This document shows, one piece after another, positions 1 through 64,000 of a DNA stretch of 64,000 nucleotides. The notes under the pieces are model-generated. The model was not told the origin of the DNA. It searched no databases and saw only the letters and a program-made list of their open reading frames with translations. A program made the translations under genes and the position numbers. How positions within the stretch are numbered: the first letter of the stretch is position 1; each line of letters begins with the position of its first letter. The DNA is from Polyangium sp. 15x6 (GTDB taxonomy: Bacteria; Myxococcota_A; Polyangia; Polyangiales; Polyangiaceae), in assembly GCF_029960785.1 (NCBI RefSeq), contig NZ_JASBQE010000009.1:62001-126000 (forward strand), given 5' to 3'.

Positions 1-727
1 GATGGGTCCCGACCGGCTCGAACTCGCCGATGCGGGCCACCGGATCCCACCAGACCATCGTGAAGGCGGCGAACGATCCGTCCGGCGCCTCGACGACGAG
101 GTCCCTCTCGAACGCGTAAAGGTCCATGGCGACGAGCCGCTGGTACTTCTCGACCGTCATCCGGGAGGGCGCGAAGGCGGCGCGATGCACGGCGACCCGC
201 GCCGGGATGTCATCCTCGCCCCGGACGTGACGAATCGTGTATCCGGGCGGGAGCACGGGCGCGGCGGGGCTCTCGAAAAGGGGCGCGATGAAGTGGCTGT
301 ACGAAGGCTCGTCGGCGGGTGTGAACCCGAGCGACCGGAGCTCTTCTCGCAGCGCGTGATCGGTGTCGAGGACGTGGGTCGTGAGGTGGCTCGGCGCCTC
401 CGCGTGGGACACGACCCTCTCCGTCAGCCATTCGACGAGCTCGGCGACGACGGCGCGAAGGGGCGCGGCCGGCAGGTCGGCCCGGAGATGACAGAGAAGC
501 TCACCCGGCGGTTGGAACCCGCCCCAGGCGACCACGTCGCCGCCGGACTCCCACAGGCGGATCCGCGTTGTCCAGTCGACCTCAAGCGGCGAGACGACCA
601 TCCACCACGCGACGTCTCCCACGGTCATGTTCACGAACGGCCGCGCGAGGAGCCACGAGGCCGTGATCGTGCGCTGGAGAGCGCGCAGATCGGCAAGGCC
701 GGTGTAGGGCCGAGAGGTGATGTGCAT
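1..727 (-). CDS. GNAT-family N-acetyltransferase (3' end cut by window edge)
   Basis: Read on the minus strand, an open frame starts at ATG 727 and runs off the left edge, giving 242 codons without a stop. A Shine-Dalgarno-like GGAG lies about 7 nt upstream of the start. The visible part has the layout of a tandem GNAT protein. A first, weaker half is followed from about residue 150 by a clearer acetyltransferase half with the strand TIRHVRGEDD, then AVHRAAFAPSRM, and it ends at EFEPVGTHP, just before the expected acetyl-CoA loop. The mycothiol synthase-like family fits, but the substrate cannot be told. The stop of the next minus-strand gene lies 93 bp upstream of this start. Confidence 0.72.
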   Translation of the reverse strand, partial: MHITSRPYTGLADLRALQRTITASWLLARPFVNMTVGDVAWWMVVSPLEVDWTTRIRLWESGGDVVAWGGFQPPGELLCHLRADLPAAPLRAVVAELVEWLTERVVSHAEAPSHLTTHVLDTDHALREELRSLGFTPADEPSYSHFIAPLFESPAAPVLPPGYTIRHVRGEDDIPARVAVHRAAFAPSRMTVEKYQRLVAMDLYAFERDLVVEAPDGSFAAFTMVWWDPVARIGEFEPVGTH

Positions 728-819
728 GGTCGGCTCCGCGTGTGGAGGGGGAACGTGGATCCCGAAAGATCCCCGCGATCCTTGGGCGATTGTCAAGCCG
801 AAAAGCAAGTTTGGCGGAT

Positions 820-3800
820 CTAGTTCTTCCCCGAGCGGAGCTTGCACGTCGGAGAGGGCTTCGTGTCGCCGAAGAAGCGAGCCCACTGCTCCGCCGTCAT
901 GTTGCGGATGGACCGGCGGCAGATCTCGTCGATGAGCTTGTCCTGTCCGAGTGGGTGCAGGTGCACGCCCTCGAATTCGCTGGCGATCGTCCACAGCAGG
1001 TCACGGTTCACGAATCCGAAGCGTGACCACGTGTGCTCCTTGCTCGGGATTCGAGCGACCTCGCGGGCGGGATACGTGGAGATATCCCACACGTCGATGT
1101 CGCCCTTCGCGTGATGGATGGCCAAACGCTGCCCGTCCCAGCTCAGAATACCGATCGCATCATTCTCGACGGGGAAGGTGTACTCTGCGGCGCCCGTTTT
1201 GATGTCCCAAACCACGATGGAATTCGTGGGTTTGTCCCCCGCGCTCGGATGCACGCCGTATTTGCTGGTGGCGATACGCGCGTCGTCCTTGCTGGTCAAT
1301 GGGTTTCCGCCGACGGCGCCGAAGGTCGCCACATCGTCGCCGTTCCATGTCTTGACGATGAATTTGTCTCGATACAGCACGAAGAAGTGCTTGTGACCCC
1401 TAATCACGACGCCGTCCGGCGTGGCGAGCCGCTTGAGAGGCACCGGCTCGGAGCCGCTCTCCGTCCATTGCCACAAGATCCCCTGGTGCGTGACGACGCC
1501 GAGTCGCTGGCCCGAGTCGTCGAACATCATCTCGTCGACCGCGCTGGTGTAGAAGCCTTCCATGAACAAGGTATCGATGGCCATACCGATCGAAAAATAA
1601 GCCTTTCGCGCCCCGGAGTGGGTATCGTAGACCCACACCTTGTCTCCCGCGGCGATCGCAACCTTGTCGCCCTGCGGGCTCACGGCGATTTTCGCCCTCC
1701 AAGGAAGAGAGACGCTGGCATCCTTCGGCAGGCCCTCGTCTTCTCCTTTCACCCGGATGTGAAGTCGGCGTCGGACGAAGAAGTTCGGCGGCAGATGCTT
1801 GTCGGTCATGGAGGCCTTGGAATCGAAGGTGCGTATCTCCTCCGTGCGATCCTTGAAGCCGAACAACGTCTCTCGGGCCTCACGCGAGGGGACGACGACC
1901 CACTCGTCGCCCTCGTCGAGTCGCGACTGCTTCAGCGACAAAAGGGGCAATTCGAGGGACCACAAGCGCTCGCCGTTCGGCAGCTTGAAGGCCGCAGCGC
2001 GTTTTTCGTCGGCGACGACCACGACTTCGCCGTTCCTGCTGATGACGAAGCCGATCGTGCTCGTGTGCGCTCCAATGATCGAATCGTTCGCACCCAGCTT
2101 CCCGCTCACGCGGAGCCAAAGCGTTTCGTTTTGGCGCTCGGGCATCCACAAGTTCAACTCGGCCGGGGCGCTCGGCAGGGGAATGATCCCTCCGACGGTG
2201 CTAAGCATCCACGGGGAGTTGCTCTCCCACAATTGTCGGGAATCGAAGCTTCGATACAGGCTGTCGCTGCCATGACCGGGGAAGGCCCAGGTCACCATGC
2301 GCGAGGCGTCGGCCGTGGTGAAAAACGAGCGAGAGGGGGCGACGTTGAGGACATCGTGGAGCACCCGCCCGTGTGCGGCGCCCTTCCCCATGGAAAACAC
2401 GCGAAGATCTTGCCGATGCTTGGCGACGATGAAGGGCTGCTCGCGTGAGATCGCCATCGGCCAGTATTCGTGGCCGATGGCGATCTGGGGCTTCGTCTTG
2501 ATCCGCCCGTCTCCGCTCATCTCGTGGAGCTGGACCGTGCCTGCCCAAGCGGTGCTGACGAAGAGGCGCCCGTCCGCGCTCGAAAGGGTGGGACGTCGCG
2601 TATTGAGCGGGACTTCGACGGGTCGCCACGCCTCCTTTTCGATCTGCCACAGAGACCACGACGCGTCCCCCAGCGCCGGGTACGTGGCCAGCAAGTCATC
2701 GCCGAGCAGAACATAATCCGACGCGCCGATGTTCCTGGTGAGGAGCGACGGGGCCGCGTACGATCTCGCCGCTACGTCGAAGAACGCAACGCCCTCCGGG
2801 ATCTTGTGGATGAGCAGGTCCTCGTGCCGGGAGCTCCACTTCGTGTCCATCGTGTCGGCACGGAAATCGACGTCGTCTGCCGGTATGGATACCCAGGGCT
2901 CTTCGGACTGCGGATCGTACACGCACACCCCGTCCGCGCACTTCGAGGCCATCCACCGGTTGTTCTTGCTGAAAATGACGGGGCCGCTCGTCGGGATCAC
3001 CTTCCTCGGCTCGGTCACGTGCGCGCGGAGGTCGCGCCGCCAGTAATAGGTGTTCGATTTTACGGCGACGAACCCCCCATCCGAGCTGACGTTGATGCCG
3101 GTGAGGGGCTCTTTCCCGATTGGTATCTCGAATCGATCCACCTCCGCCCCACGGGCGAGATCGGTGATCGAAACCTCGGAGACGCCCTGCTCGTTTCGAA
3201 TGGCCGTGAGTAGCAGATCCCCGTCGGCCAAGGGTTTGATGTAGTCGAGCGTCCCCCCATCGTACTCGGTGACCCGCACGGGCAGCGCCATTTGCCCCAG
3301 AATGGAGCGGGCCGCGGCGTCCGCCTCGGGCGTCCAGTTGCGTTGCAAAAGCTCGACGGCGAGCAGGGCCGCGGTCTGGAGGTTCTCTCCTCCGCGTGAA
3401 GCCAGGATCTGCGCCGTGTCCTCCAGGCTGCGCACGCGCAGCTTCTCCGCATGCTCCTTCGCGTCGAGGTTATACCACAGGGCAACCGCCAACGAGACCA
3501 CGACAAGCACGCCCAGCGTCCCGAGCGCGCGTCTCTGGAACCGTTCGCGCCGCTCGCGCCGCTTGCGCTCCAGCTCGCCCGCCTCTCGCGCGGCGCGGCT
3601 CGCCTCGAGGAGCTGCGCCTCGTCGGGCGTGAGCACCCGCATTCCATCGAGGCCTTTTTCGACCTCCGCGAGGGCCGCCGCGTCGATCACGCGTCGCTCT
3701 TGCGGATCGCGTTGCCATTCTCGCGTCCACCATTCGAGCAGCCGGCGCGCGCGTGGCCCGGGCGCCTCGGATTGTTGCCATCGCGCGAAGACGAGCGGCG

Positions 3801-5535
3801 CCAGCGTATCGTGCGAGAGGCGCGTCGCCCCCTCGCTCTCGCTGGTGAGCAAGTGCGCGCCCTTCAGCGCCTCGAGGAGCGCTTCGAGCTTCCCCGAGGC
3901 CGCGAGCTGGGGATACGCCTCTTGCAGATCCCTCGCCGCGCAGGTCGTCGCCACCGGCAGCGCGTATCGCGCCTGCGTCGTGTGCGCGAGCAGCACGTCC
4001 TCCACGAGACCCGAATCGACGTATTCACCGAGAGATTCTCGGCGGAGGTCGCCGACGTTCCGGTGAATGAACTCGCCGAGCACGGTCCAGTCCCGGCGAA
4101 GGGCGTCGAACGCCTCGGCCGTCAGCTCGTCCCCGGGGCGCGTGTGTTTCCAGAGCTCGTACATGACGAGCGCGAGCGTCGGGGCGACGGGGGAGTCCCG
4201 ATCCCGCGGCAAAAGCTCGCTCGCGATACGCTTGCCGAGCCCGGCCGCGACGCGCCGGCCGTAACGGTTGCGCAGGTGCCACGTGCGCGTCAGGCCGTGG
4301 ACGATCTCCTCGATCCCCTCCTCGTCGAGCGGCTCGAGGTGGTGGTCCTCGAACGGCAAACTGCGGTCTCGCAGGCGCGCCGCGATATCCGCGTACCATT
4401 CCTTCCGGAACGAGAGGAGCAGCCGGAAGCGCGGCGGCCTCCCTGGCTTGAAATGCTCGACGAGCAGATCCACGAACGCCTTCATCTCGACGTTCGCTTC
4501 GGCGCGCGAGCGCGCGAAGACCTCTTCGACCTGATCGATGACGACGAGGACCGGGCGCGGCGCCGCCGGCTCCCCATCTTGGGGTTTCGAGGCCCGAGCC
4601 AGCGCGTCGTCGAGGCATCGACGAAGCTCGTCGCCGGTATCTCGCCGCTCCACCTGCACGGCGTGCCGCGCCCGGAGGCGGGGCAAAACGCCGGCCTCGA
4701 GGAGCGACGATTTCCCGACGCCCGAAGCTCCGTACAGGAGGACGATTCCCCGCCCGTCGGATCGGGTCAGCTTGCCGTGGAGCTGCGTGATGTCCTTGCA
4801 CCGACCAAAAAACGTCGCCGTTTGTGCCGGCGTATAAGGCGTCAGACCCGGATAGGGCTCCTCGGGCAAACCTGCCGGGAAATCGATCGGCGGAAGCCCG
4901 CGACACGGATCCAGTGAAGAGAGGAGCGGCCCCGCGCGCTTCAGGATCGACGCCATCGGCGTGACGTACACGGTGCCGAGCGCGACGCGGCCGTCCTGAT
5001 CTTTGGGGCCGGCTCGAACGATACCGATGACGGCACCTTCGACGACGCACGGCCCGCCGGAGAGCCCTTCCGCTCTTGCCCCTTCTCCGGCCGCGAGCTG
5101 GTCGCAGTAAAGATCAAAAACGGAGGCCCCTTCGTACGTCGCGTCGACGGCGACGACGTTGCCCGTGAAGTGTTTGCCCCTGGGCTCCGCTGTCGGGAAC
5201 CCGTACGTCGAAAAGGAGCTGCCTATTTCGACGGGGTGCTCGCTGCATGGCATCGAGGGCACGCCCGGCGCCTCGGCGCACGTGAGGAGCGCCCAGTCGT
5301 CCTCGCGGCTCCACATGCCGGGGACGACGCTCGCCTCGATTGTCTTGCCGTTCGAGAATTTGAGCTCGATCTCTCGCGGAAACGCTTCGGGATCGTCGTT
5401 GTGCTGCCTGCTGGCGACGACGTGCAGCGCCGTGAGCACGAGCTTTTCTCCGACGAGAAAGCCGGTCCCTCGCGAGGGGGGCCGGTGGCTCACGACGTCC
5501 CCGGTCACGTTGACGGACGCGATGCTCTCCCTCAA
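820..5535 (-). CDS. Trypsin-like protease / nSTAND ATPase / TM / beta-propeller protein
   Basis: This 1571-residue protein has four parts. Residues 1-200 form a trypsin-like serine protease with H38 (TALHVV), D79/D80 (REDDWALL) and S159 (GLSGGP). Residues 225-600 form a STAND-type P-loop NTPase with Walker A GASGVGKSS (269-277) and Walker B VLVVIDQVEE (329-338). A basic linker leads to one membrane segment at about 670-690, and the rest is WD40/beta-propeller-like repeats. I chose TTG 5535 because it overlaps the stop of the upstream phosphoesterase gene (TTGA) and has GAGGAG just upstream; longer in-frame starts would run through that gene. The layout resembles bacterial STAND sensor proteins of immunity or conflict systems, with the protease as likely effector. 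That role is inferred. Confidence 0.85.
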   Translation of the reverse strand: MRESIASVNVTGDVVSHRPPSRGTGFLVGEKLVLTALHVVASRQHNDDPEAFPREIELKFSNGKTIEASVVPGMWSREDDWALLTCAEAPGVPSMPCSEHPVEIGSSFSTYGFPTAEPRGKHFTGNVVAVDATYEGASVFDLYCDQLAAGEGARAEGLSGGPCVVEGAVIGIVRAGPKDQDGRVALGTVYVTPMASILKRAGPLLSSLDPCRGLPPIDFPAGLPEEPYPGLTPYTPAQTATFFGRCKDITQLHGKLTRSDGRGIVLLYGASGVGKSSLLEAGVLPRLRARHAVQVERRDTGDELRRCLDDALARASKPQDGEPAAPRPVLVVIDQVEEVFARSRAEANVEMKAFVDLLVEHFKPGRPPRFRLLLSFRKEWYADIAARLRDRSLPFEDHHLEPLDEEGIEEIVHGLTRTWHLRNRYGRRVAAGLGKRIASELLPRDRDSPVAPTLALVMYELWKHTRPGDELTAEAFDALRRDWTVLGEFIHRNVGDLRRESLGEYVDSGLVEDVLLAHTTQARYALPVATTCAARDLQEAYPQLAASGKLEALLEALKGAHLLTSESEGATRLSHDTLAPLVFARWQQSEAPGPRARRLLEWWTREWQRDPQERRVIDAAALAEVEKGLDGMRVLTPDEAQLLEASRAAREAGELERKRRERRERFQRRALGTLGVLVVVSLAVALWYNLDAKEHAEKLRVRSLEDTAQILASRGGENLQTAALLAVELLQRNWTPEADAAARSILGQMALPVRVTEYDGGTLDYIKPLADGDLLLTAIRNEQGVSEVSITDLARGAEVDRFEIPIGKEPLTGINVSSDGGFVAVKSNTYYWRRDLRAHVTEPRKVIPTSGPVIFSKNNRWMASKCADGVCVYDPQSEEPWVSIPADDVDFRADTMDTKWSSRHEDLLIHKIPEGVAFFDVAARSYAAPSLLTRNIGASDYVLLGDDLLATYPALGDASWSLWQIEKEAWRPVEVPLNTRRPTLSSADGRLFVSTAWAGTVQLHEMSGDGRIKTKPQIAIGHEYWPMAISREQPFIVAKHRQDLRVFSMGKGAAHGRVLHDVLNVAPSRSFFTTADASRMVTWAFPGHGSDSLYRSFDSRQLWESNSPWMLSTVGGIIPLPSAPAELNLWMPERQNETLWLRVSGKLGANDSIIGAHTSTIGFVISRNGEVVVVADEKRAAAFKLPNGERLWSLELPLLSLKQSRLDEGDEWVVVPSREARETLFGFKDRTEEIRTFDSKASMTDKHLPPNFFVRRRLHIRVKGEDEGLPKDASVSLPWRAKIAVSPQGDKVAIAAGDKVWVYDTHSGARKAYFSIGMAIDTLFMEGFYTSAVDEMMFDDSGQRLGVVTHQGILWQWTESGSEPVPLKRLATPDGVVIRGHKHFFVLYRDKFIVKTWNGDDVATFGAVGGNPLTSKDDARIATSKYGVHPSAGDKPTNSIVVWDIKTGAAEYTFPVENDAIGILSWDGQRLAIHHAKGDIDVWDISTYPAREVARIPSKEHTWSRFGFVNRDLLWTIASEFEGVHLHPLGQDKLIDEICRRSIRNMTAEQWARFFGDTKPSPTCKLRSGKN

Positions 5536-7001
5536 ATCGGCTCCTCCTCGGGATTGCAGAGGAGCGCACGCTCGACGCGAGAACCGCGGACATCCAGCCT
5601 GACGTAGTGCGGGTTGAATTCGACGTAACTCGCGATCCGGTTCGCAGCGAGATCGCTCAGGAAGTCGCGGAGCATGGCCATGGCCTCGGGACCCTCGGCG
5701 TCGAGCAGCGCGGAGGGGACACGCATCGTGTCGGCCCAGGTGCCGGAGTTGAGATACATCCGCCCGCGGCCGAGATCGACGGCCTTGGGCAGGTGCGTGT
5801 GTCCGAAAATGACGAACCGGTATCCGCCGCGAACGAGCTCGGTCGCCGCCTTCAGATACTCTGGCTGCGTTTCGACGCTTCGCTCGAACGAGCGGTCCTT
5901 TTGGAGCGCGCGGAGCGCGGTGAGAAGCTTCGGCAGCCGCTGCTCGAGCTCCTGCGTCATCCCGCTTGCCCATAACCGCAATAACCCACCTGCAAAACGC
6001 ACGTCGTCGATGGCCGAAAGCTCTCCGCCGGTCGACGTCGCGGGCAGGTTCGTCAAGAACTCCCTGGCTGCGTCGGCGGGCATGGCCGCCGTGAGCATCT
6101 CCGCGAGCGTGAGCGGCGAGGCGCCGTCCGTCCCCTCCACGGCGGAGAGATCGCCGCGGTGGCGCGGCATCGCCGGCTGCGCGGGCTTGTGCTTTTCCGC
6201 CTCGCGCTTGAGGCGCCCCACGGTGAGGATCTTGTTGCCATACCCAGGCTCGAGGACGAGGAGAATGGGCAGCACCGCCTCCGTCTCGGGCTTCAGGAGA
6301 TCCACGAAACGATATTGCCGTTTGATCTCGTTCATCACGGAGGAGACGAGCTGGCTCCCCGCGGGAGGCGGAAACGCGAAATCGGGAGGGATCGGCTGTC
6401 CTCGTGACTGGAGCGAGCGAACCTCGCGGAGCGCGCCGTGGTCGACGGTGTTGAAGCCGTCGTACCGATTGCCGTGCTCGATCAGCGCGTCCCCGATGGC
6501 ATACGCCTCGCCGTCGTAGAGGAAGCTGATCCGCGCGGGCGACGCGTCGGCCCCGAGGAGACGCAGGAACTCGGCGCGCACGTGCGGCAGCGCGAGCTCC
6601 ACGTCGTGGTTGCCGAGCAGGAGGGTCAAGCGACCGCCTCGGCCCACGAAGGCGCGAAGCTCGTCGAAGAGCGACTTGTCCTGCTCGACGATCACGCCGA
6701 GGACCCGGAGCGCGTCGCCGGGATCCGCGATGAAGGGGACGAACGTGCCTGGACGCACCTCCTCGGCGAGAAAATCCAGGAAGTCGCCGTTGATGACGAG
6801 CTCGACGTCGAGGCCTTCCGCGCGTCGCGCCCCGAGCGTCCGCACGAACCGCGTGAGCGCGTCGACGCGGGTGTTGATCCGGAACCCGCGCTGCCCCGGC
6901 TCGTTCGGCTCCGGGTAACGCCCCCCGATGTGGAGATCCGAGATGATGTAGACGGAGCGCTGCGGTGTGCTCATGCCCTCCTTGTGGATCGTGCCCGACA
7001 C
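5532..7001 (-). CDS. Calcineurin-like metallophosphoesterase
   Basis: The protein is up to 489 residues long. It carries the full metal-binding set of the family: SDLHIGG near the N-terminus, GDFLDF, LLGNHDVEL and, near the C-terminus, FGHTHLPKA. It resembles the UDP-2,3-diacylglucosamine hydrolase branch but is about twice as long, with a large insert between the GNHD and GHTH motifs, so the substrate is open. No signal peptide is visible. The start is uncertain: ATG 7001 is the longest, while ATG 6974 (MSTPQRS) sits 2 nt after AAGGAGG. Its stop codon overlaps the TTG start of the protease/STAND gene, so the two are very likely translated together. The phosphoesterase may belong to the same defence or signalling unit. 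Confidence 0.88.
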   Translation of the reverse strand: MSGTIHKEGMSTPQRSVYIISDLHIGGRYPEPNEPGQRGFRINTRVDALTRFVRTLGARRAEGLDVELVINGDFLDFLAEEVRPGTFVPFIADPGDALRVLGVIVEQDKSLFDELRAFVGRGGRLTLLLGNHDVELALPHVRAEFLRLLGADASPARISFLYDGEAYAIGDALIEHGNRYDGFNTVDHGALREVRSLQSRGQPIPPDFAFPPPAGSQLVSSVMNEIKRQYRFVDLLKPETEAVLPILLVLEPGYGNKILTVGRLKREAEKHKPAQPAMPRHRGDLSAVEGTDGASPLTLAEMLTAAMPADAAREFLTNLPATSTGGELSAIDDVRFAGGLLRLWASGMTQELEQRLPKLLTALRALQKDRSFERSVETQPEYLKAATELVRGGYRFVIFGHTHLPKAVDLGRGRMYLNSGTWADTMRVPSALLDAEGPEAMAMLRDFLSDLAANRIASYVEFNPHYVRLDVRGSRVERALLCNPEEEPI

Positions 7002-7058
7002 ATGGGGCGAGAGTCCAGAGGGCGCTTCCTCACAGAGGCGCGAGATGCGGCCTCGACC

Positions 7059-7826
7059 TCACCACTTCTCGATCCACGGGCGGAGATCGAGCTCGAACGT
7101 CCACGCGTCCCGCGGCTGGCTGTGGAGGTGCCAGTAGTTCTCCGCGATGTGGTCCGGGTCGAGGATGCCGCCCTCGTCCTTCTTCGCGTAGATCGCGGGC
7201 AGGTTCTCGCGGATGAAATCGGTGTCGATCGCGCCGTCGACGATGACGTGCGCGACGTGGATGCCCCGCGGGCCGAGCTCCCGCGCCATGCTCTGCGCGA
7301 GGGCGCGCAGCGCATGCTTCGCGCCTGCGAACGCCGCGAAATTCGCGCCGCCGCGCAGGCTCGCGGTCGCGCCCGTGAAGAGCATCGTGCCGCGCCCGCG
7401 CGCCACCATGCGCTTGGCCACCTCGCGCGCCGTCAGGAACCCGCCGAGACAGGCCATCTCCCAGATCTTCATGTACTTGCGCGACGTCTCGTCGAGGATG
7501 CTGCAAGGGACGTTCGCGCCCACGTTGAAGACGTACACCTCGATCGGACCGATCTCGCGCTCGATGCGCTCGACGGTCGCGACGACCTCGTCCTCCTTGC
7601 GAGCATCGCAGCCGACGGCGTGCGCGCGGCCGCCGGCTGCGGTGATGGCGTCGACGAGCGGCGTGAGCTTGTCCGCGTTGCGGCGCGACACGCAGGTGAC
7701 GAAGCCTCCGCGGGCGAAGCGGCGCGCGATGGCGCCGCCCGTCCCGTCGCCGGCGCCCACGATCCATGCCGCGGGATCGCTCCCGCGGCTCACGTCACCC
7801 TCGCCGCTCGTCGAGCTTTCGTTCAT
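7059..7826 (-). CDS. SDR-family oxidoreductase with Phe in place of the catalytic Tyr
   Basis: This 255-residue protein has the Rossmann loop GAGDGTGGAIARRF (residues 24-37) and the NAG-like NVGAN (101-105) of short-chain dehydrogenases. The catalytic Ser is probably S156 (TASLRGG). At the YxxxK position the sequence reads FAGAK, so Phe166 replaces the usual Tyr while K170 is kept. Loss of the Tyr hydroxyl should reduce or alter classical dehydrogenase activity. The C-terminus (WTFELDLRPWIEKW) is intact. The gene starts 3 bp after the stop of ppdK, which suggests co-transcription. The substrate is unknown. Confidence 0.88.
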   Translation of the reverse strand: MNESSTSGEGDVSRGSDPAAWIVGAGDGTGGAIARRFARGGFVTCVSRRNADKLTPLVDAITAAGGRAHAVGCDARKEDEVVATVERIEREIGPIEVYVFNVGANVPCSILDETSRKYMKIWEMACLGGFLTAREVAKRMVARGRGTMLFTGATASLRGGANFAAFAGAKHALRALAQSMARELGPRGIHVAHVIVDGAIDTDFIRENLPAIYAKKDEGGILDPDHIAENYWHLHSQPRDAWTFELDLRPWIEKW

Positions 7827-7829
7827 GGG

Positions 7830-10589
<2,760 letters not shown>

Positions 10590-10678
10590 GGCGGCTTCTT
10601 CCATGGGTTGGGCTGTGAGCGCAAGGGAGATCTGAGCGGATGTTCCCAGGCGTCGCGAGCGGCCCGAGGCTCACGGCC

Positions 10679-11056
10679 GAGCCTCTGCGCATCTGCCGAC
10701 CTTGGGCGAGTGTCACGGGTGAGCCTCGGCCTATCTGCCGAGCTTGGCCGAGTGTCACGGGCGAGCCTCAGCGCATCTGCCGAGCTTGGGCGAGTGTCAC
10801 AGGCGAGCCTCGGCCTATCTGTCGACCTTGGGCGAGTGTCACAGGCGAGCCTCGGCCTATCTGTCGACCTTGGGCGAGTGTCACAGGTGAGCCTCGGCCT
10901 ATCTGGCGACCTTGGGCGAGTGTCACAGGTGAGCCTCGGCCTATCTGTCGACCTTGGGCGAGTGTCACAGGCGAGCCTCGGCCTATCTGTCGACCTTGGG
11001 CGAGTGTCACAGGCGAGCCTCGGCCCATCTGCCGATCTTGCCCGAGGGTCACGGCC
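10679..11056. repeat. Nine 42-bp tandem repeats
   Basis: Units start at 10679, 10721, 10763, 10805, 10847, 10889, 10931, 10973 and 11015, exactly 42 bp apart, with a partial unit from 11057. Each begins GAGCCTCGGCC or a close variant and contains CTTGGGCGAGTGTCAC near its end. Inner units differ at only a few bases and outer ones are more diverged. Because 42 is a multiple of three, frames on both strands stay open; the minus strand would read a 14-residue repeat ending in GRGSP. The reading frames have no clear start or ribosome binding site, so I do not call a gene. The array fills most of the 480-bp gap between ppdK and the lipoprotein gene upstream of it on the same strand. There are no unique spacers, so it is not CRISPR. 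Confidence 0.93.
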
Positions 11057-11069
11057 GAGCCTCAGGGGG

Positions 11070-12107
11070 TCAATCGACCGAGCAGCAGAACGTGATGGGG
11101 TCGGCGAGCTCGACCGTGCCGATCGGCTCGACCGTGCCCGCCGGACACGCGCCCGGCTCGGTGACCTCCGGCGTGGTGTACGTATAATAGGAGAAGGACG
11201 CGGTGCATTGATCGTCCGTCACGAGCGCGGCTGTCGCAGTGGTGCACGCGTCGCTGTACCCTTGCACGGACGCGCTGCACTTGGCGCCCGCCGGCGTGCC
11301 GCACGTGCATTCGGTGCAGGCGCGCGTGTCGTTCTTGCCCTCGTAATGGATGGCGCGGTCGGGATACCCGGGCGGGCAGGGGTGCTCGCCTGCGCGGACG
11401 ACACAAATACGAAATGGCGTGACGGGCTCGGGCACGCAGAGCAGGCCATCCTCGCAGACCCCGTCCGTCGACGCGCCGCCGCAGGCGCGAACGGCGCTCT
11501 GGGAGGATGGCTCGGGGAGCGTCGTCGTCGGCGCGGGCGTGCAGGGGCCCATGACCTCGTTGAAGTAGGCGTGGACCGAGTTCTGTTTGGGCGTCGAATC
11601 GAGGCACGTGTCCGGCGGCCCGGACGCCACGTCCAGACCGACAGGAGCGCCGCACGATTGATGGTAGAGCAGGAGGAGGTTTCCGCAATCGACGCTCGGC
11701 GCGCCGCACGAGCAGCCGCACTCCGCCGGCGCGCCGGTGATATCGTCGCGCGCGTCGAGGAGCTGCGTCGGAAAGCTCTCCGGGCACGCCGGGGAAGGGA
11801 CGCCCGTGACGACGGCCGCAGGCGCGGACCATCCGTCCGGCGGCGGGACCGCGCAACGATGCGTCTCCGGGCAGGGGGCGCTGCCGCCGCCGCCGCCCAT
11901 CCCCCCTGCGCCGCCTGCGCCGCCTGCGCCGCCCGTGCCGCTCGTGTAGTCGCGTGCTTTCGGCGTGCAGGCGAGGACCCCGACGAGAAGCGCGGTCGAG
12001 GCGAGCCCGAGCCCCAGCAAATCCGTGCGCCGCCGCGCTCGAACGTCCCATCCGCTACGACTGTCCAGCACGCGGCGACGATACACCTGCGCGCAGCGAC
12101 CGAGCAA
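11070..12107 (-). CDS. Cys-rich lipoprotein with Gly-rich linker
   Basis: The protein has a basic N-terminus, a hydrophobic stretch LLGLGLASTALLVG and the lipobox LVGVLAC, so it should be lipidated and exported. A Gly-rich linker follows (TGGAGGAGGAGGMGGGGG), then a body of about 280 residues with some 25 cysteines, including CTECTCG and CGCSCG, and the C-terminus TFCCSVD. The many Cys residues suggest a disulfide-rich surface protein. No family was recognised. The start is uncertain: TTG 12107 is the longest, and GTG codons a few residues downstream are alternatives. It is transcribed away from the TonB receptor gene, sharing a short divergent region with it. Confidence 0.8.
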   Translation of the reverse strand: MLGRCAQVYRRRVLDSRSGWDVRARRRTDLLGLGLASTALLVGVLACTPKARDYTSGTGGAGGAGGAGGMGGGGGSAPCPETHRCAVPPPDGWSAPAAVVTGVPSPACPESFPTQLLDARDDITGAPAECGCSCGAPSVDCGNLLLLYHQSCGAPVGLDVASGPPDTCLDSTPKQNSVHAYFNEVMGPCTPAPTTTLPEPSSQSAVRACGGASTDGVCEDGLLCVPEPVTPFRICVVRAGEHPCPPGYPDRAIHYEGKNDTRACTECTCGTPAGAKCSASVQGYSDACTTATAALVTDDQCTASFSYYTYTTPEVTEPGACPAGTVEPIGTVELADPITFCCSVD

Positions 12108-12160
12108 GGGTCGGGCGCGCGCCCCCTTCCGCTTTGGTGGAAACGTGATCTCGACACATT

Positions 12161-12189
12161 TTTACATATTCGAACGCGAAGCGTATGAT
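12161..12189 (+). promoter_or_regulatory. Sigma70-like promoter of the TonB receptor gene
   Basis: TTTACA (12161-12166) and TATGAT (12184-12189) are separated by exactly 17 bp in an unusually A+T-rich stretch of this G+C-rich window. Transcription would start near 12196, only about 8 nt before the ATG at 12204, so the mRNA would be nearly leaderless. This fits the lack of a Shine-Dalgarno sequence at that gene. Confidence 0.55.
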
Positions 12190-12203
12190 GTAGCAACCAG
12201 CCG

Positions 12204-14621
12204 ATGAAATGCGCAGCCCCCCTATTTGCCCTCACGGCCTCGGCCTCCCTGTTCTTCGGGGGCGTTGCGCGCGCCGACGAACCCACGAAGCCCGCGCCGG
12301 CTCCACCTGCCGCTTCTCCCCCCGCGGCGCCCGTCCTCGTCCCGCCTCGACCGCTCGCCGCGCTCGAGGCCGCTTATCCGACCCAGCCGGGCCTCACGGG
12401 CGAAGCCGACGTCATGCTCGACGTCACCGTCGCGGCGGATGGCAGCGTCAAGGAGGCGCGTGTCGTCTCCGGCGACGCGCCCTTCACGGAGGCCGCGTCC
12501 CGCGCCGCGCCGTCCTGGCGTTTCGAGCCCGCAACGCGGAACGGTAAGCCCATCCCCGCGCGTATTCGTGTCCTCATCCACTTCACGCCCCCCGAGCCGC
12601 CCGCCGAGGAGGAGACCGCTCCCGCGGCTGAAAACGGCGCCGCGCCGAAGGACGGCGCCCCCGGCAAAAAGCCGACCGCGACGCCGAAGCCGGCGGGCCC
12701 CGCGCCGATCGAGGTCCTTGCGCTCGGCGAGCGCCGCGCCGTCGGAACCTCCTCGCTCGGCCGCGCCGAGGTCCGCGTCTTGCCCGGCGCGTTCGGCGAT
12801 CCTTTCCGCGCGATTGAATCCCTCCCCGGCGTCACGCCCATCTTCTCGGGTTTGCCATTCTTTTACATTCGCGGCGCTCCTCCCGGCAACGTCGGTTATT
12901 TCCTCGACAACGTCCGCGTCCCTTATCTGTATCACCTCGCCCTCGGCCCCTCGGTCGTCAATCCGGCGATCGTGGACCGGGTCGACCTCTATCCCGGCGG
13001 CTATCCTGCGCAGTTCGGTCGTTTTGCCGGCGGCATCGTCGCCGGCGAGACGACCAAGCCGAAGGGCGAGCTCCACGGCGAGGCGAACATCCGGGTTTTC
13101 GACGCCGGCGCCATGGTCGAGACCCCGATCGGCGATCGCGCCACCGTCATGGCGGGCGGCCGATTCTCGTACACCGCGGCCGCGCTCTCCCTGCTCGCGC
13201 CCGGAACCACGCTCAATTACTGGGACTATCAGGCCCGCGCGACCTTCGACGTCACGCCCACGGATCGCCTCACCCTCTTCGCGTTCGGCGCCCACGATTA
13301 CCTCGGCGCCGAGCTGGACGGCGTCGAGCAGGGCCTCTTCGACGTCCAGTTCCACCGCATCGACCTCCGCTACGACAAGGACGTGAGCTCGCGGACGCGC
13401 CTCCGCCAGGCCGTCTCGTTCGGCTACGACAGGACGGCCATCGGCGGCCAGGAGGGCATTTTCGCGCGCGATTTCCTCTTCGCGGCCCGGAGCCAGATCC
13501 TCCACCGTCGCAGCGAATCCATGCTCATTCGGGCCGGCGTCGATGCGAACATCGATTATTACGACCTCGTCGCGGGCACGGACGACGACGAGGGCCGCAA
13601 TCTCCAGACGTTCCTCGACCAGTTCTTCCCGCCGCGCCAGGACATCGCGGTCGGGGTTTACGCGGACGCCATCCTCGACGCGGGTCGTGGTGTCGAATTC
13701 ACCCCCGGCGCGCGCGTCGACCTCTGGGGCTCGGGCGGCGTCACCGCGATCAGCGCCGACGTCCGGCTCGCGATGAAGGTCCCCATCGCGCATCGACTCA
13801 AGCTCGTCTCCGCGATGGGCCTCGCCCACCAGCCGCCCGGGTTCGTCTTGCCCGTCCCCGGCCTCACCATCGGCAAGCTCGCCGGCGGCCTCCAGCGCAG
13901 CGTCCAGTCGAGCACCGGCCTCGACGTCAAATTGCCGTTCGGCTTCGAGGCCACGGGCACGTTTTTCCTCAATGGCTTTTTCAACATGGCCGACGCGCTC
14001 GATTCGGTCGGCCGGGCGGCCGGCGGCGGAGGAGGAGGCCCCGGCGGTCCCGGCGGAGGCCCCGGAGGACCCGGAGGCCCCGGAGGCCCAGGCGGGCAGC
14101 CGACCGACGAGGTGGACGACGATGACGACGAGGCGAACGTGATCTCCGATCGATCCCTCGGCACCGCCGTGGGGCTCGAGATCTACATTCGCCGAAAGCT
14201 CACGGAGCGGCTCGGCGGATACATCGCTTATACCCTCTCACGCTCGTCGCGGAGCATCGGCTTCTCCTCGGGCCCGGCGCAATTCGATCGCACCCACGTC
14301 CTGAATGGCGCGATCTCCTGGGAGGCCGGCAAGGGCTGGCGCCTCGGCTCGCGTGTCGTCTTCTACACGGGTTTGCCCCTCGCGGCCGAGACCGCCGCGG
14401 TATGGGGCAAGAGCCGCACCGACCCGTTCTTTCGCATCGACGCGCGCATCGAAAAGCGCTGGAACCTGAAAAAGCGCGGCTGGGTCTCGCTCGTGATCGA
14501 GATGCTCAACGCGACGCTCAGCAAGGAGCAAACCGGCGTCAGTTGCGACCTCACCGAATGCGAGGCCCAGGAAATCGGACCCGTCACCGTACCCAGCATC
14601 GGCGTCGAGGGCGGGCTTTAG
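12204..14621 (+). CDS. TonB C-terminal domain fused to a TonB-dependent outer-membrane receptor
   Basis: This 805-residue protein has a signal peptide of about 24 residues ending GVARA. Residues about 45-135 form a TonB C-terminal-like domain (GEADVMLDVTVAADGSVKEA, then WRFEPATRNGKP). A Pro/Ala/Lys linker follows. The receptor plug begins near residue 175 and contains FYIRGAPPGNVGYFLDNVRV and YPGGYPAQFGR. The rest is a beta-barrel. One loop at about 608-650 is a Gly/Pro run followed by an acidic patch (DEVDDDDDE), a possible surface or cation-binding loop. Such TonB/receptor fusions are known in myxobacteria. The ligand is unknown. The start is ATG 12204, directly behind the promoter. Confidence 0.88.
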   Translation: MKCAAPLFALTASASLFFGGVARADEPTKPAPAPPAASPPAAPVLVPPRPLAALEAAYPTQPGLTGEADVMLDVTVAADGSVKEARVVSGDAPFTEAASRAAPSWRFEPATRNGKPIPARIRVLIHFTPPEPPAEEETAPAAENGAAPKDGAPGKKPTATPKPAGPAPIEVLALGERRAVGTSSLGRAEVRVLPGAFGDPFRAIESLPGVTPIFSGLPFFYIRGAPPGNVGYFLDNVRVPYLYHLALGPSVVNPAIVDRVDLYPGGYPAQFGRFAGGIVAGETTKPKGELHGEANIRVFDAGAMVETPIGDRATVMAGGRFSYTAAALSLLAPGTTLNYWDYQARATFDVTPTDRLTLFAFGAHDYLGAELDGVEQGLFDVQFHRIDLRYDKDVSSRTRLRQAVSFGYDRTAIGGQEGIFARDFLFAARSQILHRRSESMLIRAGVDANIDYYDLVAGTDDDEGRNLQTFLDQFFPPRQDIAVGVYADAILDAGRGVEFTPGARVDLWGSGGVTAISADVRLAMKVPIAHRLKLVSAMGLAHQPPGFVLPVPGLTIGKLAGGLQRSVQSSTGLDVKLPFGFEATGTFFLNGFFNMADALDSVGRAAGGGGGGPGGPGGGPGGPGGPGGPGGQPTDEVDDDDDEANVISDRSLGTAVGLEIYIRRKLTERLGGYIAYTLSRSSRSIGFSSGPAQFDRTHVLNGAISWEAGKGWRLGSRVVFYTGLPLAAETAAVWGKSRTDPFFRIDARIEKRWNLKKRGWVSLVIEMLNATLSKEQTGVSCDLTECEAQEIGPVTVPSIGVEGGL

Positions 14622-14630
14622 CAGCTCGTA

Positions 14631-15605
14631 TCAGGGCGCGCGCCAGAGCTCGAAGCCATTCTCCATCACGGCATCCATATCCACGAACAGCCCGACGAGG
14701 TCGTCGAACGAGCTCGTGGCGAGCCCCATCTCCTCGATCATCGGGTGGCTGTCGGCCACCTTCAGGTTCAACGCGAAACGACCATCGAGCACGCCGGCCC
14801 GGCGGAAACGCCTGATCGTCGCGTTCGCCTCGACGCCCGACTGATAACAGGCCTTCTCGGGCCGCTCGGCGTCACGGAATTGCTTCAGCAGCGCGAACGT
14901 GAGCCCGGAGGACATCGATCGCGAAAGGTCGAGGCGCACGGAGGACTCGGGCCCCGCGGTCTCCGGCCCACCGAAGAGCCGGTCCGACAAACCCGCTCCG
15001 GCCGCCAACGGATCCTCCCAGACCTCGTCGAAGAGCGCCCGGCTCGTCCCGGGGATCTTCGTGATCTGGAAGAGCTGCTCCGTGCGCCCCAGGGTCCGTG
15101 GACCGAATCGGTCGATCACGACCGGCGAGACGCGGAACACGCTCGCGGAAGCTGCGTCGTACGGGACCTCCAGATGCGCGAGCTCGCTCGGGATCCCCCA
15201 TACCTCGCGCCCCGTCACGACGACATGTCCCTCGTCGAAGAACGAGTAGTACGGAAAAACCACCGGGCGGTTCGTCAGGGGGCTCGGCCCCGTGGGGCGC
15301 GTGGACAGGGCGGGGATCCAGACGCCGGCCGCGGCGACCGAGAAGAACCCTCGCTGGGCGTCGGGCGGGCTCTCGGCGCGGGTGACGCCGAATCGAGCGA
15401 GGGTGAAGACGACCCGCGACGAATACACCCGATAATCGCAGACCCCGAAGGACGGGCGATTCAGGAACCGATCGCAGACCACCTGCAGGCGGCGGACGTC
15501 CGCCTCCACCGGGAACAGGTAGAGCGTCGCGTTCGAGAGCGCGAGCGGCTGCGCGAGCGCCTGGTTGTCCGGGCGCTCGACGTATTTTCCGACGCCGGCG
15601 TTCAC
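14631..15605 (-). CDS. ADC-like protein, type I, lacking the catalytic lysine pair (ADC-A)
   Basis: This 324-residue protein belongs to the acetoacetate decarboxylase (ADC) superfamily. It is closely related to the gene at 23650-24627; both open with a (K/R)YVER-DNQA motif. Authentic ADC carries the Schiff-base Lys and its helper Lys in a GRE-P-KK motif. Here the site reads GREVWGIPSEL, with Ser140 and Glu141 at those two places, so Schiff-base decarboxylation is not expected. It starts at GTG 15605, overlapping the TGA of the flavoenzyme/ADC fusion gene upstream (GTGA), so the two should be translationally coupled. It may be a binding, cyclase or dehydratase-type member, or a partner subunit. 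That is inference. Confidence 0.82.
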   Translation of the reverse strand: MNAGVGKYVERPDNQALAQPLALSNATLYLFPVEADVRRLQVVCDRFLNRPSFGVCDYRVYSSRVVFTLARFGVTRAESPPDAQRGFFSVAAAGVWIPALSTRPTGPSPLTNRPVVFPYYSFFDEGHVVVTGREVWGIPSELAHLEVPYDAASASVFRVSPVVIDRFGPRTLGRTEQLFQITKIPGTSRALFDEVWEDPLAAGAGLSDRLFGGPETAGPESSVRLDLSRSMSSGLTFALLKQFRDAERPEKACYQSGVEANATIRRFRRAGVLDGRFALNLKVADSHPMIEEMGLATSSFDDLVGLFVDMDAVMENGFELWRAP

Positions 15606-18600
15606 AAGAGGCTCCGGAGCGCGAGCTTGTTCTTTCCCTGCCCGAGCTCGACGAGGCGCGACGCGAGGCCCGAGGGCGCCGGCAGCGAGAGCTTCCAGCG
15701 CGTGCGAATCTGGAAGCCGAACGAATGGCTCGTCGTGGCGTCGAACCCGGTGATGTCGTACTTGCCGCGCATCGGGCCCGCGAGATACTCGTCATCGAGG
15801 GTCACGCGGCCGTCGAGGGGGCGCACCTCGCACCGCCCGAGCCCCCAGTCGAGGCAGGCCGAAACGAAAGGCCCGAGGCCACGCGCCGAGCGCGTGAGGA
15901 TCGGCTGCGAGAGCATCGACGAGAGGGCCTTCACGTTGCGAGCGATCGCCTCCGTCTTGCAGGCGGGGTTCGACCCGGCATTGCGGATCGGCAGCTTGCA
16001 GACGGGGCCGCGGTCGAGCCAATCTTCGAGGCTGCGGAACGCCTCGCGGCCTTGCATCGACGCGGTCAGCGCGCAGAAGCGGCGCAGCGGCGAGCGGACC
16101 TGCCAGAGCCGCTCGGGCGTGGAGGCGCCGCGTTTGTCCCTGATTTCGACGCTGGCGAGCTCGGTATCGAAGCCCCAGAAGAGGAGTCCGCCGCCCGCCA
16201 TGAGCGGATCGGTCACATAGAAGCGCGGCACGTACGTGAAGGGGCCGCGCCCGAGGGAAAAACCCGTCATGCGGACGAAGGGAATCGCGTTCATCACCTC
16301 CAGGTAGTTTCGATGGAGCAGCGAGCGCGGGAACGAGAAGCGCGCGCCTTCTCGCGCGCCGAGCGTGATCACGAGCGGGTGGAAGCCGGGCGGCGTGATC
16401 TCCTGCTCCTCGAGCTCGAGCCCGTTCGGCAGCATGCGCCGCACGTCGTTCTCGGGGAGGAAGATGACTGCGACGGCGCCGTCGTACTCGCCGAGGACCT
16501 CGACGGGGCCCAGCGCGGGCGTCGTGCCGCGCACGTCGTAATCGCCGACGATGTTCTCCGGGAAGCCGCAGATCGCGCGTGACACCTGCATGCCGGACAT
16601 CGCCGCGGACTCGACGCAGCCCGTGTTGAGCCCGTTTTTCGTCCAGTCGCCGGCGAGGAACAGGTTCTCGAAGCCGGACCTGTCCGAATGCAGGCGATAA
16701 TGGGTCGAGCCCTTCGGCGACATGACGTAGCGCTCCGAGGGATCGATGTTCGCGCGCCAGTACTGCGCGTAGAACCGCTTCTTGCCGTCGCGGTGCTGGG
16801 GATCGACCAGGAAAAACCAGTTGAGCTCGTCCTCGTCGTGGGTCGTGGTCGCGAGCGGCCAGAGCACGCCGGGGTTTTTCGTGAGCCATTCGACGGAGAT
16901 GCACCGGACCGCCTCGTGCATCCTCCGCGGGAAATCGTGATCCCAGGGCGGGGGCAGCCCGTCCCGCTGCAGCGCGGCCGCGGCGATGCCCGTCGGGGTG
17001 GCCGTGGACGAAGGAGGCGCGAACAGGCTCACCGAGGGGTCGGTCGCGCCGACGAACGGGGCCTGCGGCGGAGGCAGGTGCGTGGTCGAGACGGGGATCG
17101 AGGCGACCGGGAAGGGGCGCAAGAGGTCCGCGTCGAGCAGCGGGCCGGTGAAATACGCGAGGCTGCCGGGGTAATCGCGATTCGGGTCTTCCGGCGTCCC
17201 CACGGGCCAGTTCTCGCGATTGATGAGGTGCGTCATGTCGCAGTACGTGTTCTCGGGCTGCGCATAAGCCGCGACGCACGACGAAGCCCCGTTCCAGCCG
17301 AGATTCTGGAGGCTCGGGCGCATCCAGAGCTGCATGCACTGGGTCTGCACGGTGGGGATGTGCTCCACCATGTCCTTCCATTGCCGGCTGTGCTCGATGA
17401 GCTCCTGGCAGATGAACGGCAGCGCGCCGAGCGCGATGCCGAGGACGACGATGTCGAAATCCTCGCCCTTCTTCAGGACGCGCTTCTCGACGGGCTTCCA
17501 CGAGGACCAGAAGGATTCGAGGTTGTAATTGAGCTTCGTCCAGCCCGCCCGCAGCGCGTCGCCGTCCACGATTTGCTCGTAGAGCGGCTCGCTCGGCCAG
17601 GAGAGCAGGCCCTTCGTGGAGAAGAGCGGATAATATTCGCGAAGGTGGGCCGGCCGCACGGATTCGGGTTGCTCCGACGGCGGGGCCTCGTCCGTCTCCA
17701 AGACCAGCGGCGCTTGCTGGATCGGGGCGTCGTCCTCGTGGCGCGGCGGCTCCTGCGGCCCCGTGGGCGGCGGCTTGATCCACACCTGCCGGTCGACGCG
17801 GATTCGCTCGATCTCCGTCTTCGACGCGTCGAGCTCGAGCTTCGTCACCCGATGGAAGAATTCGAAGCGCACGCCGCGGCTCTTCAGGACGATGTAGAGC
17901 GGCGCGAAGACGACGTCGCCCATGCCGGCCTGCATCTTCCAGAAGATCGCCCCCCGATACTCGAGGAGCATCCGCAGCATGGCGCGCACCATCGCGCCCG
18001 CGGCCATGTTCGGCCTTCGCGTGTCGCCCTTCTCGTAAGCGAACACGAAATCGTACGTCCCGCGGATGATGCCCGATCGGAGCGTGAGCTCGTTCGCCCC
18101 ATTGCGGCGCAGCCATTCGACGAGATCATACTTGTCGATGACATCCCAGCCGTGCTCGAGGACTCCATCGAAGACCACGCCGCGCAGGCCGGCCGCGATG
18201 AGATCGATCAGGATCCACAGGCGCCGGAGGACCGTGTTTTGCTCGACGATGTGCTCGATCTCGTCCCACAACCATTCCCGGAGATCGGCGAGGATCTCGC
18301 AGATGGTCGACCCGTGCTCGTGCGAGGCCCTGGCGAGCTCCCGCGCGCGGAGCAGCTGCAGGTGCGCGGTCGTGGGACCGACGACGAGCCGCGTCCGGTG
18401 CCGCTGGCTCGAAGCGTTCGAGCGGCGCGCCACGAGGCCGAGCGCGCTGCCCACGACCCCCACCGTCATGGTGGCGAGGTCCGCCAGGAAGCTCTCCTTG
18501 CGCGCTCCCTCCGCGGAGGCCAGGCCGACCGGAGGCGAGGTATTTTCGGGGGGAGGGGTTTGCGACGCGGCGCTGTCCGGGTTTGCCCCCGGGACGGGCG

Positions 18601-19147
18601 CGCCCTGGGGCGGGCCGTAGGGCGATGTTTCGAACGCGTGGAGCGCGAGGCCGATCATCTCCCCGGCCACGTCCCAGATCGAAAAAAACTCCTTGCCTTG
18701 TCCGGGCGTGTGGTGGTTTTCCCGGAAATGCTCGATCCAGAAGACCCAGTCCGGATCGACCTCGAGACCGCGGATCCCCGCGTCTTCCCCCTCGATGCTC
18801 TCCATCACACCGACGTACGAGAACTTCTTGAAGGCCTCGTCCCAGCTCGAGAGCGGCATGTTCGGATTGCGGCCGAGCTCCTCGTAGCAGCGCCGCATCA
18901 TGTTGAAGGCGTTCTCGTAGAAGCCGAGCCAAACATGCAGCCCGTGCTCCTCGATGCGATCGGAGGCCTTGCGATTGCGCCCGCTCGCGCCCTTGCCGCC
19001 GAGGCGAAACCCCTGCTGATAGACGGTCACTTCGTACTCGTCTTTCCAGCCGGGGACACTCGTGAGCTCGAATGCCGCCGTCATCGCGCCCACGCCGCTG
19101 CCGAGGACCGCGATTTTTTTCTTCCTGGTCGGTGCTGATCCGGACAT
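15602..19147 (-). CDS. FAD-dependent desaturase/amine-oxidase-like enzyme fused to an ADC-like domain
   Basis: The 1181-residue protein starts at ATG 19147, with GGAG about 7 nt upstream. Residues 10-860 are a flavoenzyme of the phytoene desaturase / hydroxysqualene dehydroxylase / amine oxidase type. It has the FAD loop VLGSGVGAMTAAFEL, the conserved EHGLHVWLGFYENAF and the C-terminal FAD motif NLFLAGDWTKNGLNTG. A low-complexity insert lies near residues 180-220. Residues about 880-1165 are an ADC-like domain matching the proteins at 19373 and 24870 (DVRRMLPNGLELEE, then RTRWKLSLP). Its active-site equivalent reads FWGFDTEL, with Thr995 and Glu996 instead of Lys-Lys. It probably acts on an isoprenoid. 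The flavin chemistry is inferred. Confidence 0.85.
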   Translation of the reverse strand: MSGSAPTRKKKIAVLGSGVGAMTAAFELTSVPGWKDEYEVTVYQQGFRLGGKGASGRNRKASDRIEEHGLHVWLGFYENAFNMMRRCYEELGRNPNMPLSSWDEAFKKFSYVGVMESIEGEDAGIRGLEVDPDWVFWIEHFRENHHTPGQGKEFFSIWDVAGEMIGLALHAFETSPYGPPQGAPVPGANPDSAASQTPPPENTSPPVGLASAEGARKESFLADLATMTVGVVGSALGLVARRSNASSQRHRTRLVVGPTTAHLQLLRARELARASHEHGSTICEILADLREWLWDEIEHIVEQNTVLRRLWILIDLIAAGLRGVVFDGVLEHGWDVIDKYDLVEWLRRNGANELTLRSGIIRGTYDFVFAYEKGDTRRPNMAAGAMVRAMLRMLLEYRGAIFWKMQAGMGDVVFAPLYIVLKSRGVRFEFFHRVTKLELDASKTEIERIRVDRQVWIKPPPTGPQEPPRHEDDAPIQQAPLVLETDEAPPSEQPESVRPAHLREYYPLFSTKGLLSWPSEPLYEQIVDGDALRAGWTKLNYNLESFWSSWKPVEKRVLKKGEDFDIVVLGIALGALPFICQELIEHSRQWKDMVEHIPTVQTQCMQLWMRPSLQNLGWNGASSCVAAYAQPENTYCDMTHLINRENWPVGTPEDPNRDYPGSLAYFTGPLLDADLLRPFPVASIPVSTTHLPPPQAPFVGATDPSVSLFAPPSSTATPTGIAAAALQRDGLPPPWDHDFPRRMHEAVRCISVEWLTKNPGVLWPLATTTHDEDELNWFFLVDPQHRDGKKRFYAQYWRANIDPSERYVMSPKGSTHYRLHSDRSGFENLFLAGDWTKNGLNTGCVESAAMSGMQVSRAICGFPENIVGDYDVRGTTPALGPVEVLGEYDGAVAVIFLPENDVRRMLPNGLELEEQEITPPGFHPLVITLGAREGARFSFPRSLLHRNYLEVMNAIPFVRMTGFSLGRGPFTYVPRFYVTDPLMAGGGLLFWGFDTELASVEIRDKRGASTPERLWQVRSPLRRFCALTASMQGREAFRSLEDWLDRGPVCKLPIRNAGSNPACKTEAIARNVKALSSMLSQPILTRSARGLGPFVSACLDWGLGRCEVRPLDGRVTLDDEYLAGPMRGKYDITGFDATTSHSFGFQIRTRWKLSLPAPSGLASRLVELGQGKNKLALRSLL

Positions 19148-19241
19148 CACTCGCTCCGCCTCCGCGAGAGCCCCATCCTCGGTCGCGCGTGTCGCGCGCC
19201 CTCGGTGAGGGCAGTCAGGAGCCATCGGCCATGGTAAACGC

Positions 19242-19261
19242 CTTGCGAGAAGCCACGCAAG
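19242..19261. promoter_or_regulatory. Inverted repeat in a divergent intergenic region (candidate operator)
   Basis: CTTGCG and CGCAAG flank an 8-nt spacer within the 225-bp region between the divergent flavoenzyme fusion and ADC-B genes. The geometry suits a dimeric regulator, but a 6-bp palindrome in G+C-rich DNA can arise by chance and no regulator gene is adjacent. Confidence 0.25.
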
Positions 19262-19372
19262 CCCCGAGCAACGTTTGGCCGAGCGCAGAGCCTGCGTGCA
19301 ATTGAAGTAGACTTCGGGGTGCGTCTCGGTGTACCATGACGAGTTCCGTACGAGGTCCTTTGCGGAGGATGG

Positions 19373-20248
19373 ATGCTCGAGAGCCCGTACCGGTCCATGA
19401 ACGTCGTCGGAAAGCTGTCCAGTTCCTATGTGACGCTCGTCATGCCTCGTGACGAGGTGGCGTGGATGCTCCCGGAGGGTTTGGCGCTCGGACCCCAGGA
19501 CCACACGCCTCCGGGGACGCACCCCGTCGTGCTCTCCTTCAGCCACCGCTACGACGTGCACGTCACGCTGCCTCGCCTGCTCTTGCCCGGGACGACGTAC
19601 AAGGAGCAGGCCATCGGCGTGCCGTTCGTCCATGCCAAGCGCGATCTCTGCGGTGGGCGCGCGCGTGGCCCTTTCCTCTACCTGCCGCGCCTCTTCGCGA
19701 GCCAGATCCTGCCCGTGATCGGCGGATGGCTCTTCTGGGGTTTGGCGAAGCAACTCGGCCGCATTCGGGAGATGTCGTTCGGCCCGGACAAGGGGGCGAA
19801 CGGCGCGGGCGCGGAGGCACCACGTTCCGAGAAAAACCCCCACGAGACGAGGCACGAGACCGGGACGTACCGCGTTTTCCCCCCCGGGGACGACGCCGAG
19901 TCGATCGTGTCGCTGAGCTACGAGGTGACCGGCGATTTCCAGCCCCTCACACAGGTGCCGAACCACGAGGTCATCCTCGACGTCCTGCGCCAGCCGCTGA
20001 TCTGCTGCCAGCCGGTCGCGCGCGGGCCGCTCTTCTCGTGCGCCGATCACGAAAATGACTGGGAGCGCGCCCAGGCGCGGCCTCTTCATACGACGACGCG
20101 CATCGAGGACGCGTTCGTCCCGGGGCTCGTCGTCGGGACCTATCGCTCGCGCGGGCTCGACATGTCGCCGCTCGGCTCGTTCCAGCTTCGCGCCCCTTTC
20201 AAGCTCAGCCTGCCCCATTGCTGCGGGCGCGGGCACAGCCTCGCTTGA
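19373..20248 (+). CDS. ADC-like protein, type II, with one retained lysine (ADC-B)
   Basis: This 291-residue protein aligns without gaps to ADC-D (24870-25706) over its first 130 residues. Shared marks are the DEVAWMLPEGL motif near residue 30, AKRDLCGGRARGPF near 88, and the C-terminal FQLRAPFKLSLPHCCG, which is also present in the flavoenzyme fusion. At the ADC active-site position it reads FWGLAKQL, keeping Lys126 but with Gln127 instead of the pKa-lowering second Lys. It starts at ATG 19373 with GGAGG at 19364-19368. The polyprenyl synthase fusion gene follows 34 bp downstream on the same strand, so they probably form one transcript. It could be a decarboxylase, an aldolase or a dehydratase. 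Confidence 0.83.
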   Translation: MLESPYRSMNVVGKLSSSYVTLVMPRDEVAWMLPEGLALGPQDHTPPGTHPVVLSFSHRYDVHVTLPRLLLPGTTYKEQAIGVPFVHAKRDLCGGRARGPFLYLPRLFASQILPVIGGWLFWGLAKQLGRIREMSFGPDKGANGAGAEAPRSEKNPHETRHETGTYRVFPPGDDAESIVSLSYEVTGDFQPLTQVPNHEVILDVLRQPLICCQPVARGPLFSCADHENDWERAQARPLHTTTRIEDAFVPGLVVGTYRSRGLDMSPLGSFQLRAPFKLSLPHCCGRGHSLA

Positions 20249-20282
20249 TCGACGGAGAACCCTCGGCACGAGACACGACGAG

Positions 20283-22559
20283 ATGACATCGACCCCGGCA
20301 GCCATGAAGCTCGGAGCCGCGCGCGGCCCGGATCCCGCCCGGACCCACACCGAAAACGAGAAAGCCCCCGAGCGGGCGAGCGTGGACTTCACGCAGCGCG
20401 ACGCTCCCGAGGGCGCGTGGTTCGAACGCTGGTCCGCCGCCGTCCACGTCGAGACGAAGGATCAGCGCGCCCTCACGGTGTGGGCCGCCTTCGATCGGAG
20501 GCTCCACGCCGGCGCGGACGGCGAGCCGGTGCTGACCCACGGCCTCTCCTTCGCGCTCAGCGACGAGAGCACGAAGCGATACCGCCCGAGGCTCGAGCTC
20601 GACGCCGCGCGTCGAAGCGCCCTGCGCGACGCCATCACGCACGGCACGGCGCCCATGGATCGGCACCTCGCCCGCGCCGCGCTGGAGATGCTCGACGCCG
20701 AGACGCTCCCGGCCCCCGCGCACGGGATGCACGCCGAGCCCACCGTGGACCCGCGGGGCCTCGAGCTGCGTTACGGCGGCAGCCTGCTCTCGCGAAAGCC
20801 GGACGGGAGCTATCGGCTCGTGCTCGGGCAGCTCCGCGGCGCGCGCGGCTGCGACCTGCGCTTGCGTGCGCTCAAGCCCGCGCTGCTCCTCCACGACGCG
20901 CGGGAGAGCTCCGCCGGCGAGGAGGGGGCCTCGCTCCACTACGCGCTGCCGAGCTGCTTCGTCGACGGCACCCTCTTCCTCGACGGCGAGGAGCTCCGGG
21001 TCTCGGGGTTCGGCCACTACGATCGCCTGATCGGGCCCCCTTCCGGCGCATCCGTGATCGATGGATCGAAAGCGCCGACCGGGGTGCAGCGGGCGTTCCT
21101 CCACCTCGACGACGGCAGCTCGGTTGTCGTGCAGGTCCTCGCGCGAGAAGGTCAGGACACGAAGCGCGCGCGGGCCGTCGTCATGGACGTCCGCGGGCGT
21201 TCGCTCGCCGAGGCGCACGCCACGCTCGCGCCGTTCGGCACGTGGCGGAGCCCGCGCTCGTACCAGGAGTACCCCGTCTCCTTCACGCTCCGGATCCCCG
21301 GCGGAGGGCTCGAGCTCGTGCTCGAAGCGGCCATGCCCGCGCAGGAGTTCCATGGCCTCGTGGGCAGCGTCTCCGCGTGGCGGGGACGCGCGCGTGTCAA
21401 AGGAACGCGCTGGGGGCGGCCCATCGAGGGGATCGGCTGGGTCGAGCAGACGTCTCCGCCTGCCCATGTCGATCTCGGCGGCTTCCTCTCCGCCGCGCAT
21501 CGGAGCGTGCGACGCGAGATCGCCGCGCTCGTCTCGCGCGCCCCTTCCCAGCCGGCGCTCGCGGAGCTCCTCGGCTGCGTGGGCCACGAGGAGAGGCTCG
21601 AGGGCGTCGAGCCCGAGCTCATCGGCCGTTCGCTCACGGGGCCGCTCCTCGACGTCCTCGATCGCGGCGGCAAGGGCTGGCGCTCGTTCGTCACGCTCGC
21701 CTGCATCGACGCGGTCGGCGGCGACGCCACGGGATTCTCGCCTTGGCTCGCGATCCCCGAGCTCATCCACACCGGCTCGCTCCTCGTCGACGACGTGCAG
21801 GACGGTTCGACGATCCGCCGCGGCGGCCCGGCGTGTCACCTCCTCCACGGCGAGCCGACGGCGATCAACGCGGGCACGGCGGCGTACTTCCTGGCCGAGC
21901 TCTTCCTCTCGCGCTCGGCGCTCCCGCCCGAGCGCGCCGAGCGCGTCATGCACCTCTACTTCGACGCGATGCGCGCGGGGCACGGCGGGCAGGCCCTCGA
22001 CATCGCCGGCCTCGAGGACCTCTTGCCGGCCGCCGTGGCGTCGGGCGACACCGAGGAGCTCGTGCGTCGCGTCACGGCCATCAACCGGCTCAAGACGGCC
22101 GTGCCCGCGGGCGCGCTCGCGCGCATGGGGGCGATCGCCGGAGGCGGCACCGAGGCGCAGGTCGAGGGGCTCGGCGCGTACGTCGAGTCCATCGGGCTCG
22201 CGTTCCAGATCATCGACGACGTCCTCAACGTGCGCGGCTTCCAGGGGAACCTGAAGCAGCGGGGCGAGGACATTCGTATCGGCAAGGTCACGTTGCCCAT
22301 CGTGCGAGCGCTCGGTCTCCTCGACCGAGACGAGCGCGAGCACCTCGCGCGCACGCTCCGGGACAAACCCGACGATGACGCCGTGGTCGAGGACCTGATC
22401 GCGCGCATCGAGCGCACGGGCGCGCTCGACGCGTGCGTGCGCGAGGCTCGGGACCTCGTCGAGACGGCTTGGACGCGGCTCTCACGCCTCGTTGCGCCCT
22501 CGGTCGCGACGGCGCGGCTGCGTGCGTTCGGATGGTACGTGCTCGATCGGAGCTACTGA
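20283..22559 (+). CDS. CrtC-like lipocalin domain fused to polyprenyl diphosphate synthase
   Basis: This 758-residue fusion has two parts. Residues about 35-395 resemble the CrtC/AttH lipocalin-like family of carotenoid hydratases, with SGFGHYDRLIG at 241-251, PVSFTLRIPGGGLELVLEA (331-349) and GIGWVEQT (383-390). Residues about 405-758 are a trans-polyprenyl diphosphate synthase. Its first aspartate-rich motif is DDVQD (503-507) followed by GSTIRRG, and its second is DDVLN (645-649), with Asn at the last position. Product chain length cannot be read. Making a prenyl chain and then hydrating or modifying it in one polypeptide is the natural reading. The start ATG 20283 has only a weak ribosome site, and ATG 20304 (MKLGAARG) is an alternative. 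Its 3' end overlaps the convergent quinone-oxidoreductase gene by 7 bp. Confidence 0.85.
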   Translation: MTSTPAAMKLGAARGPDPARTHTENEKAPERASVDFTQRDAPEGAWFERWSAAVHVETKDQRALTVWAAFDRRLHAGADGEPVLTHGLSFALSDESTKRYRPRLELDAARRSALRDAITHGTAPMDRHLARAALEMLDAETLPAPAHGMHAEPTVDPRGLELRYGGSLLSRKPDGSYRLVLGQLRGARGCDLRLRALKPALLLHDARESSAGEEGASLHYALPSCFVDGTLFLDGEELRVSGFGHYDRLIGPPSGASVIDGSKAPTGVQRAFLHLDDGSSVVVQVLAREGQDTKRARAVVMDVRGRSLAEAHATLAPFGTWRSPRSYQEYPVSFTLRIPGGGLELVLEAAMPAQEFHGLVGSVSAWRGRARVKGTRWGRPIEGIGWVEQTSPPAHVDLGGFLSAAHRSVRREIAALVSRAPSQPALAELLGCVGHEERLEGVEPELIGRSLTGPLLDVLDRGGKGWRSFVTLACIDAVGGDATGFSPWLAIPELIHTGSLLVDDVQDGSTIRRGGPACHLLHGEPTAINAGTAAYFLAELFLSRSALPPERAERVMHLYFDAMRAGHGGQALDIAGLEDLLPAAVASGDTEELVRRVTAINRLKTAVPAGALARMGAIAGGGTEAQVEGLGAYVESIGLAFQIIDDVLNVRGFQGNLKQRGEDIRIGKVTLPIVRALGLLDRDEREHLARTLRDKPDDDAVVEDLIARIERTGALDACVREARDLVETAWTRLSRLVAPSVATARLRAFGWYVLDRSY

Positions 22560-23602
22560 GGACGAATCGAGGACGGGCCCGCGCCGATACGGACGACGAC
22601 CTTCCCGACGTTTTTCCCGGAGTGCAGGTGCTCGACCGCGTCGATGCACGACGCGAGCCCTTCGAATGGCGTCGGATCTACGTGGACCGAGAGGGCGCCG
22701 GCGTTCGAAAGCTCGAGCAGCTCCGCGAGATGCCCGGCGATCCGATCGGCGAAGTGGAACAGGAAGAAGCCACGAATCTGCGCGGATTTCCAGAGCAGCT
22801 CGTGGTAGACGCGCGGCGCCGTGGTGGAGGCGGGCTCGGGGCGCGTGTACTCGGAGATGAACCCGCACACGAGCAGCCGGCCGCGGATGGCCAGGTTCGC
22901 GAGCGACGCGTCGAACAGGGCGCCGCCTACCGATTCGAATGCGATGTCGACGCCCCGCGGGTACTCCCGAGCGAGGACCTCGCCGAGATCCTCGGTCCGA
23001 TGGTTCACGACACGGTCGCAGCCGAGCTTTTCGAGGAACTCGCGTTTCTCATCGGTGCCGCAGACACCGATGACGTGATTGCCCGCGCGCTTGGCGAGCT
23101 GCACCGCGAATTGCCCGACACCGCCGGCCGCGGCCGTCACCACGACCGTCTCGCCGGAGCCCATGTGCCCGACCTCTTTCAGGCCGATGGACGCGGTCAG
23201 GCCGTTCACGAGGATGGCGAGCATCTCGGGCGTGGCGCGGGGAATGGGGATACACGCCGATACCGGGGCGAGCAGGTACTCGCGAAACCCGCCGCCGATG
23301 ACCAGGGCCATCACGAGATCGCCCACCTTGAGGCTCGTCACGTCGGGCCCCACCGCGACGACCTCGCCGGCCGACTCTGCGCCGAGATCGATATCGGACG
23401 ACCTCGTGCTGGCCTCCTTGAAGGCATCGTAGGCGGACGCGGAGATGTTCGGGTCCGAAGCGTTCACGCCGGCGACCACGTTGCGCACGAGGACCTGCCC
23501 CGGCCCCGGCGAGACGAGATCGGCGTCCACGATCTTCGCGACGGCGCGGAAATCACGGCTCGGGTGAACTGCGATGAGCTTCTTGTAGGTTTTCGGTAGC
23601 AT
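22553..23602 (-). CDS. Zinc-free MDR / NADPH:quinone oxidoreductase-type enzyme
   Basis: The 349-residue protein has the medium-chain dehydrogenase fold. The N-terminal catalytic half has GPGQVLVRNVVAGVNASD and GAESAGEVVAVGPDV. The nucleotide loop AAAGGVGQFAVQLAKRAG follows near residue 150. The structural zinc cysteines of alcohol dehydrogenases are absent, which suits the quinone oxidoreductase / enoyl reductase branch (ZADH2/prostaglandin reductase-like). It would reduce an activated C=C or a quinone with NADPH. It starts at ATG 23602, 47 bp behind the stop of ADC-C on the same strand, so the two look co-transcribed. In context it may saturate an enone made within the isoprenoid pathway. 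Confidence 0.88.
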   Translation of the reverse strand: MLPKTYKKLIAVHPSRDFRAVAKIVDADLVSPGPGQVLVRNVVAGVNASDPNISASAYDAFKEASTRSSDIDLGAESAGEVVAVGPDVTSLKVGDLVMALVIGGGFREYLLAPVSACIPIPRATPEMLAILVNGLTASIGLKEVGHMGSGETVVVTAAAGGVGQFAVQLAKRAGNHVIGVCGTDEKREFLEKLGCDRVVNHRTEDLGEVLAREYPRGVDIAFESVGGALFDASLANLAIRGRLLVCGFISEYTRPEPASTTAPRVYHELLWKSAQIRGFFLFHFADRIAGHLAELLELSNAGALSVHVDPTPFEGLASCIDAVEHLHSGKNVGKVVVRIGAGPSSIRPQ

Positions 23603-23649
23603 GTCGACCGTCCGTGCCTTCCTGGGGCGCACGCGCGCGCGGGCTCGAC

Positions 23650-24627
23650 TCAGAACGCCTTCCAGCGCGTGACCCCGGTGTCGAGCGTGAAATCCATGTC
23701 CACGAAGAAGCCGCGGACCGCGTCGAACGTGCGCGGCGAAAGCCCCAGCCCGGAGACCAGCGGGTGGCTGTCGGCGGTCTTCACGTCGAGCGTGTAGCGT
23801 CCATCCAGCAAGCCGGCCCAGCGAAAGCAGTCGATCTGCGTGCCAGCCTCGATGCCGGCCTGATAACAGGCGCGGCTGGGATCCGAAACATCCCGGAATT
23901 GCTTGAGGAATGCGAACGTGGGCCCCGTGCGCAGGAGGTCGACCATCGACAGGGCGAGCCCGAGGCCGGGGACAGTGATCGTGGGGCCGCCGAAGACGAG
24001 GTCGACGATCGCCTCGAGCGCGGCTTTGCCCTCGGTAAAACCCTGCGCCACGACCCCGCGCGAGGTGCCTCCGACCCGGTTCACCTGCACGAGGTACTCC
24101 TTCTGCGCGAGCACGTCGGGCCCGAAGCGATCGAAGAGCGTGGGCCGGATCTGGAAGAGATCGGCCACGGAGGGCCTCGTGGGGACCGTGATCTCCGCGG
24201 TCTCCTTGGGCCATCCCTGGTCCTCGCGCCCGCTCACGACGGCGTGGCTCGAGGTCGCGAACATGTAATAGGGGAAGAGCACGAGACGCGTGGCGACCGG
24301 GATCGGACCTGTCTTATCGATCGACACGAGCGGGATCCAGATCCCCGCCTCGGTGTAGTTGAAGCTGCCCTGGTCGCGGAAGACCGGGACCGTCGAGGAC
24401 ACGGTGCCCGTGTGGGTGAAGACGAGGAATACCTGAGGAAAAAACGCGCGGTAGCTGGCGAGGCCCTTCGACGGGGCGTTCAAGAACTTGTCGGCGAGCG
24501 CTTGTTGCCTCTGCGTGTCGCTCTCGAGCGGGAAAAAATAGGCCGTTACGTTCCGGAGCGTCGCGGGCGTCGGCATCGCTTGGTTGTCCGCTCGCTCGAC
24601 GTATCTCGGCAAATTGGCTCTGCTCAT
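23650..24627 (-). CDS. ADC-like protein, type I, with one retained lysine (ADC-C)
   Basis: This 325-residue paralogue of ADC-A shares its whole length and order of motifs: RYVERADNQA at 8-17, DKFLNAPSKGLASYR at 46-60, and a matching C-terminus around LKQFRDVSDPSRACYQAG. At the ADC active site it reads GREDQGWPKET, so Lys141 is kept and Glu142 replaces the second Lys. It could form a Schiff base, unlike ADC-A. I chose ATG 24627 because the conserved N-terminus begins there; the frame is open further upstream without homology. It is divergent from ADC-D, with 242 bp between the starts, and it leads the quinone-oxidoreductase gene. Confidence 0.83.
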   Translation of the reverse strand: MSRANLPRYVERADNQAMPTPATLRNVTAYFFPLESDTQRQQALADKFLNAPSKGLASYRAFFPQVFLVFTHTGTVSSTVPVFRDQGSFNYTEAGIWIPLVSIDKTGPIPVATRLVLFPYYMFATSSHAVVSGREDQGWPKETAEITVPTRPSVADLFQIRPTLFDRFGPDVLAQKEYLVQVNRVGGTSRGVVAQGFTEGKAALEAIVDLVFGGPTITVPGLGLALSMVDLLRTGPTFAFLKQFRDVSDPSRACYQAGIEAGTQIDCFRWAGLLDGRYTLDVKTADSHPLVSGLGLSPRTFDAVRGFFVDMDFTLDTGVTRWKAF

Positions 24628-24768
24628 GCCTTGTCTCGGCCGCGGGGTTCGGGGGCGAGGCCCGTTCGTCCGGGCGGAGCGCCCCCGCGTCTTCGGAGCC
24701 TGTAACGCGGGGACGAGGCTACCCGAGCTTCGGGGGCGGAAGCAAGTGTCGCGAGGCGATTCTGGCTC

Positions 24769-24803
24769 TTGACACCTGTCCCAATCGAGCCCGACCATGG
24801 GAC
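24769..24803 (+). promoter_or_regulatory. Candidate promoter with overlapping inverted repeat upstream of ADC-D
   Basis: A perfect -35 hexamer TTGACA lies at 24769-24774, but no good -10 hexamer follows at the usual spacing. GTCCCA (24778-24783) and TGGGAC (24798-24803) form an inverted repeat with a 14-nt spacer that would overlap the polymerase site. This suggests a regulated promoter for ADC-D and possibly the kinase behind it. The evidence is the sequence pattern only. Confidence 0.3.
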
Positions 24804-24869
24804 GATGTTCTTACCCGTACAGGTCCGGCTGCTCCGCCTCGCCGTACCACGATGCGTGGGAGGTCGTCG

Positions 24870-25706
24870 ATGTCGTTGAACCCCTACCAGGCCATGAAGC
24901 TCGTCGGTCAATGGTCGGTCTACGGCGTCACGATCGCGCTCCCTCGCGAGGACGTCCGGTGGATGCTCCCCGACGGGCTCGAGCTCGGCGATCAGGATTT
25001 GACGCACCGGGATACACATCCGGTGTCGCTGTACTTCGGTCACGTGCGCGACGCGCACATGACCTTTCCGCGGTTTTTCCCCCCCGAGATGACGTATTTC
25101 GAGCAGGTGGTCGGCGTGCCGTACGTGTACGCGAAGCGCCCGCTCTGTGGAGGTCGGGTCCGGGGGCCTTTCTTTTACATGCCGCGGCTTTTCCTGACGA
25201 ACCTGCTCGCGACCATCGGCGGCATCCTTTTCTGGGGTTTTCCCAAGAAGCTGGTCCGCGTCCTCGAGGGCACGAACCCCGCGAAGACGGACGGGTCGTA
25301 TGCCGTTTGTCCTCTCTATGGAGGAGGCGACGAGATCCTCGGGCTGCAGTGGGGCGCCACGGGGTCGTTCGAGCCGGCAATCGCCGTGCCCTCCTTCCAG
25401 CGACAGCTCGAGATCATGACCCAGCCGCTCGTGTCGCGGCAACCCCTCTCCGTGGGGCCCCTCCTGGCGTGCTCGGACTTCGACAAACTCTGGCGAGAGG
25501 CCGAGATCCGGCCCCTGCGCACGAAGACGATCATCCAGGAGGCATTCGTGCCGGGGCTCGCGCCCGGGAGGTATTCGTCGGAGGGCATCGATCAATCGCC
25601 GACGGGCGCGTTCCAGCTCCGGGCGCCCTGGGAGCTCTCCCTCCCTTATTGCTGTGGAAAAGGGCGCGCCCCGGGAGCCGCGCCAAACGTCCCCTCCATC
25701 TGGTGA
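24870..25706 (+). CDS. ADC-like protein, type II, with intact Lys-Lys active site (ADC-D)
   Basis: The 278-residue protein is the only one of the five ADC-like domains here that keeps both lysines of authentic acetoacetate decarboxylase: Lys126 and Lys127 in FWGFPKKL. It has REDVRWMLPDGLELGD at 26-41, AKRPLCGGRVRGPFFYMPRL at 88-107 and the C-terminal FQLRAPWELSLPYCCGKG. Schiff-base chemistry on a beta-keto acid or related carbonyl is therefore plausible. I chose ATG 24870 (MSLNPYQAM) because GGGAGG ends 6 nt upstream; ATG 24852 is possible but poorly placed. The hybrid kinase gene starts 19 bp after its stop, which suggests one transcript. Confidence 0.85.
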   Translation: MSLNPYQAMKLVGQWSVYGVTIALPREDVRWMLPDGLELGDQDLTHRDTHPVSLYFGHVRDAHMTFPRFFPPEMTYFEQVVGVPYVYAKRPLCGGRVRGPFFYMPRLFLTNLLATIGGILFWGFPKKLVRVLEGTNPAKTDGSYAVCPLYGGGDEILGLQWGATGSFEPAIAVPSFQRQLEIMTQPLVSRQPLSVGPLLACSDFDKLWREAEIRPLRTKTIIQEAFVPGLAPGRYSSEGIDQSPTGAFQLRAPWELSLPYCCGKGRAPGAAPNVPSIW

Positions 25707-25725
25707 GCGCCGAGGAGCCATCGCG

Positions 25726-31056
<5,331 letters not shown>

Positions 31057-31065
31057 GCCCTTCGG

Positions 31066-31683
31066 TCACTGCACCTTGCAGCGCGCCCCCGCGCCCGTCG
31101 CGGGTCGACCATACGGGACCTTCGGCCCCTTCGGCTTGACGTACACCGCTCCGCCCGGCCCGGGCCGCGGCACGACCGCCCCCGAGGCTTGCGGACGGCC
31201 CGGCGCGAGCTCCTCGATCGTGAGCACCACGTCGGCCCCTTCCTGCTCCACCGCTGCGATGCTGGGCCGCCGCGGCGCATCCTCGGCCATCCCGGGGCAG
31301 GGCACGCCCTTGGCGCTCACCGCGACCACCGCCACGTCCGCGCCGAGCTTCGGCACCTGGGCTTGCCACGTGAAGCGCGGATTCCCCGGCTCGCCGACCA
31401 CGACGGCGAGGCACGAGCACGTCGCGGGGTGGGGCGCGTCCTTCGCGATCATCACGTCGTGACGCACCCGTTTTTCCGTGGGCGGCGTCGCGGTCGTCCC
31501 GGTGAGCGGCGCGGGGGGCTGATCGAGCTCGCTCAGCGTTTCGGTGCGGCGGAGCGGCTGGCCCGTGGGATCACCGAGATCCTGGGACCAGCCGGAGTTT
31601 GCCGGCGAGCTCTGTTCGCCGCCGCAGCCGGCGGCGAGCGCGAGCACGAGCACGGACGAAAGGGAAAGGGGAGCCTTCCGCAT
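31066..31683 (-). CDS. Small hypothetical lipoprotein
   Basis: This 205-residue protein has a signal peptide with the lipobox LALAAGCG, so the mature chain starts at a lipidated Cys near residue 20. The body is polar with a few beta-strand-like stretches (ATCSCLAVVVGEPGNP, DVVLTIEELAPG) and a Pro/Gly-rich C-terminus. No known domain was recognised. It is convergent with the hybrid kinase gene, with 9 bp between the stops. The next minus-strand gene ends 44 bp upstream of its start, so it may be read with the kinase/TPR/lectin operon. Confidence 0.72.
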   Translation of the reverse strand: MRKAPLSLSSVLVLALAAGCGGEQSSPANSGWSQDLGDPTGQPLRRTETLSELDQPPAPLTGTTATPPTEKRVRHDVMIAKDAPHPATCSCLAVVVGEPGNPRFTWQAQVPKLGADVAVVAVSAKGVPCPGMAEDAPRRPSIAAVEQEGADVVLTIEELAPGRPQASGAVVPRPGPGGAVYVKPKGPKVPYGRPATGAGARCKVQ

Positions 31684-31727
31684 ACGCCTTCAGAATCGCA
31701 CCCTGTGCGGGCCGGCGACAAGAAAAG

Positions 31728-32372
31728 TCAAGGCGTCGTGGATTTTTCGCAGAGAAATCCGCGCTTCTCGCCGCAGGACCTGTCGTCGAACGACGCCGCG
31801 GTCCCCGGCGACGCCGAGAGCATCACGCAGTCCTGCTTGCTGCCCTGATCCCCGGGCACGCCCTCTTTCCACGCCGTGAACCCCCACGGCTCGCCGTTCG
31901 ACCACGAGAACTCGCCCTCCTGCTGGGCGTCCGTCCCGCCGATCCAGACATCCCCCGACACCACGCTCGCCACGAACCAGAACTCCTCGGCCGAGCTCAG
32001 CGCGGCCAGATCGCCGCCGAGCTCCAGGCAATGCTCGCGCGCCGTGTTCCAGTCGCGCTCCGTGCCATGATGCAAATAACACGAGCCCGTCGTCGGCGAC
32101 TTCCATTGCCACGGCAATGGACATTCGTCGGGGTCGGGTTCCGGGTCGGGACAGCTCCGGCAAGACGATCCCCCGCCGCCACCGCCGCCGTTCCCCTCGT
32201 CCGAGCCCTGGCAGCCGGTCTGATCGATACGCGTGCCGTCCTGGCAAAGCGCGAGCACCCCCTCCTCGATTCCGGCGATCGCATTGCAGCCGAGGGCCTG
32301 GCCGAGCACGAAGAGCCCGAGCCACCAAAAGGGACGTCCGCGCGGGCGCCCCGTTTGCCGTTTGATACTCAA
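31728..32372 (-). CDS. C-type lectin domain lipoprotein
   Basis: The 214-residue protein has a hydrophobic signal (WWLGLFVLGQALGC) ending in a lipobox-like Cys, a short Cys-containing segment, a Gly run (GNGGGGGGGSS), then a C-type lectin domain of about 125 residues. The domain begins CPLPWQWKSPTTGSCYLH and has the hallmark strands GGDLAALSSAEE, WIGGTD and FLCEK, plus W-S-N-G-E-P-W near the ligand loop. C-type lectin folds bind sugars or proteins, so a surface adhesion or sensing role is likely. It starts at TTG 32372, overlapping the stop of the TPR/PEGA-type gene (TTGA), with GGAGG about 7 nt upstream. It is therefore the third gene of a coupled operon led by a kinase. Confidence 0.87.
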   Translation of the reverse strand: MSIKRQTGRPRGRPFWWLGLFVLGQALGCNAIAGIEEGVLALCQDGTRIDQTGCQGSDEGNGGGGGGGSSCRSCPDPEPDPDECPLPWQWKSPTTGSCYLHHGTERDWNTAREHCLELGGDLAALSSAEEFWFVASVVSGDVWIGGTDAQQEGEFSWSNGEPWGFTAWKEGVPGDQGSKQDCVMLSASPGTAASFDDRSCGEKRGFLCEKSTTP

Positions 32373-33397
32373 AACACACCTCCGACCACGAGCCCCGTGC
32401 CCGATCCCACCGTCCCCACGCCGGCCCGCGCGGGCGTGCTCTCCGGCGCCGTCAGGTACAGGACGAGTCCTCCCGTCGCCGCGAGGACGCCCCCGATGAT
32501 GGTCCCCGTCGCCGCGTCGCCACGCGCGCGCGCCTCGCTGCGCAGGGCGACGCCCGTCGCGTCGCAGAGGTTGCCCTCGATGCAATGGGCGGCCGACGCG
32601 TCGTTCCGCGCGATGGCCTGCATCCCCAGAATCGAGCCCGCGACGATGGACACGATGCCCGCGCCTCCCAGCGCGATCCCCGCGATCTCGTGCACCTTCG
32701 CCCTCGAATTCGGAAGGAGCTTGACGGGCTCGGACGCCGGCGCTCGGGGGACGTCCGCGAGCTCGGGAATGGCCGCCGTCACCCGCGTGGCCTCGCCGCC
32801 GGGCACCTCCACCTCCACGCGGTAGGGGCGTTTGCCCTCGGCCTGGGCCTCGAGCACGTGTTTGCCCGGGTCCACGGGCACGGCCGTTCCCCAGAGCGCG
32901 CGCCCGAGGATCTGCCCGTCCTTGCGGATCGTGAGGCTCTGCGCCTGCTCGGCCCACGGCGCGGTGATCACGAGCCGCGCGAGCCTCGGCTCGAGCGCCG
33001 CGGCCCGCTCGCGCGCGACCTGCTCGCGCTCGACCTGCCCTTTTTCGCGCGCGGCATACGCGGCAGCCCGGAACTCCGCCCAGGCGCTCGCGGTGCGACC
33101 GATTTTTTCCAGACAATCGGCGAGGTTCAAGAGCGTCCCGACGCCCGCGTCGAGCCTTTGGCTCTCGGCGAACTTGGGGCAAGCCTCCGGATATCGCCCC
33201 TCGTCCATCAGCCATTTGCCCTCGTCGAAGAGCGCTTCTGCGGCGGCGCGCCGCGCGGCGCGGTCCTCCATCGGGTCGGGCGGATTCGCGGCGGCCGTTC
33301 CGGAGACAAGCACGAAAGCGAGGGCGACCGCGGACGTGACGGCGTTTCTCCTCGGATCACGATGAGCGGCGCGGATCGTATTCGTCATGGGTGTCAT
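32369..33397 (-). CDS. Exported TPR-like / PEGA-type protein
   Basis: This 342-residue protein has a signal peptide (AVTSAVALAFVLVSGTAAA). A tetratricopeptide-like region covers about 45-120 (ALFDEGKWLMDEGRYPEAC, LLNLADCLEKIGRTASAWAE). A PEGA-like strand domain follows (LARLVITAP to GKHVLEAQAEGKRPY). Two membrane segments come near the C-terminus (AGIALGGAGIVSIVAGSILG and GTIIGGVLAATGGLVLYL). This layout is common beside Ser/Thr kinase genes in Myxococcota. ATG 33397 overlaps the kinase stop (ATGA), so the two are translationally coupled; ATG 33388 is a second possibility. It probably works in the envelope in the pathway of that kinase. Confidence 0.85.
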   Translation of the reverse strand: MTPMTNTIRAAHRDPRRNAVTSAVALAFVLVSGTAAANPPDPMEDRAARRAAAEALFDEGKWLMDEGRYPEACPKFAESQRLDAGVGTLLNLADCLEKIGRTASAWAEFRAAAYAAREKGQVEREQVARERAAALEPRLARLVITAPWAEQAQSLTIRKDGQILGRALWGTAVPVDPGKHVLEAQAEGKRPYRVEVEVPGGEATRVTAAIPELADVPRAPASEPVKLLPNSRAKVHEIAGIALGGAGIVSIVAGSILGMQAIARNDASAAHCIEGNLCDATGVALRSEARARGDAATGTIIGGVLAATGGLVLYLTAPESTPARAGVGTVGSGTGLVVGGVF

Positions 33398-34893
33398 TCG
33401 CGCCCATCGAAAGGATTGGGGCGCTTCACGGACGACGGAGGTTTCTCCGAGGTCTTGTCCGTGATCGTGCTTTGCGGGCGGGGCTTTGAAAAGCCCCCCT
33501 GCGGCGCCTTGTTCATCGGGCGCGGCGCGGTTCGCACGTCTTCCACGACGGGCGGAGGCGTTTTCGTCTCGGCGGCCTCGACCGACGCCGCCGGCGTCAC
33601 CTTCGTGAATGCCGGGGCCAGCGTCGCCTCGATTCCCCCGCGCGCCGTGGCCGCGAGGACGTTCGACGCGCCAAACACGCGACGCAGACGAATCCCCGCG
33701 CCGCCGACGAGGACGATCGCCGCGACCATGGCGAAGAGCGGCACGGGCCGCAGCATTCGTTGCCATTTCGCCCCCGCGGGATCACGCGCGAGGATCGCGG
33801 TCGCGGCGACCGGCGGCGTCGAGTGCGGAGGCGGCAAGGGCACGCGCGGATCGGTCAACGTCGGGCTCGTGCTCGCGTCCGACGCTTGGTGCAGGGCGCG
33901 CGTGCTCGAAAATCGGTCCGCGGACGACCCGCGCGAAAGCAGGCGCACCGCGCGCTCGCTCGACGCAATGGCCCCGGGCTTTCCGAACGGCGAGAGCGCG
34001 ACCGCGAGCTCGCCGATGTTCGCGTACCTGTCGGCTGGGTTTTTCTGAAGGCAACGCAGGACCGCCGCGTCGAGCCCCGGCGGCACGTCGGGAAGACGCT
34101 CCTTCAGCGGCATCGGCGGGTCCTTCAGGATGGCCGCGCAGAGCTCCGGGAGGCTTTGCCAGGGGAATGGTCCTTCCCCCGCGATGAGCTCGTACAGCGT
34201 GACGCCGATGGACCAGATGTCCGAGCGAGGATCGGCGTCGCGCGTCGCCCGGAGCTGCTCGGGCGACATGTACATCGGCGATCCGATGACGGCGGAGGTC
34301 GTCGTGAGCGGCCCGCCGCGCTCCGACGCCCTATCATTGTCGACCGACAGCTTGGAAATACCGAAATCGAGCACCTTCACGGTGCGTGATCCGTCCGGGC
34401 GTCGGGCGAGGAAGAGGTTATCAGGCTTCAGATCACGATGGACGATCCCGAGGGAATGGGCCTCGGCGATCGCCTCGCACGCCTCGAGCACGTACGTGAC
34501 GGCGTCGTCGATGGGGAGGGGGCCGTTCCGGGTGACGTATGCGCCGAGATCCGAGCCTTCGAGCAGCTCGAGCACCATGTACGGCTGTCCGCTCGGCAAT
34601 CGCCCGATATCGAGCACGCGCGTCGCGTGCTCGTTCTGGATCATGGCCGCGGCGCGCGCCTCGCGGGCGAACCGGGCGACGACCTCCTCGTTCTGGGTGG
34701 CGGATTTCAGCAGGAATTTGAGCGCGACCCGGTGCCCGAGCTCCACGTGCGCGGCGGCCACGATGACGCCCATGCCGCCTTTGCCGAGGACGCGCAGGAC
34801 GCGATACTTGCCATCGAGGACGTCGCCGATGGCCACGGGCAGACCCGAAGGCTCGTCCTCCCACGACGAATCCGACCTGCGCTCGACCTGCAT
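33394..34893 (-). CDS. Membrane-anchored Ser/Thr protein kinase (PknB type)
   Basis: The 499-residue protein has a canonical N-terminal kinase domain. It has the Gly loop LGKGGMGV (36-43), catalytic Lys59 (VALKFLL), HRDLKPDN, DFGISKL and an activation segment ending MSPEQL. A Ser/Pro-rich linker of about 90 residues and one membrane segment (MLRPVPLFAMVAAIVLVGGA) follow, with a Pro/Lys-rich outer tail. I chose ATG 34893 (MQVERRSD), preceded by GGGGGGA; starts up to 34956 are possible. It leads an operon of three overlapping genes with the TPR/PEGA-type and C-type lectin proteins. This suggests a kinase coupled to envelope components. Confidence 0.92.
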   Translation of the reverse strand: MQVERRSDSSWEDEPSGLPVAIGDVLDGKYRVLRVLGKGGMGVIVAAAHVELGHRVALKFLLKSATQNEEVVARFAREARAAAMIQNEHATRVLDIGRLPSGQPYMVLELLEGSDLGAYVTRNGPLPIDDAVTYVLEACEAIAEAHSLGIVHRDLKPDNLFLARRPDGSRTVKVLDFGISKLSVDNDRASERGGPLTTTSAVIGSPMYMSPEQLRATRDADPRSDIWSIGVTLYELIAGEGPFPWQSLPELCAAILKDPPMPLKERLPDVPPGLDAAVLRCLQKNPADRYANIGELAVALSPFGKPGAIASSERAVRLLSRGSSADRFSSTRALHQASDASTSPTLTDPRVPLPPPHSTPPVAATAILARDPAGAKWQRMLRPVPLFAMVAAIVLVGGAGIRLRRVFGASNVLAATARGGIEATLAPAFTKVTPAASVEAAETKTPPPVVEDVRTAPRPMNKAPQGGFSKPRPQSTITDKTSEKPPSSVKRPNPFDGRE

Positions 34894-35082
34894 TCGTCCC
34901 CCCCGCCCGACGATCTCCCGTGCGACTGCGACCTCGCACACCATAGCGCAGCGCACCCCTCTCGCCCGTGCCTGAGCGCTGGTATTCTCCCGTACGGTGC
35001 TTTTTAGGAGGATACGAACGTCCGCGGCGTCGCGCGGGTTCGAATGGTGTGCGGCGTGGTGAGGGCGACGGAGGCGCGGGGA

Positions 35083-35619
35083 TCAGGCCGACATACTGGC
35101 AGGGCGCTGGACGATCCCTTCGATCGGCGTCGGACGAAGGATATTGTCGAACATGGGGCTCGTCCGTTCCACGGCGATCCGGATCTCTTCGAGCGTCGCG
35201 GCGTCGGCGTCGGTGTCCACGTCCACGGTATACCGGAGCTGCCCGAACCCGGGCCGGACGGAAGGCTCGAGCGCGAGATATCCGCGCAGGTCGAACGGCG
35301 CCTGCACCTTGATCACGAGCTTGTGATACGTGATCCCGCGGAGGCGCGCCTGCGTGACCCATCCAATGGTCAGGCACGATCCGAGCGCCGCGAGCAAGAG
35401 CTCCATCGGATCGACGTGTTGATCTTTTCCGCCGAGCGGCGTGGGCTCGTCGGTCTCGATCGTGAAGGACCTCGCCCGCGTCACGGCTTGCGCGCCGTCG
35501 CGCCATTCGGTCACGGTCTCGAAGCTCCCTTTCCCCGCTTCGGGCGCTCTCTCCACCGCGTCGCGCGTCTTTCGGAAGGTGTCGATGTCGAGGGTGCAGC
35601 ATCCACCAAGCGATTCCAT
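35083..35619 (-). CDS. OsmC-family protein
   Basis: The 178-residue protein has the OsmC/Ohr fold signature DPMELLLAALGSCLTIGW with the peroxidatic-type Cys82. The second Cys typical of Ohr and OsmC peroxidases is not found where expected (TSPMFDNIL), so thiol peroxidase activity is doubtful; other OsmC branches also lack it. I prefer ATG 35619 (MESLGGCC) because GGAGG lies 8 nt upstream; ATG 35634 would add five residues. It ends a run of minus-strand genes that includes the hydrolase 31 bp upstream, and it may be co-transcribed with it. Confidence 0.88.
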   Translation of the reverse strand: MESLGGCCTLDIDTFRKTRDAVERAPEAGKGSFETVTEWRDGAQAVTRARSFTIETDEPTPLGGKDQHVDPMELLLAALGSCLTIGWVTQARLRGITYHKLVIKVQAPFDLRGYLALEPSVRPGFGQLRYTVDVDTDADAATLEEIRIAVERTSPMFDNILRPTPIEGIVQRPASMSA

Positions 35620-35650
35620 GCTCCTGACCTCCATCGAGCGGCGCGCCCCC

Positions 35651-36511
35651 TCAAGAAAGGGTGCGCAAGAACTCGAGCAAGACGGCGTCGAATCGAGCCG
35701 GCTCCTCGAACTGTGGATTGTGTCCGCTTTGCTCGAAGATGTCGAGACGGCCTCGCGGCAGCTTCTTGCTGGCCTCCGCCCAGAGCTCGACAGGGCAGAC
35801 GTAATCGTAAAGGCCGCTCAGGGCGAGGACGGGGCAAGGAATCTTGCCGAGGGAAGGAACGAGGCTCCAGCGCTCGGCCTCCGGGAGGATGACCGATTGC
35901 ATGTAGCGGGCAAACCCCTTCGGAACGCCGCCCCAGAGGGCGCCGGCGTCGAGCGCCGGGTCATTCCAGACGAGCGGATGCAAGGCGAGATATTGCCGCA
36001 GGACGACCTCGTCGGCATCCATGGCGCTCGTATCGAGGGCGTGGAATTCGGCTTGTTTTTGGGCGAGGAGCTCCTTCTTTTGCGCATTCGCCTCCGCCTC
36101 CCAGCGAGCGATCCCCACGCTCATGGCGCGGCTGAAATCGGGCACGCTCGCCACGGAGACGACGGCGGCCGCGTGCTCGGGGTGGCGAAATCCGAACTCG
36201 AGCGCGATGCCGCCGTGGTTCGAATGACCCATCACGACGGCGCGATCGATCCCGAGTTTGTCGCGTACGACGTCGATGTCGTCGGCGAGCGTCGCGTACG
36301 TCGATCCCTCGGGCGTGCCGGTCGATCGCCCCGTCCCTCGCATTTCGACATAGACGAACGAATGGGCATCGAGGAGCCGCCGGGAGAACGTGCGCCGGTA
36401 GAATTCGATCCCGCCGCCCGTGGGGACGAGGATCGGAGGGCCCGAGCCCTCCGTGAAAACGTGGAGCTCCACGTCGCCCACGCGAACGAACCTGCTCGTG
36501 GTTTCGGTCAT
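35651..36511 (-). CDS. Alpha/beta hydrolase
   Basis: The 286-residue protein has the alpha/beta-hydrolase fold. It has an oxyanion-loop segment ILVPTGGG, a strand ending VEMRGTGRST, the nucleophile elbow GHSNHGG with Ser97, a cap region rich in helices (about 130-215), and the acid and base segments LSGLYDYVCP and QSGHNPQFE. It resembles the proline iminopeptidase / haloalkane dehalogenase-like group, but the substrate cannot be named. No signal peptide is seen. It starts at ATG 36511, 25 bp behind the stop of the low-complexity lipoprotein gene on the same strand. Confidence 0.9.
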   Translation of the reverse strand: MTETTSRFVRVGDVELHVFTEGSGPPILVPTGGGIEFYRRTFSRRLLDAHSFVYVEMRGTGRSTGTPEGSTYATLADDIDVVRDKLGIDRAVVMGHSNHGGIALEFGFRHPEHAAAVVSVASVPDFSRAMSVGIARWEAEANAQKKELLAQKQAEFHALDTSAMDADEVVLRQYLALHPLVWNDPALDAGALWGGVPKGFARYMQSVILPEAERWSLVPSLGKIPCPVLALSGLYDYVCPVELWAEASKKLPRGRLDIFEQSGHNPQFEEPARFDAVLLEFLRTLS

Positions 36512-36536
36512 GGTCGAGTCTGTAGCAGAAAATCGT

Positions 36537-37904
36537 TCAGAACGTGCCGACGCAGCCCACGCCGCCGCCCTTGCCGCCCACGTGCGGGCCGCACTGGAGG
36601 GTCAAGGCCGGCGCGCGTCCCACCTTCGGGCATTCGAGGTCGGGCGTCGAGCGCGACAGCGCGAAGACCACGATCCCCGTGGTGAGCGCGGCGGTTCCGA
36701 GGATGTACCCCACGACCTGGAGGCCGGTCGTCACCTTGATCCCGGATTCGATCGAGGGACATTCGGGGCTCGCGCCCGACCCGCCGCAGAGGTTGGCGTC
36801 GAAATTGTCGAGCCTGCCCGAATGCACGACCGAGGCCGCAATCGCGCCGCCCATCACCGCGAGGCCTCCGACGCCCACCACGATGGGCCAGACGGGCGCC
36901 GTGACCGCGGCGACGGGCGCCGCGACCGCGCCGACGGGCGCCGTGACCGCGCCGACCGGCGCCGAGAGATTCGGGGCGCCGATGTTGGGATTGGGCACGT
37001 TGAGGGAAGGATTGGGCGCCTCGAGCCCAGGATTGGGCGCCGAGAGCCCTCCGGTGAGTCCTCCGGTGAGCCCTCCGACAGGCGCCGTGAGTCCGCCGAC
37101 CGCCCCCGTGAGTTGTCCCGTCGGTTTGCCGAGCCCGCCCGCGAGCCCGCCGACCGTCCCGGTGAGGCCTCCGGCCGCGATGCCAATGCCCGGCGTATCC
37201 AGGTTCGCGCTCGCGCGGGCAATGGCGCCCACGGCGACGCGCGCGCGGACCGTCAGGTCGGGCTTTCCAGGCGGGCGGACCACGACCGACACGTCCCCCG
37301 GCGCGAGGTAAATGGGCGACGCCATGGGCAATTTCGCGGCGATTTGCCCGCGCACGAGCACGAGGGCCCCCGGCACGCCGCCCTCCAGGACGAGGCCGCC
37401 GAGCTTGCCCGAAAGCTCGCCGAGCGCCGCGTCGATTTTCGCGCGGACCGGCTCGTAGGCCGCGCGCGCCTCCGCGCGGAATCGATGCAGCGCGAGCCAG
37501 GCCTCGTCGAGGCGCCCGGCGGCCTGCAGCGCGAGGCCGAGATCCCCGAGGATCGTCACGTCGCCCGAGAGCTCGAACGCGCGCTCGAGATCCGGCAGCG
37601 CCTCCCGCAGACGACCCGCGTCGATGTTCACCTTGGCCCGTGCGCGCAGCTCGGCGGCCTCGCGGAGCTGCGCCTCGGCCCGCGGCGGCTCGACGTTTGC
37701 CCTCGCATCGGCGGCCGCATCCACGCGCGCGCCGGCCGTCCCGCTCACGCCTGCATCCACGCGAGGCGCTTGTGCCGCCACGTCTCCGGAGATCGCGGGT
37801 CGACAGTTTTCCGCGGTGGATCCGCAGCCCAGCGGGCCGGCGGCGAAGAACATCGTGAGGAGCAACGGAGCGACGGGAAAGGATCGACGCGTCGAGGCCA
37901 TCAT
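36537..37904 (-). CDS. Lipoprotein with TPR-like region and hydrophobic Gly/Pro/Val repeats
   Basis: The 455-residue protein starts with a signal peptide and the lipobox AAGPLGC. An Ala/Arg-rich helical part (about 75-170) looks TPR-like (AGRLREALPDLERAFELSGD). A beta-rich PEGA-like part follows (VRGQIAAKLPMASPIYLAPG). Residues about 240-345 are low-complexity: GGLTG-type steps, then PNPGLEAPNPSLNVPNPNIG, then APVGAVTAPVGAVAAPV. Two membrane-like helices close the chain. Its function is unknown. The ATG pair at 37904/37901 follows the promoter at 37915-37942 so closely that the transcript would have almost no leader. Confidence 0.78.
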   Translation of the reverse strand: MMASTRRSFPVAPLLLTMFFAAGPLGCGSTAENCRPAISGDVAAQAPRVDAGVSGTAGARVDAAADARANVEPPRAEAQLREAAELRARAKVNIDAGRLREALPDLERAFELSGDVTILGDLGLALQAAGRLDEAWLALHRFRAEARAAYEPVRAKIDAALGELSGKLGGLVLEGGVPGALVLVRGQIAAKLPMASPIYLAPGDVSVVVRPPGKPDLTVRARVAVGAIARASANLDTPGIGIAAGGLTGTVGGLAGGLGKPTGQLTGAVGGLTAPVGGLTGGLTGGLSAPNPGLEAPNPSLNVPNPNIGAPNLSAPVGAVTAPVGAVAAPVAAVTAPVWPIVVGVGGLAVMGGAIAASVVHSGRLDNFDANLCGGSGASPECPSIESGIKVTTGLQVVGYILGTAALTTGIVVFALSRSTPDLECPKVGRAPALTLQCGPHVGGKGGGVGCVGTF

Positions 37905-37914
37905 CCTTTCAGCT

Positions 37915-37942
37915 ATTATCACAGCCGATGCAGCGTAATCAA
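37915..37942 (-). promoter_or_regulatory. Sigma70-like promoter for the low-complexity lipoprotein gene
   Basis: Read on the minus strand, TTGATT (37942-37937) and GATAAT (37920-37915) are 16 bp apart, and the -10 is preceded by TGT (extended -10). The surrounding 60 bp are A+T-rich compared with the rest of the window. Transcription would begin near 37908, about 4-7 nt before the ATG pair, giving a leaderless or nearly leaderless mRNA. Confidence 0.55.
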
Positions 37943-38001
37943 TATAAAGCAATGATACGGTACGATTGCGCGCTGCGGCAATGTTTGGTTCCGCCGTGGG
38001 C

Positions 38002-38565
38002 TCACCGCGTGATGCCAAAAACGCCAAACAGGCCGCCGATCGGCGCGGCCACATGGGACGGAACGAAGAGCGCGCGTGCGTCGAGCCCCGCGTGCAGAGC
38101 CCCGAAACGAAAGAGAAAGTCGACACCGGGGCCGAGCGCGAACCGCGGCTCGATCCCTTCGCGCATCGCACCGCCGAGCTCAGCCTCGTCGACAATGAAG
38201 AAAGAACCGAGGATGAGCCTCGGCCTCACGAGCAGTCGCCCCGCGAGGATCGTCCGATCGTAACCGGCTGCGGCGTGCACGAACACGGAGCGCCGCCGCG
38301 ACCAGTAGACGAGCGAATCGTTCGCGGCCGATTCGATGCTGCCCACGTGATACGCCGCGCCGAGCTCGACGTGTATCGGCACGCGGAACGTCCATCCCCC
38401 GATGAGCCCGGTTGCCGCGCCGAGGTACGACTGCCCGGTGGTCCACGACGTGGCATACCCGAGGCGGGCATCGACACTCCATCGATGCCCCGTTTCACCA
38501 TGGGCGGTTTGCGTGAACAGGGTGGTCACGAGAGAGACCAGGAAGGCGCACGTCAATCGTGACAC
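38002..38565 (-). CDS. Probable outer-membrane beta-barrel protein
   Basis: The 187-residue protein has a signal peptide (MSRLTCAFLVSLVTTLFTQTAHG). Alternating hydrophobic strands with aromatic girdle residues follow (WSVDARLGYATSWT, VPIHVELGAAYHVG, RRSVFVHAAAGYDR, VDFLFRFGALHAGLDARALF), as in small 8-stranded barrels. No specific family was recognised. I chose GTG 38565, which has GAGG 4 nt upstream and overlaps the end of the phosphatase gene by 13 bp; TTG 38556, overlapping that gene's stop as TTGA, is the alternative. Co-translation with the phosphatase lipoprotein is likely. Confidence 0.75.
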   Translation of the reverse strand: MSRLTCAFLVSLVTTLFTQTAHGETGHRWSVDARLGYATSWTTGQSYLGAATGLIGGWTFRVPIHVELGAAYHVGSIESAANDSLVYWSRRRSVFVHAAAGYDRTILAGRLLVRPRLILGSFFIVDEAELGGAMREGIEPRFALGPGVDFLFRFGALHAGLDARALFVPSHVAAPIGGLFGVFGITR

Positions 38566-39509
38566 GCCGCCTCGCCCTCGTCGGCGAACGAGCCACCCGC
38601 GGCTGGGACGAATCGCCACGCGTATCCTTCCGACCGGAGCTCGAGCCGCAGGACGCCGTGTGTATCGAGATTCCTTACCTCGCTCCCGGCGTGGACCTCG
38701 TCGACGGCGTGGAGCGGCATCTTCCCGCCGGTGCCGACGACGAACCCGCGCATTCCTCGCGCGACGTCGATTTGTCCCTCGGCATTCATCGGCGCGAATC
38801 GCTCGTAAAGGTGCGCGTGGCCGGCGAGGACGACGTCGGCGCCGGCGTCTTGCAAGATCCTCCAGAGGTCGCGCATGGAATCGGCGCTCCCGTGCTCCCC
38901 GGAGGTGAAACGCGGGTGATGCCACATTGCGAGCGTGCAGCGCGACGGATGCGCCGCGAGGTCCCCTTTGAGCCAGCGCGCCTGTGGCGAATCCGGGCCA
39001 CAGCCACCGAAATCGTCCGGCACCGAGGCGGGCACGTCGAGATCGCCGCCGCAATTGGAATTCAGCATCACGACGTGCCAGGCGCCGATGTCGAAGCTCG
39101 CGCGCCCCTCGAAAGGCGCCCCCGCGCCGCCGCAGAAATAAGCGAAGAACGGCCCGGCGCGCGGCGCGTGATATTCGTGGTTCCCCACGACGGCGCGTGT
39201 GATCGGGCGAAACTTGCCCCAGCTCGGGTGATAACAATCGAGAAACTCGTCGAGCGTGCCGTCGGGATACGTCGTGTCCCCGAGCGTGAACACCGCGTCC
39301 GGCCCGATCTGCTCGACGAGGGCGGCCGTCTCCTCCTGCCGCCCCCCGGGACACTCGGCGATATCGCCGGCCGCCACGATCACGGCGGCCGAGGGATCCT
39401 TCGGCGTCACGGGGAGCGCGGGGGAAGCGTCACACGGCGGGAGTTCGCGGGTGCGGGAGCAGCCGGAAACGTAAATCGCCGCGAGGGCGAGCGCGCGGAG
39501 CGCCCGCAT
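38553..39509 (-). CDS. Metallophosphoesterase lipoprotein (purple acid phosphatase-like)
   Basis: This 318-residue lipoprotein (lipobox near YVSGC, residue 17) carries the complete metallophosphoesterase motif set: AAGDIAE, GDTTYPDG, GNHEYHAP, MWHHPRFTSG and GHAHLYERF. The Tyr after GDTT and the GHAHLYER block match the purple-acid-phosphatase/alkaline-phosphatase-like branch that acts outside the cytoplasm. It probably hydrolyses phosphate esters in the periplasm or at the surface. A GTG at 39512 precedes ATG 39509, and either may start it. It overlaps the downstream beta-barrel gene. Confidence 0.9.
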   Translation of the reverse strand: MRALRALALAAIYVSGCSRTRELPPCDASPALPVTPKDPSAAVIVAAGDIAECPGGRQEETAALVEQIGPDAVFTLGDTTYPDGTLDEFLDCYHPSWGKFRPITRAVVGNHEYHAPRAGPFFAYFCGGAGAPFEGRASFDIGAWHVVMLNSNCGGDLDVPASVPDDFGGCGPDSPQARWLKGDLAAHPSRCTLAMWHHPRFTSGEHGSADSMRDLWRILQDAGADVVLAGHAHLYERFAPMNAEGQIDVARGMRGFVVGTGGKMPLHAVDEVHAGSEVRNLDTHGVLRLELRSEGYAWRFVPAAGGSFADEGEAACHD

Positions 39510-39537
39510 CACGTGCCCTCGATGGCGAGGAAGCTCG

Positions 39538-41493
39538 TCATTCCTTCCAGCGCTCGGCGAGCTCGGGGAGCACGGTCACGGACATTTGCACGAGGTGCGC
39601 CATGTGCTGATCGGGCGTTTGTCCCGAATAACCACGCACGTGCAATCCGCCTTTTTTCGCTTCCGTTGTCTGTTCGAGCCGCGTCTCCTGCGCCCCCTTG
39701 TTGAACGCCGTGAGCGCGGCCTTCGTGGTCACGCGCGGCGGCGTCGCTTGCGCTGGCGCGCGCTCGGCGCCCACGTCGCGCAGGAGCGCGTCCGCGCTCT
39801 CCCCCGAGCTCGCGTACTCCGTGCCCCCGATGTCCGAGTGCGTGATCGAAAAGAGCCGCTTCCCCTCGGCCGCGAGCTTCGCGAATCGCGAGAACGGCGC
39901 GAGTCGGAGAGGATCGACGGTCTTCGCCTTCGGGTCGAGGTAGGCCGCGTGAATCCCGTCGAGCACCAGCACCGAATCGATCCGCTCGACGTTTTTCGCG
40001 ACGTCGAGGAGCTTCGCGAGCGCTCCATACCCCGCGCTCCACGAGCCGAGCGCCACGCGCCGCACCTTGGCGTCGCGCAGCCCATGTTTCCTCGCCATGT
40101 CCTGGATCTTGTCGATCGTCTGGTCGAGCACGCCCACGACCGAGAACTTGTCCTCGTACGGCCCGGAGCCATTGCCCAGGTTCACCGTGTACACGAGCGC
40201 GTTCAGCCCGGCCGCGGTGGCGCTCTCCTCGACGAGATTCGTGTTGCCGTGGAAATGCATGTACAGGTCGAACGCGCCGTCGTCGGAGCGGAACTTCGGC
40301 GGGACGTGCAGGAGGCCGCCGTTCACGAAGACGTGGCCTTCGCGCTTCAACTTGTAATCGGCGCGCTGCTCGGGCGGCAGCTCGGGCTTCGGCGGGAGCT
40401 TCGGCGGCGGCATGTGCTTGGCGCGCAAGAGCTCGGGGGGGCTGCCGGTCGCCGCGGCGACGCCGCCCGTGATCGCGGCTCCGAGCACGAGCGAGGCGAC
40501 GACGCTTCCGATCAGCGCATTTCGCGCCGGTCGTGACATCGCCGGCGCCGCGGAGCTGTCCTTCCGCGAGCGGACGAGCCAGAACGCCGCGCCCGCGAGG
40601 AAGGCCGCCGTGAGCGAAATCGTCCCGAAAAACCCGCCGATGAGCCGCAACGCGCCGACGTTCGTGATGGCGAGCAGCACGAGCGAGAGGACGGCCGCGA
40701 CGGCCGCGACCAGGGCCACGTGCTCGAATCCGAGCGCCTTCGAGCTGCCGACCTTCACGGATCCGAGCATCGTCGACGCGCGCGCGGCGAGCTCCGCGGG
40801 AATCGCTCCCTCTGCCGGCGCCGTCTTCGGGGGCGGCGGAATGACGGCCGGGGCTTCGGGCTCGTTCACCGTCGCGGCCAATCCATCGGAGGCCACCGGC
40901 GGCAGATCCTCAGGCCCGGCGGGCGCCGTGGTTTCGACGGCCGGAGCTGCGGGCACGGTGACTTCGAGGGGTTTTGCCTCGACGGCCGGAGGCTCGGCCG
41001 CCGGAGGATCGACCGGGACGGTCGCCGCGAGCGCATCGGCCTTTTCCGACGCATTGGCCGCGGGCTCCGGCGGCGCGGCGCGGATCAAGGTGGGACCGTC
41101 GAGGACGGGCGGCGGCGTGGGCGCCGGCAAAACGTTCGTCGCTGCGACCGGCGCGGGCTCGGGCTTCGGCGCCGCCGGCTCCGGCGCGGCGGCTCGATGC
41201 GCGCCCGTGACGATGGGGAGCGGACCTCCATTCGGCGGCAGCAAGATCGTATCCACTTGCCCCGCGAGTGAACCCGGCTTTTTCGCGGGAGCCTTCGCCT
41301 CGGCGGGCGGCGGCGCCGCGACGTCGGCGGTCCCGGGGACCTTCATCGCCGGCAAGGTCTGGTCGCGCGGAATCGCGTCGATCGGCACGAAGCCCTTTGC
41401 GCAACGCGGGCACGTCGTCTGCACGCGCAATGCTTCGGTCTCGATGGATAGTTTCTGCCCGCAGAAGGGGCAGTACAGTTGGATCGCTGCCAT
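39538..41493 (-). CDS. Zinc-ribbon membrane protein with C-terminal alpha/beta-hydrolase domain
   Basis: The 651-residue protein starts with a zinc ribbon using C8/C11 and C28/C31 (YCPFCGQKL, TCPRCAKGF). A long Pro/Ala-rich disordered linker of about 180 residues follows. Three membrane helices lie at roughly 255-360. The C-terminal exported domain (from about 400) has a hydrolase look: an oxyanion segment YMHFHGNTNL, a nucleophile elbow GSWSAGYGA near residue 483, VLVLDGIHAAY and a last His in QHMAHLVQ. The zinc ribbon would be cytoplasmic and the hydrolase on the other side of the membrane. The fusion suggests regulated surface hydrolysis. The substrate is unknown. Confidence 0.83.
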   Translation of the reverse strand: MAAIQLYCPFCGQKLSIETEALRVQTTCPRCAKGFVPIDAIPRDQTLPAMKVPGTADVAAPPPAEAKAPAKKPGSLAGQVDTILLPPNGGPLPIVTGAHRAAAPEPAAPKPEPAPVAATNVLPAPTPPPVLDGPTLIRAAPPEPAANASEKADALAATVPVDPPAAEPPAVEAKPLEVTVPAAPAVETTAPAGPEDLPPVASDGLAATVNEPEAPAVIPPPPKTAPAEGAIPAELAARASTMLGSVKVGSSKALGFEHVALVAAVAAVLSLVLLAITNVGALRLIGGFFGTISLTAAFLAGAAFWLVRSRKDSSAAPAMSRPARNALIGSVVASLVLGAAITGGVAAATGSPPELLRAKHMPPPKLPPKPELPPEQRADYKLKREGHVFVNGGLLHVPPKFRSDDGAFDLYMHFHGNTNLVEESATAAGLNALVYTVNLGNGSGPYEDKFSVVGVLDQTIDKIQDMARKHGLRDAKVRRVALGSWSAGYGALAKLLDVAKNVERIDSVLVLDGIHAAYLDPKAKTVDPLRLAPFSRFAKLAAEGKRLFSITHSDIGGTEYASSGESADALLRDVGAERAPAQATPPRVTTKAALTAFNKGAQETRLEQTTEAKKGGLHVRGYSGQTPDQHMAHLVQMSVTVLPELAERWKE

Positions 41494-41735
41494 GTCGTCC
41501 GACGACCGAGGCTATCCGAAGAGCCCGCCGGGCAGAAGCGGGGAATCCGTCCTCGGATCGTGCGACATCAAACGATCTCGGTGGGTTTTTCCAACTATCG
41601 CGTAAAGATGTCAGGAGCCGCCCGACCCTCCGAGCCCCGGTCCGCCCCCGCGCTCGCTGGGGTCGCCCGGTGCGTTCGGGCCGGAAACGAACTCCAGCAC
41701 GACCCCGCACGTCTCGTCGGCGGGGACACGCGCTT

Positions 41736-42413
41736 TCAGGCGGTGAATCCCTGCAATCGCACGTGGCCGAAGCCCGCCGAGCGCAGGCCCATCATCGAGA
41801 CCGGGCTCACCTCCACGCCGGGATCGTCTCGCTCCACGAGGACCGCCACGATCTCTTTCGTCTCGGCATGGCGAGCGAAGACGACGAGCGCCGTCGCGAG
41901 CATGGCCCCCGTGATGGGCTTCTTGCTCCCGTCCAGCACGAAATCGGAGCCGTCCGGCCGCGCGGTCGTACGAAAGGAGAATGGATCGGCGCCTTCACTC
42001 CACGCAAAGGCGATGAACGCCCGACCCTCCTGCAAAGGGCGCAAATACCGCTCTCTCAGATCGTCCCGCCCGAGCTGGGACAGCATGTCGCCCATCGTGC
42101 CGCAAAGCGCGAGGAGCGCGGGCAGCCCGAGGTCCTCGCCGAGAAACCCGCATTCGTGAAGCAGCCACCCCCATTCGATCCACGCCTCGCTCTTCCCCGC
42201 GAGCGGAAGGCGCGACATCCACCCGAGCCGCGCGATGTCCCCGAGCACCTCGAGGGGAAGCGGACGCGCGTCACGATCGCGGTCCCGGGCCACCGCGTTG
42301 ATTCGCTCGGCGAGGAACGGGCCCAGCGTGCGCCGTACCTCGTCCGCGGATGCTGCGGGGCCAAAGGGGCCGACAAGGGCGTTCCCCCCCTGGCACGGAC
42401 GCCAAGCATCCAT
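41736..42413 (-). pseudogene. Truncated acyl-CoA dehydrogenase (C-terminal domain missing)
   Basis: The 225-residue frame matches the N-terminal helical and middle beta domains of an acyl-CoA dehydrogenase. It has helices around ADEVRRTLGPFLAERINAVA, the segment AFAWSEGADPFSFRT where the FAD/substrate loop lies, FVLDGSKKPITGAMLA and VSMMGLRSAGFGHVRL. It then stops at LQGFTA, where normal family members continue for about 150 residues with the catalytic-base helical domain. Downstream sequence to 41494 shows no such domain in any frame. A decayed gene or a natural half-enzyme are both possible; I favour decay. The start ATG 42413 is a guess. Confidence 0.6.
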
Positions 42414-42642
42414 TTCGCAGGACCTTTCCTGGCGTGAAGACCGTCGACGAATCCACCGCTACCAGGAAATTCTGCAGTCCTCAAGCCTCTTACCATAATT
42501 TTACAATATGGGAAGCGTCGTGAGCACGGTCGCGCACGTTCTATGAGTTCTCTCCACGGTCGCGCTCGCTTTCGGTGGAGAATCGCCGTACCATGCGCGT
42601 GCTCCGCATCACGGAGATACTTCCTTACTCACGAGGTCACCC

Positions 42643-43830
42643 ATGAATGCTTCGCATGACTTTCGCCGGAACCTCGCGCGTCGCCTCCTCGCGCTCGTCG
42701 CCGCCGCGCTCCCCCTCACGATGAGCGCGCTCTCGGGCTGCGTGGTGCAAGAATCCACGGGCGGCGATTGCCCGGAGGCCGCCCCGAAGCACGCGTGTTT
42801 CGCTTGGCCCCAGGATTCCGGCGCCGTGGGCAGCGGGGGCGCGGGCGGAAGCGGCGGCAGCGGAGGCGCTGGCGGCGCGGGCGGCGCCGGGGGAGGCGCC
42901 CCCGTGATGTGTCCCGCGCAGGCCGAAGCGAAGTCGATCCTCGACCAACAAACCGCCGGGATGCACACGATGGAATCGGACGGCACGCTCCAGAATGGTC
43001 AGTGCTGTTACGATACGCTCTTCAAGCCCTTGTGTATCGGGGGTCGCCCCTTCCTCGTGAACGACGCGCCCCGCACGGCCGAGCCCGTCCGCGGCGCCTT
43101 CGCGTCGGGCGCGCGCAGCCCGGAGGCGATGGCTCCGAACATCGACGATCTCTCCGCGGACGAGCGCGCCCTGCTCGCGGCGGCATGGACGCGCGATGGG
43201 CTCTTCGAGCATGCGTCCGTCGCCTCCTTCGGACGGTTTGCCCTGGAGCTGCTCGCCGTGGGCGCCCCGGCGGATCTCGTCACGCGGGCGCATCGAGCCG
43301 CGGAGGACGAGGTGCGCCACGCGGAGCTCTGTTTTGCGCTCGCCTCGAATTACGCCGGGGAAGCCAGGGCCCCGGGGCCGTTCCCCTTCGAGGGGCGCAT
43401 CGATATTTGCGCCGATCTCGCCTCGGTCGCCGCGCGCGCCGCGCGGGAAGGTTGTATTGGAGAAACGATCGCCGCGGCCGTCGCCGCCGAGCAGCTCGCG
43501 GCCGCCACGGATCCGGCCGTGCACGCGGTCCTCCGGCTCATCGCCGAGGACGAGGCGCGCCACGCCGAGCTCGCATGGCGCACGGTGGCCTGGGCCGTGC
43601 GCGTGGGCGGCGATGCGGTGCGCGCGGCCGTCCTCGAGGTCTTCGCGGCGCTCGGGCAAGGCGCGCCCGGCGAGCGAACGCCGAGTGATCCGCGCCTCGC
43701 GGCGCATGGCCGGCTCGGCGAGGCCGAGGTGCAGGAGGTGGCCCGACGCGCGACGGTCGAGGTCGTTTTGCCCGCGGTGCGGCTCTTCGTGGAGCGGCTC
43801 GGCGGCGGCGAGATTCGCGCGGAGGCTTGA
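42643..43830 (+). CDS. Ferritin-like domain lipoprotein
   Basis: The 395-residue protein has a signal peptide ending in the lipobox ALSGC, a Gly/Ser linker (GSGGAGGSGGSGGAGGAGG) at about 65-85, a short Cys-containing segment, and from about 175 a four-helix ferritin-like domain. Metal-ligand motifs are visible: LFEHASVASFG, EDEVRHAEL, GETIAAAVAAEQL and EDEARHAEL, which give the paired E and ExxH ligands of a di-iron site. An exported, lipid-anchored di-iron protein is unusual, and iron handling or oxidant scavenging is plausible. The start ATG 42643 has GAGG 8 nt upstream. The DoxX-like gene follows 32 bp downstream. Confidence 0.86.
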   Translation: MNASHDFRRNLARRLLALVAAALPLTMSALSGCVVQESTGGDCPEAAPKHACFAWPQDSGAVGSGGAGGSGGSGGAGGAGGAGGGAPVMCPAQAEAKSILDQQTAGMHTMESDGTLQNGQCCYDTLFKPLCIGGRPFLVNDAPRTAEPVRGAFASGARSPEAMAPNIDDLSADERALLAAAWTRDGLFEHASVASFGRFALELLAVGAPADLVTRAHRAAEDEVRHAELCFALASNYAGEARAPGPFPFEGRIDICADLASVAARAAREGCIGETIAAAVAAEQLAAATDPAVHAVLRLIAEDEARHAELAWRTVAWAVRVGGDAVRAAVLEVFAALGQGAPGERTPSDPRLAAHGRLGEAEVQEVARRATVEVVLPAVRLFVERLGGGEIRAEA

Positions 43831-43862
43831 CGGGGTCCGCCGAGCGCTCGAAAAGAGGGCGA

Positions 43863-44297
43863 ATGGCCCCCGCCGATCGTCCCGCCGAACCCGCGCCGCC
43901 CGAGAGCCGCGTGAAGGTCGCCCTCCGCATCGTCCTCGCCCTGGCCATGATCGGGGTCGGCGTCCTGCATTTCACGTCCCCCGAGCCTTTCGTGCGCATC
44001 GTCCCCGCGGCCCTGCCCGCGCCGCTCGCGCTCGTGTACGTGAGCGGGGTGGCCGAGATTGCCGGAGGCGTGGGCCTCTTGATCCCGCGGCTCCGGCGCG
44101 CGGCGGGCATCGGCCTCATGGCCCTCTACGTCGCGGTTTTCCCGGCAAACATCAACATGGCGATCCACAACATCTCGATCGGCGAGGACCCCGTGCCGGA
44201 ATGGGCGCTCTGGGCCCGGCTTCCATTTCAGATCGTGTTCATCGCCTGGGCTTACTGGGTCGGCGTGCGTTCGCGTCCGGGTCACATTTCCAGGTGA
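43863..44297 (+). CDS. DoxX-like membrane protein
   Basis: The 144-residue protein has four predicted membrane helices (VALRIVLALAMIGVGVLHF, LALVYVSGVAEIAGGVGLLI, GIGLMALYVAVFPANINMAI, LPFQIVFIAWAYWVGV). Its sequence style matches DoxX-family proteins, including the G-V-L-H-F turn after helix 1 and the P-A-N-I-N-M stretch. Members are linked to redox or thiosulfate metabolism, but this one's role is unknown. I chose ATG 43863 (MAPADRP), preceded by GAGGG; TTG 43827, overlapping the upstream stop, has a poorly spaced ribosome site. It is probably co-transcribed with the ferritin-like lipoprotein gene. Confidence 0.85.
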   Translation: MAPADRPAEPAPPESRVKVALRIVLALAMIGVGVLHFTSPEPFVRIVPAALPAPLALVYVSGVAEIAGGVGLLIPRLRRAAGIGLMALYVAVFPANINMAIHNISIGEDPVPEWALWARLPFQIVFIAWAYWVGVRSRPGHISR

Positions 44298-44310
44298 CCC
44301 ATGGCATCGC

Positions 44311-47043
44311 TCAGCGTGTCCCGAGCCCGAGCTTCTTCCGCAGCCGCGGCGTCTCGCGCTCGCGCACCGCAATGCACTGATTCGCCTGCTCTTCGAGCGC
44401 CGCGAGCTTCTTCGGGCTCACGTCCACGGTCTCGAAGATCGCCTTGAAGACCTTGAGCGCGTCGTCCCGCGTCACCGGATCACACGCCTCGCCCACCGCG
44501 CTCGAGAGCTCGAGCAAGAGCCCTCCGCCGAACCGAGGCGCGAGCTCGGGGCCACGCGCGCGGATCCATCCAAGGGACGTCGACAAGGTCTCCGGCGCGC
44601 GCGCCGATTCGTGGAACGCGCGGGCGAACTCGTGCGCCCGCAGCTCGCCGGCCCGCGCGATGTCGAGGCCCCGGCCGAGCTCCGCCGGATCGCCGATCCT
44701 CCCGATCGCCCGCGCCGCGATGACCCGCTCCTCCGGCGTCGCCGCGAGCCGCACCGCGTCCCGTAGCGCTTGCAGCCGCTCGTCGCCGCCGGTCCGCGCG
44801 GCCACGAGCAGCGCGACCGCCGTCGTGTCCGCGTCGAGCGCCCGCGGATCGTCGAGGTACGCCGTCGCGCGCGAGGCCGCTTGCCGGAGCGTCCACGGCT
44901 CCTCCGCGAGCACGCCGAGCGCTTCGAGCACGGCCACGCGGGCGAGGCGCGTGGCCTCGTCGTCCTGCTTGCGTGTCGCCCACCCGAGCTCCTTGCCGAG
45001 CGGAAGGAACAGCGAACCGACGAAGCGACCGAGCGCCTCGCGGGACCCCGAGTCCGGCAGCACCACGCGGATCCAGCGCAGGCTCTCCGTCATCTCGGCG
45101 AGCACCGCGGGGTGCCGCTCGCCCCGCAGCGACGAGAGCAGCTCGAGCAGCGCATCCGCCCCGAGCTCCCCGCTTCGCACGAGCGCGAGCGCGTTCGCCA
45201 CGAGGCCCACGCGCTCCGTCGGCGCGAGCTTCTTCGCGACCTTCGCGAGCGCGTCCCACGAGGCGCGCGGCAGCGTGAACCGGTAGTAGCCGCGCTCGTC
45301 CGCGTTCGGATGGACCCACGAAGGGCAGCCGCGCCGCGGCAGCTCCAGCGTCAGGCGATCGGAGAGCAGCCCGCACACCGGCGCCGCTGCGCCCTCGTAC
45401 GCGACGCACGCAGGCACGACGAACGCCCGCGGCTCCTCGCCGCCCGCGCCCGGCCGCGAGGCCGGCGGCGTGAGCGCGAGCGAGACGCGCGGCGGTTTTT
45501 CCGCCTCGCAGGTGAGCTCGGCGCGCACGAAGGGCACGCCCGTGCGTTCGAGGAACGGGCGCGCGACAGCCGCGACGTCCTTGCCCGACGCCTCGGCCAG
45601 CGCCGCGAGCAAGACGTCCGTCGACGCCGTGCCATGCGCATGCGCGGACGTGTGCGCGGCGAGGCCCTTCCGCATCACGTCTTCCCCGAGCCACCCTTCG
45701 AGCATCCGCACGAGGCTCGCGCCCTTCTCGTAGGTGATCGCGTCGAAGATGTCCTCGGCGTCGCCCGTGCTCACCACGGGCGCGCGCACGGCGCGCGACG
45801 AGGGCAGCTCGTCGAGCTTCATCGCGAGGTGCTTGTCCCGCACGGCCGACGCGGCGGCGCCCGTGTCCTTCGTGATCGTGTCGATGACCTTCGCCGTCAT
45901 CCACGTCGCGAGGCCCTCGTTGAGCCAGAGATCGTCCCACCACGGCGGCCCGACGAGGTTGCCGAACCACTGATGTGAGAGCTCGTGCGCCACGATCGAC
46001 GCCATCTCCTGCAAGCCCACCGCCGACGCCGCGTCGGGGTCGAGCAGCGCCAGATCCTCGCGGAGCGTCACGAGCCCCGGGTGCTCCATCGCCGCGGCCA
46101 TGAGATCCGGGACCGCCACGAGATCGAGCTTGCGGTACGGATACGCGCGACCGAAGAAGCCCGCGAGCATCGCGAGCTCGCGCGCCGCCGTGTCGAGCAC
46201 GAGCTCGCCGAGCTTCGCTTTGCCGCGCGTCGTGACGAGGCGCAGGCGCACGGGTTCCTTTTGACCACCAACGTTCGTCTTCGCCTCGCGGACCTCGAAC
46301 GGCCCCACCGCGAGCGCCACGAGGTACGTCGGGAGCGGCTCCGTCGTTGCAAAGGCAAACGTCTCGTGCGCGGCGTCCGGCGAGGCCGTCCGGCTGGTCT
46401 CCGGCGCGTTCGACAGCGCGAGCTGGCCCTTCGGCACCGTCACCTTCACGTCGAACGGCACCTTGAAGCCGGGCTCGTCGAAGCACGGGAAGACACGCCG
46501 CGCGTCGACGGGTTCGAACTGCGTGAACGCGTACGACGCGCCCGCGTCCTCGACGCGGAACAGGCCCGCGGTGCCCTCGCCGAAGGGCGCGACGTAGGTG
46601 ATCTCGATCGACGCGCGCCCCACGGGCAGCGGCTTTTCGAACGCGAGCACGAGCTCGTTCGGCGTCGTCTGCCCCGCGCTCGGCCGCGTCGAGGTCCGCG
46701 CCGGGCGCCGCTCGTTGCCGACGACCACCTGCGCGCGCCGCAGATCGATCTCGGCCGCGTGCAGCACCACGTGCGACGTCGGGCGCGGGATCTCCACGTC
46801 GATCGTGACCTCGCCCGTGAAGCGCGGCTCCTTCGGGTTCACCCAGAGCGAGAGCGCGTAACGGAGCGGCCGCGCCGTGTCCGGCAGGCGGCCGTTCGCG
46901 AGCGTCGGCGGCGGCTTCGGCGCCTGCTCCGTGGCCGTCGCCGCGGGCTCGACGCGGAAGACCGGCGCGTTCGGGATGCAGCCCGCGAGGGCGAGCACGA
47001 CGAAGGGCAGGGCGAGCCGCGCTCCGCGAGACCAAGCAAGCAT
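44311..47043 (-). CDS. M1-family metallo-aminopeptidase lipoprotein
   Basis: The 910-residue protein has the lipobox LALAGC (Cys22), so it is exported and lipidated. It has the M1 layout: an N-terminal beta domain, the catalytic domain with zinc site HELSH (353-357) and E376 (LWLNEG) at the exact HExxH-x18-E spacing, and a C-terminal helical ARM-like domain. The exopeptidase motif, GAMEN in typical aminopeptidases, reads AAAMEHPG (316-323), so Asn is replaced by His. This may change N-terminal substrate binding. It would trim peptides in the periplasm or outside the cell. It is the last gene of a three-gene minus-strand run. Confidence 0.93.
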   Translation of the reverse strand: MLAWSRGARLALPFVVLALAGCIPNAPVFRVEPAATATEQAPKPPPTLANGRLPDTARPLRYALSLWVNPKEPRFTGEVTIDVEIPRPTSHVVLHAAEIDLRRAQVVVGNERRPARTSTRPSAGQTTPNELVLAFEKPLPVGRASIEITYVAPFGEGTAGLFRVEDAGASYAFTQFEPVDARRVFPCFDEPGFKVPFDVKVTVPKGQLALSNAPETSRTASPDAAHETFAFATTEPLPTYLVALAVGPFEVREAKTNVGGQKEPVRLRLVTTRGKAKLGELVLDTAARELAMLAGFFGRAYPYRKLDLVAVPDLMAAAMEHPGLVTLREDLALLDPDAASAVGLQEMASIVAHELSHQWFGNLVGPPWWDDLWLNEGLATWMTAKVIDTITKDTGAAASAVRDKHLAMKLDELPSSRAVRAPVVSTGDAEDIFDAITYEKGASLVRMLEGWLGEDVMRKGLAAHTSAHAHGTASTDVLLAALAEASGKDVAAVARPFLERTGVPFVRAELTCEAEKPPRVSLALTPPASRPGAGGEEPRAFVVPACVAYEGAAAPVCGLLSDRLTLELPRRGCPSWVHPNADERGYYRFTLPRASWDALAKVAKKLAPTERVGLVANALALVRSGELGADALLELLSSLRGERHPAVLAEMTESLRWIRVVLPDSGSREALGRFVGSLFLPLGKELGWATRKQDDEATRLARVAVLEALGVLAEEPWTLRQAASRATAYLDDPRALDADTTAVALLVAARTGGDERLQALRDAVRLAATPEERVIAARAIGRIGDPAELGRGLDIARAGELRAHEFARAFHESARAPETLSTSLGWIRARGPELAPRFGGGLLLELSSAVGEACDPVTRDDALKVFKAIFETVDVSPKKLAALEEQANQCIAVRERETPRLRKKLGLGTR

Positions 47044-47075
47044 CGATCGAACGTTCGCCGCGCGGCGCGGCCCGG

Positions 47076-48167
47076 TCAAGCGGCAGGCTCCGGCGCGCCC
47101 CGGAACCCGAGCGCCCGCGCCTGCGCCGGGCCCGTGTCCTTGCGGCGCCAGAGCACCGCGTCGAGCACGTAATGCGTGGCCTGCGGCAGCGCGAGCAGAG
47201 GCACGACGAGCGCCCGCGCCGAGGGCCCGAGCAGCGGCGCCTCGCGCATCCCGCCGAAGAGCGAGGGTCTGTCGTGCCAGACCAGCCGATCCCAGAGCGC
47301 CTCCTCGGCGAACGCGAGCGCGAGCGCCGCCGCGGCGAACGCGAGCACGCCGCCTGCCGCGATCCGCGCGACGAGCCCCGCGGGAGCCTCGCGCGCCCGC
47401 TCCCGCGTGTACGCCCAGAGCAGCGCCATGTACGGGATCCCGTGCACGAGCACGTTCGTCACGGTGAACTGGAAGTCCGAGTTCGTCGCGACGATCCCGG
47501 AGAACCACGTGATCGCCGTCGTCGCCACCACGAGGTGCTTGCCCGGGTTCCGCGGCCCGCCCCGCCGCGAAACGATGACGGCGCGCGCGACGTACGCGAC
47601 GAGCAGCGCGGCCCAGACGACGCCTGCGGGCACGACGAGCGCGCGGAGCCACGGCGCGGTCACGAAGTCGTCCTCGACGAACCATCGGAACGCGCGCGGC
47701 AGGTGGGCGTGCCAGTAGAGCAGCGGGAAGCAGGTCGACGCGTAGATCGTGGCGTCGTCGAGCGCGCGTCCGAGCCGCGAGCGCTCGCCGGCGCGCGCCC
47801 GGTAGATCGCCACCCAGCCCGCTTGTTGCCGCACGAAGTGGAGCACCGCCACGTACGCGAGCACGCGCCAGAAGAGCCGCTCGGACGTGGCGTGGAGCAG
47901 CGCGCCCGCGGCCCAGCACGCGAGCGGCGTGGCCACGTAGAGCGCGCGGCGCTTGCGGAGCTCTTCGCGATCGAAGTACGTCCGGAAGAACGTCGTGTGG
48001 ACGTGCGCGACATCGACGGCGAGCACGAACGTGATCCACCCCCAGAGCGGCAGCGCGCCCTCGTCGCTCAGCGCGGGTGCGAGCGCGGCGAGCGCGAGCG
48101 CGAGCGCCGCGGACCCGCCGAAGACGGCCACGTCGACGCGCGCGCCCCAGATCCAGGGCCCGTTCAC
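47076..48167 (-). CDS. Multi-pass membrane protein with conserved-looking His motifs
   Basis: The 363-residue protein has about eight hydrophobic helices. Polar residues sit in or beside them in a regular way: DVAHVHTTFFRTYFDREE, VLHFVRQQAGW, LLYWHAHLP, NVLVHGIPYMALLW and the C-terminal ATHYVLDAVLWRR. Several His near helix ends could bind metal or a quinone, as in membrane desaturases or dioxygenases, but I do not recognise the family. It starts at GTG 48167 with GAGCGCCTC upstream, 30 bp behind the DUF350 gene, and is followed 32 bp later by the M1 peptidase gene. Confidence 0.8.
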   Translation of the reverse strand: MNGPWIWGARVDVAVFGGSAALALALAALAPALSDEGALPLWGWITFVLAVDVAHVHTTFFRTYFDREELRKRRALYVATPLACWAAGALLHATSERLFWRVLAYVAVLHFVRQQAGWVAIYRARAGERSRLGRALDDATIYASTCFPLLYWHAHLPRAFRWFVEDDFVTAPWLRALVVPAGVVWAALLVAYVARAVIVSRRGGPRNPGKHLVVATTAITWFSGIVATNSDFQFTVTNVLVHGIPYMALLWAYTRERAREAPAGLVARIAAGGVLAFAAAALALAFAEEALWDRLVWHDRPSLFGGMREAPLLGPSARALVVPLLALPQATHYVLDAVLWRRKDTGPAQARALGFRGAPEPAA

Positions 48168-48197
48168 GAGGCGCTCGGGGACCTCCTCGGCCCTCCC

Positions 48198-48419
48198 CTA
48201 GCCGTGGATGGCCGCGGCGATGATCCAGGAGAGCCCGAGGATCACCGAGCCGATCACGATCGCGAGGGCGGTGTTCTGGTCCTCCTCGATCTCCTTGCGG
48301 ATCGAGAACGGCGTCACCTTCGTGATGATGAAGAACGCCACGGCGAAGACGACGAGCCCGATCACCACGAAGATCAGCGTGGCGATCGAGGCCTTGAGCA
48401 GCTGCGAAATGTCGAGCAT
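48198..48419 (-). CDS. DUF350-like small membrane protein
   Basis: The 73-residue protein has two hydrophobic helices, LIFVVIGLVVFAVAFFIITK and ALAIVIGSVILGLSWIIAAA. They are joined by the polar loop VTPFSIRKEIEEDQN, whose charged E-I-E-E-D-Q-N-x-A pattern is typical of DUF350 (YjfL-type) proteins. The family function is not established. It is probably the first gene of the operon with the His-rich membrane protein and the M1 peptidase. A divergent hydrolase gene begins 111 bp away. Confidence 0.85.
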   Translation of the reverse strand: MLDISQLLKASIATLIFVVIGLVVFAVAFFIITKVTPFSIRKEIEEDQNTALAIVIGSVILGLSWIIAAAIHG

Positions 48420-48529
48420 CGATGCTCTCCCGAGGGCCCGGAAGGGCCGTGCCGGCAGGGTAAGGGAAGACGGGCCCCGCTGGGAAGCCTCGACGTCGTG
48501 GGCGTAAGCGGCTACCTCCTCCGAGGACC

Positions 48530-49342
48530 ATGGGCATCGCGCGGATCGGCGACGTCGACATTCATTACGACACCTTCGGCGAGGCCGGCCCGGCCGTGTT
48601 GCTCGTCATGGGCCTCGGCTCGCGGGGTGACAACTGGACGGCCATTTCGCGCGCCCTCGCCGGCCGCGGCTTCCGCGCGATCCAGTTCGACAACCGCGAC
48701 GTCGGCCGCTCCTCGCGTTTCCCGGGCGGGAGCTACGAGATCGCCGACATGGCCAAGGATGCCGTGGGGCTCCTCGACCACCTCGGCATCGGCGAGGCGC
48801 GGCTCGTCGGCATTTCGATGGGCGGCATGATCGCGCAGGAGCTCGCCGTGCGTTTCCCCGAGCGTTTCTCGCGCCTCGTGCTCCTCGCGACCTGGGCCGG
48901 CGGCGACCTCGCGAAGAAGGCCGAAGGCGCGATCCTCTCCGAGCTCGCCTCGCTCGCCGGCGGCGACGATCGCGCGGCGGCCGAGGCGCGCCTCGCCGCG
49001 TTTTATCGCGCCATCACGGGCCCCGCGTTCGTCCAGAAGAACCCCGAGATCCTCGACATGGCCATCGCGTTCGCGCTCGAAGGCGCGCCCGAGGTGGACG
49101 GTCTCCTGCGGCAGATCCAGGCGATCAGTCGGTTCTCCATCTGGGATCGCCTCGGCGACGTCCGCGTGCCGACCCTCGTCGTGCACGGCGACGCCGATCC
49201 GCTCATTCCGTACGAGAATGGCGAGCTCCTCGCGCGGCGGATTCCGGGCGCGCGGCTCCGCACGCTGCGCGGCGTGGGGCACCTCGTGCCGCTGGAGGCG
49301 CCGCTCGAAACCTACGGCGCGCTGCTCGATTTTTTATCCTGA
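48530..49342 (+). CDS. Alpha/beta hydrolase
   Basis: The 270-residue cytoplasmic-type hydrolase has the full catalytic set: LLVMGLGSRGDNW for the oxyanion loop, FDNRDVGRSS, nucleophile Ser96 in GISMGGM, Asp in VHGDADPLIPY and His in GVGHLVPLE. It falls in the large group near esterases and epoxide or lactone hydrolases (TesD/bpoC-like). The substrate cannot be read. The start is ATG 48530, and it is divergent from the DUF350 gene. The C-terminus (YGALLDFLS) is complete. Confidence 0.93.
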   Translation: MGIARIGDVDIHYDTFGEAGPAVLLVMGLGSRGDNWTAISRALAGRGFRAIQFDNRDVGRSSRFPGGSYEIADMAKDAVGLLDHLGIGEARLVGISMGGMIAQELAVRFPERFSRLVLLATWAGGDLAKKAEGAILSELASLAGGDDRAAAEARLAAFYRAITGPAFVQKNPEILDMAIAFALEGAPEVDGLLRQIQAISRFSIWDRLGDVRVPTLVVHGDADPLIPYENGELLARRIPGARLRTLRGVGHLVPLEAPLETYGALLDFLS

Positions 49343-49381
49343 CGTGGCTCGGCTCGCCTGGGCGGATCGCTGGTCCGTCCC

Positions 49382-49630
49382 ATGCATCGCCGCCCCTGCA
49401 TGGTAGATACACGCACGGATGGGATGTCGGGGCTGGCGTGGGTGGCGATGGTCCTCGTGATCGTCGGCGCCCTGAACTGGGCGCTCGTGGGGCTCTTCGA
49501 CTGGAACCTCGTGGCCGCTCTTTTCGGGACGTTCTCGGCGCTCACGCGCATCGTGTACGTGCTCGTGGGCCTCTCGGGTCTGTATTTGATTTTCCTCTCG
49601 ACGCGGCTCGTGCAACGGCCAAGAGCCTGA
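49382..49630 (+). CDS. DUF378-like small membrane protein
   Basis: The protein has two membrane helices with the family pattern VIVGALNWALVGLFDWNLV and RIVYVLVGLSGLYLIF, typical of DUF378 proteins of about 70 residues. Function is not established for the family. The start is uncertain: ATG 49382 is the longest, while ATG 49400 or ATG 49424 (MSGLAWVAM) would give the usual short N-terminus. It follows the hydrolase gene by 39 bp on the same strand. Confidence 0.85.
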   Translation: MHRRPCMVDTRTDGMSGLAWVAMVLVIVGALNWALVGLFDWNLVAALFGTFSALTRIVYVLVGLSGLYLIFLSTRLVQRPRA

Positions 49631-49753
49631 CGGCGGAGCGAGCACGCAATCGCCCGTGATCCCTCACGAAAATCTCTGGACAAGCGCGGCTGTCCAGGTT
49701 TCGATGCCCGACGTTTGTGCGCTGCACGGAGCAGCCCACGAGGAGGTCGGAGC

Positions 49754-51757
49754 ATGCGTTTCGGGATTCGGGCGATCGGCGGGGTTTTGCTCCTCGGGGC
49801 CATATCGGTCGCAGCGGCGGGCTGTAGCGACGATCCCGCGACGACCGCGACGGGGGCGGGCGGCCAGGGCGGCGGCGCGGGCCAGGGAGGGGCGGGCGGT
49901 CAAGGCGGCCAGGGCGGCGATGCGGGCCAGGGCGGCGACGCAGGCCAGGGCGGACAGGGGGGGGCAGGGGGGCAAGGCGGCACGGGCGGCACGGGCGGCA
50001 GCAGCGCCGTCTGCGGTGACGGCGCTGTCGAGGGCAGTGAGGGCTGTGACGACAGCAATACGGCCGATACGGACGGCTGCTCGGCGGCGTGCGCGGTCGA
50101 AGCAGGATGGAGCTGCGCCGGGGAGCCGAGCGTGTGCACGACCGGCTGCGGCGACGGCGTGATCGCCGGCATGGAAGCGTGCGACGACGGCAATGAGGTC
50201 GATGCGGACGGCTGCTCGGCGGCCTGCGTGCTCGAGTCCGGCTGGAATTGCGCCGGAGAGCCGACCGTGTGCACGGACCTCGACGAATGCATGCTCGGCA
50301 CGCACAACTGCGACGCGAATGCGACGTGCACCAATACGCCGGGCTCGTTCACCTGCGCCTGCAACATGGGATATGCGGGCGACGGCACCCTGTGCATGGA
50401 CGTGGACGAGTGCGCGCTGAACACGGACAACTGCGATGCGAACGCGGCCTGCATGAACTCGACCGGCTCGTTCTCGTGCACGTGCAACATGGGATATGCC
50501 GGCAATGGCGTCCTGTGCATGGACGTGGACGAGTGCGCGCTGAACACGGACAACTGCGACGCGAATGCGACGTGCACGAATACGCCCGGCTCGTTCGCCT
50601 GCGCGTGCAACATGGGGTACACCGGCGACGGCCTCATGTGCACGGACGTGGACGAGTGCGCGTTGAATACGGATAACTGCGATTCGAATGCGACGTGCAC
50701 GAATACGCCCGGCTCGTTTGCCTGCGCGTGCAACATGGGATACACCGGCAGCGGCGCCATGTGCACGGACGTGAACGAGTGTTCCGCCGGCACGGACGAC
50801 TGCGACGCGAACGCGACGTGCACGAACCAGCCCGGCACCTTCTCCTGCGCCTGCAATCAGGGTTTTACCGGCAATGGCAAGACGTGTACGTCGGTCTGCG
50901 GCGACGGCCTCGTGGTCGCGGGCGAGGGCTGCGACGACGCGGGCACGACGTCCGGCGACGGGTGCTCGGCGACCTGCCAGGTGGAGGCCGGCTATTCCTG
51001 CACCGGCATGCCGAGCGTGTGCGGACCGCTCTGCGGCGACGGGATCCTCTTGGCCGGCGAGAAATGCGACGACGGGGACGCCGTGGGCGGCGACGGGTGC
51101 AGCGCGACCTGCAAGGTCGAGCCGTACTTCCGGTGCAAGGGTACCCCGAGCACGTGCGCGCGCATCAAGATCGCGTACGCTCCCTCGAACCCCGACGCCT
51201 CGACCTATCGCTCTGCCATCGCGGCGATCACGGGCGGCACGGTCACATACGTCGATCCCCGCACGATGACGCCCTCGCTCGCCACGCTGAACACCTATGA
51301 TTGCGTGCACACGTGGGTGAACACGGGTTTTGCAAACGCGACCACGTTCGGCAACAACCTCGGCGATTTCGTGGACGCGGGCGGAAACGTCGTCCTCGGC
51401 GTGTTCTCGACCTACACGAGCAACATCTCGCTCGCGGGCAAAATCATGACCTCCGCATATTCGCCCGTGGTCTCGCCGACCGGGGACAACCGCTACACCT
51501 CGTCGAGTTATTCGGGCAATGGCACGACGTTCATCCACAGCGGCGTCTCGACGTATGCCTCGTTCTACCGCGACATCCTCATCCTGCAGGGCGCCGGCAT
51601 CATCGACGGCACGTACGCCGACGGCGAGATCGCGCATGCGTACCGCCCCGACTTCAAGGTCGTTTACTCGAACGGCACGGGGCACCCGAACATGCAAGGC
51701 ACCGGCGACTGGGCGCGGCTCGTGGCGAACGCCTGCACAGCGGGCTTCCTCCAGTAA
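49754..51757 (+). CDS. EGF-repeat / Myxococcus Cys-rich-repeat lipoprotein
   Basis: The 667-residue protein starts at ATG 49754 with AGGAGG 7 nt upstream. A signal peptide ends in the lipobox AAAGC. A Gly/Gln-rich linker of about 50 residues follows. Two myxococcal Cys-rich repeats (CGDG-x-EGCDD-x-DGCSA-C pattern) come next, then five calcium-binding-type EGF domains of 41 residues (DVDEC start, six Cys each), then two more Cys-rich repeats. The last 200 residues are a separate domain (KIAYAPSNPD, FVDAGGNVVLGVF, GTGDWARLVANAC) with glutamine-amidotransferase-like strand spacing, which I cannot assign firmly. A rigid calcium-stiffened surface stalk carrying a C-terminal functional domain is likely. 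Confidence 0.9.
   Translation: MRFGIRAIGGVLLLGAISVAAAGCSDDPATTATGAGGQGGGAGQGGAGGQGGQGGDAGQGGDAGQGGQGGAGGQGGTGGTGGSSAVCGDGAVEGSEGCDDSNTADTDGCSAACAVEAGWSCAGEPSVCTTGCGDGVIAGMEACDDGNEVDADGCSAACVLESGWNCAGEPTVCTDLDECMLGTHNCDANATCTNTPGSFTCACNMGYAGDGTLCMDVDECALNTDNCDANAACMNSTGSFSCTCNMGYAGNGVLCMDVDECALNTDNCDANATCTNTPGSFACACNMGYTGDGLMCTDVDECALNTDNCDSNATCTNTPGSFACACNMGYTGSGAMCTDVNECSAGTDDCDANATCTNQPGTFSCACNQGFTGNGKTCTSVCGDGLVVAGEGCDDAGTTSGDGCSATCQVEAGYSCTGMPSVCGPLCGDGILLAGEKCDDGDAVGGDGCSATCKVEPYFRCKGTPSTCARIKIAYAPSNPDASTYRSAIAAITGGTVTYVDPRTMTPSLATLNTYDCVHTWVNTGFANATTFGNNLGDFVDAGGNVVLGVFSTYTSNISLAGKIMTSAYSPVVSPTGDNRYTSSSYSGNGTTFIHSGVSTYASFYRDILILQGAGIIDGTYADGEIAHAYRPDFKVVYSNGTGHPNMQGTGDWARLVANACTAGFLQ
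50276..50890 (+). repeat. Five in-frame 123-bp repeats encoding EGF domains
   Basis: Repeat starts at 50276, 50399, 50522, 50645 and 50768 are exactly 123 bp (41 codons) apart. The middle copies are close to identical at DNA level, while the first and last are more diverged, as expected for tandem duplication from within. Each encodes a DVDEC-type EGF unit with six Cys. Confidence 0.95.
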
Positions 51758-51790
51758 AATCGATTGATTTCCCCGGGGGCCGGGGAGACG

Positions 51791-52606
51791 ATGATCGTCA
51801 TGGCGACGATCGTTCGTGGGCTCCTCCTCCTCGGCCTCGTTTCAGGCTGCGGCGCGCGCACCGAGCTGCCCGTCTGCCAGGTGGAGGGGGAAAAGCGCGA
51901 ATGCGAGACCATTTGCGGCAAGGGCGTGGAGACGTGCGTCTTCGGGAAATGGGAGGGCTGCACGGCGCCCCGGCCCTCCTCCACGATCCCCATCGGGGTG
52001 ACGATCCGCGATTTCAGCGCGTCGCACCCCGATTTCGAAGAGCCCTCGATCGGGCTCGATCTCGGGATCGTCGAGACGAACCTCGGCAGCGACGGCAAAC
52101 CCGTCTATGCGGGAAACCCCACGACGCTCACGACGAGCGGCAAGGCGGGCTTCGACGAATGGTACCGCGACGTCCCCGGGGTCAACGCGTCGACGTCGTT
52201 CACGCTCGAGCTCGCGTCGAGCCCGGGCGCGCCGAATCTGTACCAGTTCAACGCGCCTGATTTCTTCCCGATCGACGGGCAGCTCCTCGGGAACGAGGGA
52301 AACCCGCACAATTTCCATTTCACGCTGGAGATGCAGAGCCCGTTCCGGTACGTCGGCGGCGAATCACTCACGTTTCGCGGGGACGACGACCTCTGGGTCT
52401 TCATCAACGACAAGCTCGCCATCGATCTCGGGGGCGTGCACGCGACCGAGAGCCGGACGATCCTCCTCGACGAGGAGGCCGAGGCCCTCGGGATCACGAA
52501 AGGCGAGGTGTTCCCCTTCGCGCTCTTCTTCGCCGAGCGGCATACGTCGGGCTCGAATTTTTACCTCGAGACGACGATCGCCGAGTTCGACGTCTGTCCG
52601 AAGTGA
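51791..52606 (+). CDS. Fibro-slime domain lipoprotein
   Basis: The 271-residue protein has a signal peptide with lipobox GLVSGC. A small Cys-rich segment follows (CQVEGEKRECETICGKG, then TCVFGKWEGC), then a fibro-slime domain: IPIGVTIRDFSASHPDFE, HNFHFTLEMQSPFRY, TFRGDDDLWVFINDKLAIDL and HTSGSNFYLETTI. This domain is known from secreted slime or fibre-associated proteins in social amoebae and bacteria, so a surface or matrix role fits. I chose ATG 51791 with GGGGAG upstream; ATG 51764 is longer but lacks a good site. It lies 33 bp behind the EGF lipoprotein and is likely co-transcribed. Confidence 0.88.
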   Translation: MIVMATIVRGLLLLGLVSGCGARTELPVCQVEGEKRECETICGKGVETCVFGKWEGCTAPRPSSTIPIGVTIRDFSASHPDFEEPSIGLDLGIVETNLGSDGKPVYAGNPTTLTTSGKAGFDEWYRDVPGVNASTSFTLELASSPGAPNLYQFNAPDFFPIDGQLLGNEGNPHNFHFTLEMQSPFRYVGGESLTFRGDDDLWVFINDKLAIDLGGVHATESRTILLDEEAEALGITKGEVFPFALFFAERHTSGSNFYLETTIAEFDVCPK

Positions 52607-52609
52607 CGG

Positions 52610-54205
52610 TCACGCCGTCGCCGCGTCCTCCGTCGGCTTCTTCTTGCGTTTCTTCTTTTTCGCGGGAGATGCGGGTTCGTCCGTTCGAACCTCCGCGGGC
52701 GGCATCTCCCCGAGCATGATTTGCCGCACGATTCGCGTCGCGTCCTCGGCGCGCGAGGCGGGGACCATCACCTCGATGGGGACGAACGGATGGGCGAAAC
52801 GCGCCATCGTCCGGTAGAGGACGCCGCGCAGGAGGACCGGGATTCCCTCGCTGCGAAGAACGGCGGCGACCATGTCCGCGGCGAAGACGCGGTGCTCCGG
52901 CCAAACCGAGACGAGCTCGCCTTCGATTTGCATGCGTGCACGGACCTCGGCGACGAGATCAAGGACGAGCATGGTCAGGAGCGGCACGAGATAAGGGCTC
53001 GTCCCCGGGCCGACGTCCACGAGCAGCGGGAGGATCACGAAGACGCAGAGCGGCAGGATGCTCAGGCGCAGGGCGGCGAGGACCTCGGAATCCCCTTCCT
53101 CGAGCGGTCGGCTGTCGGGCGAGTATTCGCGAACGCGCCGCCACAGAGCTTCCCGCGCGGTCGGCGTCTGAAAGGCCCATCCGAGGACGAGGACGAGTAT
53201 GGAGGTGAGGACGAGCCTGATGACGAGGGGCACGCCGTCATTCTCGAAATACCACGCGCCGGCGTTGTAGGGGATGAGGTGGGCGGTCGAGAGGAGCCAG
53301 AGCAGCCCTGCGAGGCCCGCGGGGATGAGCGCGGGCGCGACGCCGCTCGCGGGCAGCCGGAGCGGCGGCGGATTGGCGCCCCGCGGGCCCGCGCCTCGGC
53401 GATAAGGCTCCGCGCCGGACGCCTCCACGCGAACGTCCTCGTCCCGCCTGCCAGGCCAGCGCGAGCACGCGACCGCTCCGCCCGCGAGCAGCGCCGGAAT
53501 GATGAAGATGCGGGCTATCTCGGCGGACGTCGGCGCCTTTTCAGGGATGGCCCCCGAGAGGATCGCATGGAGGAACTCGCCTTGCATGACGAGATCCGGG
53601 ACGAGGTAGAGCAACGCAAACCCATTGCCGAGCCCTCGCCTCGTCACCCACGTGGCGAGCAGCACGAGCAGGCTCGTCCCGGCGACCAGGCTGCCGATGA
53701 CGACGAGCTGCGGCCCTTCCGGGTCGAAATAGGACCGTGAACGGGCGATCCCGTATGCGTGGAAGAGCGCGAGCACCATCCCGAGGAGGATCGTGGCCCG
53801 CCCGAGTTTCTCGCGCCCTTCGGGGCCTGCGTGCCGGAGCGGACGCAGGGAGGGGACGATCCAGGCGACGAGCTCGACGAACAGCGCCGCCGCGAGGATC
53901 GGGTACAGGCCGACAGAAAATACGTTCCACGGGAGCCCCGATATTTCCGGTTCCTTCTCTGGAAAGAGCAAGAGCCTCGGCCCGGCGATCGCGATGGCGA
54001 GCGCCACGATCGTCACCCCGATCCGCGACAATAGACCCGGCGGAAGCGGGCGCGCCGTGGTCTCTCCCGAGGGTGGGGCGTAATATGCCGGCCCGTCCAC
54101 GAGCGCGACCCCGCAATCGGCGCAGTCCGGACGATCCACGTCGTATTCGGCCGGCGTTCCGGTGCGCTGTCGATGCGAACACGCGACGTTCGGACAAAAC
54201 TTCAT
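52610..54205 (-). CDS. Zinc-ribbon, SecY-like membrane protein with DUF2007-like tail
   Basis: The 531-residue protein starts at ATG 54205 with GAGGGG upstream. Residues 1-35 form a zinc ribbon (C4, C9, C28, C31). The membrane part follows SecY order: helix 1 (IGVTIVALAIAIAG), then FSVGLYPILAAALFVELVAW and REKLGRATILLGMVLALFHA, matching SecY's region after GIMPYISASI. WVTRRGLGNGFALL matches SecY's TERGIGNGIS. SGVAPALIPAGLAGLLWLL follows, and GTSPYLVPLLTMLVLDLVAE resembles the last SecY helix. The plug/helix-2a region appears shortened. Residues about 435-500 (EHRVFAADMVAAVLRSEGIP) resemble DUF2007, and the C-terminus is Lys-rich. It looks like a diverged SecY paralogue of unknown job. The SecY call is from motif order, not from a search. 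Confidence 0.72.
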   Translation of the reverse strand: MKFCPNVACSHRQRTGTPAEYDVDRPDCADCGVALVDGPAYYAPPSGETTARPLPPGLLSRIGVTIVALAIAIAGPRLLLFPEKEPEISGLPWNVFSVGLYPILAAALFVELVAWIVPSLRPLRHAGPEGREKLGRATILLGMVLALFHAYGIARSRSYFDPEGPQLVVIGSLVAGTSLLVLLATWVTRRGLGNGFALLYLVPDLVMQGEFLHAILSGAIPEKAPTSAEIARIFIIPALLAGGAVACSRWPGRRDEDVRVEASGAEPYRRGAGPRGANPPPLRLPASGVAPALIPAGLAGLLWLLSTAHLIPYNAGAWYFENDGVPLVIRLVLTSILVLVLGWAFQTPTAREALWRRVREYSPDSRPLEEGDSEVLAALRLSILPLCVFVILPLLVDVGPGTSPYLVPLLTMLVLDLVAEVRARMQIEGELVSVWPEHRVFAADMVAAVLRSEGIPVLLRGVLYRTMARFAHPFVPIEVMVPASRAEDATRIVRQIMLGEMPPAEVRTDEPASPAKKKKRKKKPTEDAATA

Positions 54206-54254
54206 GACGCCCCTCGCCCCGAGCATCCGCGCCCGCGCTCCCGGCGTCAAGCCC

Positions 54255-54283
54255 TTGTTCCCGGCGTCGTATGCGCGTAGCCT
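54255..54283 (+). promoter_or_regulatory. Candidate promoter for the beta-helix lipoprotein gene
   Basis: TTGTTC (54255-54260) and TAGCCT (54278-54283) are 17 bp apart in the 98-bp divergent region between the SecY-like gene and the lipoprotein gene. The hexamers are only moderate matches to the sigma70 consensus. The predicted start of transcription would lie about 15 nt before ATG 54304. Confidence 0.33.
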
Positions 54284-54303
54284 GGGCGTTGCGAGGGCGA
54301 ACG

Positions 54304-55407
54304 ATGCAACGACGAACGCTTCACGGGGCGCTCCTGGTTTGTCTTTTCACGGGCGTGGTTTCAGGCTGCGGGGACGAAGCCGCTCCGGCGCCGCTCGATC
54401 CCCAGACGAACCCGGACGAGGGGCCTGTCGCGGGAAACCCGGACGGCGCCTGCGCCGTGCCGGCCGAGGCCCAGGCGGCGGATACGTCGAACCCGACGCA
54501 GGTCGTCGGCAATGGCACGAAGGAGAGCTGCACCTCGGATGCATTCGCCTCTGCCGTGGCGAAGGGCGGTATCATCACGTTCGATTGCGGCCCGGATCCC
54601 GTGGTCATCACGCTCGATCGCACGGCGAAGATCTTCAACGACACCGGTCCCGAGATCGTGATCGACGGCGGCGGGAAGGTCACGCTGAGCGGCGCGGGGG
54701 CGCGGCGCATTCTCTACATGAACACCTGCGACGAGGCGCAACACTGGACCACGCCGATGTGCCAGAACCAGGACCACCCCCGGCTCACGGTGCAAAACCT
54801 GACGTTCGTCGACGGCAATGCGAAAGGCGAGGACCCGGACGGCGGCGGCGCGATCTTCGTGCGGGGAGGCCGCTTCAAGGTGGTGAACAGCCGCTTCTTC
54901 AACAACGTCTGCGACGATGTCGGCCCGGACGTCGGAGGCGGCGCGATTCGTGTTCTCAGTCAATACGAAGGGCTACCCGTGTACGTCGTGAACAGCACGT
55001 TCGGCGGGAGCGAAAAGCTCGGAAATGTCTGCTCGAACGGCGGCGCGCTGAGCAGCATCGGTGTCTCGTACACGGTCCTGAACAGCCTGATGTCCCACCA
55101 GCGCGCGATCGGCAACGGCGCGAACCCGGCGAAGGACGGGACCCCGGGCGGCGGGAGCGGCGGCGCCATTTACAATGACGGCAATACGTTCACGTTGACG
55201 GTCTGCGGGACGAAGATCACGGAGAACCATGCAAACGAAGGGGGCGGCGCCATCTTCTTCGTCAGCAACGATCGCACGGGCACGCTCGTGATCCAGGATT
55301 CGGTGCTCTCGAAGAACCGGAGCCTCGGATTCGAGACGCCGGGTTATCCCGGCATCTTCGTGCTCGCGAACGGCGACCCGCAGGTCACGAACTCCACCCT
55401 GGAATGA
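54304..55407 (+). CDS. Lipoprotein with parallel beta-helix fold
   Basis: The 367-residue protein has a signal peptide with lipobox VVSGC. Short repeated turns typical of right-handed parallel beta-helices follow: IVIDGGGKVTLSG, LTVQNLTFVDGNA, GGGAIFVRGGRFKVVNSRFFNN, GGAIYNDGNTFTLTVCGTKI and GGGAIFFVSNDRTGTLVIQD. The GGGAI-N-x-F pattern recalls polymorphic outer-membrane protein repeats. The chain ends abruptly after VTNSTLE, so the last coil may be open. It is probably a surface adhesin or polysaccharide-related protein. ATG 54304 follows GAGGG at suitable spacing. The deoD-like gene starts 7 bp after its stop. Confidence 0.87.
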   Translation: MQRRTLHGALLVCLFTGVVSGCGDEAAPAPLDPQTNPDEGPVAGNPDGACAVPAEAQAADTSNPTQVVGNGTKESCTSDAFASAVAKGGIITFDCGPDPVVITLDRTAKIFNDTGPEIVIDGGGKVTLSGAGARRILYMNTCDEAQHWTTPMCQNQDHPRLTVQNLTFVDGNAKGEDPDGGGAIFVRGGRFKVVNSRFFNNVCDDVGPDVGGGAIRVLSQYEGLPVYVVNSTFGGSEKLGNVCSNGGALSSIGVSYTVLNSLMSHQRAIGNGANPAKDGTPGGGSGGAIYNDGNTFTLTVCGTKITENHANEGGGAIFFVSNDRTGTLVIQDSVLSKNRSLGFETPGYPGIFVLANGDPQVTNSTLE

Positions 55408-55414
55408 ACGAGCC

Positions 55415-56152
55415 ATGTCCACCATTCACATTTCCGCGGCGCCCGGCGATTTCGCCGACGTGGTCCTGATGCCGGGCGATCCCCTGCGCGCCCGCTACAT
55501 CGCCGAGCGATTCCTCGAGCAGCCGCGCGAGGTCACGGCCGTGCGCAACATGCTGGGGTTCACCGGAACGTACCAGGGACAGCGCATCTCCGTCATGGGG
55601 CACGGGATGGGCATCCCCTCGATCTCCATTTACGCGACCGAGCTCATTCGCAATTACGGCGCGCGTGTCCTCATCCGGGTCGGGAGCTGCGGCGCGCTCC
55701 GGCCGGAGGTCGACCTGAAGGAGGTGATCGTGGCCCTCGCCGCGGGCACGGACTCCCGGGTCAATCGCCATCGCTTCCTCGAACACGATTTCCCGGCGGT
55801 CGCGGATTTCAAGCTGGCGCGGCGAGCGGTGGAGATCGCGGAGCGCCGCGGCCAGCCCGTCCGCGTGGGCTCCGTGTTCAGCGCGGACCTGTTTTACATG
55901 CCGGATGTCGCGCGGCTGCACGAGACGCTCGTGCGCATGGGGATGGTCGCGATCGAAATGGAGGTGGCGGGTCTTTATGGCGTCGCCGCGGAGCTGGGCG
56001 CGCGGGCGCTCGCGCTCCTCGCGGTCGCGGACAACCTGCCGAAGGGCACCTCGCTCTCCTCGGCGGAGCGCGAGACGAGCTTCAACGCGATGATCGGTCT
56101 CGCGCTGGAGCTCGCGGCCGAGGAGGCCGCGGCCATCGCGCCGCCGCCATAG
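55415..56152 (+). CDS. deoD: Purine nucleoside phosphorylase (DeoD type)
   Basis: The enzyme cleaves purine (deoxy)nucleosides with phosphate to free base and (deoxy)ribose 1-phosphate in purine salvage. At 245 residues it has normal length for the hexameric bacterial type. It shows MPGDPLRARYIAERFL, the phosphate-site GHGMGIPSISIYATEL, RVGSCGAL, the base-site AIEMEVAGLYGVAAE (with the Glu-Met-Glu ribose contact) and the catalytic-type Asp in VADNL. It starts at ATG 55415, only 7 bp after the beta-helix lipoprotein gene. Confidence 0.95.
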   Translation: MSTIHISAAPGDFADVVLMPGDPLRARYIAERFLEQPREVTAVRNMLGFTGTYQGQRISVMGHGMGIPSISIYATELIRNYGARVLIRVGSCGALRPEVDLKEVIVALAAGTDSRVNRHRFLEHDFPAVADFKLARRAVEIAERRGQPVRVGSVFSADLFYMPDVARLHETLVRMGMVAIEMEVAGLYGVAAELGARALALLAVADNLPKGTSLSSAERETSFNAMIGLALELAAEEAAAIAPPP

Positions 56153-56161
56153 TCTGTTTCG

Positions 56162-56953
56162 TCAGCGCCCCGGTCGGCGCGGTCCTTTTTGGAGATCGTC
56201 GGGACCGATGATCACGGATTGGGCCAGCTTGTCGCCGTCGGGCGGCGGCCCCTGGAACGGCAAGGGTTTGCGCGGGACGAACGAGCTGATATCGGCCGTA
56301 TCGCCGAGCCCGGGCGCGCGCGTCGGGGGAGGCGGCGCGGGCGGAGCCGGGGGCATTTCAGGAGCCGACGCGTCCGGCGGCATCTGGAAGGGCATCGTCG
56401 GCGGCTTGGTTTGAGGTCGAAATGCCGGGCGTGTCGCGCCGAGGTCTTCGTGAGAAGGCGCGGGGACGCGCGCGGGAACGGGGGGCGCTGCGGGCGCAGC
56501 GGGCGCTGGCGCAGGGGTTGTCACGTATTGCTTCCACACGGAGCCGGCGCTCTGGGGCGCGCGCGAGGGCGGCTCGTCGAGCATGAAGGAAGGCCGCTCG
56601 GGGGCTCGCTCTTCGGGATCGGGCGCGTCCGGATCGATGGGCTCGCCGAGCGACTCCAGGCGCGGCGGCCATTCACGGAGCTTGCGCGACGTGCCGCCGA
56701 ACGCGCGGGCGAAGCGGAGCACGATGTCGGGTGTTTCCTCGGCGGCGGCCTCGGCGAGCGCCTCGCCCCACGCCGCAGCGGCCCGCGCCCAGCGCGCGGG
56801 ACGAATGCCGCAGCGGAGGAGCACTTCCTCGCCGAAGTGCGGCGGGAAAAACTTGCGGTAGGCCATCACCTCCGCGAACCGCTCGAGGGTGAGGCCCTCG
56901 CGACGCTCCTCGGGGGGGACTTGGGGGGATGCAAAACCGGGCTTCGTGGTCAT
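56162..56953 (-). CDS. T6SS-island protein of unknown function with Pro-rich tail
   Basis: The 263-residue cytoplasmic-type protein has a compact N-terminal part of about 95 residues. It includes LTLERFAEVMAYRKFFPPHF, RCGIRPARWARAAAAW and VLRFARAFGG, with amphipathic helices. A long Pro/Ala/Arg-rich disordered region follows (about 115-263), ending with a small conserved-looking VPRKPLPFQG segment. I do not recognise the domain. It lies 16 bp downstream of the Sel1 lipoprotein gene and is the last gene of the VgrG-led run, so it may act as an adaptor, chaperone or immunity component. The role is inferred from position only. Confidence 0.75.
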   Translation of the reverse strand: MTTKPGFASPQVPPEERREGLTLERFAEVMAYRKFFPPHFGEEVLLRCGIRPARWARAAAAWGEALAEAAAEETPDIVLRFARAFGGTSRKLREWPPRLESLGEPIDPDAPDPEERAPERPSFMLDEPPSRAPQSAGSVWKQYVTTPAPAPAAPAAPPVPARVPAPSHEDLGATRPAFRPQTKPPTMPFQMPPDASAPEMPPAPPAPPPPTRAPGLGDTADISSFVPRKPLPFQGPPPDGDKLAQSVIIGPDDLQKGPRRPGR

Positions 56954-56969
56954 GATCGGCTCCGGTGGC

Positions 56970-58505
56970 TCATTTCTTGGGTTGTTTTGCCAAATTGACC
57001 CAGGTCGGGCTTGGCCCCTTTGCAGGGTCCTTCAGCCATTGACAAGCGGCGGTCTCCCCCAGGTCACACGCCTGCTGCGCGAGCGCCCGAGCACGCGTTC
57101 GGTTCTTCGGGAATCCCACGCCGAGGTCGTGCATCCAGGCGAGCTGATAACACTCGTACCCGGACTCGACCTGCTCACACCCGAAGGTCAGGGCGCGTAT
57201 CGCCTCGGCCTCGGCTTCCTTGCGGGGAATGCCATGTTCGTCCGCGCCGAGCAGCAAGAGCGCGAGCTGACCACAGCCCTCCTTGCCGCGATGGCTGCAC
57301 GCGCGTCTCCGCAGATCTACCGAGCTTTTCAAGTCCTTGGGGACGCCGTCGCCCGCGCGTTGCTTGGTGGCGAGCCAAATGCAGCTCGCCATGAAGCCGA
57401 GGTCGCACGACTCCGAAAGAAGCGAGGCGATCTTCGATTCGTCCTTGGGGAAACCATGACCCGCTGCGTGCAAGTAGGCGAGCCTGTAGCACCCGCTGCC
57501 CTCACCGTCATCACACGCGGTGCGGTAGAATTGGCCAGCGCTGGCAAAATCCTGAGACACACCGCGCCCCTGTTCCAGGTGGATGCCCCAGAGTACGCAG
57601 AGATGGGGGGCGCCACGGTCACAACCGTCACGTTTGACCTCCCTCTCCTTGGCGAGATCCTCGCTGGTGCCGATCCCAGTCGCATAATAGTCGACCAGGT
57701 ACTCACAGTGCTGGAGCTTCTCCGTGCACGCCGATTGAACGAGAGCGAAAGCTCTCTGCTCCAGCTTTCGCGAACGGATGGTGTCCGCCTGTTCCCCGTC
57801 CCAGCCTCGCTCGTACATGATGCTCGCGACCACGCAGCCCCGGTGATCGCCCATGTCACAAGCACGCTCGAGGTATTGCTTGGCGAGCCGATGGTCCTTC
57901 TTGACCGGCTTTCCTTTGCGGAAGACGCCACCGAGGATCGTGCACGAATTCGCGTGCCCGCTCTCGCAGCCCTTCTGCGCGAGAGCCATGGCAGCCTTGA
58001 TATCAGCTTCCTTTTCGGCAAGGACGCCCATGTCGCCGTTCACGAGCAGGAGGCCTGCCAGATGGCCGCAGGCGGGCATGTACCCCGTATCGCAGGCCTT
58101 GCGGTACAGCGCCGCGGATACGGAGTCCTCAGGCAAAAGCGAGCCCAGCTCGTCGCAAGCCTCGGCGTCATCGGCATCGCAGGCTTTGCGGAAAAGCTCC
58201 ACGAGGCGGCCTTTGTTTTGCCGCCCCGCCTTGCCCTGTTGGATGAGCAATCCGAGGTTGCGACAGCTCAAGACGTGGCCCGCGTCGCACGCAGCCTTGC
58301 AGGCATCGGCCACGTCGGCGAGCGTGCAGGGTGGTGGAGGTGTCGTCGAGGCTTTCGGCGGTGCTGCCGCGGGAGCAGTCGTCATCGTCGTCGGGGTGGC
58401 TTTCCCCGGCGCGAGGGACGGTTTCTGTGGCTCTGGGGTGGACAAACCGCAGGAAACGGCGAGGAGCGACAGAAACACCGAGCGTCGAAGCACGGCGAGA
58501 CTCAT
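56970..58505 (-). CDS. Sel1-repeat lipoprotein, candidate T6SS immunity/partner protein
   Basis: The 511-residue protein starts with a signal peptide and lipobox-like LAVSC, a Pro/Ala/Thr linker, then about eleven Sel1-like repeats of 35-45 residues (for example LFRKACDADDAEACDELGSL, YRTACDDGEGSGCYRLAYL, AQQACDLGETAACQWL). Each has paired Cys that may form disulfides, so the repeats should sit in the periplasm. ATG 58505 overlaps the stop of the effector-like gene (ATGA), which shows tight coupling. In known T6SS islands, Sel1 proteins beside effectors often act as immunity or adaptor factors. That is the preferred role here. Confidence 0.88.
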   Translation of the reverse strand: MSLAVLRRSVFLSLLAVSCGLSTPEPQKPSLAPGKATPTTMTTAPAAAPPKASTTPPPPCTLADVADACKAACDAGHVLSCRNLGLLIQQGKAGRQNKGRLVELFRKACDADDAEACDELGSLLPEDSVSAALYRKACDTGYMPACGHLAGLLLVNGDMGVLAEKEADIKAAMALAQKGCESGHANSCTILGGVFRKGKPVKKDHRLAKQYLERACDMGDHRGCVVASIMYERGWDGEQADTIRSRKLEQRAFALVQSACTEKLQHCEYLVDYYATGIGTSEDLAKEREVKRDGCDRGAPHLCVLWGIHLEQGRGVSQDFASAGQFYRTACDDGEGSGCYRLAYLHAAGHGFPKDESKIASLLSESCDLGFMASCIWLATKQRAGDGVPKDLKSSVDLRRRACSHRGKEGCGQLALLLLGADEHGIPRKEAEAEAIRALTFGCEQVESGYECYQLAWMHDLGVGFPKNRTRARALAQQACDLGETAACQWLKDPAKGPSPTWVNLAKQPKK

Positions 58506-60649
58506 ACGAACGCGACTTCCGGCGCCGACTGGTCGTGGTCGTGCACGATGGCAGTATCGACGAGAAGCTCCGGGGGAGGCGGCGGCTCGGCTGCGGGTTT
58601 GCCGTCGCGGAAGAGATCCGGAATCTCGATGGTGTGGTCGTTCGTGTACGGATCGCAGAACCGGTCGTGCACATGCTCGCCGTCGTAGGGCATACGTAAG
58701 TTCGGATCCTGCTTCGGCTTCGGCGCGACGCGGGCCCGGATGGCGTCTGGGATGGCATTGCCCTGGAAGCTCTCGGTCGTCGATCCGAAATTCAGGTCTG
58801 AGCGTTTGCGATGCCAGTAGAGGCAAGTGCCGTTCGGCGCGTTCGTCAGGACGATCGTGTCGCGGAAGTCGTGGATGTACTGGAGCCCCGGCGTCGGCTC
58901 GACGAGCGGGTCGTTTTTCTTGTCGCGGTTCGGGTTCGCCTTCTTGATCTCGTACTTCTTTTTCTTGGCCTCGAACACGACGGGCTCCATCTCCGCGAGC
59001 CGCCGGTGGCGCGCGCCGTGCTCCCACATCATCCGCGCGAGCTCGCCCTGCGGCGTGTAGATGATGAACCAGCCCTGGAGCTTTTTGAACCCGGGCATGT
59101 TCCGGAGCGCCCACACGCAACGCGAGATGTGGAAATTGTCGTCCTCGGTCTCGCCGTACATCCGGAACATCTTGCTCACGTAGAGAATGTGATCGTCCGT
59201 CATCTTCGCCGGCGGTAAGCGTTCGGTGATGACGAGCCGCAAGAGGCCGATCGGGCGCGCGCGGCGGATGAACTCCGCCATCTCGACGAGGTCCTCGGGC
59301 GGCTCTGGCGGCACGCCGAGACCGCAGAACGTGTTGCCCTGATAGACCTGGGAGATGAAGTTCCCGTCATAGATGCCCTCCTTGCCCGTGGGATCCATGA
59401 GCGTGTGGGCCACGTGCTCGTCGAGCGGATGTCCGTTCGTCGTGTCGAGGAGCTGGACCTTCTTCTTGTCCTTGCTGATACGAAGAACGACGTTGATGTG
59501 CGAACCTTTGCGTTGCCCGGAGACCGGGACGTCGACCTGCACGGCGAAATTCTCCGCAGGTATCTCGTCGTACGTGGCGTCACTCGTGAGAATGGCTTGC
59601 TGCACCGAGACGTTGTTCTTCTTGTCTTCGAACAACACCTGCTGCTCTTTGTGCTGGCTCCGATCCTCGGGCAAGTCATTCAGTGTCCTCTCACGATACT
59701 CCTTCTTGAGCTGCGGAACCCCGTTCTTGTCGATCTCGGTCCAATACGGCGGCACCCACGCCGTCGTGTATTTCGCGTCCCCGAACGGATTGTAACAATA
59801 CGCCGATCCCGGCCGCAGCGGCACTGGCATCGCCTCCGTGCTGTTCACCGGCGCTCCCTTCTTCGGCGGCACCGGCTCGATCCCCGTCGCGACCGGCACC
59901 CGCAAATGCGCCACGTTCGTCGGGTACCACATCCCGCCCTTTTTCGGATCGAAGAGGGGTTTGCCCTTGTTCTGGCTCGCCGCCAGGTTCGCCCCGTCGA
60001 GGTGCTGCTCCAGCGTGAACCCGCGCGTGAGCACGCCGTACGTCGTGAGGTGCTGGCACGCGCACGCGAGCGACACGGCCGGATCCGTGTTCGGGTTCAT
60101 CGCGCTTTCCAGCGTTTTTCCTTCCTTCACCAGCGCGGCCTTGAACGCCTGGATCTCGAGGTGCGTCGCCGGGAACGTCGCGTTTTTCCGTGACGCGCAG
60201 GCCTTCTCGAAATCGACGCTGCGCCGCTGGATCCGCGAAAAGATGTACGAGTCCCACTTCGAGTTCTGGAAATACGCCTGCCCTGGGCCCCCGTACCGCA
60301 TTCCGAACACGATCTCCGAGAGAGCGCGCGCCCACGCCTCCTCGCCCTCGCTCGCGTCCCAGTCCTCGTTTTTCCCGGCCGGACCCGCCCACGCCTCGTC
60401 GAGGCTCCGGTGCAGCCGCTCCTCGATCCAGGCGAGGATTGCCGAAAGCGACTCGGGTTTCTCCTTGTCGAGCTCGCTCTCCAAGTATGGACCCGCGCCG
60501 ATCGCGCCCTCCGGAATGTCCGTCTCCGTGTGATTCAGGCACACGACGAGGCGCGGCGGAGCGCCCGGGTGCGCCGCGGGGTTCGATACCTTGCCGATGG
60601 CCTCGGCAACCGCCTGGATGAATTGCTTGTCCGCCTCGGGGATCGCCAT
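58502..60649 (-). CDS. Putative T6SS effector with papain-fold (NlpC/P60-like) motif order
   Basis: The 715-residue protein is encoded 7 bp downstream of vgrG and has no signal peptide, as expected for a VgrG-delivered cargo. I do not recognise the full-length family. In order, it shows SLACACQHLTTYG (Cys196/Cys198), PLRPGSAYCYNPFG (278-290), KGSHINVVLRI (His384) and VQLLDTTNG (398-406). This is the Cys, PGD-like turn, His, Asp/Asn order of papain-fold amidases such as NlpC/P60 and CHAP enzymes that cut peptidoglycan. The spacing is longer than usual, so the assignment is tentative. The C-terminal 150 residues include a second folded part. The partner is the Sel1 lipoprotein next door. Confidence 0.8.
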   Translation of the reverse strand: MAIPEADKQFIQAVAEAIGKVSNPAAHPGAPPRLVVCLNHTETDIPEGAIGAGPYLESELDKEKPESLSAILAWIEERLHRSLDEAWAGPAGKNEDWDASEGEEAWARALSEIVFGMRYGGPGQAYFQNSKWDSYIFSRIQRRSVDFEKACASRKNATFPATHLEIQAFKAALVKEGKTLESAMNPNTDPAVSLACACQHLTTYGVLTRGFTLEQHLDGANLAASQNKGKPLFDPKKGGMWYPTNVAHLRVPVATGIEPVPPKKGAPVNSTEAMPVPLRPGSAYCYNPFGDAKYTTAWVPPYWTEIDKNGVPQLKKEYRERTLNDLPEDRSQHKEQQVLFEDKKNNVSVQQAILTSDATYDEIPAENFAVQVDVPVSGQRKGSHINVVLRISKDKKKVQLLDTTNGHPLDEHVAHTLMDPTGKEGIYDGNFISQVYQGNTFCGLGVPPEPPEDLVEMAEFIRRARPIGLLRLVITERLPPAKMTDDHILYVSKMFRMYGETEDDNFHISRCVWALRNMPGFKKLQGWFIIYTPQGELARMMWEHGARHRRLAEMEPVVFEAKKKKYEIKKANPNRDKKNDPLVEPTPGLQYIHDFRDTIVLTNAPNGTCLYWHRKRSDLNFGSTTESFQGNAIPDAIRARVAPKPKQDPNLRMPYDGEHVHDRFCDPYTNDHTIEIPDLFRDGKPAAEPPPPPELLVDTAIVHDHDQSAPEVAFV

Positions 60650-60656
60650 GACAACC

Positions 60657-63332
60657 TCAAGTCCCGTGCACGTCGAGCAGCGTTCGTTGCGTCGCCTCGT
60701 CGAGCGCCCCCGTCTCTTCGAGCTCGTGATCCCGCTGGAACCAGGCGAGCGCCGCGCGTGTCTCGTCGTCGATCTCGCCCCGACTCGCGCCCACGTAATA
60801 GCCGAGGTTCTTCAGCCGCACCTGCGCGCCCGCAATCGAAGCGATGTCGGGCAGGGCGCCGATCTTCACCGAATACTCGCGCTTCGGCCCCGTGCGATCG
60901 TCGCCGAGCCACAACGTGATCCGCGCCGTCTGCGCGTCCTTCGGGACGTCCCGCTCCACGAGGCCATCGGGGCCCGTCGTGCCGTCGCCTTTGAAACCCT
61001 CGCATACGAGATCGTAGAGTTTGCCCGCGTAGGGCTCGAAGTTCTCGTCCGTGAGCTGGATGCGGAGTTTTACCGTTTCCGGCTCGGGCTCGTCGCGCGT
61101 CGGGTCCTTCGGGCGGCTGTCCTTGCAGTTCAAAAGAACCCGCGTCCCCTTCACGCTCGCGTCCCGATCGAGCTCGATCGACGATTTCTCGCCGTAGAGC
61201 TTCAGCACCTTCGAGACGATCTCCGCCTCCTCGCCGAGGCGCACGGCGGGGCCCTTGCCCGTCATGGCCGCGCTCTCCTGCCCCTCGATCTCCACGCGTC
61301 GCGCGCGGAGGACGATCCGATCCGAGAGGATCTCCACCACGCTGTCGCCCACCACCAATGAAATGCCCTGATCCGCCTGGATCCGAGCAGTTTTTCCGGA
61401 CGATACGATCCACTTCCCGGAGACGTTCGTCTCGACGATCCCGTCGTCGCGCCCCTCGCCCACGACGACCGCGTGCTCCGCCTCCACGCGGAGCACGCTC
61501 TGGCCCATCACCACCGTCATGTGATCGCCGTGCACCGTGTGCCGGTCCGATCCGTGCACGACCTCCGCGCGGCTGCCACGGACCTCGCTCGCCACGTCGC
61601 CGCCCGTCGTCTGCGCCATGCCGCCCGAGACGCTCACGGTCGCGCCGCCGTCGATCGTCTGCACGAGCGCGCCGGCCACGTGATCGTCGCGATCGCCCTG
61701 CACGCGCAGGACGTGCCTGCCGCCGATGGTCACGGTCTTGTCGTGCGTGACCGTCTCGTCGTGGTCATTTTCGATCGTCTCGCGCAGATCCTTCTGCGCG
61801 TGGACCGAGATCTCCTCGGCGCCGGCGCGATCCTCGAAGGAGATTTCATTGTAGCCGCCGCCGCCCGGCGTGGTCTGCGTGCGAATGCCGCTCCGGGTCT
61901 TCGCGTCGGGCAGCTTGAACGTGGGCGGGTGCGTCGCGTCGTTCAGGCAGCCCATCACGACGGGTCTGTCGAGGTCGCCGCCGAGGAAACCGACGAGCAC
62001 CTCCATCCCGACGCGCGGGATGAATTGAAAGCCCCAGCCGGTGCCCGCCCACGCCTGCGCGATGCGGATCCAGCAAGACGAATGCTCGTCGCGTTTTCCT
62101 TCCAGGTCCCAGTGGAACTGCACCTTGATGCGGCCGTACGGATCCGTATGAATTTCCTGCCCCGAGGGCCCCACGACCGTCGCCGTTTCCATCACCTGGC
62201 GCATCGTGCGGCGCGGCTTCTTCGGGCGGATGGCCACCGACGCAGGCGCCGCGCGGAACGTCGTCGTGAAAATGGGCTCGTTCGTCCCGGCGTGCTGCGG
62301 GTCGTGGCCCTCGTGGACGGCGCGGACCACGACGTAATGGCCGTTCAGCGCGGGGACGTCGTGATCTTCGAGCGTGAAGCGGTGGCCCGGTGACAGCCTG
62401 CGGCAATACGTCGTCCCCTCGGCGAGCGCGGCGCGCGCCCTTCGCTGTTCGAGCATGGTGATCGCCCGCGCCGGCTCGATCTCGGGCTCCTCGTCCTCGC
62501 CGTGGTGCTCGTACACGACGAGCCCCTCGGCCTTGCCCGCGCTCGCCCGCAGCTCGGCCGTGGGCTTGCGGAAATCGTGATCCCGGACGAGCGTGCCCTC
62601 CGTCGCCGCGCTCGTTTGTCGAATGAAACGCGTGACCTGATCCTCGCGGACCGTGAGCGCGGTCGCGCCGTCGGCCCGGCGGAACACGAGGACGTCGGCG
62701 CCGGGGATGCGCGGATAGAGCGTGGGGGCGTCGCCGAAGACCACGACCTCCCGGGCGTCGTCGGTGCCGTCGCCGGGAAACTCGAAATGGTAGAAGACGC
62801 CGGCCTCCGCGGCGAGGCGCTGCACGAAGGCGAGGTCGCTCTCGCGGTGCTGCACGCAATACGCGCGGCGCGGGTGCGGGCCGAGCAGGTCGAAGCGGCA
62901 AGGAATGCCGTGCCCCGCGAGCACGGCGGCGACGATCTCGGGGAACGTACGGTCTTGAAAGATGCGGCTTCGCTGGTTGAGCCGGCAGAGCGCGAGGCGT
63001 GGCGCGAGGCGGAGGCGGAAGGCGATCCGGCCTTGTTCGACCGCGCCCTCGGCCCGCACGCGCGAGACCACGCCGCGCACGATCCGCGGCGCGTGATCGG
63101 GGACCGCGATGCAGAGGACGGCGTCCTTGCCGATCGTGTCCCGCTCGAAGCTCGCCTCGTCGAGCCCCTGGGCCTCGGCGAACGCGACCACGTCGAAGGC
63201 GAAGGGCCGCGAGATGCGCTCCTCGCCGGCGATTTTCACGACCGTGAGGCGGCCTTTGCCGAGCTCCCCGACGCGGAGCTCGAAGTGGGTCCTGGGCTCG
63301 GAAGAATGGGCCATGGGCGAGGTAGCGCCCAC
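60657..63332 (-). CDS. vgrG: Type VI secretion spike protein VgrG with peptidoglycan-binding C-terminal extension
   Basis: This 891-residue VgrG has the gp27-like base domains in the N-terminal half (RVGELGKGRLTVVKIAGEE, RSRIFQDRTFPEIVAAVL, HRESDLAFVQRLAAEAG). The OB-fold follows (HTDPYGRIKVQFHWD, SCWIRIAQAWAGTGWG, FIPRVGMEVLVGFLGGDLDR), then a Gly/His-rich beta-needle to about residue 740. An extra domain covers about 755-825 (KLRIQLTDENFEPYAGKLYD). The last 60 residues are a peptidoglycan-binding PG_binding_1-like domain (AQVRLKNLGYYVGASRGEID). It pierces target cells and carries cargo. The start may be GTG 63332 or ATG 63314. It leads the putative effector and Sel1 genes. Confidence 0.95.
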   Translation of the reverse strand: MGATSPMAHSSEPRTHFELRVGELGKGRLTVVKIAGEERISRPFAFDVVAFAEAQGLDEASFERDTIGKDAVLCIAVPDHAPRIVRGVVSRVRAEGAVEQGRIAFRLRLAPRLALCRLNQRSRIFQDRTFPEIVAAVLAGHGIPCRFDLLGPHPRRAYCVQHRESDLAFVQRLAAEAGVFYHFEFPGDGTDDAREVVVFGDAPTLYPRIPGADVLVFRRADGATALTVREDQVTRFIRQTSAATEGTLVRDHDFRKPTAELRASAGKAEGLVVYEHHGEDEEPEIEPARAITMLEQRRARAALAEGTTYCRRLSPGHRFTLEDHDVPALNGHYVVVRAVHEGHDPQHAGTNEPIFTTTFRAAPASVAIRPKKPRRTMRQVMETATVVGPSGQEIHTDPYGRIKVQFHWDLEGKRDEHSSCWIRIAQAWAGTGWGFQFIPRVGMEVLVGFLGGDLDRPVVMGCLNDATHPPTFKLPDAKTRSGIRTQTTPGGGGYNEISFEDRAGAEEISVHAQKDLRETIENDHDETVTHDKTVTIGGRHVLRVQGDRDDHVAGALVQTIDGGATVSVSGGMAQTTGGDVASEVRGSRAEVVHGSDRHTVHGDHMTVVMGQSVLRVEAEHAVVVGEGRDDGIVETNVSGKWIVSSGKTARIQADQGISLVVGDSVVEILSDRIVLRARRVEIEGQESAAMTGKGPAVRLGEEAEIVSKVLKLYGEKSSIELDRDASVKGTRVLLNCKDSRPKDPTRDEPEPETVKLRIQLTDENFEPYAGKLYDLVCEGFKGDGTTGPDGLVERDVPKDAQTARITLWLGDDRTGPKREYSVKIGALPDIASIAGAQVRLKNLGYYVGASRGEIDDETRAALAWFQRDHELEETGALDEATQRTLLDVHGT

Positions 63333-63336
63333 GATA

Positions 63337-64000
63337 TCACCCGGGCGGCCGCACCGCGAGCGTGTAGAGCACGGATAAGTCGTTCTGGAGGTCCATCGCG
63401 TCCTCGCCTCGATCCCAGCCGAGGACGTGCCCGATCGTCCGGATGGCCTCGGTGTCGTCCCGATCGAAGGTTTTCACCTCGAAGCCCGCAGCCGTGAAAG
63501 CCTCGCGCGGAAACGGGGAGCGGCCGTCGGACCAGGGCACGAAAGGTTTGTCCGCGGGCGTCGGGGCCGGGCAGATGTTGTAGATGAGGAAAGACCCCCC
63601 GGGCCGCAAGCGCTCGAAGACGGCGCCGAGGAAGGCCGCGTCGTCGACGCCGAGCCGGATGAGCTTGCGCTCGTCCGCGGGTCTGTCCGGGTGGATGTAC
63701 CCTTTCTTGAGGACGTTTTTCGAGACAATCACGTCGAACGGGCCCACGGCGGCCGCGCGGACCGCGGGATCACCGGGAAAGCTCCCGTGGAGGAGGCGCA
63801 GCGAGCCGGGCGCGCCGGAGAGGCCGCGGATTTCGCCTTGATCGCCGGGCACGCCATAGAGCGCGGCGAGGAGCGGATCGACGTCCACGCCGACCGCCTG
63901 GACGCCGAGGCTCGCGAGCATCCGGAGGTGCCCCGCGGCGCCGTACCCGAAATCGAAGAATCGCGACCCGGGCGGCAACGTGACCCCGGCTTCGCCGAGC
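63337..64000 (-). CDS. SAM-dependent methyltransferase (5' end beyond window)
   Basis: The frame enters from the right edge without a start (the first visible residues read LGEAGVTLPPG) and ends at TGA 63337, so at least 220 residues are present. Class I methyltransferase motifs are clear: motif I FFDFGYGAAGHLRMLASLG, an acidic strand VGVDVDPLLAAL, and the post-I and motif III area FDVIVSKNVLKKGYIHPD and FERLRPGGSFLIYNICP. The GYG in place of GCG/GxG is unusual but workable. The substrate is unknown. The gap to vgrG is 4 bp, so they may share a transcript, which would put methyltransferase expression under the same control as the T6SS module. Confidence 0.88.
   Translation of the reverse strand, partial: LGEAGVTLPPGSRFFDFGYGAAGHLRMLASLGVQAVGVDVDPLLAALYGVPGDQGEIRGLSGAPGSLRLLHGSFPGDPAVRAAAVGPFDVIVSKNVLKKGYIHPDRPADERKLIRLGVDDAAFLGAVFERLRPGGSFLIYNICPAPTPADKPFVPWSDGRSPFPREAFTAAGFEVKTFDRDDTEAIRTIGHVLGWDRGEDAMDLQNDLSVLYTLAVRPPG

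Follow-up and report, generated by a model that had tools for sequence, protein, structure and literature searches.

We propose that an island in the genome of Polyangium sp. 15x6 encodes an isoprenoid-modifying pathway together with a dedicated sensor, which would form a self-contained system, perhaps a signal synthase plus its receptor; on the sequence evidence, we give this reading a probability of about one half. The island lies in the window, i.e. the whole stretch of 64,000 nucleotides that was analysed. Judged from sequence comparisons, its core consists of a FAD-dependent oxidoreductase and a lysine-bearing enzyme of the acetoacetate decarboxylase (ADC) type, a pair that is kept across phyla and often stands beside a large sensor; to this core, Polyangium adds its own prenyl-diphosphate synthase, duplicated ADC domains, and a 16.4-kb island with a sensor kinase. 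Full-text literature searches on ADC and the other cluster parts returned no description of this combination.

The enzyme genes and the kinase gene form one island

The region 14622-31065 (16,444 bp) is absent from the corresponding spot in four congeneric genomes (G001, G003, G004 and G005), where the match to 14615-14621 joins that to 31059-31066 onward within a few bases. Because the flanks are contiguous in these genomes, the region is considered to be an island. It has the following features.

14622-31065, no strand: island of seven enzyme genes and a kinase gene, with a clean junction in G001, G003, G004 and G005
14631-15605, minus strand: ADC1, ADC-like, Schiff-base lysine replaced by Ser (similarity to other ADCs, alignment)
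15602-19147, minus strand: FAD-dependent oxidoreductase of the amine-oxidase/phytoene-desaturase superfamily with ADC2 as fusion partner, Thr in place of the lysine (Pfam NAD_binding_8 and Amino_oxidase; family alignment)
19373-20248, plus strand: ADC3, lysine kept (LAKQ; Pfam, alignment)
20304-22559, plus strand: fusion of a CrtC/Lipocalin_9 domain (two lipocalins) with a polyprenyl diphosphate synthase (PPS) that has the motifs DDVQD and DDVLN (Pfam)
22553-23602, minus strand: MDR-family enone/quinone reductase, an optional member (Pfam; absent from the Polyangium sp. 6x1 cluster)
23650-24576, minus strand: ADC4, lysine kept (WPKE; Pfam, alignment)
24870-25706, plus strand: ADC5, lysine kept (FPKK; Pfam, alignment)
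25726-31056, plus strand: sensor with Ser/Thr kinase, AAA_16, GAF and histidine kinase domains, in this order (Pfam; inside the island)

The limits of the flavoenzyme gene, whose stop lies in a 4-bp overlap with the ADC1 gene, are approximate, its start having been picked by similarity to locus L048 instead of from the 1596-aa open reading frame. The kinase gene starts 19 bp after ADC5 and is the last gene of the island. All the parts that the first-pass annotation had placed at 14631-25706 are present, namely seven genes with five ADC domains, a flavoenzyme, a CrtC-like lipocalin-PPS fusion and an MDR reductase. Its extent needs correction: the eighth gene, encoding the kinase, had been missed, and the unit absent from the relatives is 14622-31065.

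The island (0.677) and its flanks (0.679 and 0.688) are alike in G+C content, and composition therefore gives no sign of foreign origin. The two ends of the island share no word longer than 8 bases in the surrounding 80 bases. Loss of the island in the relatives, rather than its gain in the window genome, is the less likely course of events. The cassette of Polyangium sp. 6x1 is syntenic with that of the window, is 80-85% identical to it in nucleotide sequence over the main blocks, and has other flanks. This copy has six genes and lacks the MDR gene; a search for its empty site gave no clean one, a single flanking gene being matched in G005.

The TonB-like gene at 12204-14621 was considered as an island member and rejected, as it lies outside the island and has matches of 86-94% identity in five of five genomes of the genus. 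The gene adjoining the island is a genus-wide one.

Characteristics of the enzymes

ADC5 (31.5 bits) scores above the Pfam ADC cut-off of 29.8 bits and ADC4 (28.8) and ADC3 (25.9) below it, and neither ADC1 nor ADC2 gave a Pfam ADC match. Our own ADC profile was seeded with the five window domains, and therefore its E-values for them prove nothing. Used as a phmmer query, ADC1 matched the L048 ortholog of ADC4 (6e-81), and ADC2 matched the orthologs of ADC3 and ADC5 (1e-28 and 9e-23, respectively) as well as ADC3 in its own genome (1.8e-22). Among solved acetoacetate decarboxylases, 5upb (2.8e-5) and 3bgt (6.3e-5) were matched by a profile built from 41 ADC domains of the family. When aligned to the FPKK motif of 3bgt, of which one lysine is taken by us to be catalytic, the Schiff-base lysine is kept in ADC3, ADC4 and ADC5, and replaced by Ser in ADC1 and by Thr in ADC2. 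This lysine is present in 95 of 105 ADC rows and replaced in nine, all nine from PPS-bearing loci; the second lysine of the motif is mostly missing in the family rows displayed.

Membership of the flavoenzyme in its superfamily is indicated by Pfam (Amino_oxidase, 29.5 bits vs. a cut-off of 19.8; NAD_binding_8, 30.6 vs. 21.9). The Lipocalin_9 match of the CrtC-PPS protein (52.5 bits) exceeds its cut-off of 26.2, and its PPS part matches polyprenyl_synt with 151.9 bits (cut-off 27) and has both Asp-rich motifs. None of the NCBIfam equivalogs that specify chain length was passed, the best score being 147.6 against a cut-off of 450; the small residues ahead of the first motif suggest C20 or longer, according to a rule that we presume to apply. 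The AlphaFold models of the FAD-ADC2 fusion and of CrtC-PPS were too poor to use (mean pLDDT of 43.7 and 37.3).

A CrtC-like fold, a member of the desaturase superfamily and a PPS found together might point to a variant carotenoid cluster with a CrtC hydratase, a CrtI-type desaturase and CrtE. We consider this highly improbable, given that the flavoenzyme scores 35 and 47.5 bits against the NCBIfam cut-offs for ZDS (622.15) and HpnE (283.05), that the CrtC N-terminal domain remains below its Pfam cut-off (21.2 vs. 22.5 bits), and that the island contains no SQS_PSY (phytoene synthase) match. The genome has two such matches on other contigs, so that the reported lack of a phytoene or squalene synthase applies to the cluster and not to the genome. 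We know of no carotenoid pathway with ADC enzymes, which also counts against this alternative. That the locus is an isoprenoid one other than a standard carotenoid or terpene cluster, as had been put forward, is supported by scores of the FAD enzyme and the PPS far below every NCBIfam cut-off listed, and by the two PPS families, sharing ~30% identity, that sit in FAD-ADC loci.

The CrtC part of the window protein was matched in 51 of 377 Myxococcota genomes (its own included), and the CrtC-PPS fusion was found in all 20 Myxococcota loci inspected. No FAD gene was seen among the displayed neighbours of these 20 loci, and nine neighbour proteins scanned in Pfam included no carotenoid gene. The window PPS is 42-57% identical to the 20 CrtC-fused PPS, and 28-32% identical to seven separate PPS of other FAD-ADC loci. 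Thus, two distinct families of PPS genes are represented in FAD-ADC loci of the window's order, an argument for prenyl chemistry at these loci; with a PPS detected in just 9 of 104 FAD loci, prenyl chemistry outside this order is an extrapolation. This two-family argument rests on the PPS sequences and not on the FAD tree: two independent PPS gains on that tree were not upheld, since an AU test on a 38-row FAD tree holding seven of the nine PPS rows did not reject a single PPS-bearing clade (p=0.50). Four other PPS matches are present elsewhere in the window genome.

The FAD-ADC pair recurs in different phyla, often beside a large sensor

The enzyme pair, for which no name exists, was found in cyanobacteria, Pseudoalteromonas, relatives of Duganella/Janthinobacterium, Rhodobacteraceae, Chloroflexota, Planctomycetota and myxobacteria. 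Among 104 FAD-enzyme loci, ADC is fused in 47 and located within 1.5 kb in 37 (84 in total; 20 have no ADC within this distance), and the fusions occur in both orders. A large sensor is present within 3 kb in 73 loci and lacking in 31; both ADC and sensor accompany the FAD gene in 58, and neither in five. FAD with a sensor occurs in seven phyla, and FAD with ADC in six. Sensors were called by domain search, as a sequence cluster had lumped unlike histidine kinases with response regulators; they fall into three classes: a Ser/Thr kinase with AAA_16, a cyclase with AAA_16, and a 7TMR-DISM hybrid histidine kinase. When a single locus was kept for each genus or ortholog group, 74 loci remained, of which 55 are accompanied by a large sensor at a distance of up to 3 kb. 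The density of sensors in this set falls from 2.80 per 10 kb in the first 1 kb (40 sensors) to 0.08 per 10 kb at 3-10 kb (six sensors in 708 kb). On the FAD tree (one FastTree tree of 106 FAD rows, 24 of whose 103 forks are weak), the arrangement changed at least 14 times and the sensor type at least nine times.

The weakness of the single family matches could be taken to mean that the genes are chance neighbours with no joint function, an explanation to which the synteny in a second species with other flanks, the fusions in both orders and the spread over six to seven phyla leave practically no probability. The genes do co-occur elsewhere, with Polyangium sp. 6x1 being syntenic except for the MDR gene. 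The idea of one closed seven-gene pathway holds in part: the core recurs, but the MDR gene is dispensable, CrtC-PPS usually occurs without FAD-ADC, and the sensor had been left out. The suggested sequence of desaturation, hydration and reduction is a putative one.

The pair might also serve degradation instead of synthesis, with ADC and FAD enzymes breaking down imported hydrophobic keto acids or polyisoprenoids. The TonB-dependent receptors that adjoin the FAD gene in 11 gammaproteobacterial loci and the MDR reductase in the cluster would suit this role, which we nevertheless consider improbable: a prenyl diphosphate synthase builds chains, two PPS families have been brought in, and the TonB-like gene by the window island is genus-wide and outside it.

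The sensor kinase

Kinase-AAA_16 proteins are abundant in the window genome (150 AAA_16 candidates scored of 456), and therefore the position of a kinase gene next to the enzyme genes of the window says little by itself. In the kinase tree, a single change separates 32 FAD-locus kinases from 19 own-genome paralogs (0 of 500 shuffles as low), the splitting branch having a support of 4 and the paralogs all coming from one genome. Nineteen FAD-locus kinases from four phyla form one group with a support of 100. The window kinase falls outside both own-genome paralog clades but has no firm place in the tree. In G002-G005, the best match to its histidine-kinase part is the kinase of a FAD-PPS-ADC locus. 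In Polyangium sp. 6x1, no sensor adjoins the six-gene cassette, although a different FAD-PPS-ADC locus of this genome includes a kinase that belongs to the FAD-locus group. With respect to a defence role, the best 25 of 32 PADLOC matches included kinase-domain matches for the sensor and nothing for the four other proteins submitted.

Proposed function

In the pathway that we envisage, the PPS would make a prenyl diphosphate of C20 or longer, the lipocalin domain might bind, hydrate or cyclise the prenyl chain, and the flavoenzyme would oxidise or isomerise it. ADC3-5 may form a lysine Schiff base with a ketone or keto acid, leading to decarboxylation, aldol chemistry or cyclisation, and ADC1 and ADC2, without the lysine, may have been turned into scaffold or substrate-binding parts. 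The MDR enzyme would carry out an optional reduction of an enone. The adjacent kinase would sense the product or its precursor pool, and control the pathway or a wider response.

The products might instead be protective: the enzymes would make an isoprenoid lipid of membranes or granules, and the sensors would turn the genes on in response to the environment and not to the product. Three sensor kinds beside one enzyme pair fit different inputs with one output, and the protein encoded between FAD and PPS in L050-type loci resembles, on visual inspection, granule-associated ones. According to PMC12923008, the ADC-family protein all0736, which may belong to the present family, is among the Anabaena lipid-droplet proteins. 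This explanation is a serious possibility that we would not expect to prevail; by itself, it does not account for the joint occurrence of a single kinase group and the enzymes in four phyla.

The recurrence of the core pair and its neighbouring sensor in several phyla points to a system of the type "make a molecule and respond" that has so far escaped study. A bolder version of our reading, which we regard as rather unlikely, is a widespread signalling system in which the product of ADC-FAD is a messenger derived from isoprenoids (apocarotenoid- or ketone-like) and read by the neighbouring sensor, three sensor classes having been plugged in repeatedly; in the Polyangium island, this system would be amplified, mobile and equipped with a prenyl supply of its own. 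If the proposed function is right, an unnamed enzyme pair would be tied to signal transduction, with the Polyangium island indicating a prenyl substrate class and offering a compact unit for transfer into a laboratory host. It would also connect isoprenoid metabolism with ADC-fold chemistry, a connection that did not emerge from the literature searches made.

Comparison with known systems

The window family resembles the acetoacetate decarboxylase superfamily (ADC, MppR) in its profile similarity around the active site and in the Schiff-base lysine of ADC3-5; in contrast to that superfamily, its ADCs are fused to or beside a flavoenzyme, and two of the five window domains lack the catalytic lysine. 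According to PMC10367076 and PMC7820114, the superfamily also performs lysine-dependent cyclisation and aldol-type chemistry (MppR). With phytoene/zeta-carotene desaturases and HpnE, the flavoenzyme shares the FAD amine-oxidase superfamily, with matches at both the N- and C-terminus, but it differs in its own signature (EEHGLHxWxGFYENAF) and its ADC partnership. The window protein has the Pfam domains Lipocalin_9 and, below threshold, CrtC in common with CrtC-like proteins of two lipocalins, and polyprenyl_synt in common with trans polyprenyl diphosphate synthases, but joins both parts in one chain. As in the HstK-type (cbSTKIII) kinases of cyanobacteria (PMC2176072), the window sensor has a Ser/Thr kinase at one end, GAF in between and a histidine kinase at the other end; this likeness is one of domain layout, and the FAD-locus kinases differ in adjoining the ADC-FAD pair and in lying separate from the 19 own-genome paralogs. 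At the level of gene organisation, the arrangement of enzyme genes beside a large sensor kinase is likewise seen in RpfF/RpfC and LqsA/LqsS, whose enzymes are unrelated to those of the island, for which a signal is hypothetical. RpfF/RpfC and LqsA/LqsS are signal-synthase/sensor cassettes.

Gene content and boundaries of the island

Translation and profile searches bore out the seven clustered enzyme genes which the first-pass annotation had described as an isoprenoid locus rich in acetoacetate-decarboxylase-like (ADC) domains (14631-25706), but that description missed a large kinase gene starting 19 bases past the last of them.

Predicted genes of the island (window coordinates; enzyme genes from translation and profile searches)
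14631-15605, minus strand: ADC1
15602-19147, minus strand: FAD oxidoreductase fused to ADC2
19373-20248, plus strand: ADC3
20304-22559, plus strand: CrtC/Lipocalin_9 protein fused to polyprenyl diphosphate synthase (PPS)
22553-23602, minus strand: MDR reductase
23650-24576, minus strand: ADC4
24870-25706, plus strand: ADC5
25726-31056, plus strand: Ser/Thr kinase, AAA_16, GAF, histidine-kinase protein (1776 aa)

The five island ADC domains are, judged by sequence, remote family members: one of them passes the Pfam ADC cut-off, and sequence searches relate them to one another and to solved ADCs. A custom ADC profile seeded with these five domains was used solely for finding further ADCs. Elsewhere in the window, 820-5535 encodes a 1571-aa protein that by eye resembles a trypsin-like protease carrying NTPase and beta-propeller repeats, and that has an AAA_16 match in the own-genome search (C275:66450-66815).

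All five genomes of the genus that were searched contain matches to the left-hand TonB-like gene, at 86-94% identity. In four of them (G001, G003, G004 and G005), the match to the window ends at 14615-14621 and resumes within a few bases at 31059-31066; since the flank matches are nearly contiguous, the stretch 14622-31065 is absent from these genomes. The missing unit takes in the kinase gene and is flanked by two convergent genes, whose stop codons lie on either side of it. In the fifth, Polyangium sp. 6x1 (G002), the site holds a different 525-bp insert (L166:10597-11120) with a 111-aa ORF (10781-11116) that by eye resembles a helix-turn-helix regulator, which makes this position a possible hot spot for insertions. 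As the island is missing here from every one of the five relatives, it is likelier that it arose by insertion than that it was lost, although its G+C content (0.677) does not differ from that of its flanks (0.679 and 0.688). Polyangium sp. 6x1 carries the enzyme cassette at another site (L048), with 80-85% nucleotide identity over the main blocks and the same gene order and orientation, without the MDR gene and without an adjoining sensor.

The flavoenzyme is associated with ADC domains and sensors

A scan of genome contigs with an alignment of the FAD enzyme (A1) yielded at least 550 relatives, of which the best 80 were retained. The 104 loci annotated by domain comprise 79 of these (L071, at the same place as L048, was omitted), the window, and 24 loci found by searching 59 genomes from the order to which the window belongs, among them its own; 17 of these genomes had matches at 1e-20. 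The count leaves out L017-L019, three loci of the own genome that have an ADC but no FAD gene. In 47 loci the FAD enzyme carries a fused ADC domain, in 37 the ADC lies within 1.5 kb, and in 20 it is farther away or absent; in seven of these 20 it lies at 1.8-2.1 kb, six times behind a PPS gene, the seventh being L126. A large sensor is found within 3 kb in 73/104 loci. Both partners are near the FAD gene in 58 loci, and neither in five. By these counts, the predicted FAD enzyme occurs with a sensor in seven phyla and with an ADC in six.

FAD loci per phylum: loci, with ADC, with sensor
Pseudomonadota: 50, 46, 36
Cyanobacteriota: 12, 12, 12
Myxococcota: 8, 7, 5
Chloroflexota: 3, 2, 3
Acidobacteriota: 3, 0, 2
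Verrucomicrobiota: 2, 1, 1
Planctomycetota: 1, 1, 1
Remaining loci and window, counted together: 25, 15, 13

In a set thinned to one locus per genus or ortholog group (n=74), 58 loci have an ADC within 1.5 kb and 55 a sensor within 3 kb (27 kinase-AAA_16, 11 cyclase-AAA_16, 15 with 7TMR-DISM and 2 of another kind). The first kilobase from the block contains 40 sensors (2.80 per 10 kb), with seven at 1-2 kb and nine at 2-3 kb; between 3 and 10 kb, four bins hold 2, 2, 2 and 0 (0.00-0.12 per 10 kb). The window type is scored here as a sensor miss, as its representative L048 has none; the window kinase itself lies 5.2 kb from the FAD block, past CrtC-PPS, MDR, ADC4 and ADC5. A single FastTree tree of 106 FAD rows, weak at 24 of its 103 inner branches, implies a minimum of 14 changes in ADC-FAD arrangement and of nine in sensor type (a per-locus label).

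In eleven gammaproteobacterial loci (L097, L117, L130, L135, L136, L138, L140-L142, L145 and L148) the FAD gene is separated by a TonB-dependent receptor from a 7TMR-DISM hybrid histidine kinase, and an Acidobacteriaceae MAG (L105:9881-16400) has three tandem FAD-family genes with no ADC detected.

Kinship of the window kinase

When the C-terminal part of the window kinase (29500-31056) was used as query, with 150 candidates scored of 211-287 per genome, the top match among those scored in G002, G003, G004 and G005 was the kinase next to the FAD-PPS-ADC locus of that genome; G001 lacks a FAD match, and its top match was another gene. A tree was built of 19 own-genome paralogs, drawn from 20 stretches (150 of 456 AAA_16 candidates were scored in this genome), and 32 AAA_16 kinases found at FAD loci, whether or not they were the nearest. 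One change separates the two groups (0/500 shuffles as low), but the branch concerned has a support of 4. The paralogs form two clades (support 99 and 98) and the window kinase belongs to neither, its position being otherwise not fixed by the tree; 19 FAD-locus kinases from Cyanobacteriota, Chloroflexota, Acidobacteriota and Myxococcota group together with support 100.

Prenyl synthases and ADC domains

Nine of the 104 FAD loci have a detected PPS, and every one of these comes from the window's order. The window PPS, with both Asp-rich motifs intact, shares 81% identity with its L048 counterpart and 42-57% with the PPS portions of 20 CrtC-PPS fusions in other Myxococcota, but only 28-32% with the seven separate PPS of other FAD-ADC loci. 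Together with the branch of support 100 that splits fused from separate PPS, these identities show two PPS families in FAD-ADC loci, regardless of the FAD tree; when seven of the nine PPS-bearing rows were placed in a FAD tree of 38 rows, the AU test did not reject their forming a single clade (p=0.50).

The CrtC part has matches in 51/377 Myxococcota genomes, and all 20 such loci fetched (L211-L230) encode the fusion, a recurrent CrtC-lipocalin/polyprenyl synthase protein of ~750 aa. As none of the 20 has a FAD gene among the neighbours displayed, the fusion is an independent module, which the island recruited. An ADC lies six genes from the fusion in one locus. Four of nine fusion neighbours scanned in Pfam matched, none indicating isoprenoid metabolism, and six scanned in NCBIfam gave no match. 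A ~206-aa protein lies near the fusion in 11/20 loci (two scanned, no Pfam match). A 277-329 aa protein lies between FAD and PPS at L050:10553-11386 and in L051, L053 and L055; that of L050 has no Pfam match and by eye begins with an amphipathic stretch, is Pro-rich in the middle and ends in an Ig-like part, which is reminiscent of granule-associated (phasin-like) proteins.

Alignment to the 3bgt segment set the lysine column scored in the ADC rows, which we take to be that of its Schiff-base lysine. This putative catalytic residue is kept in 95 of 105 rows, one row being a fragment without the column, and is replaced in nine: the ADC1 and ADC2 domains of both the window and L048, plus the second ADC domain in the proteins of L050, L051, L053, L055 and L060. 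All nine are in PPS-bearing loci that also hold lysine-bearing ADC domains, a pattern which suggests that the ADC domains divided labour after duplication.

Interpretation

Comparison of sequences establishes the island and what it contains, the link of the FAD enzyme with ADC domains and with sensors, the presence of two PPS families in such loci, and the distribution of the lysine. From this we infer a probable prenyl substrate and the order that the reactions would take, and that the sensor might sense the product. Several observations speak against this reading: the cassette of Polyangium sp. 6x1 has no sensor, 31/104 loci have none nearby, kinases of this type abound in the genome, the branch that separates the groups in the kinase tree is weak, and just 9 of 104 loci have PPS. 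The locus first noticed is real; its interest shifts from an ADC-rich isoprenoid cluster to the sensor-coupled FAD-ADC core. Full-text literature searches pairing ADC with other parts returned no description of this gene set; the literature on kinases, CrtC/PPS and the ADC superfamily was covered separately. The enzymes of the island fall in known superfamilies, and it is the FAD-ADC-sensor association that is, within these searches, undescribed.
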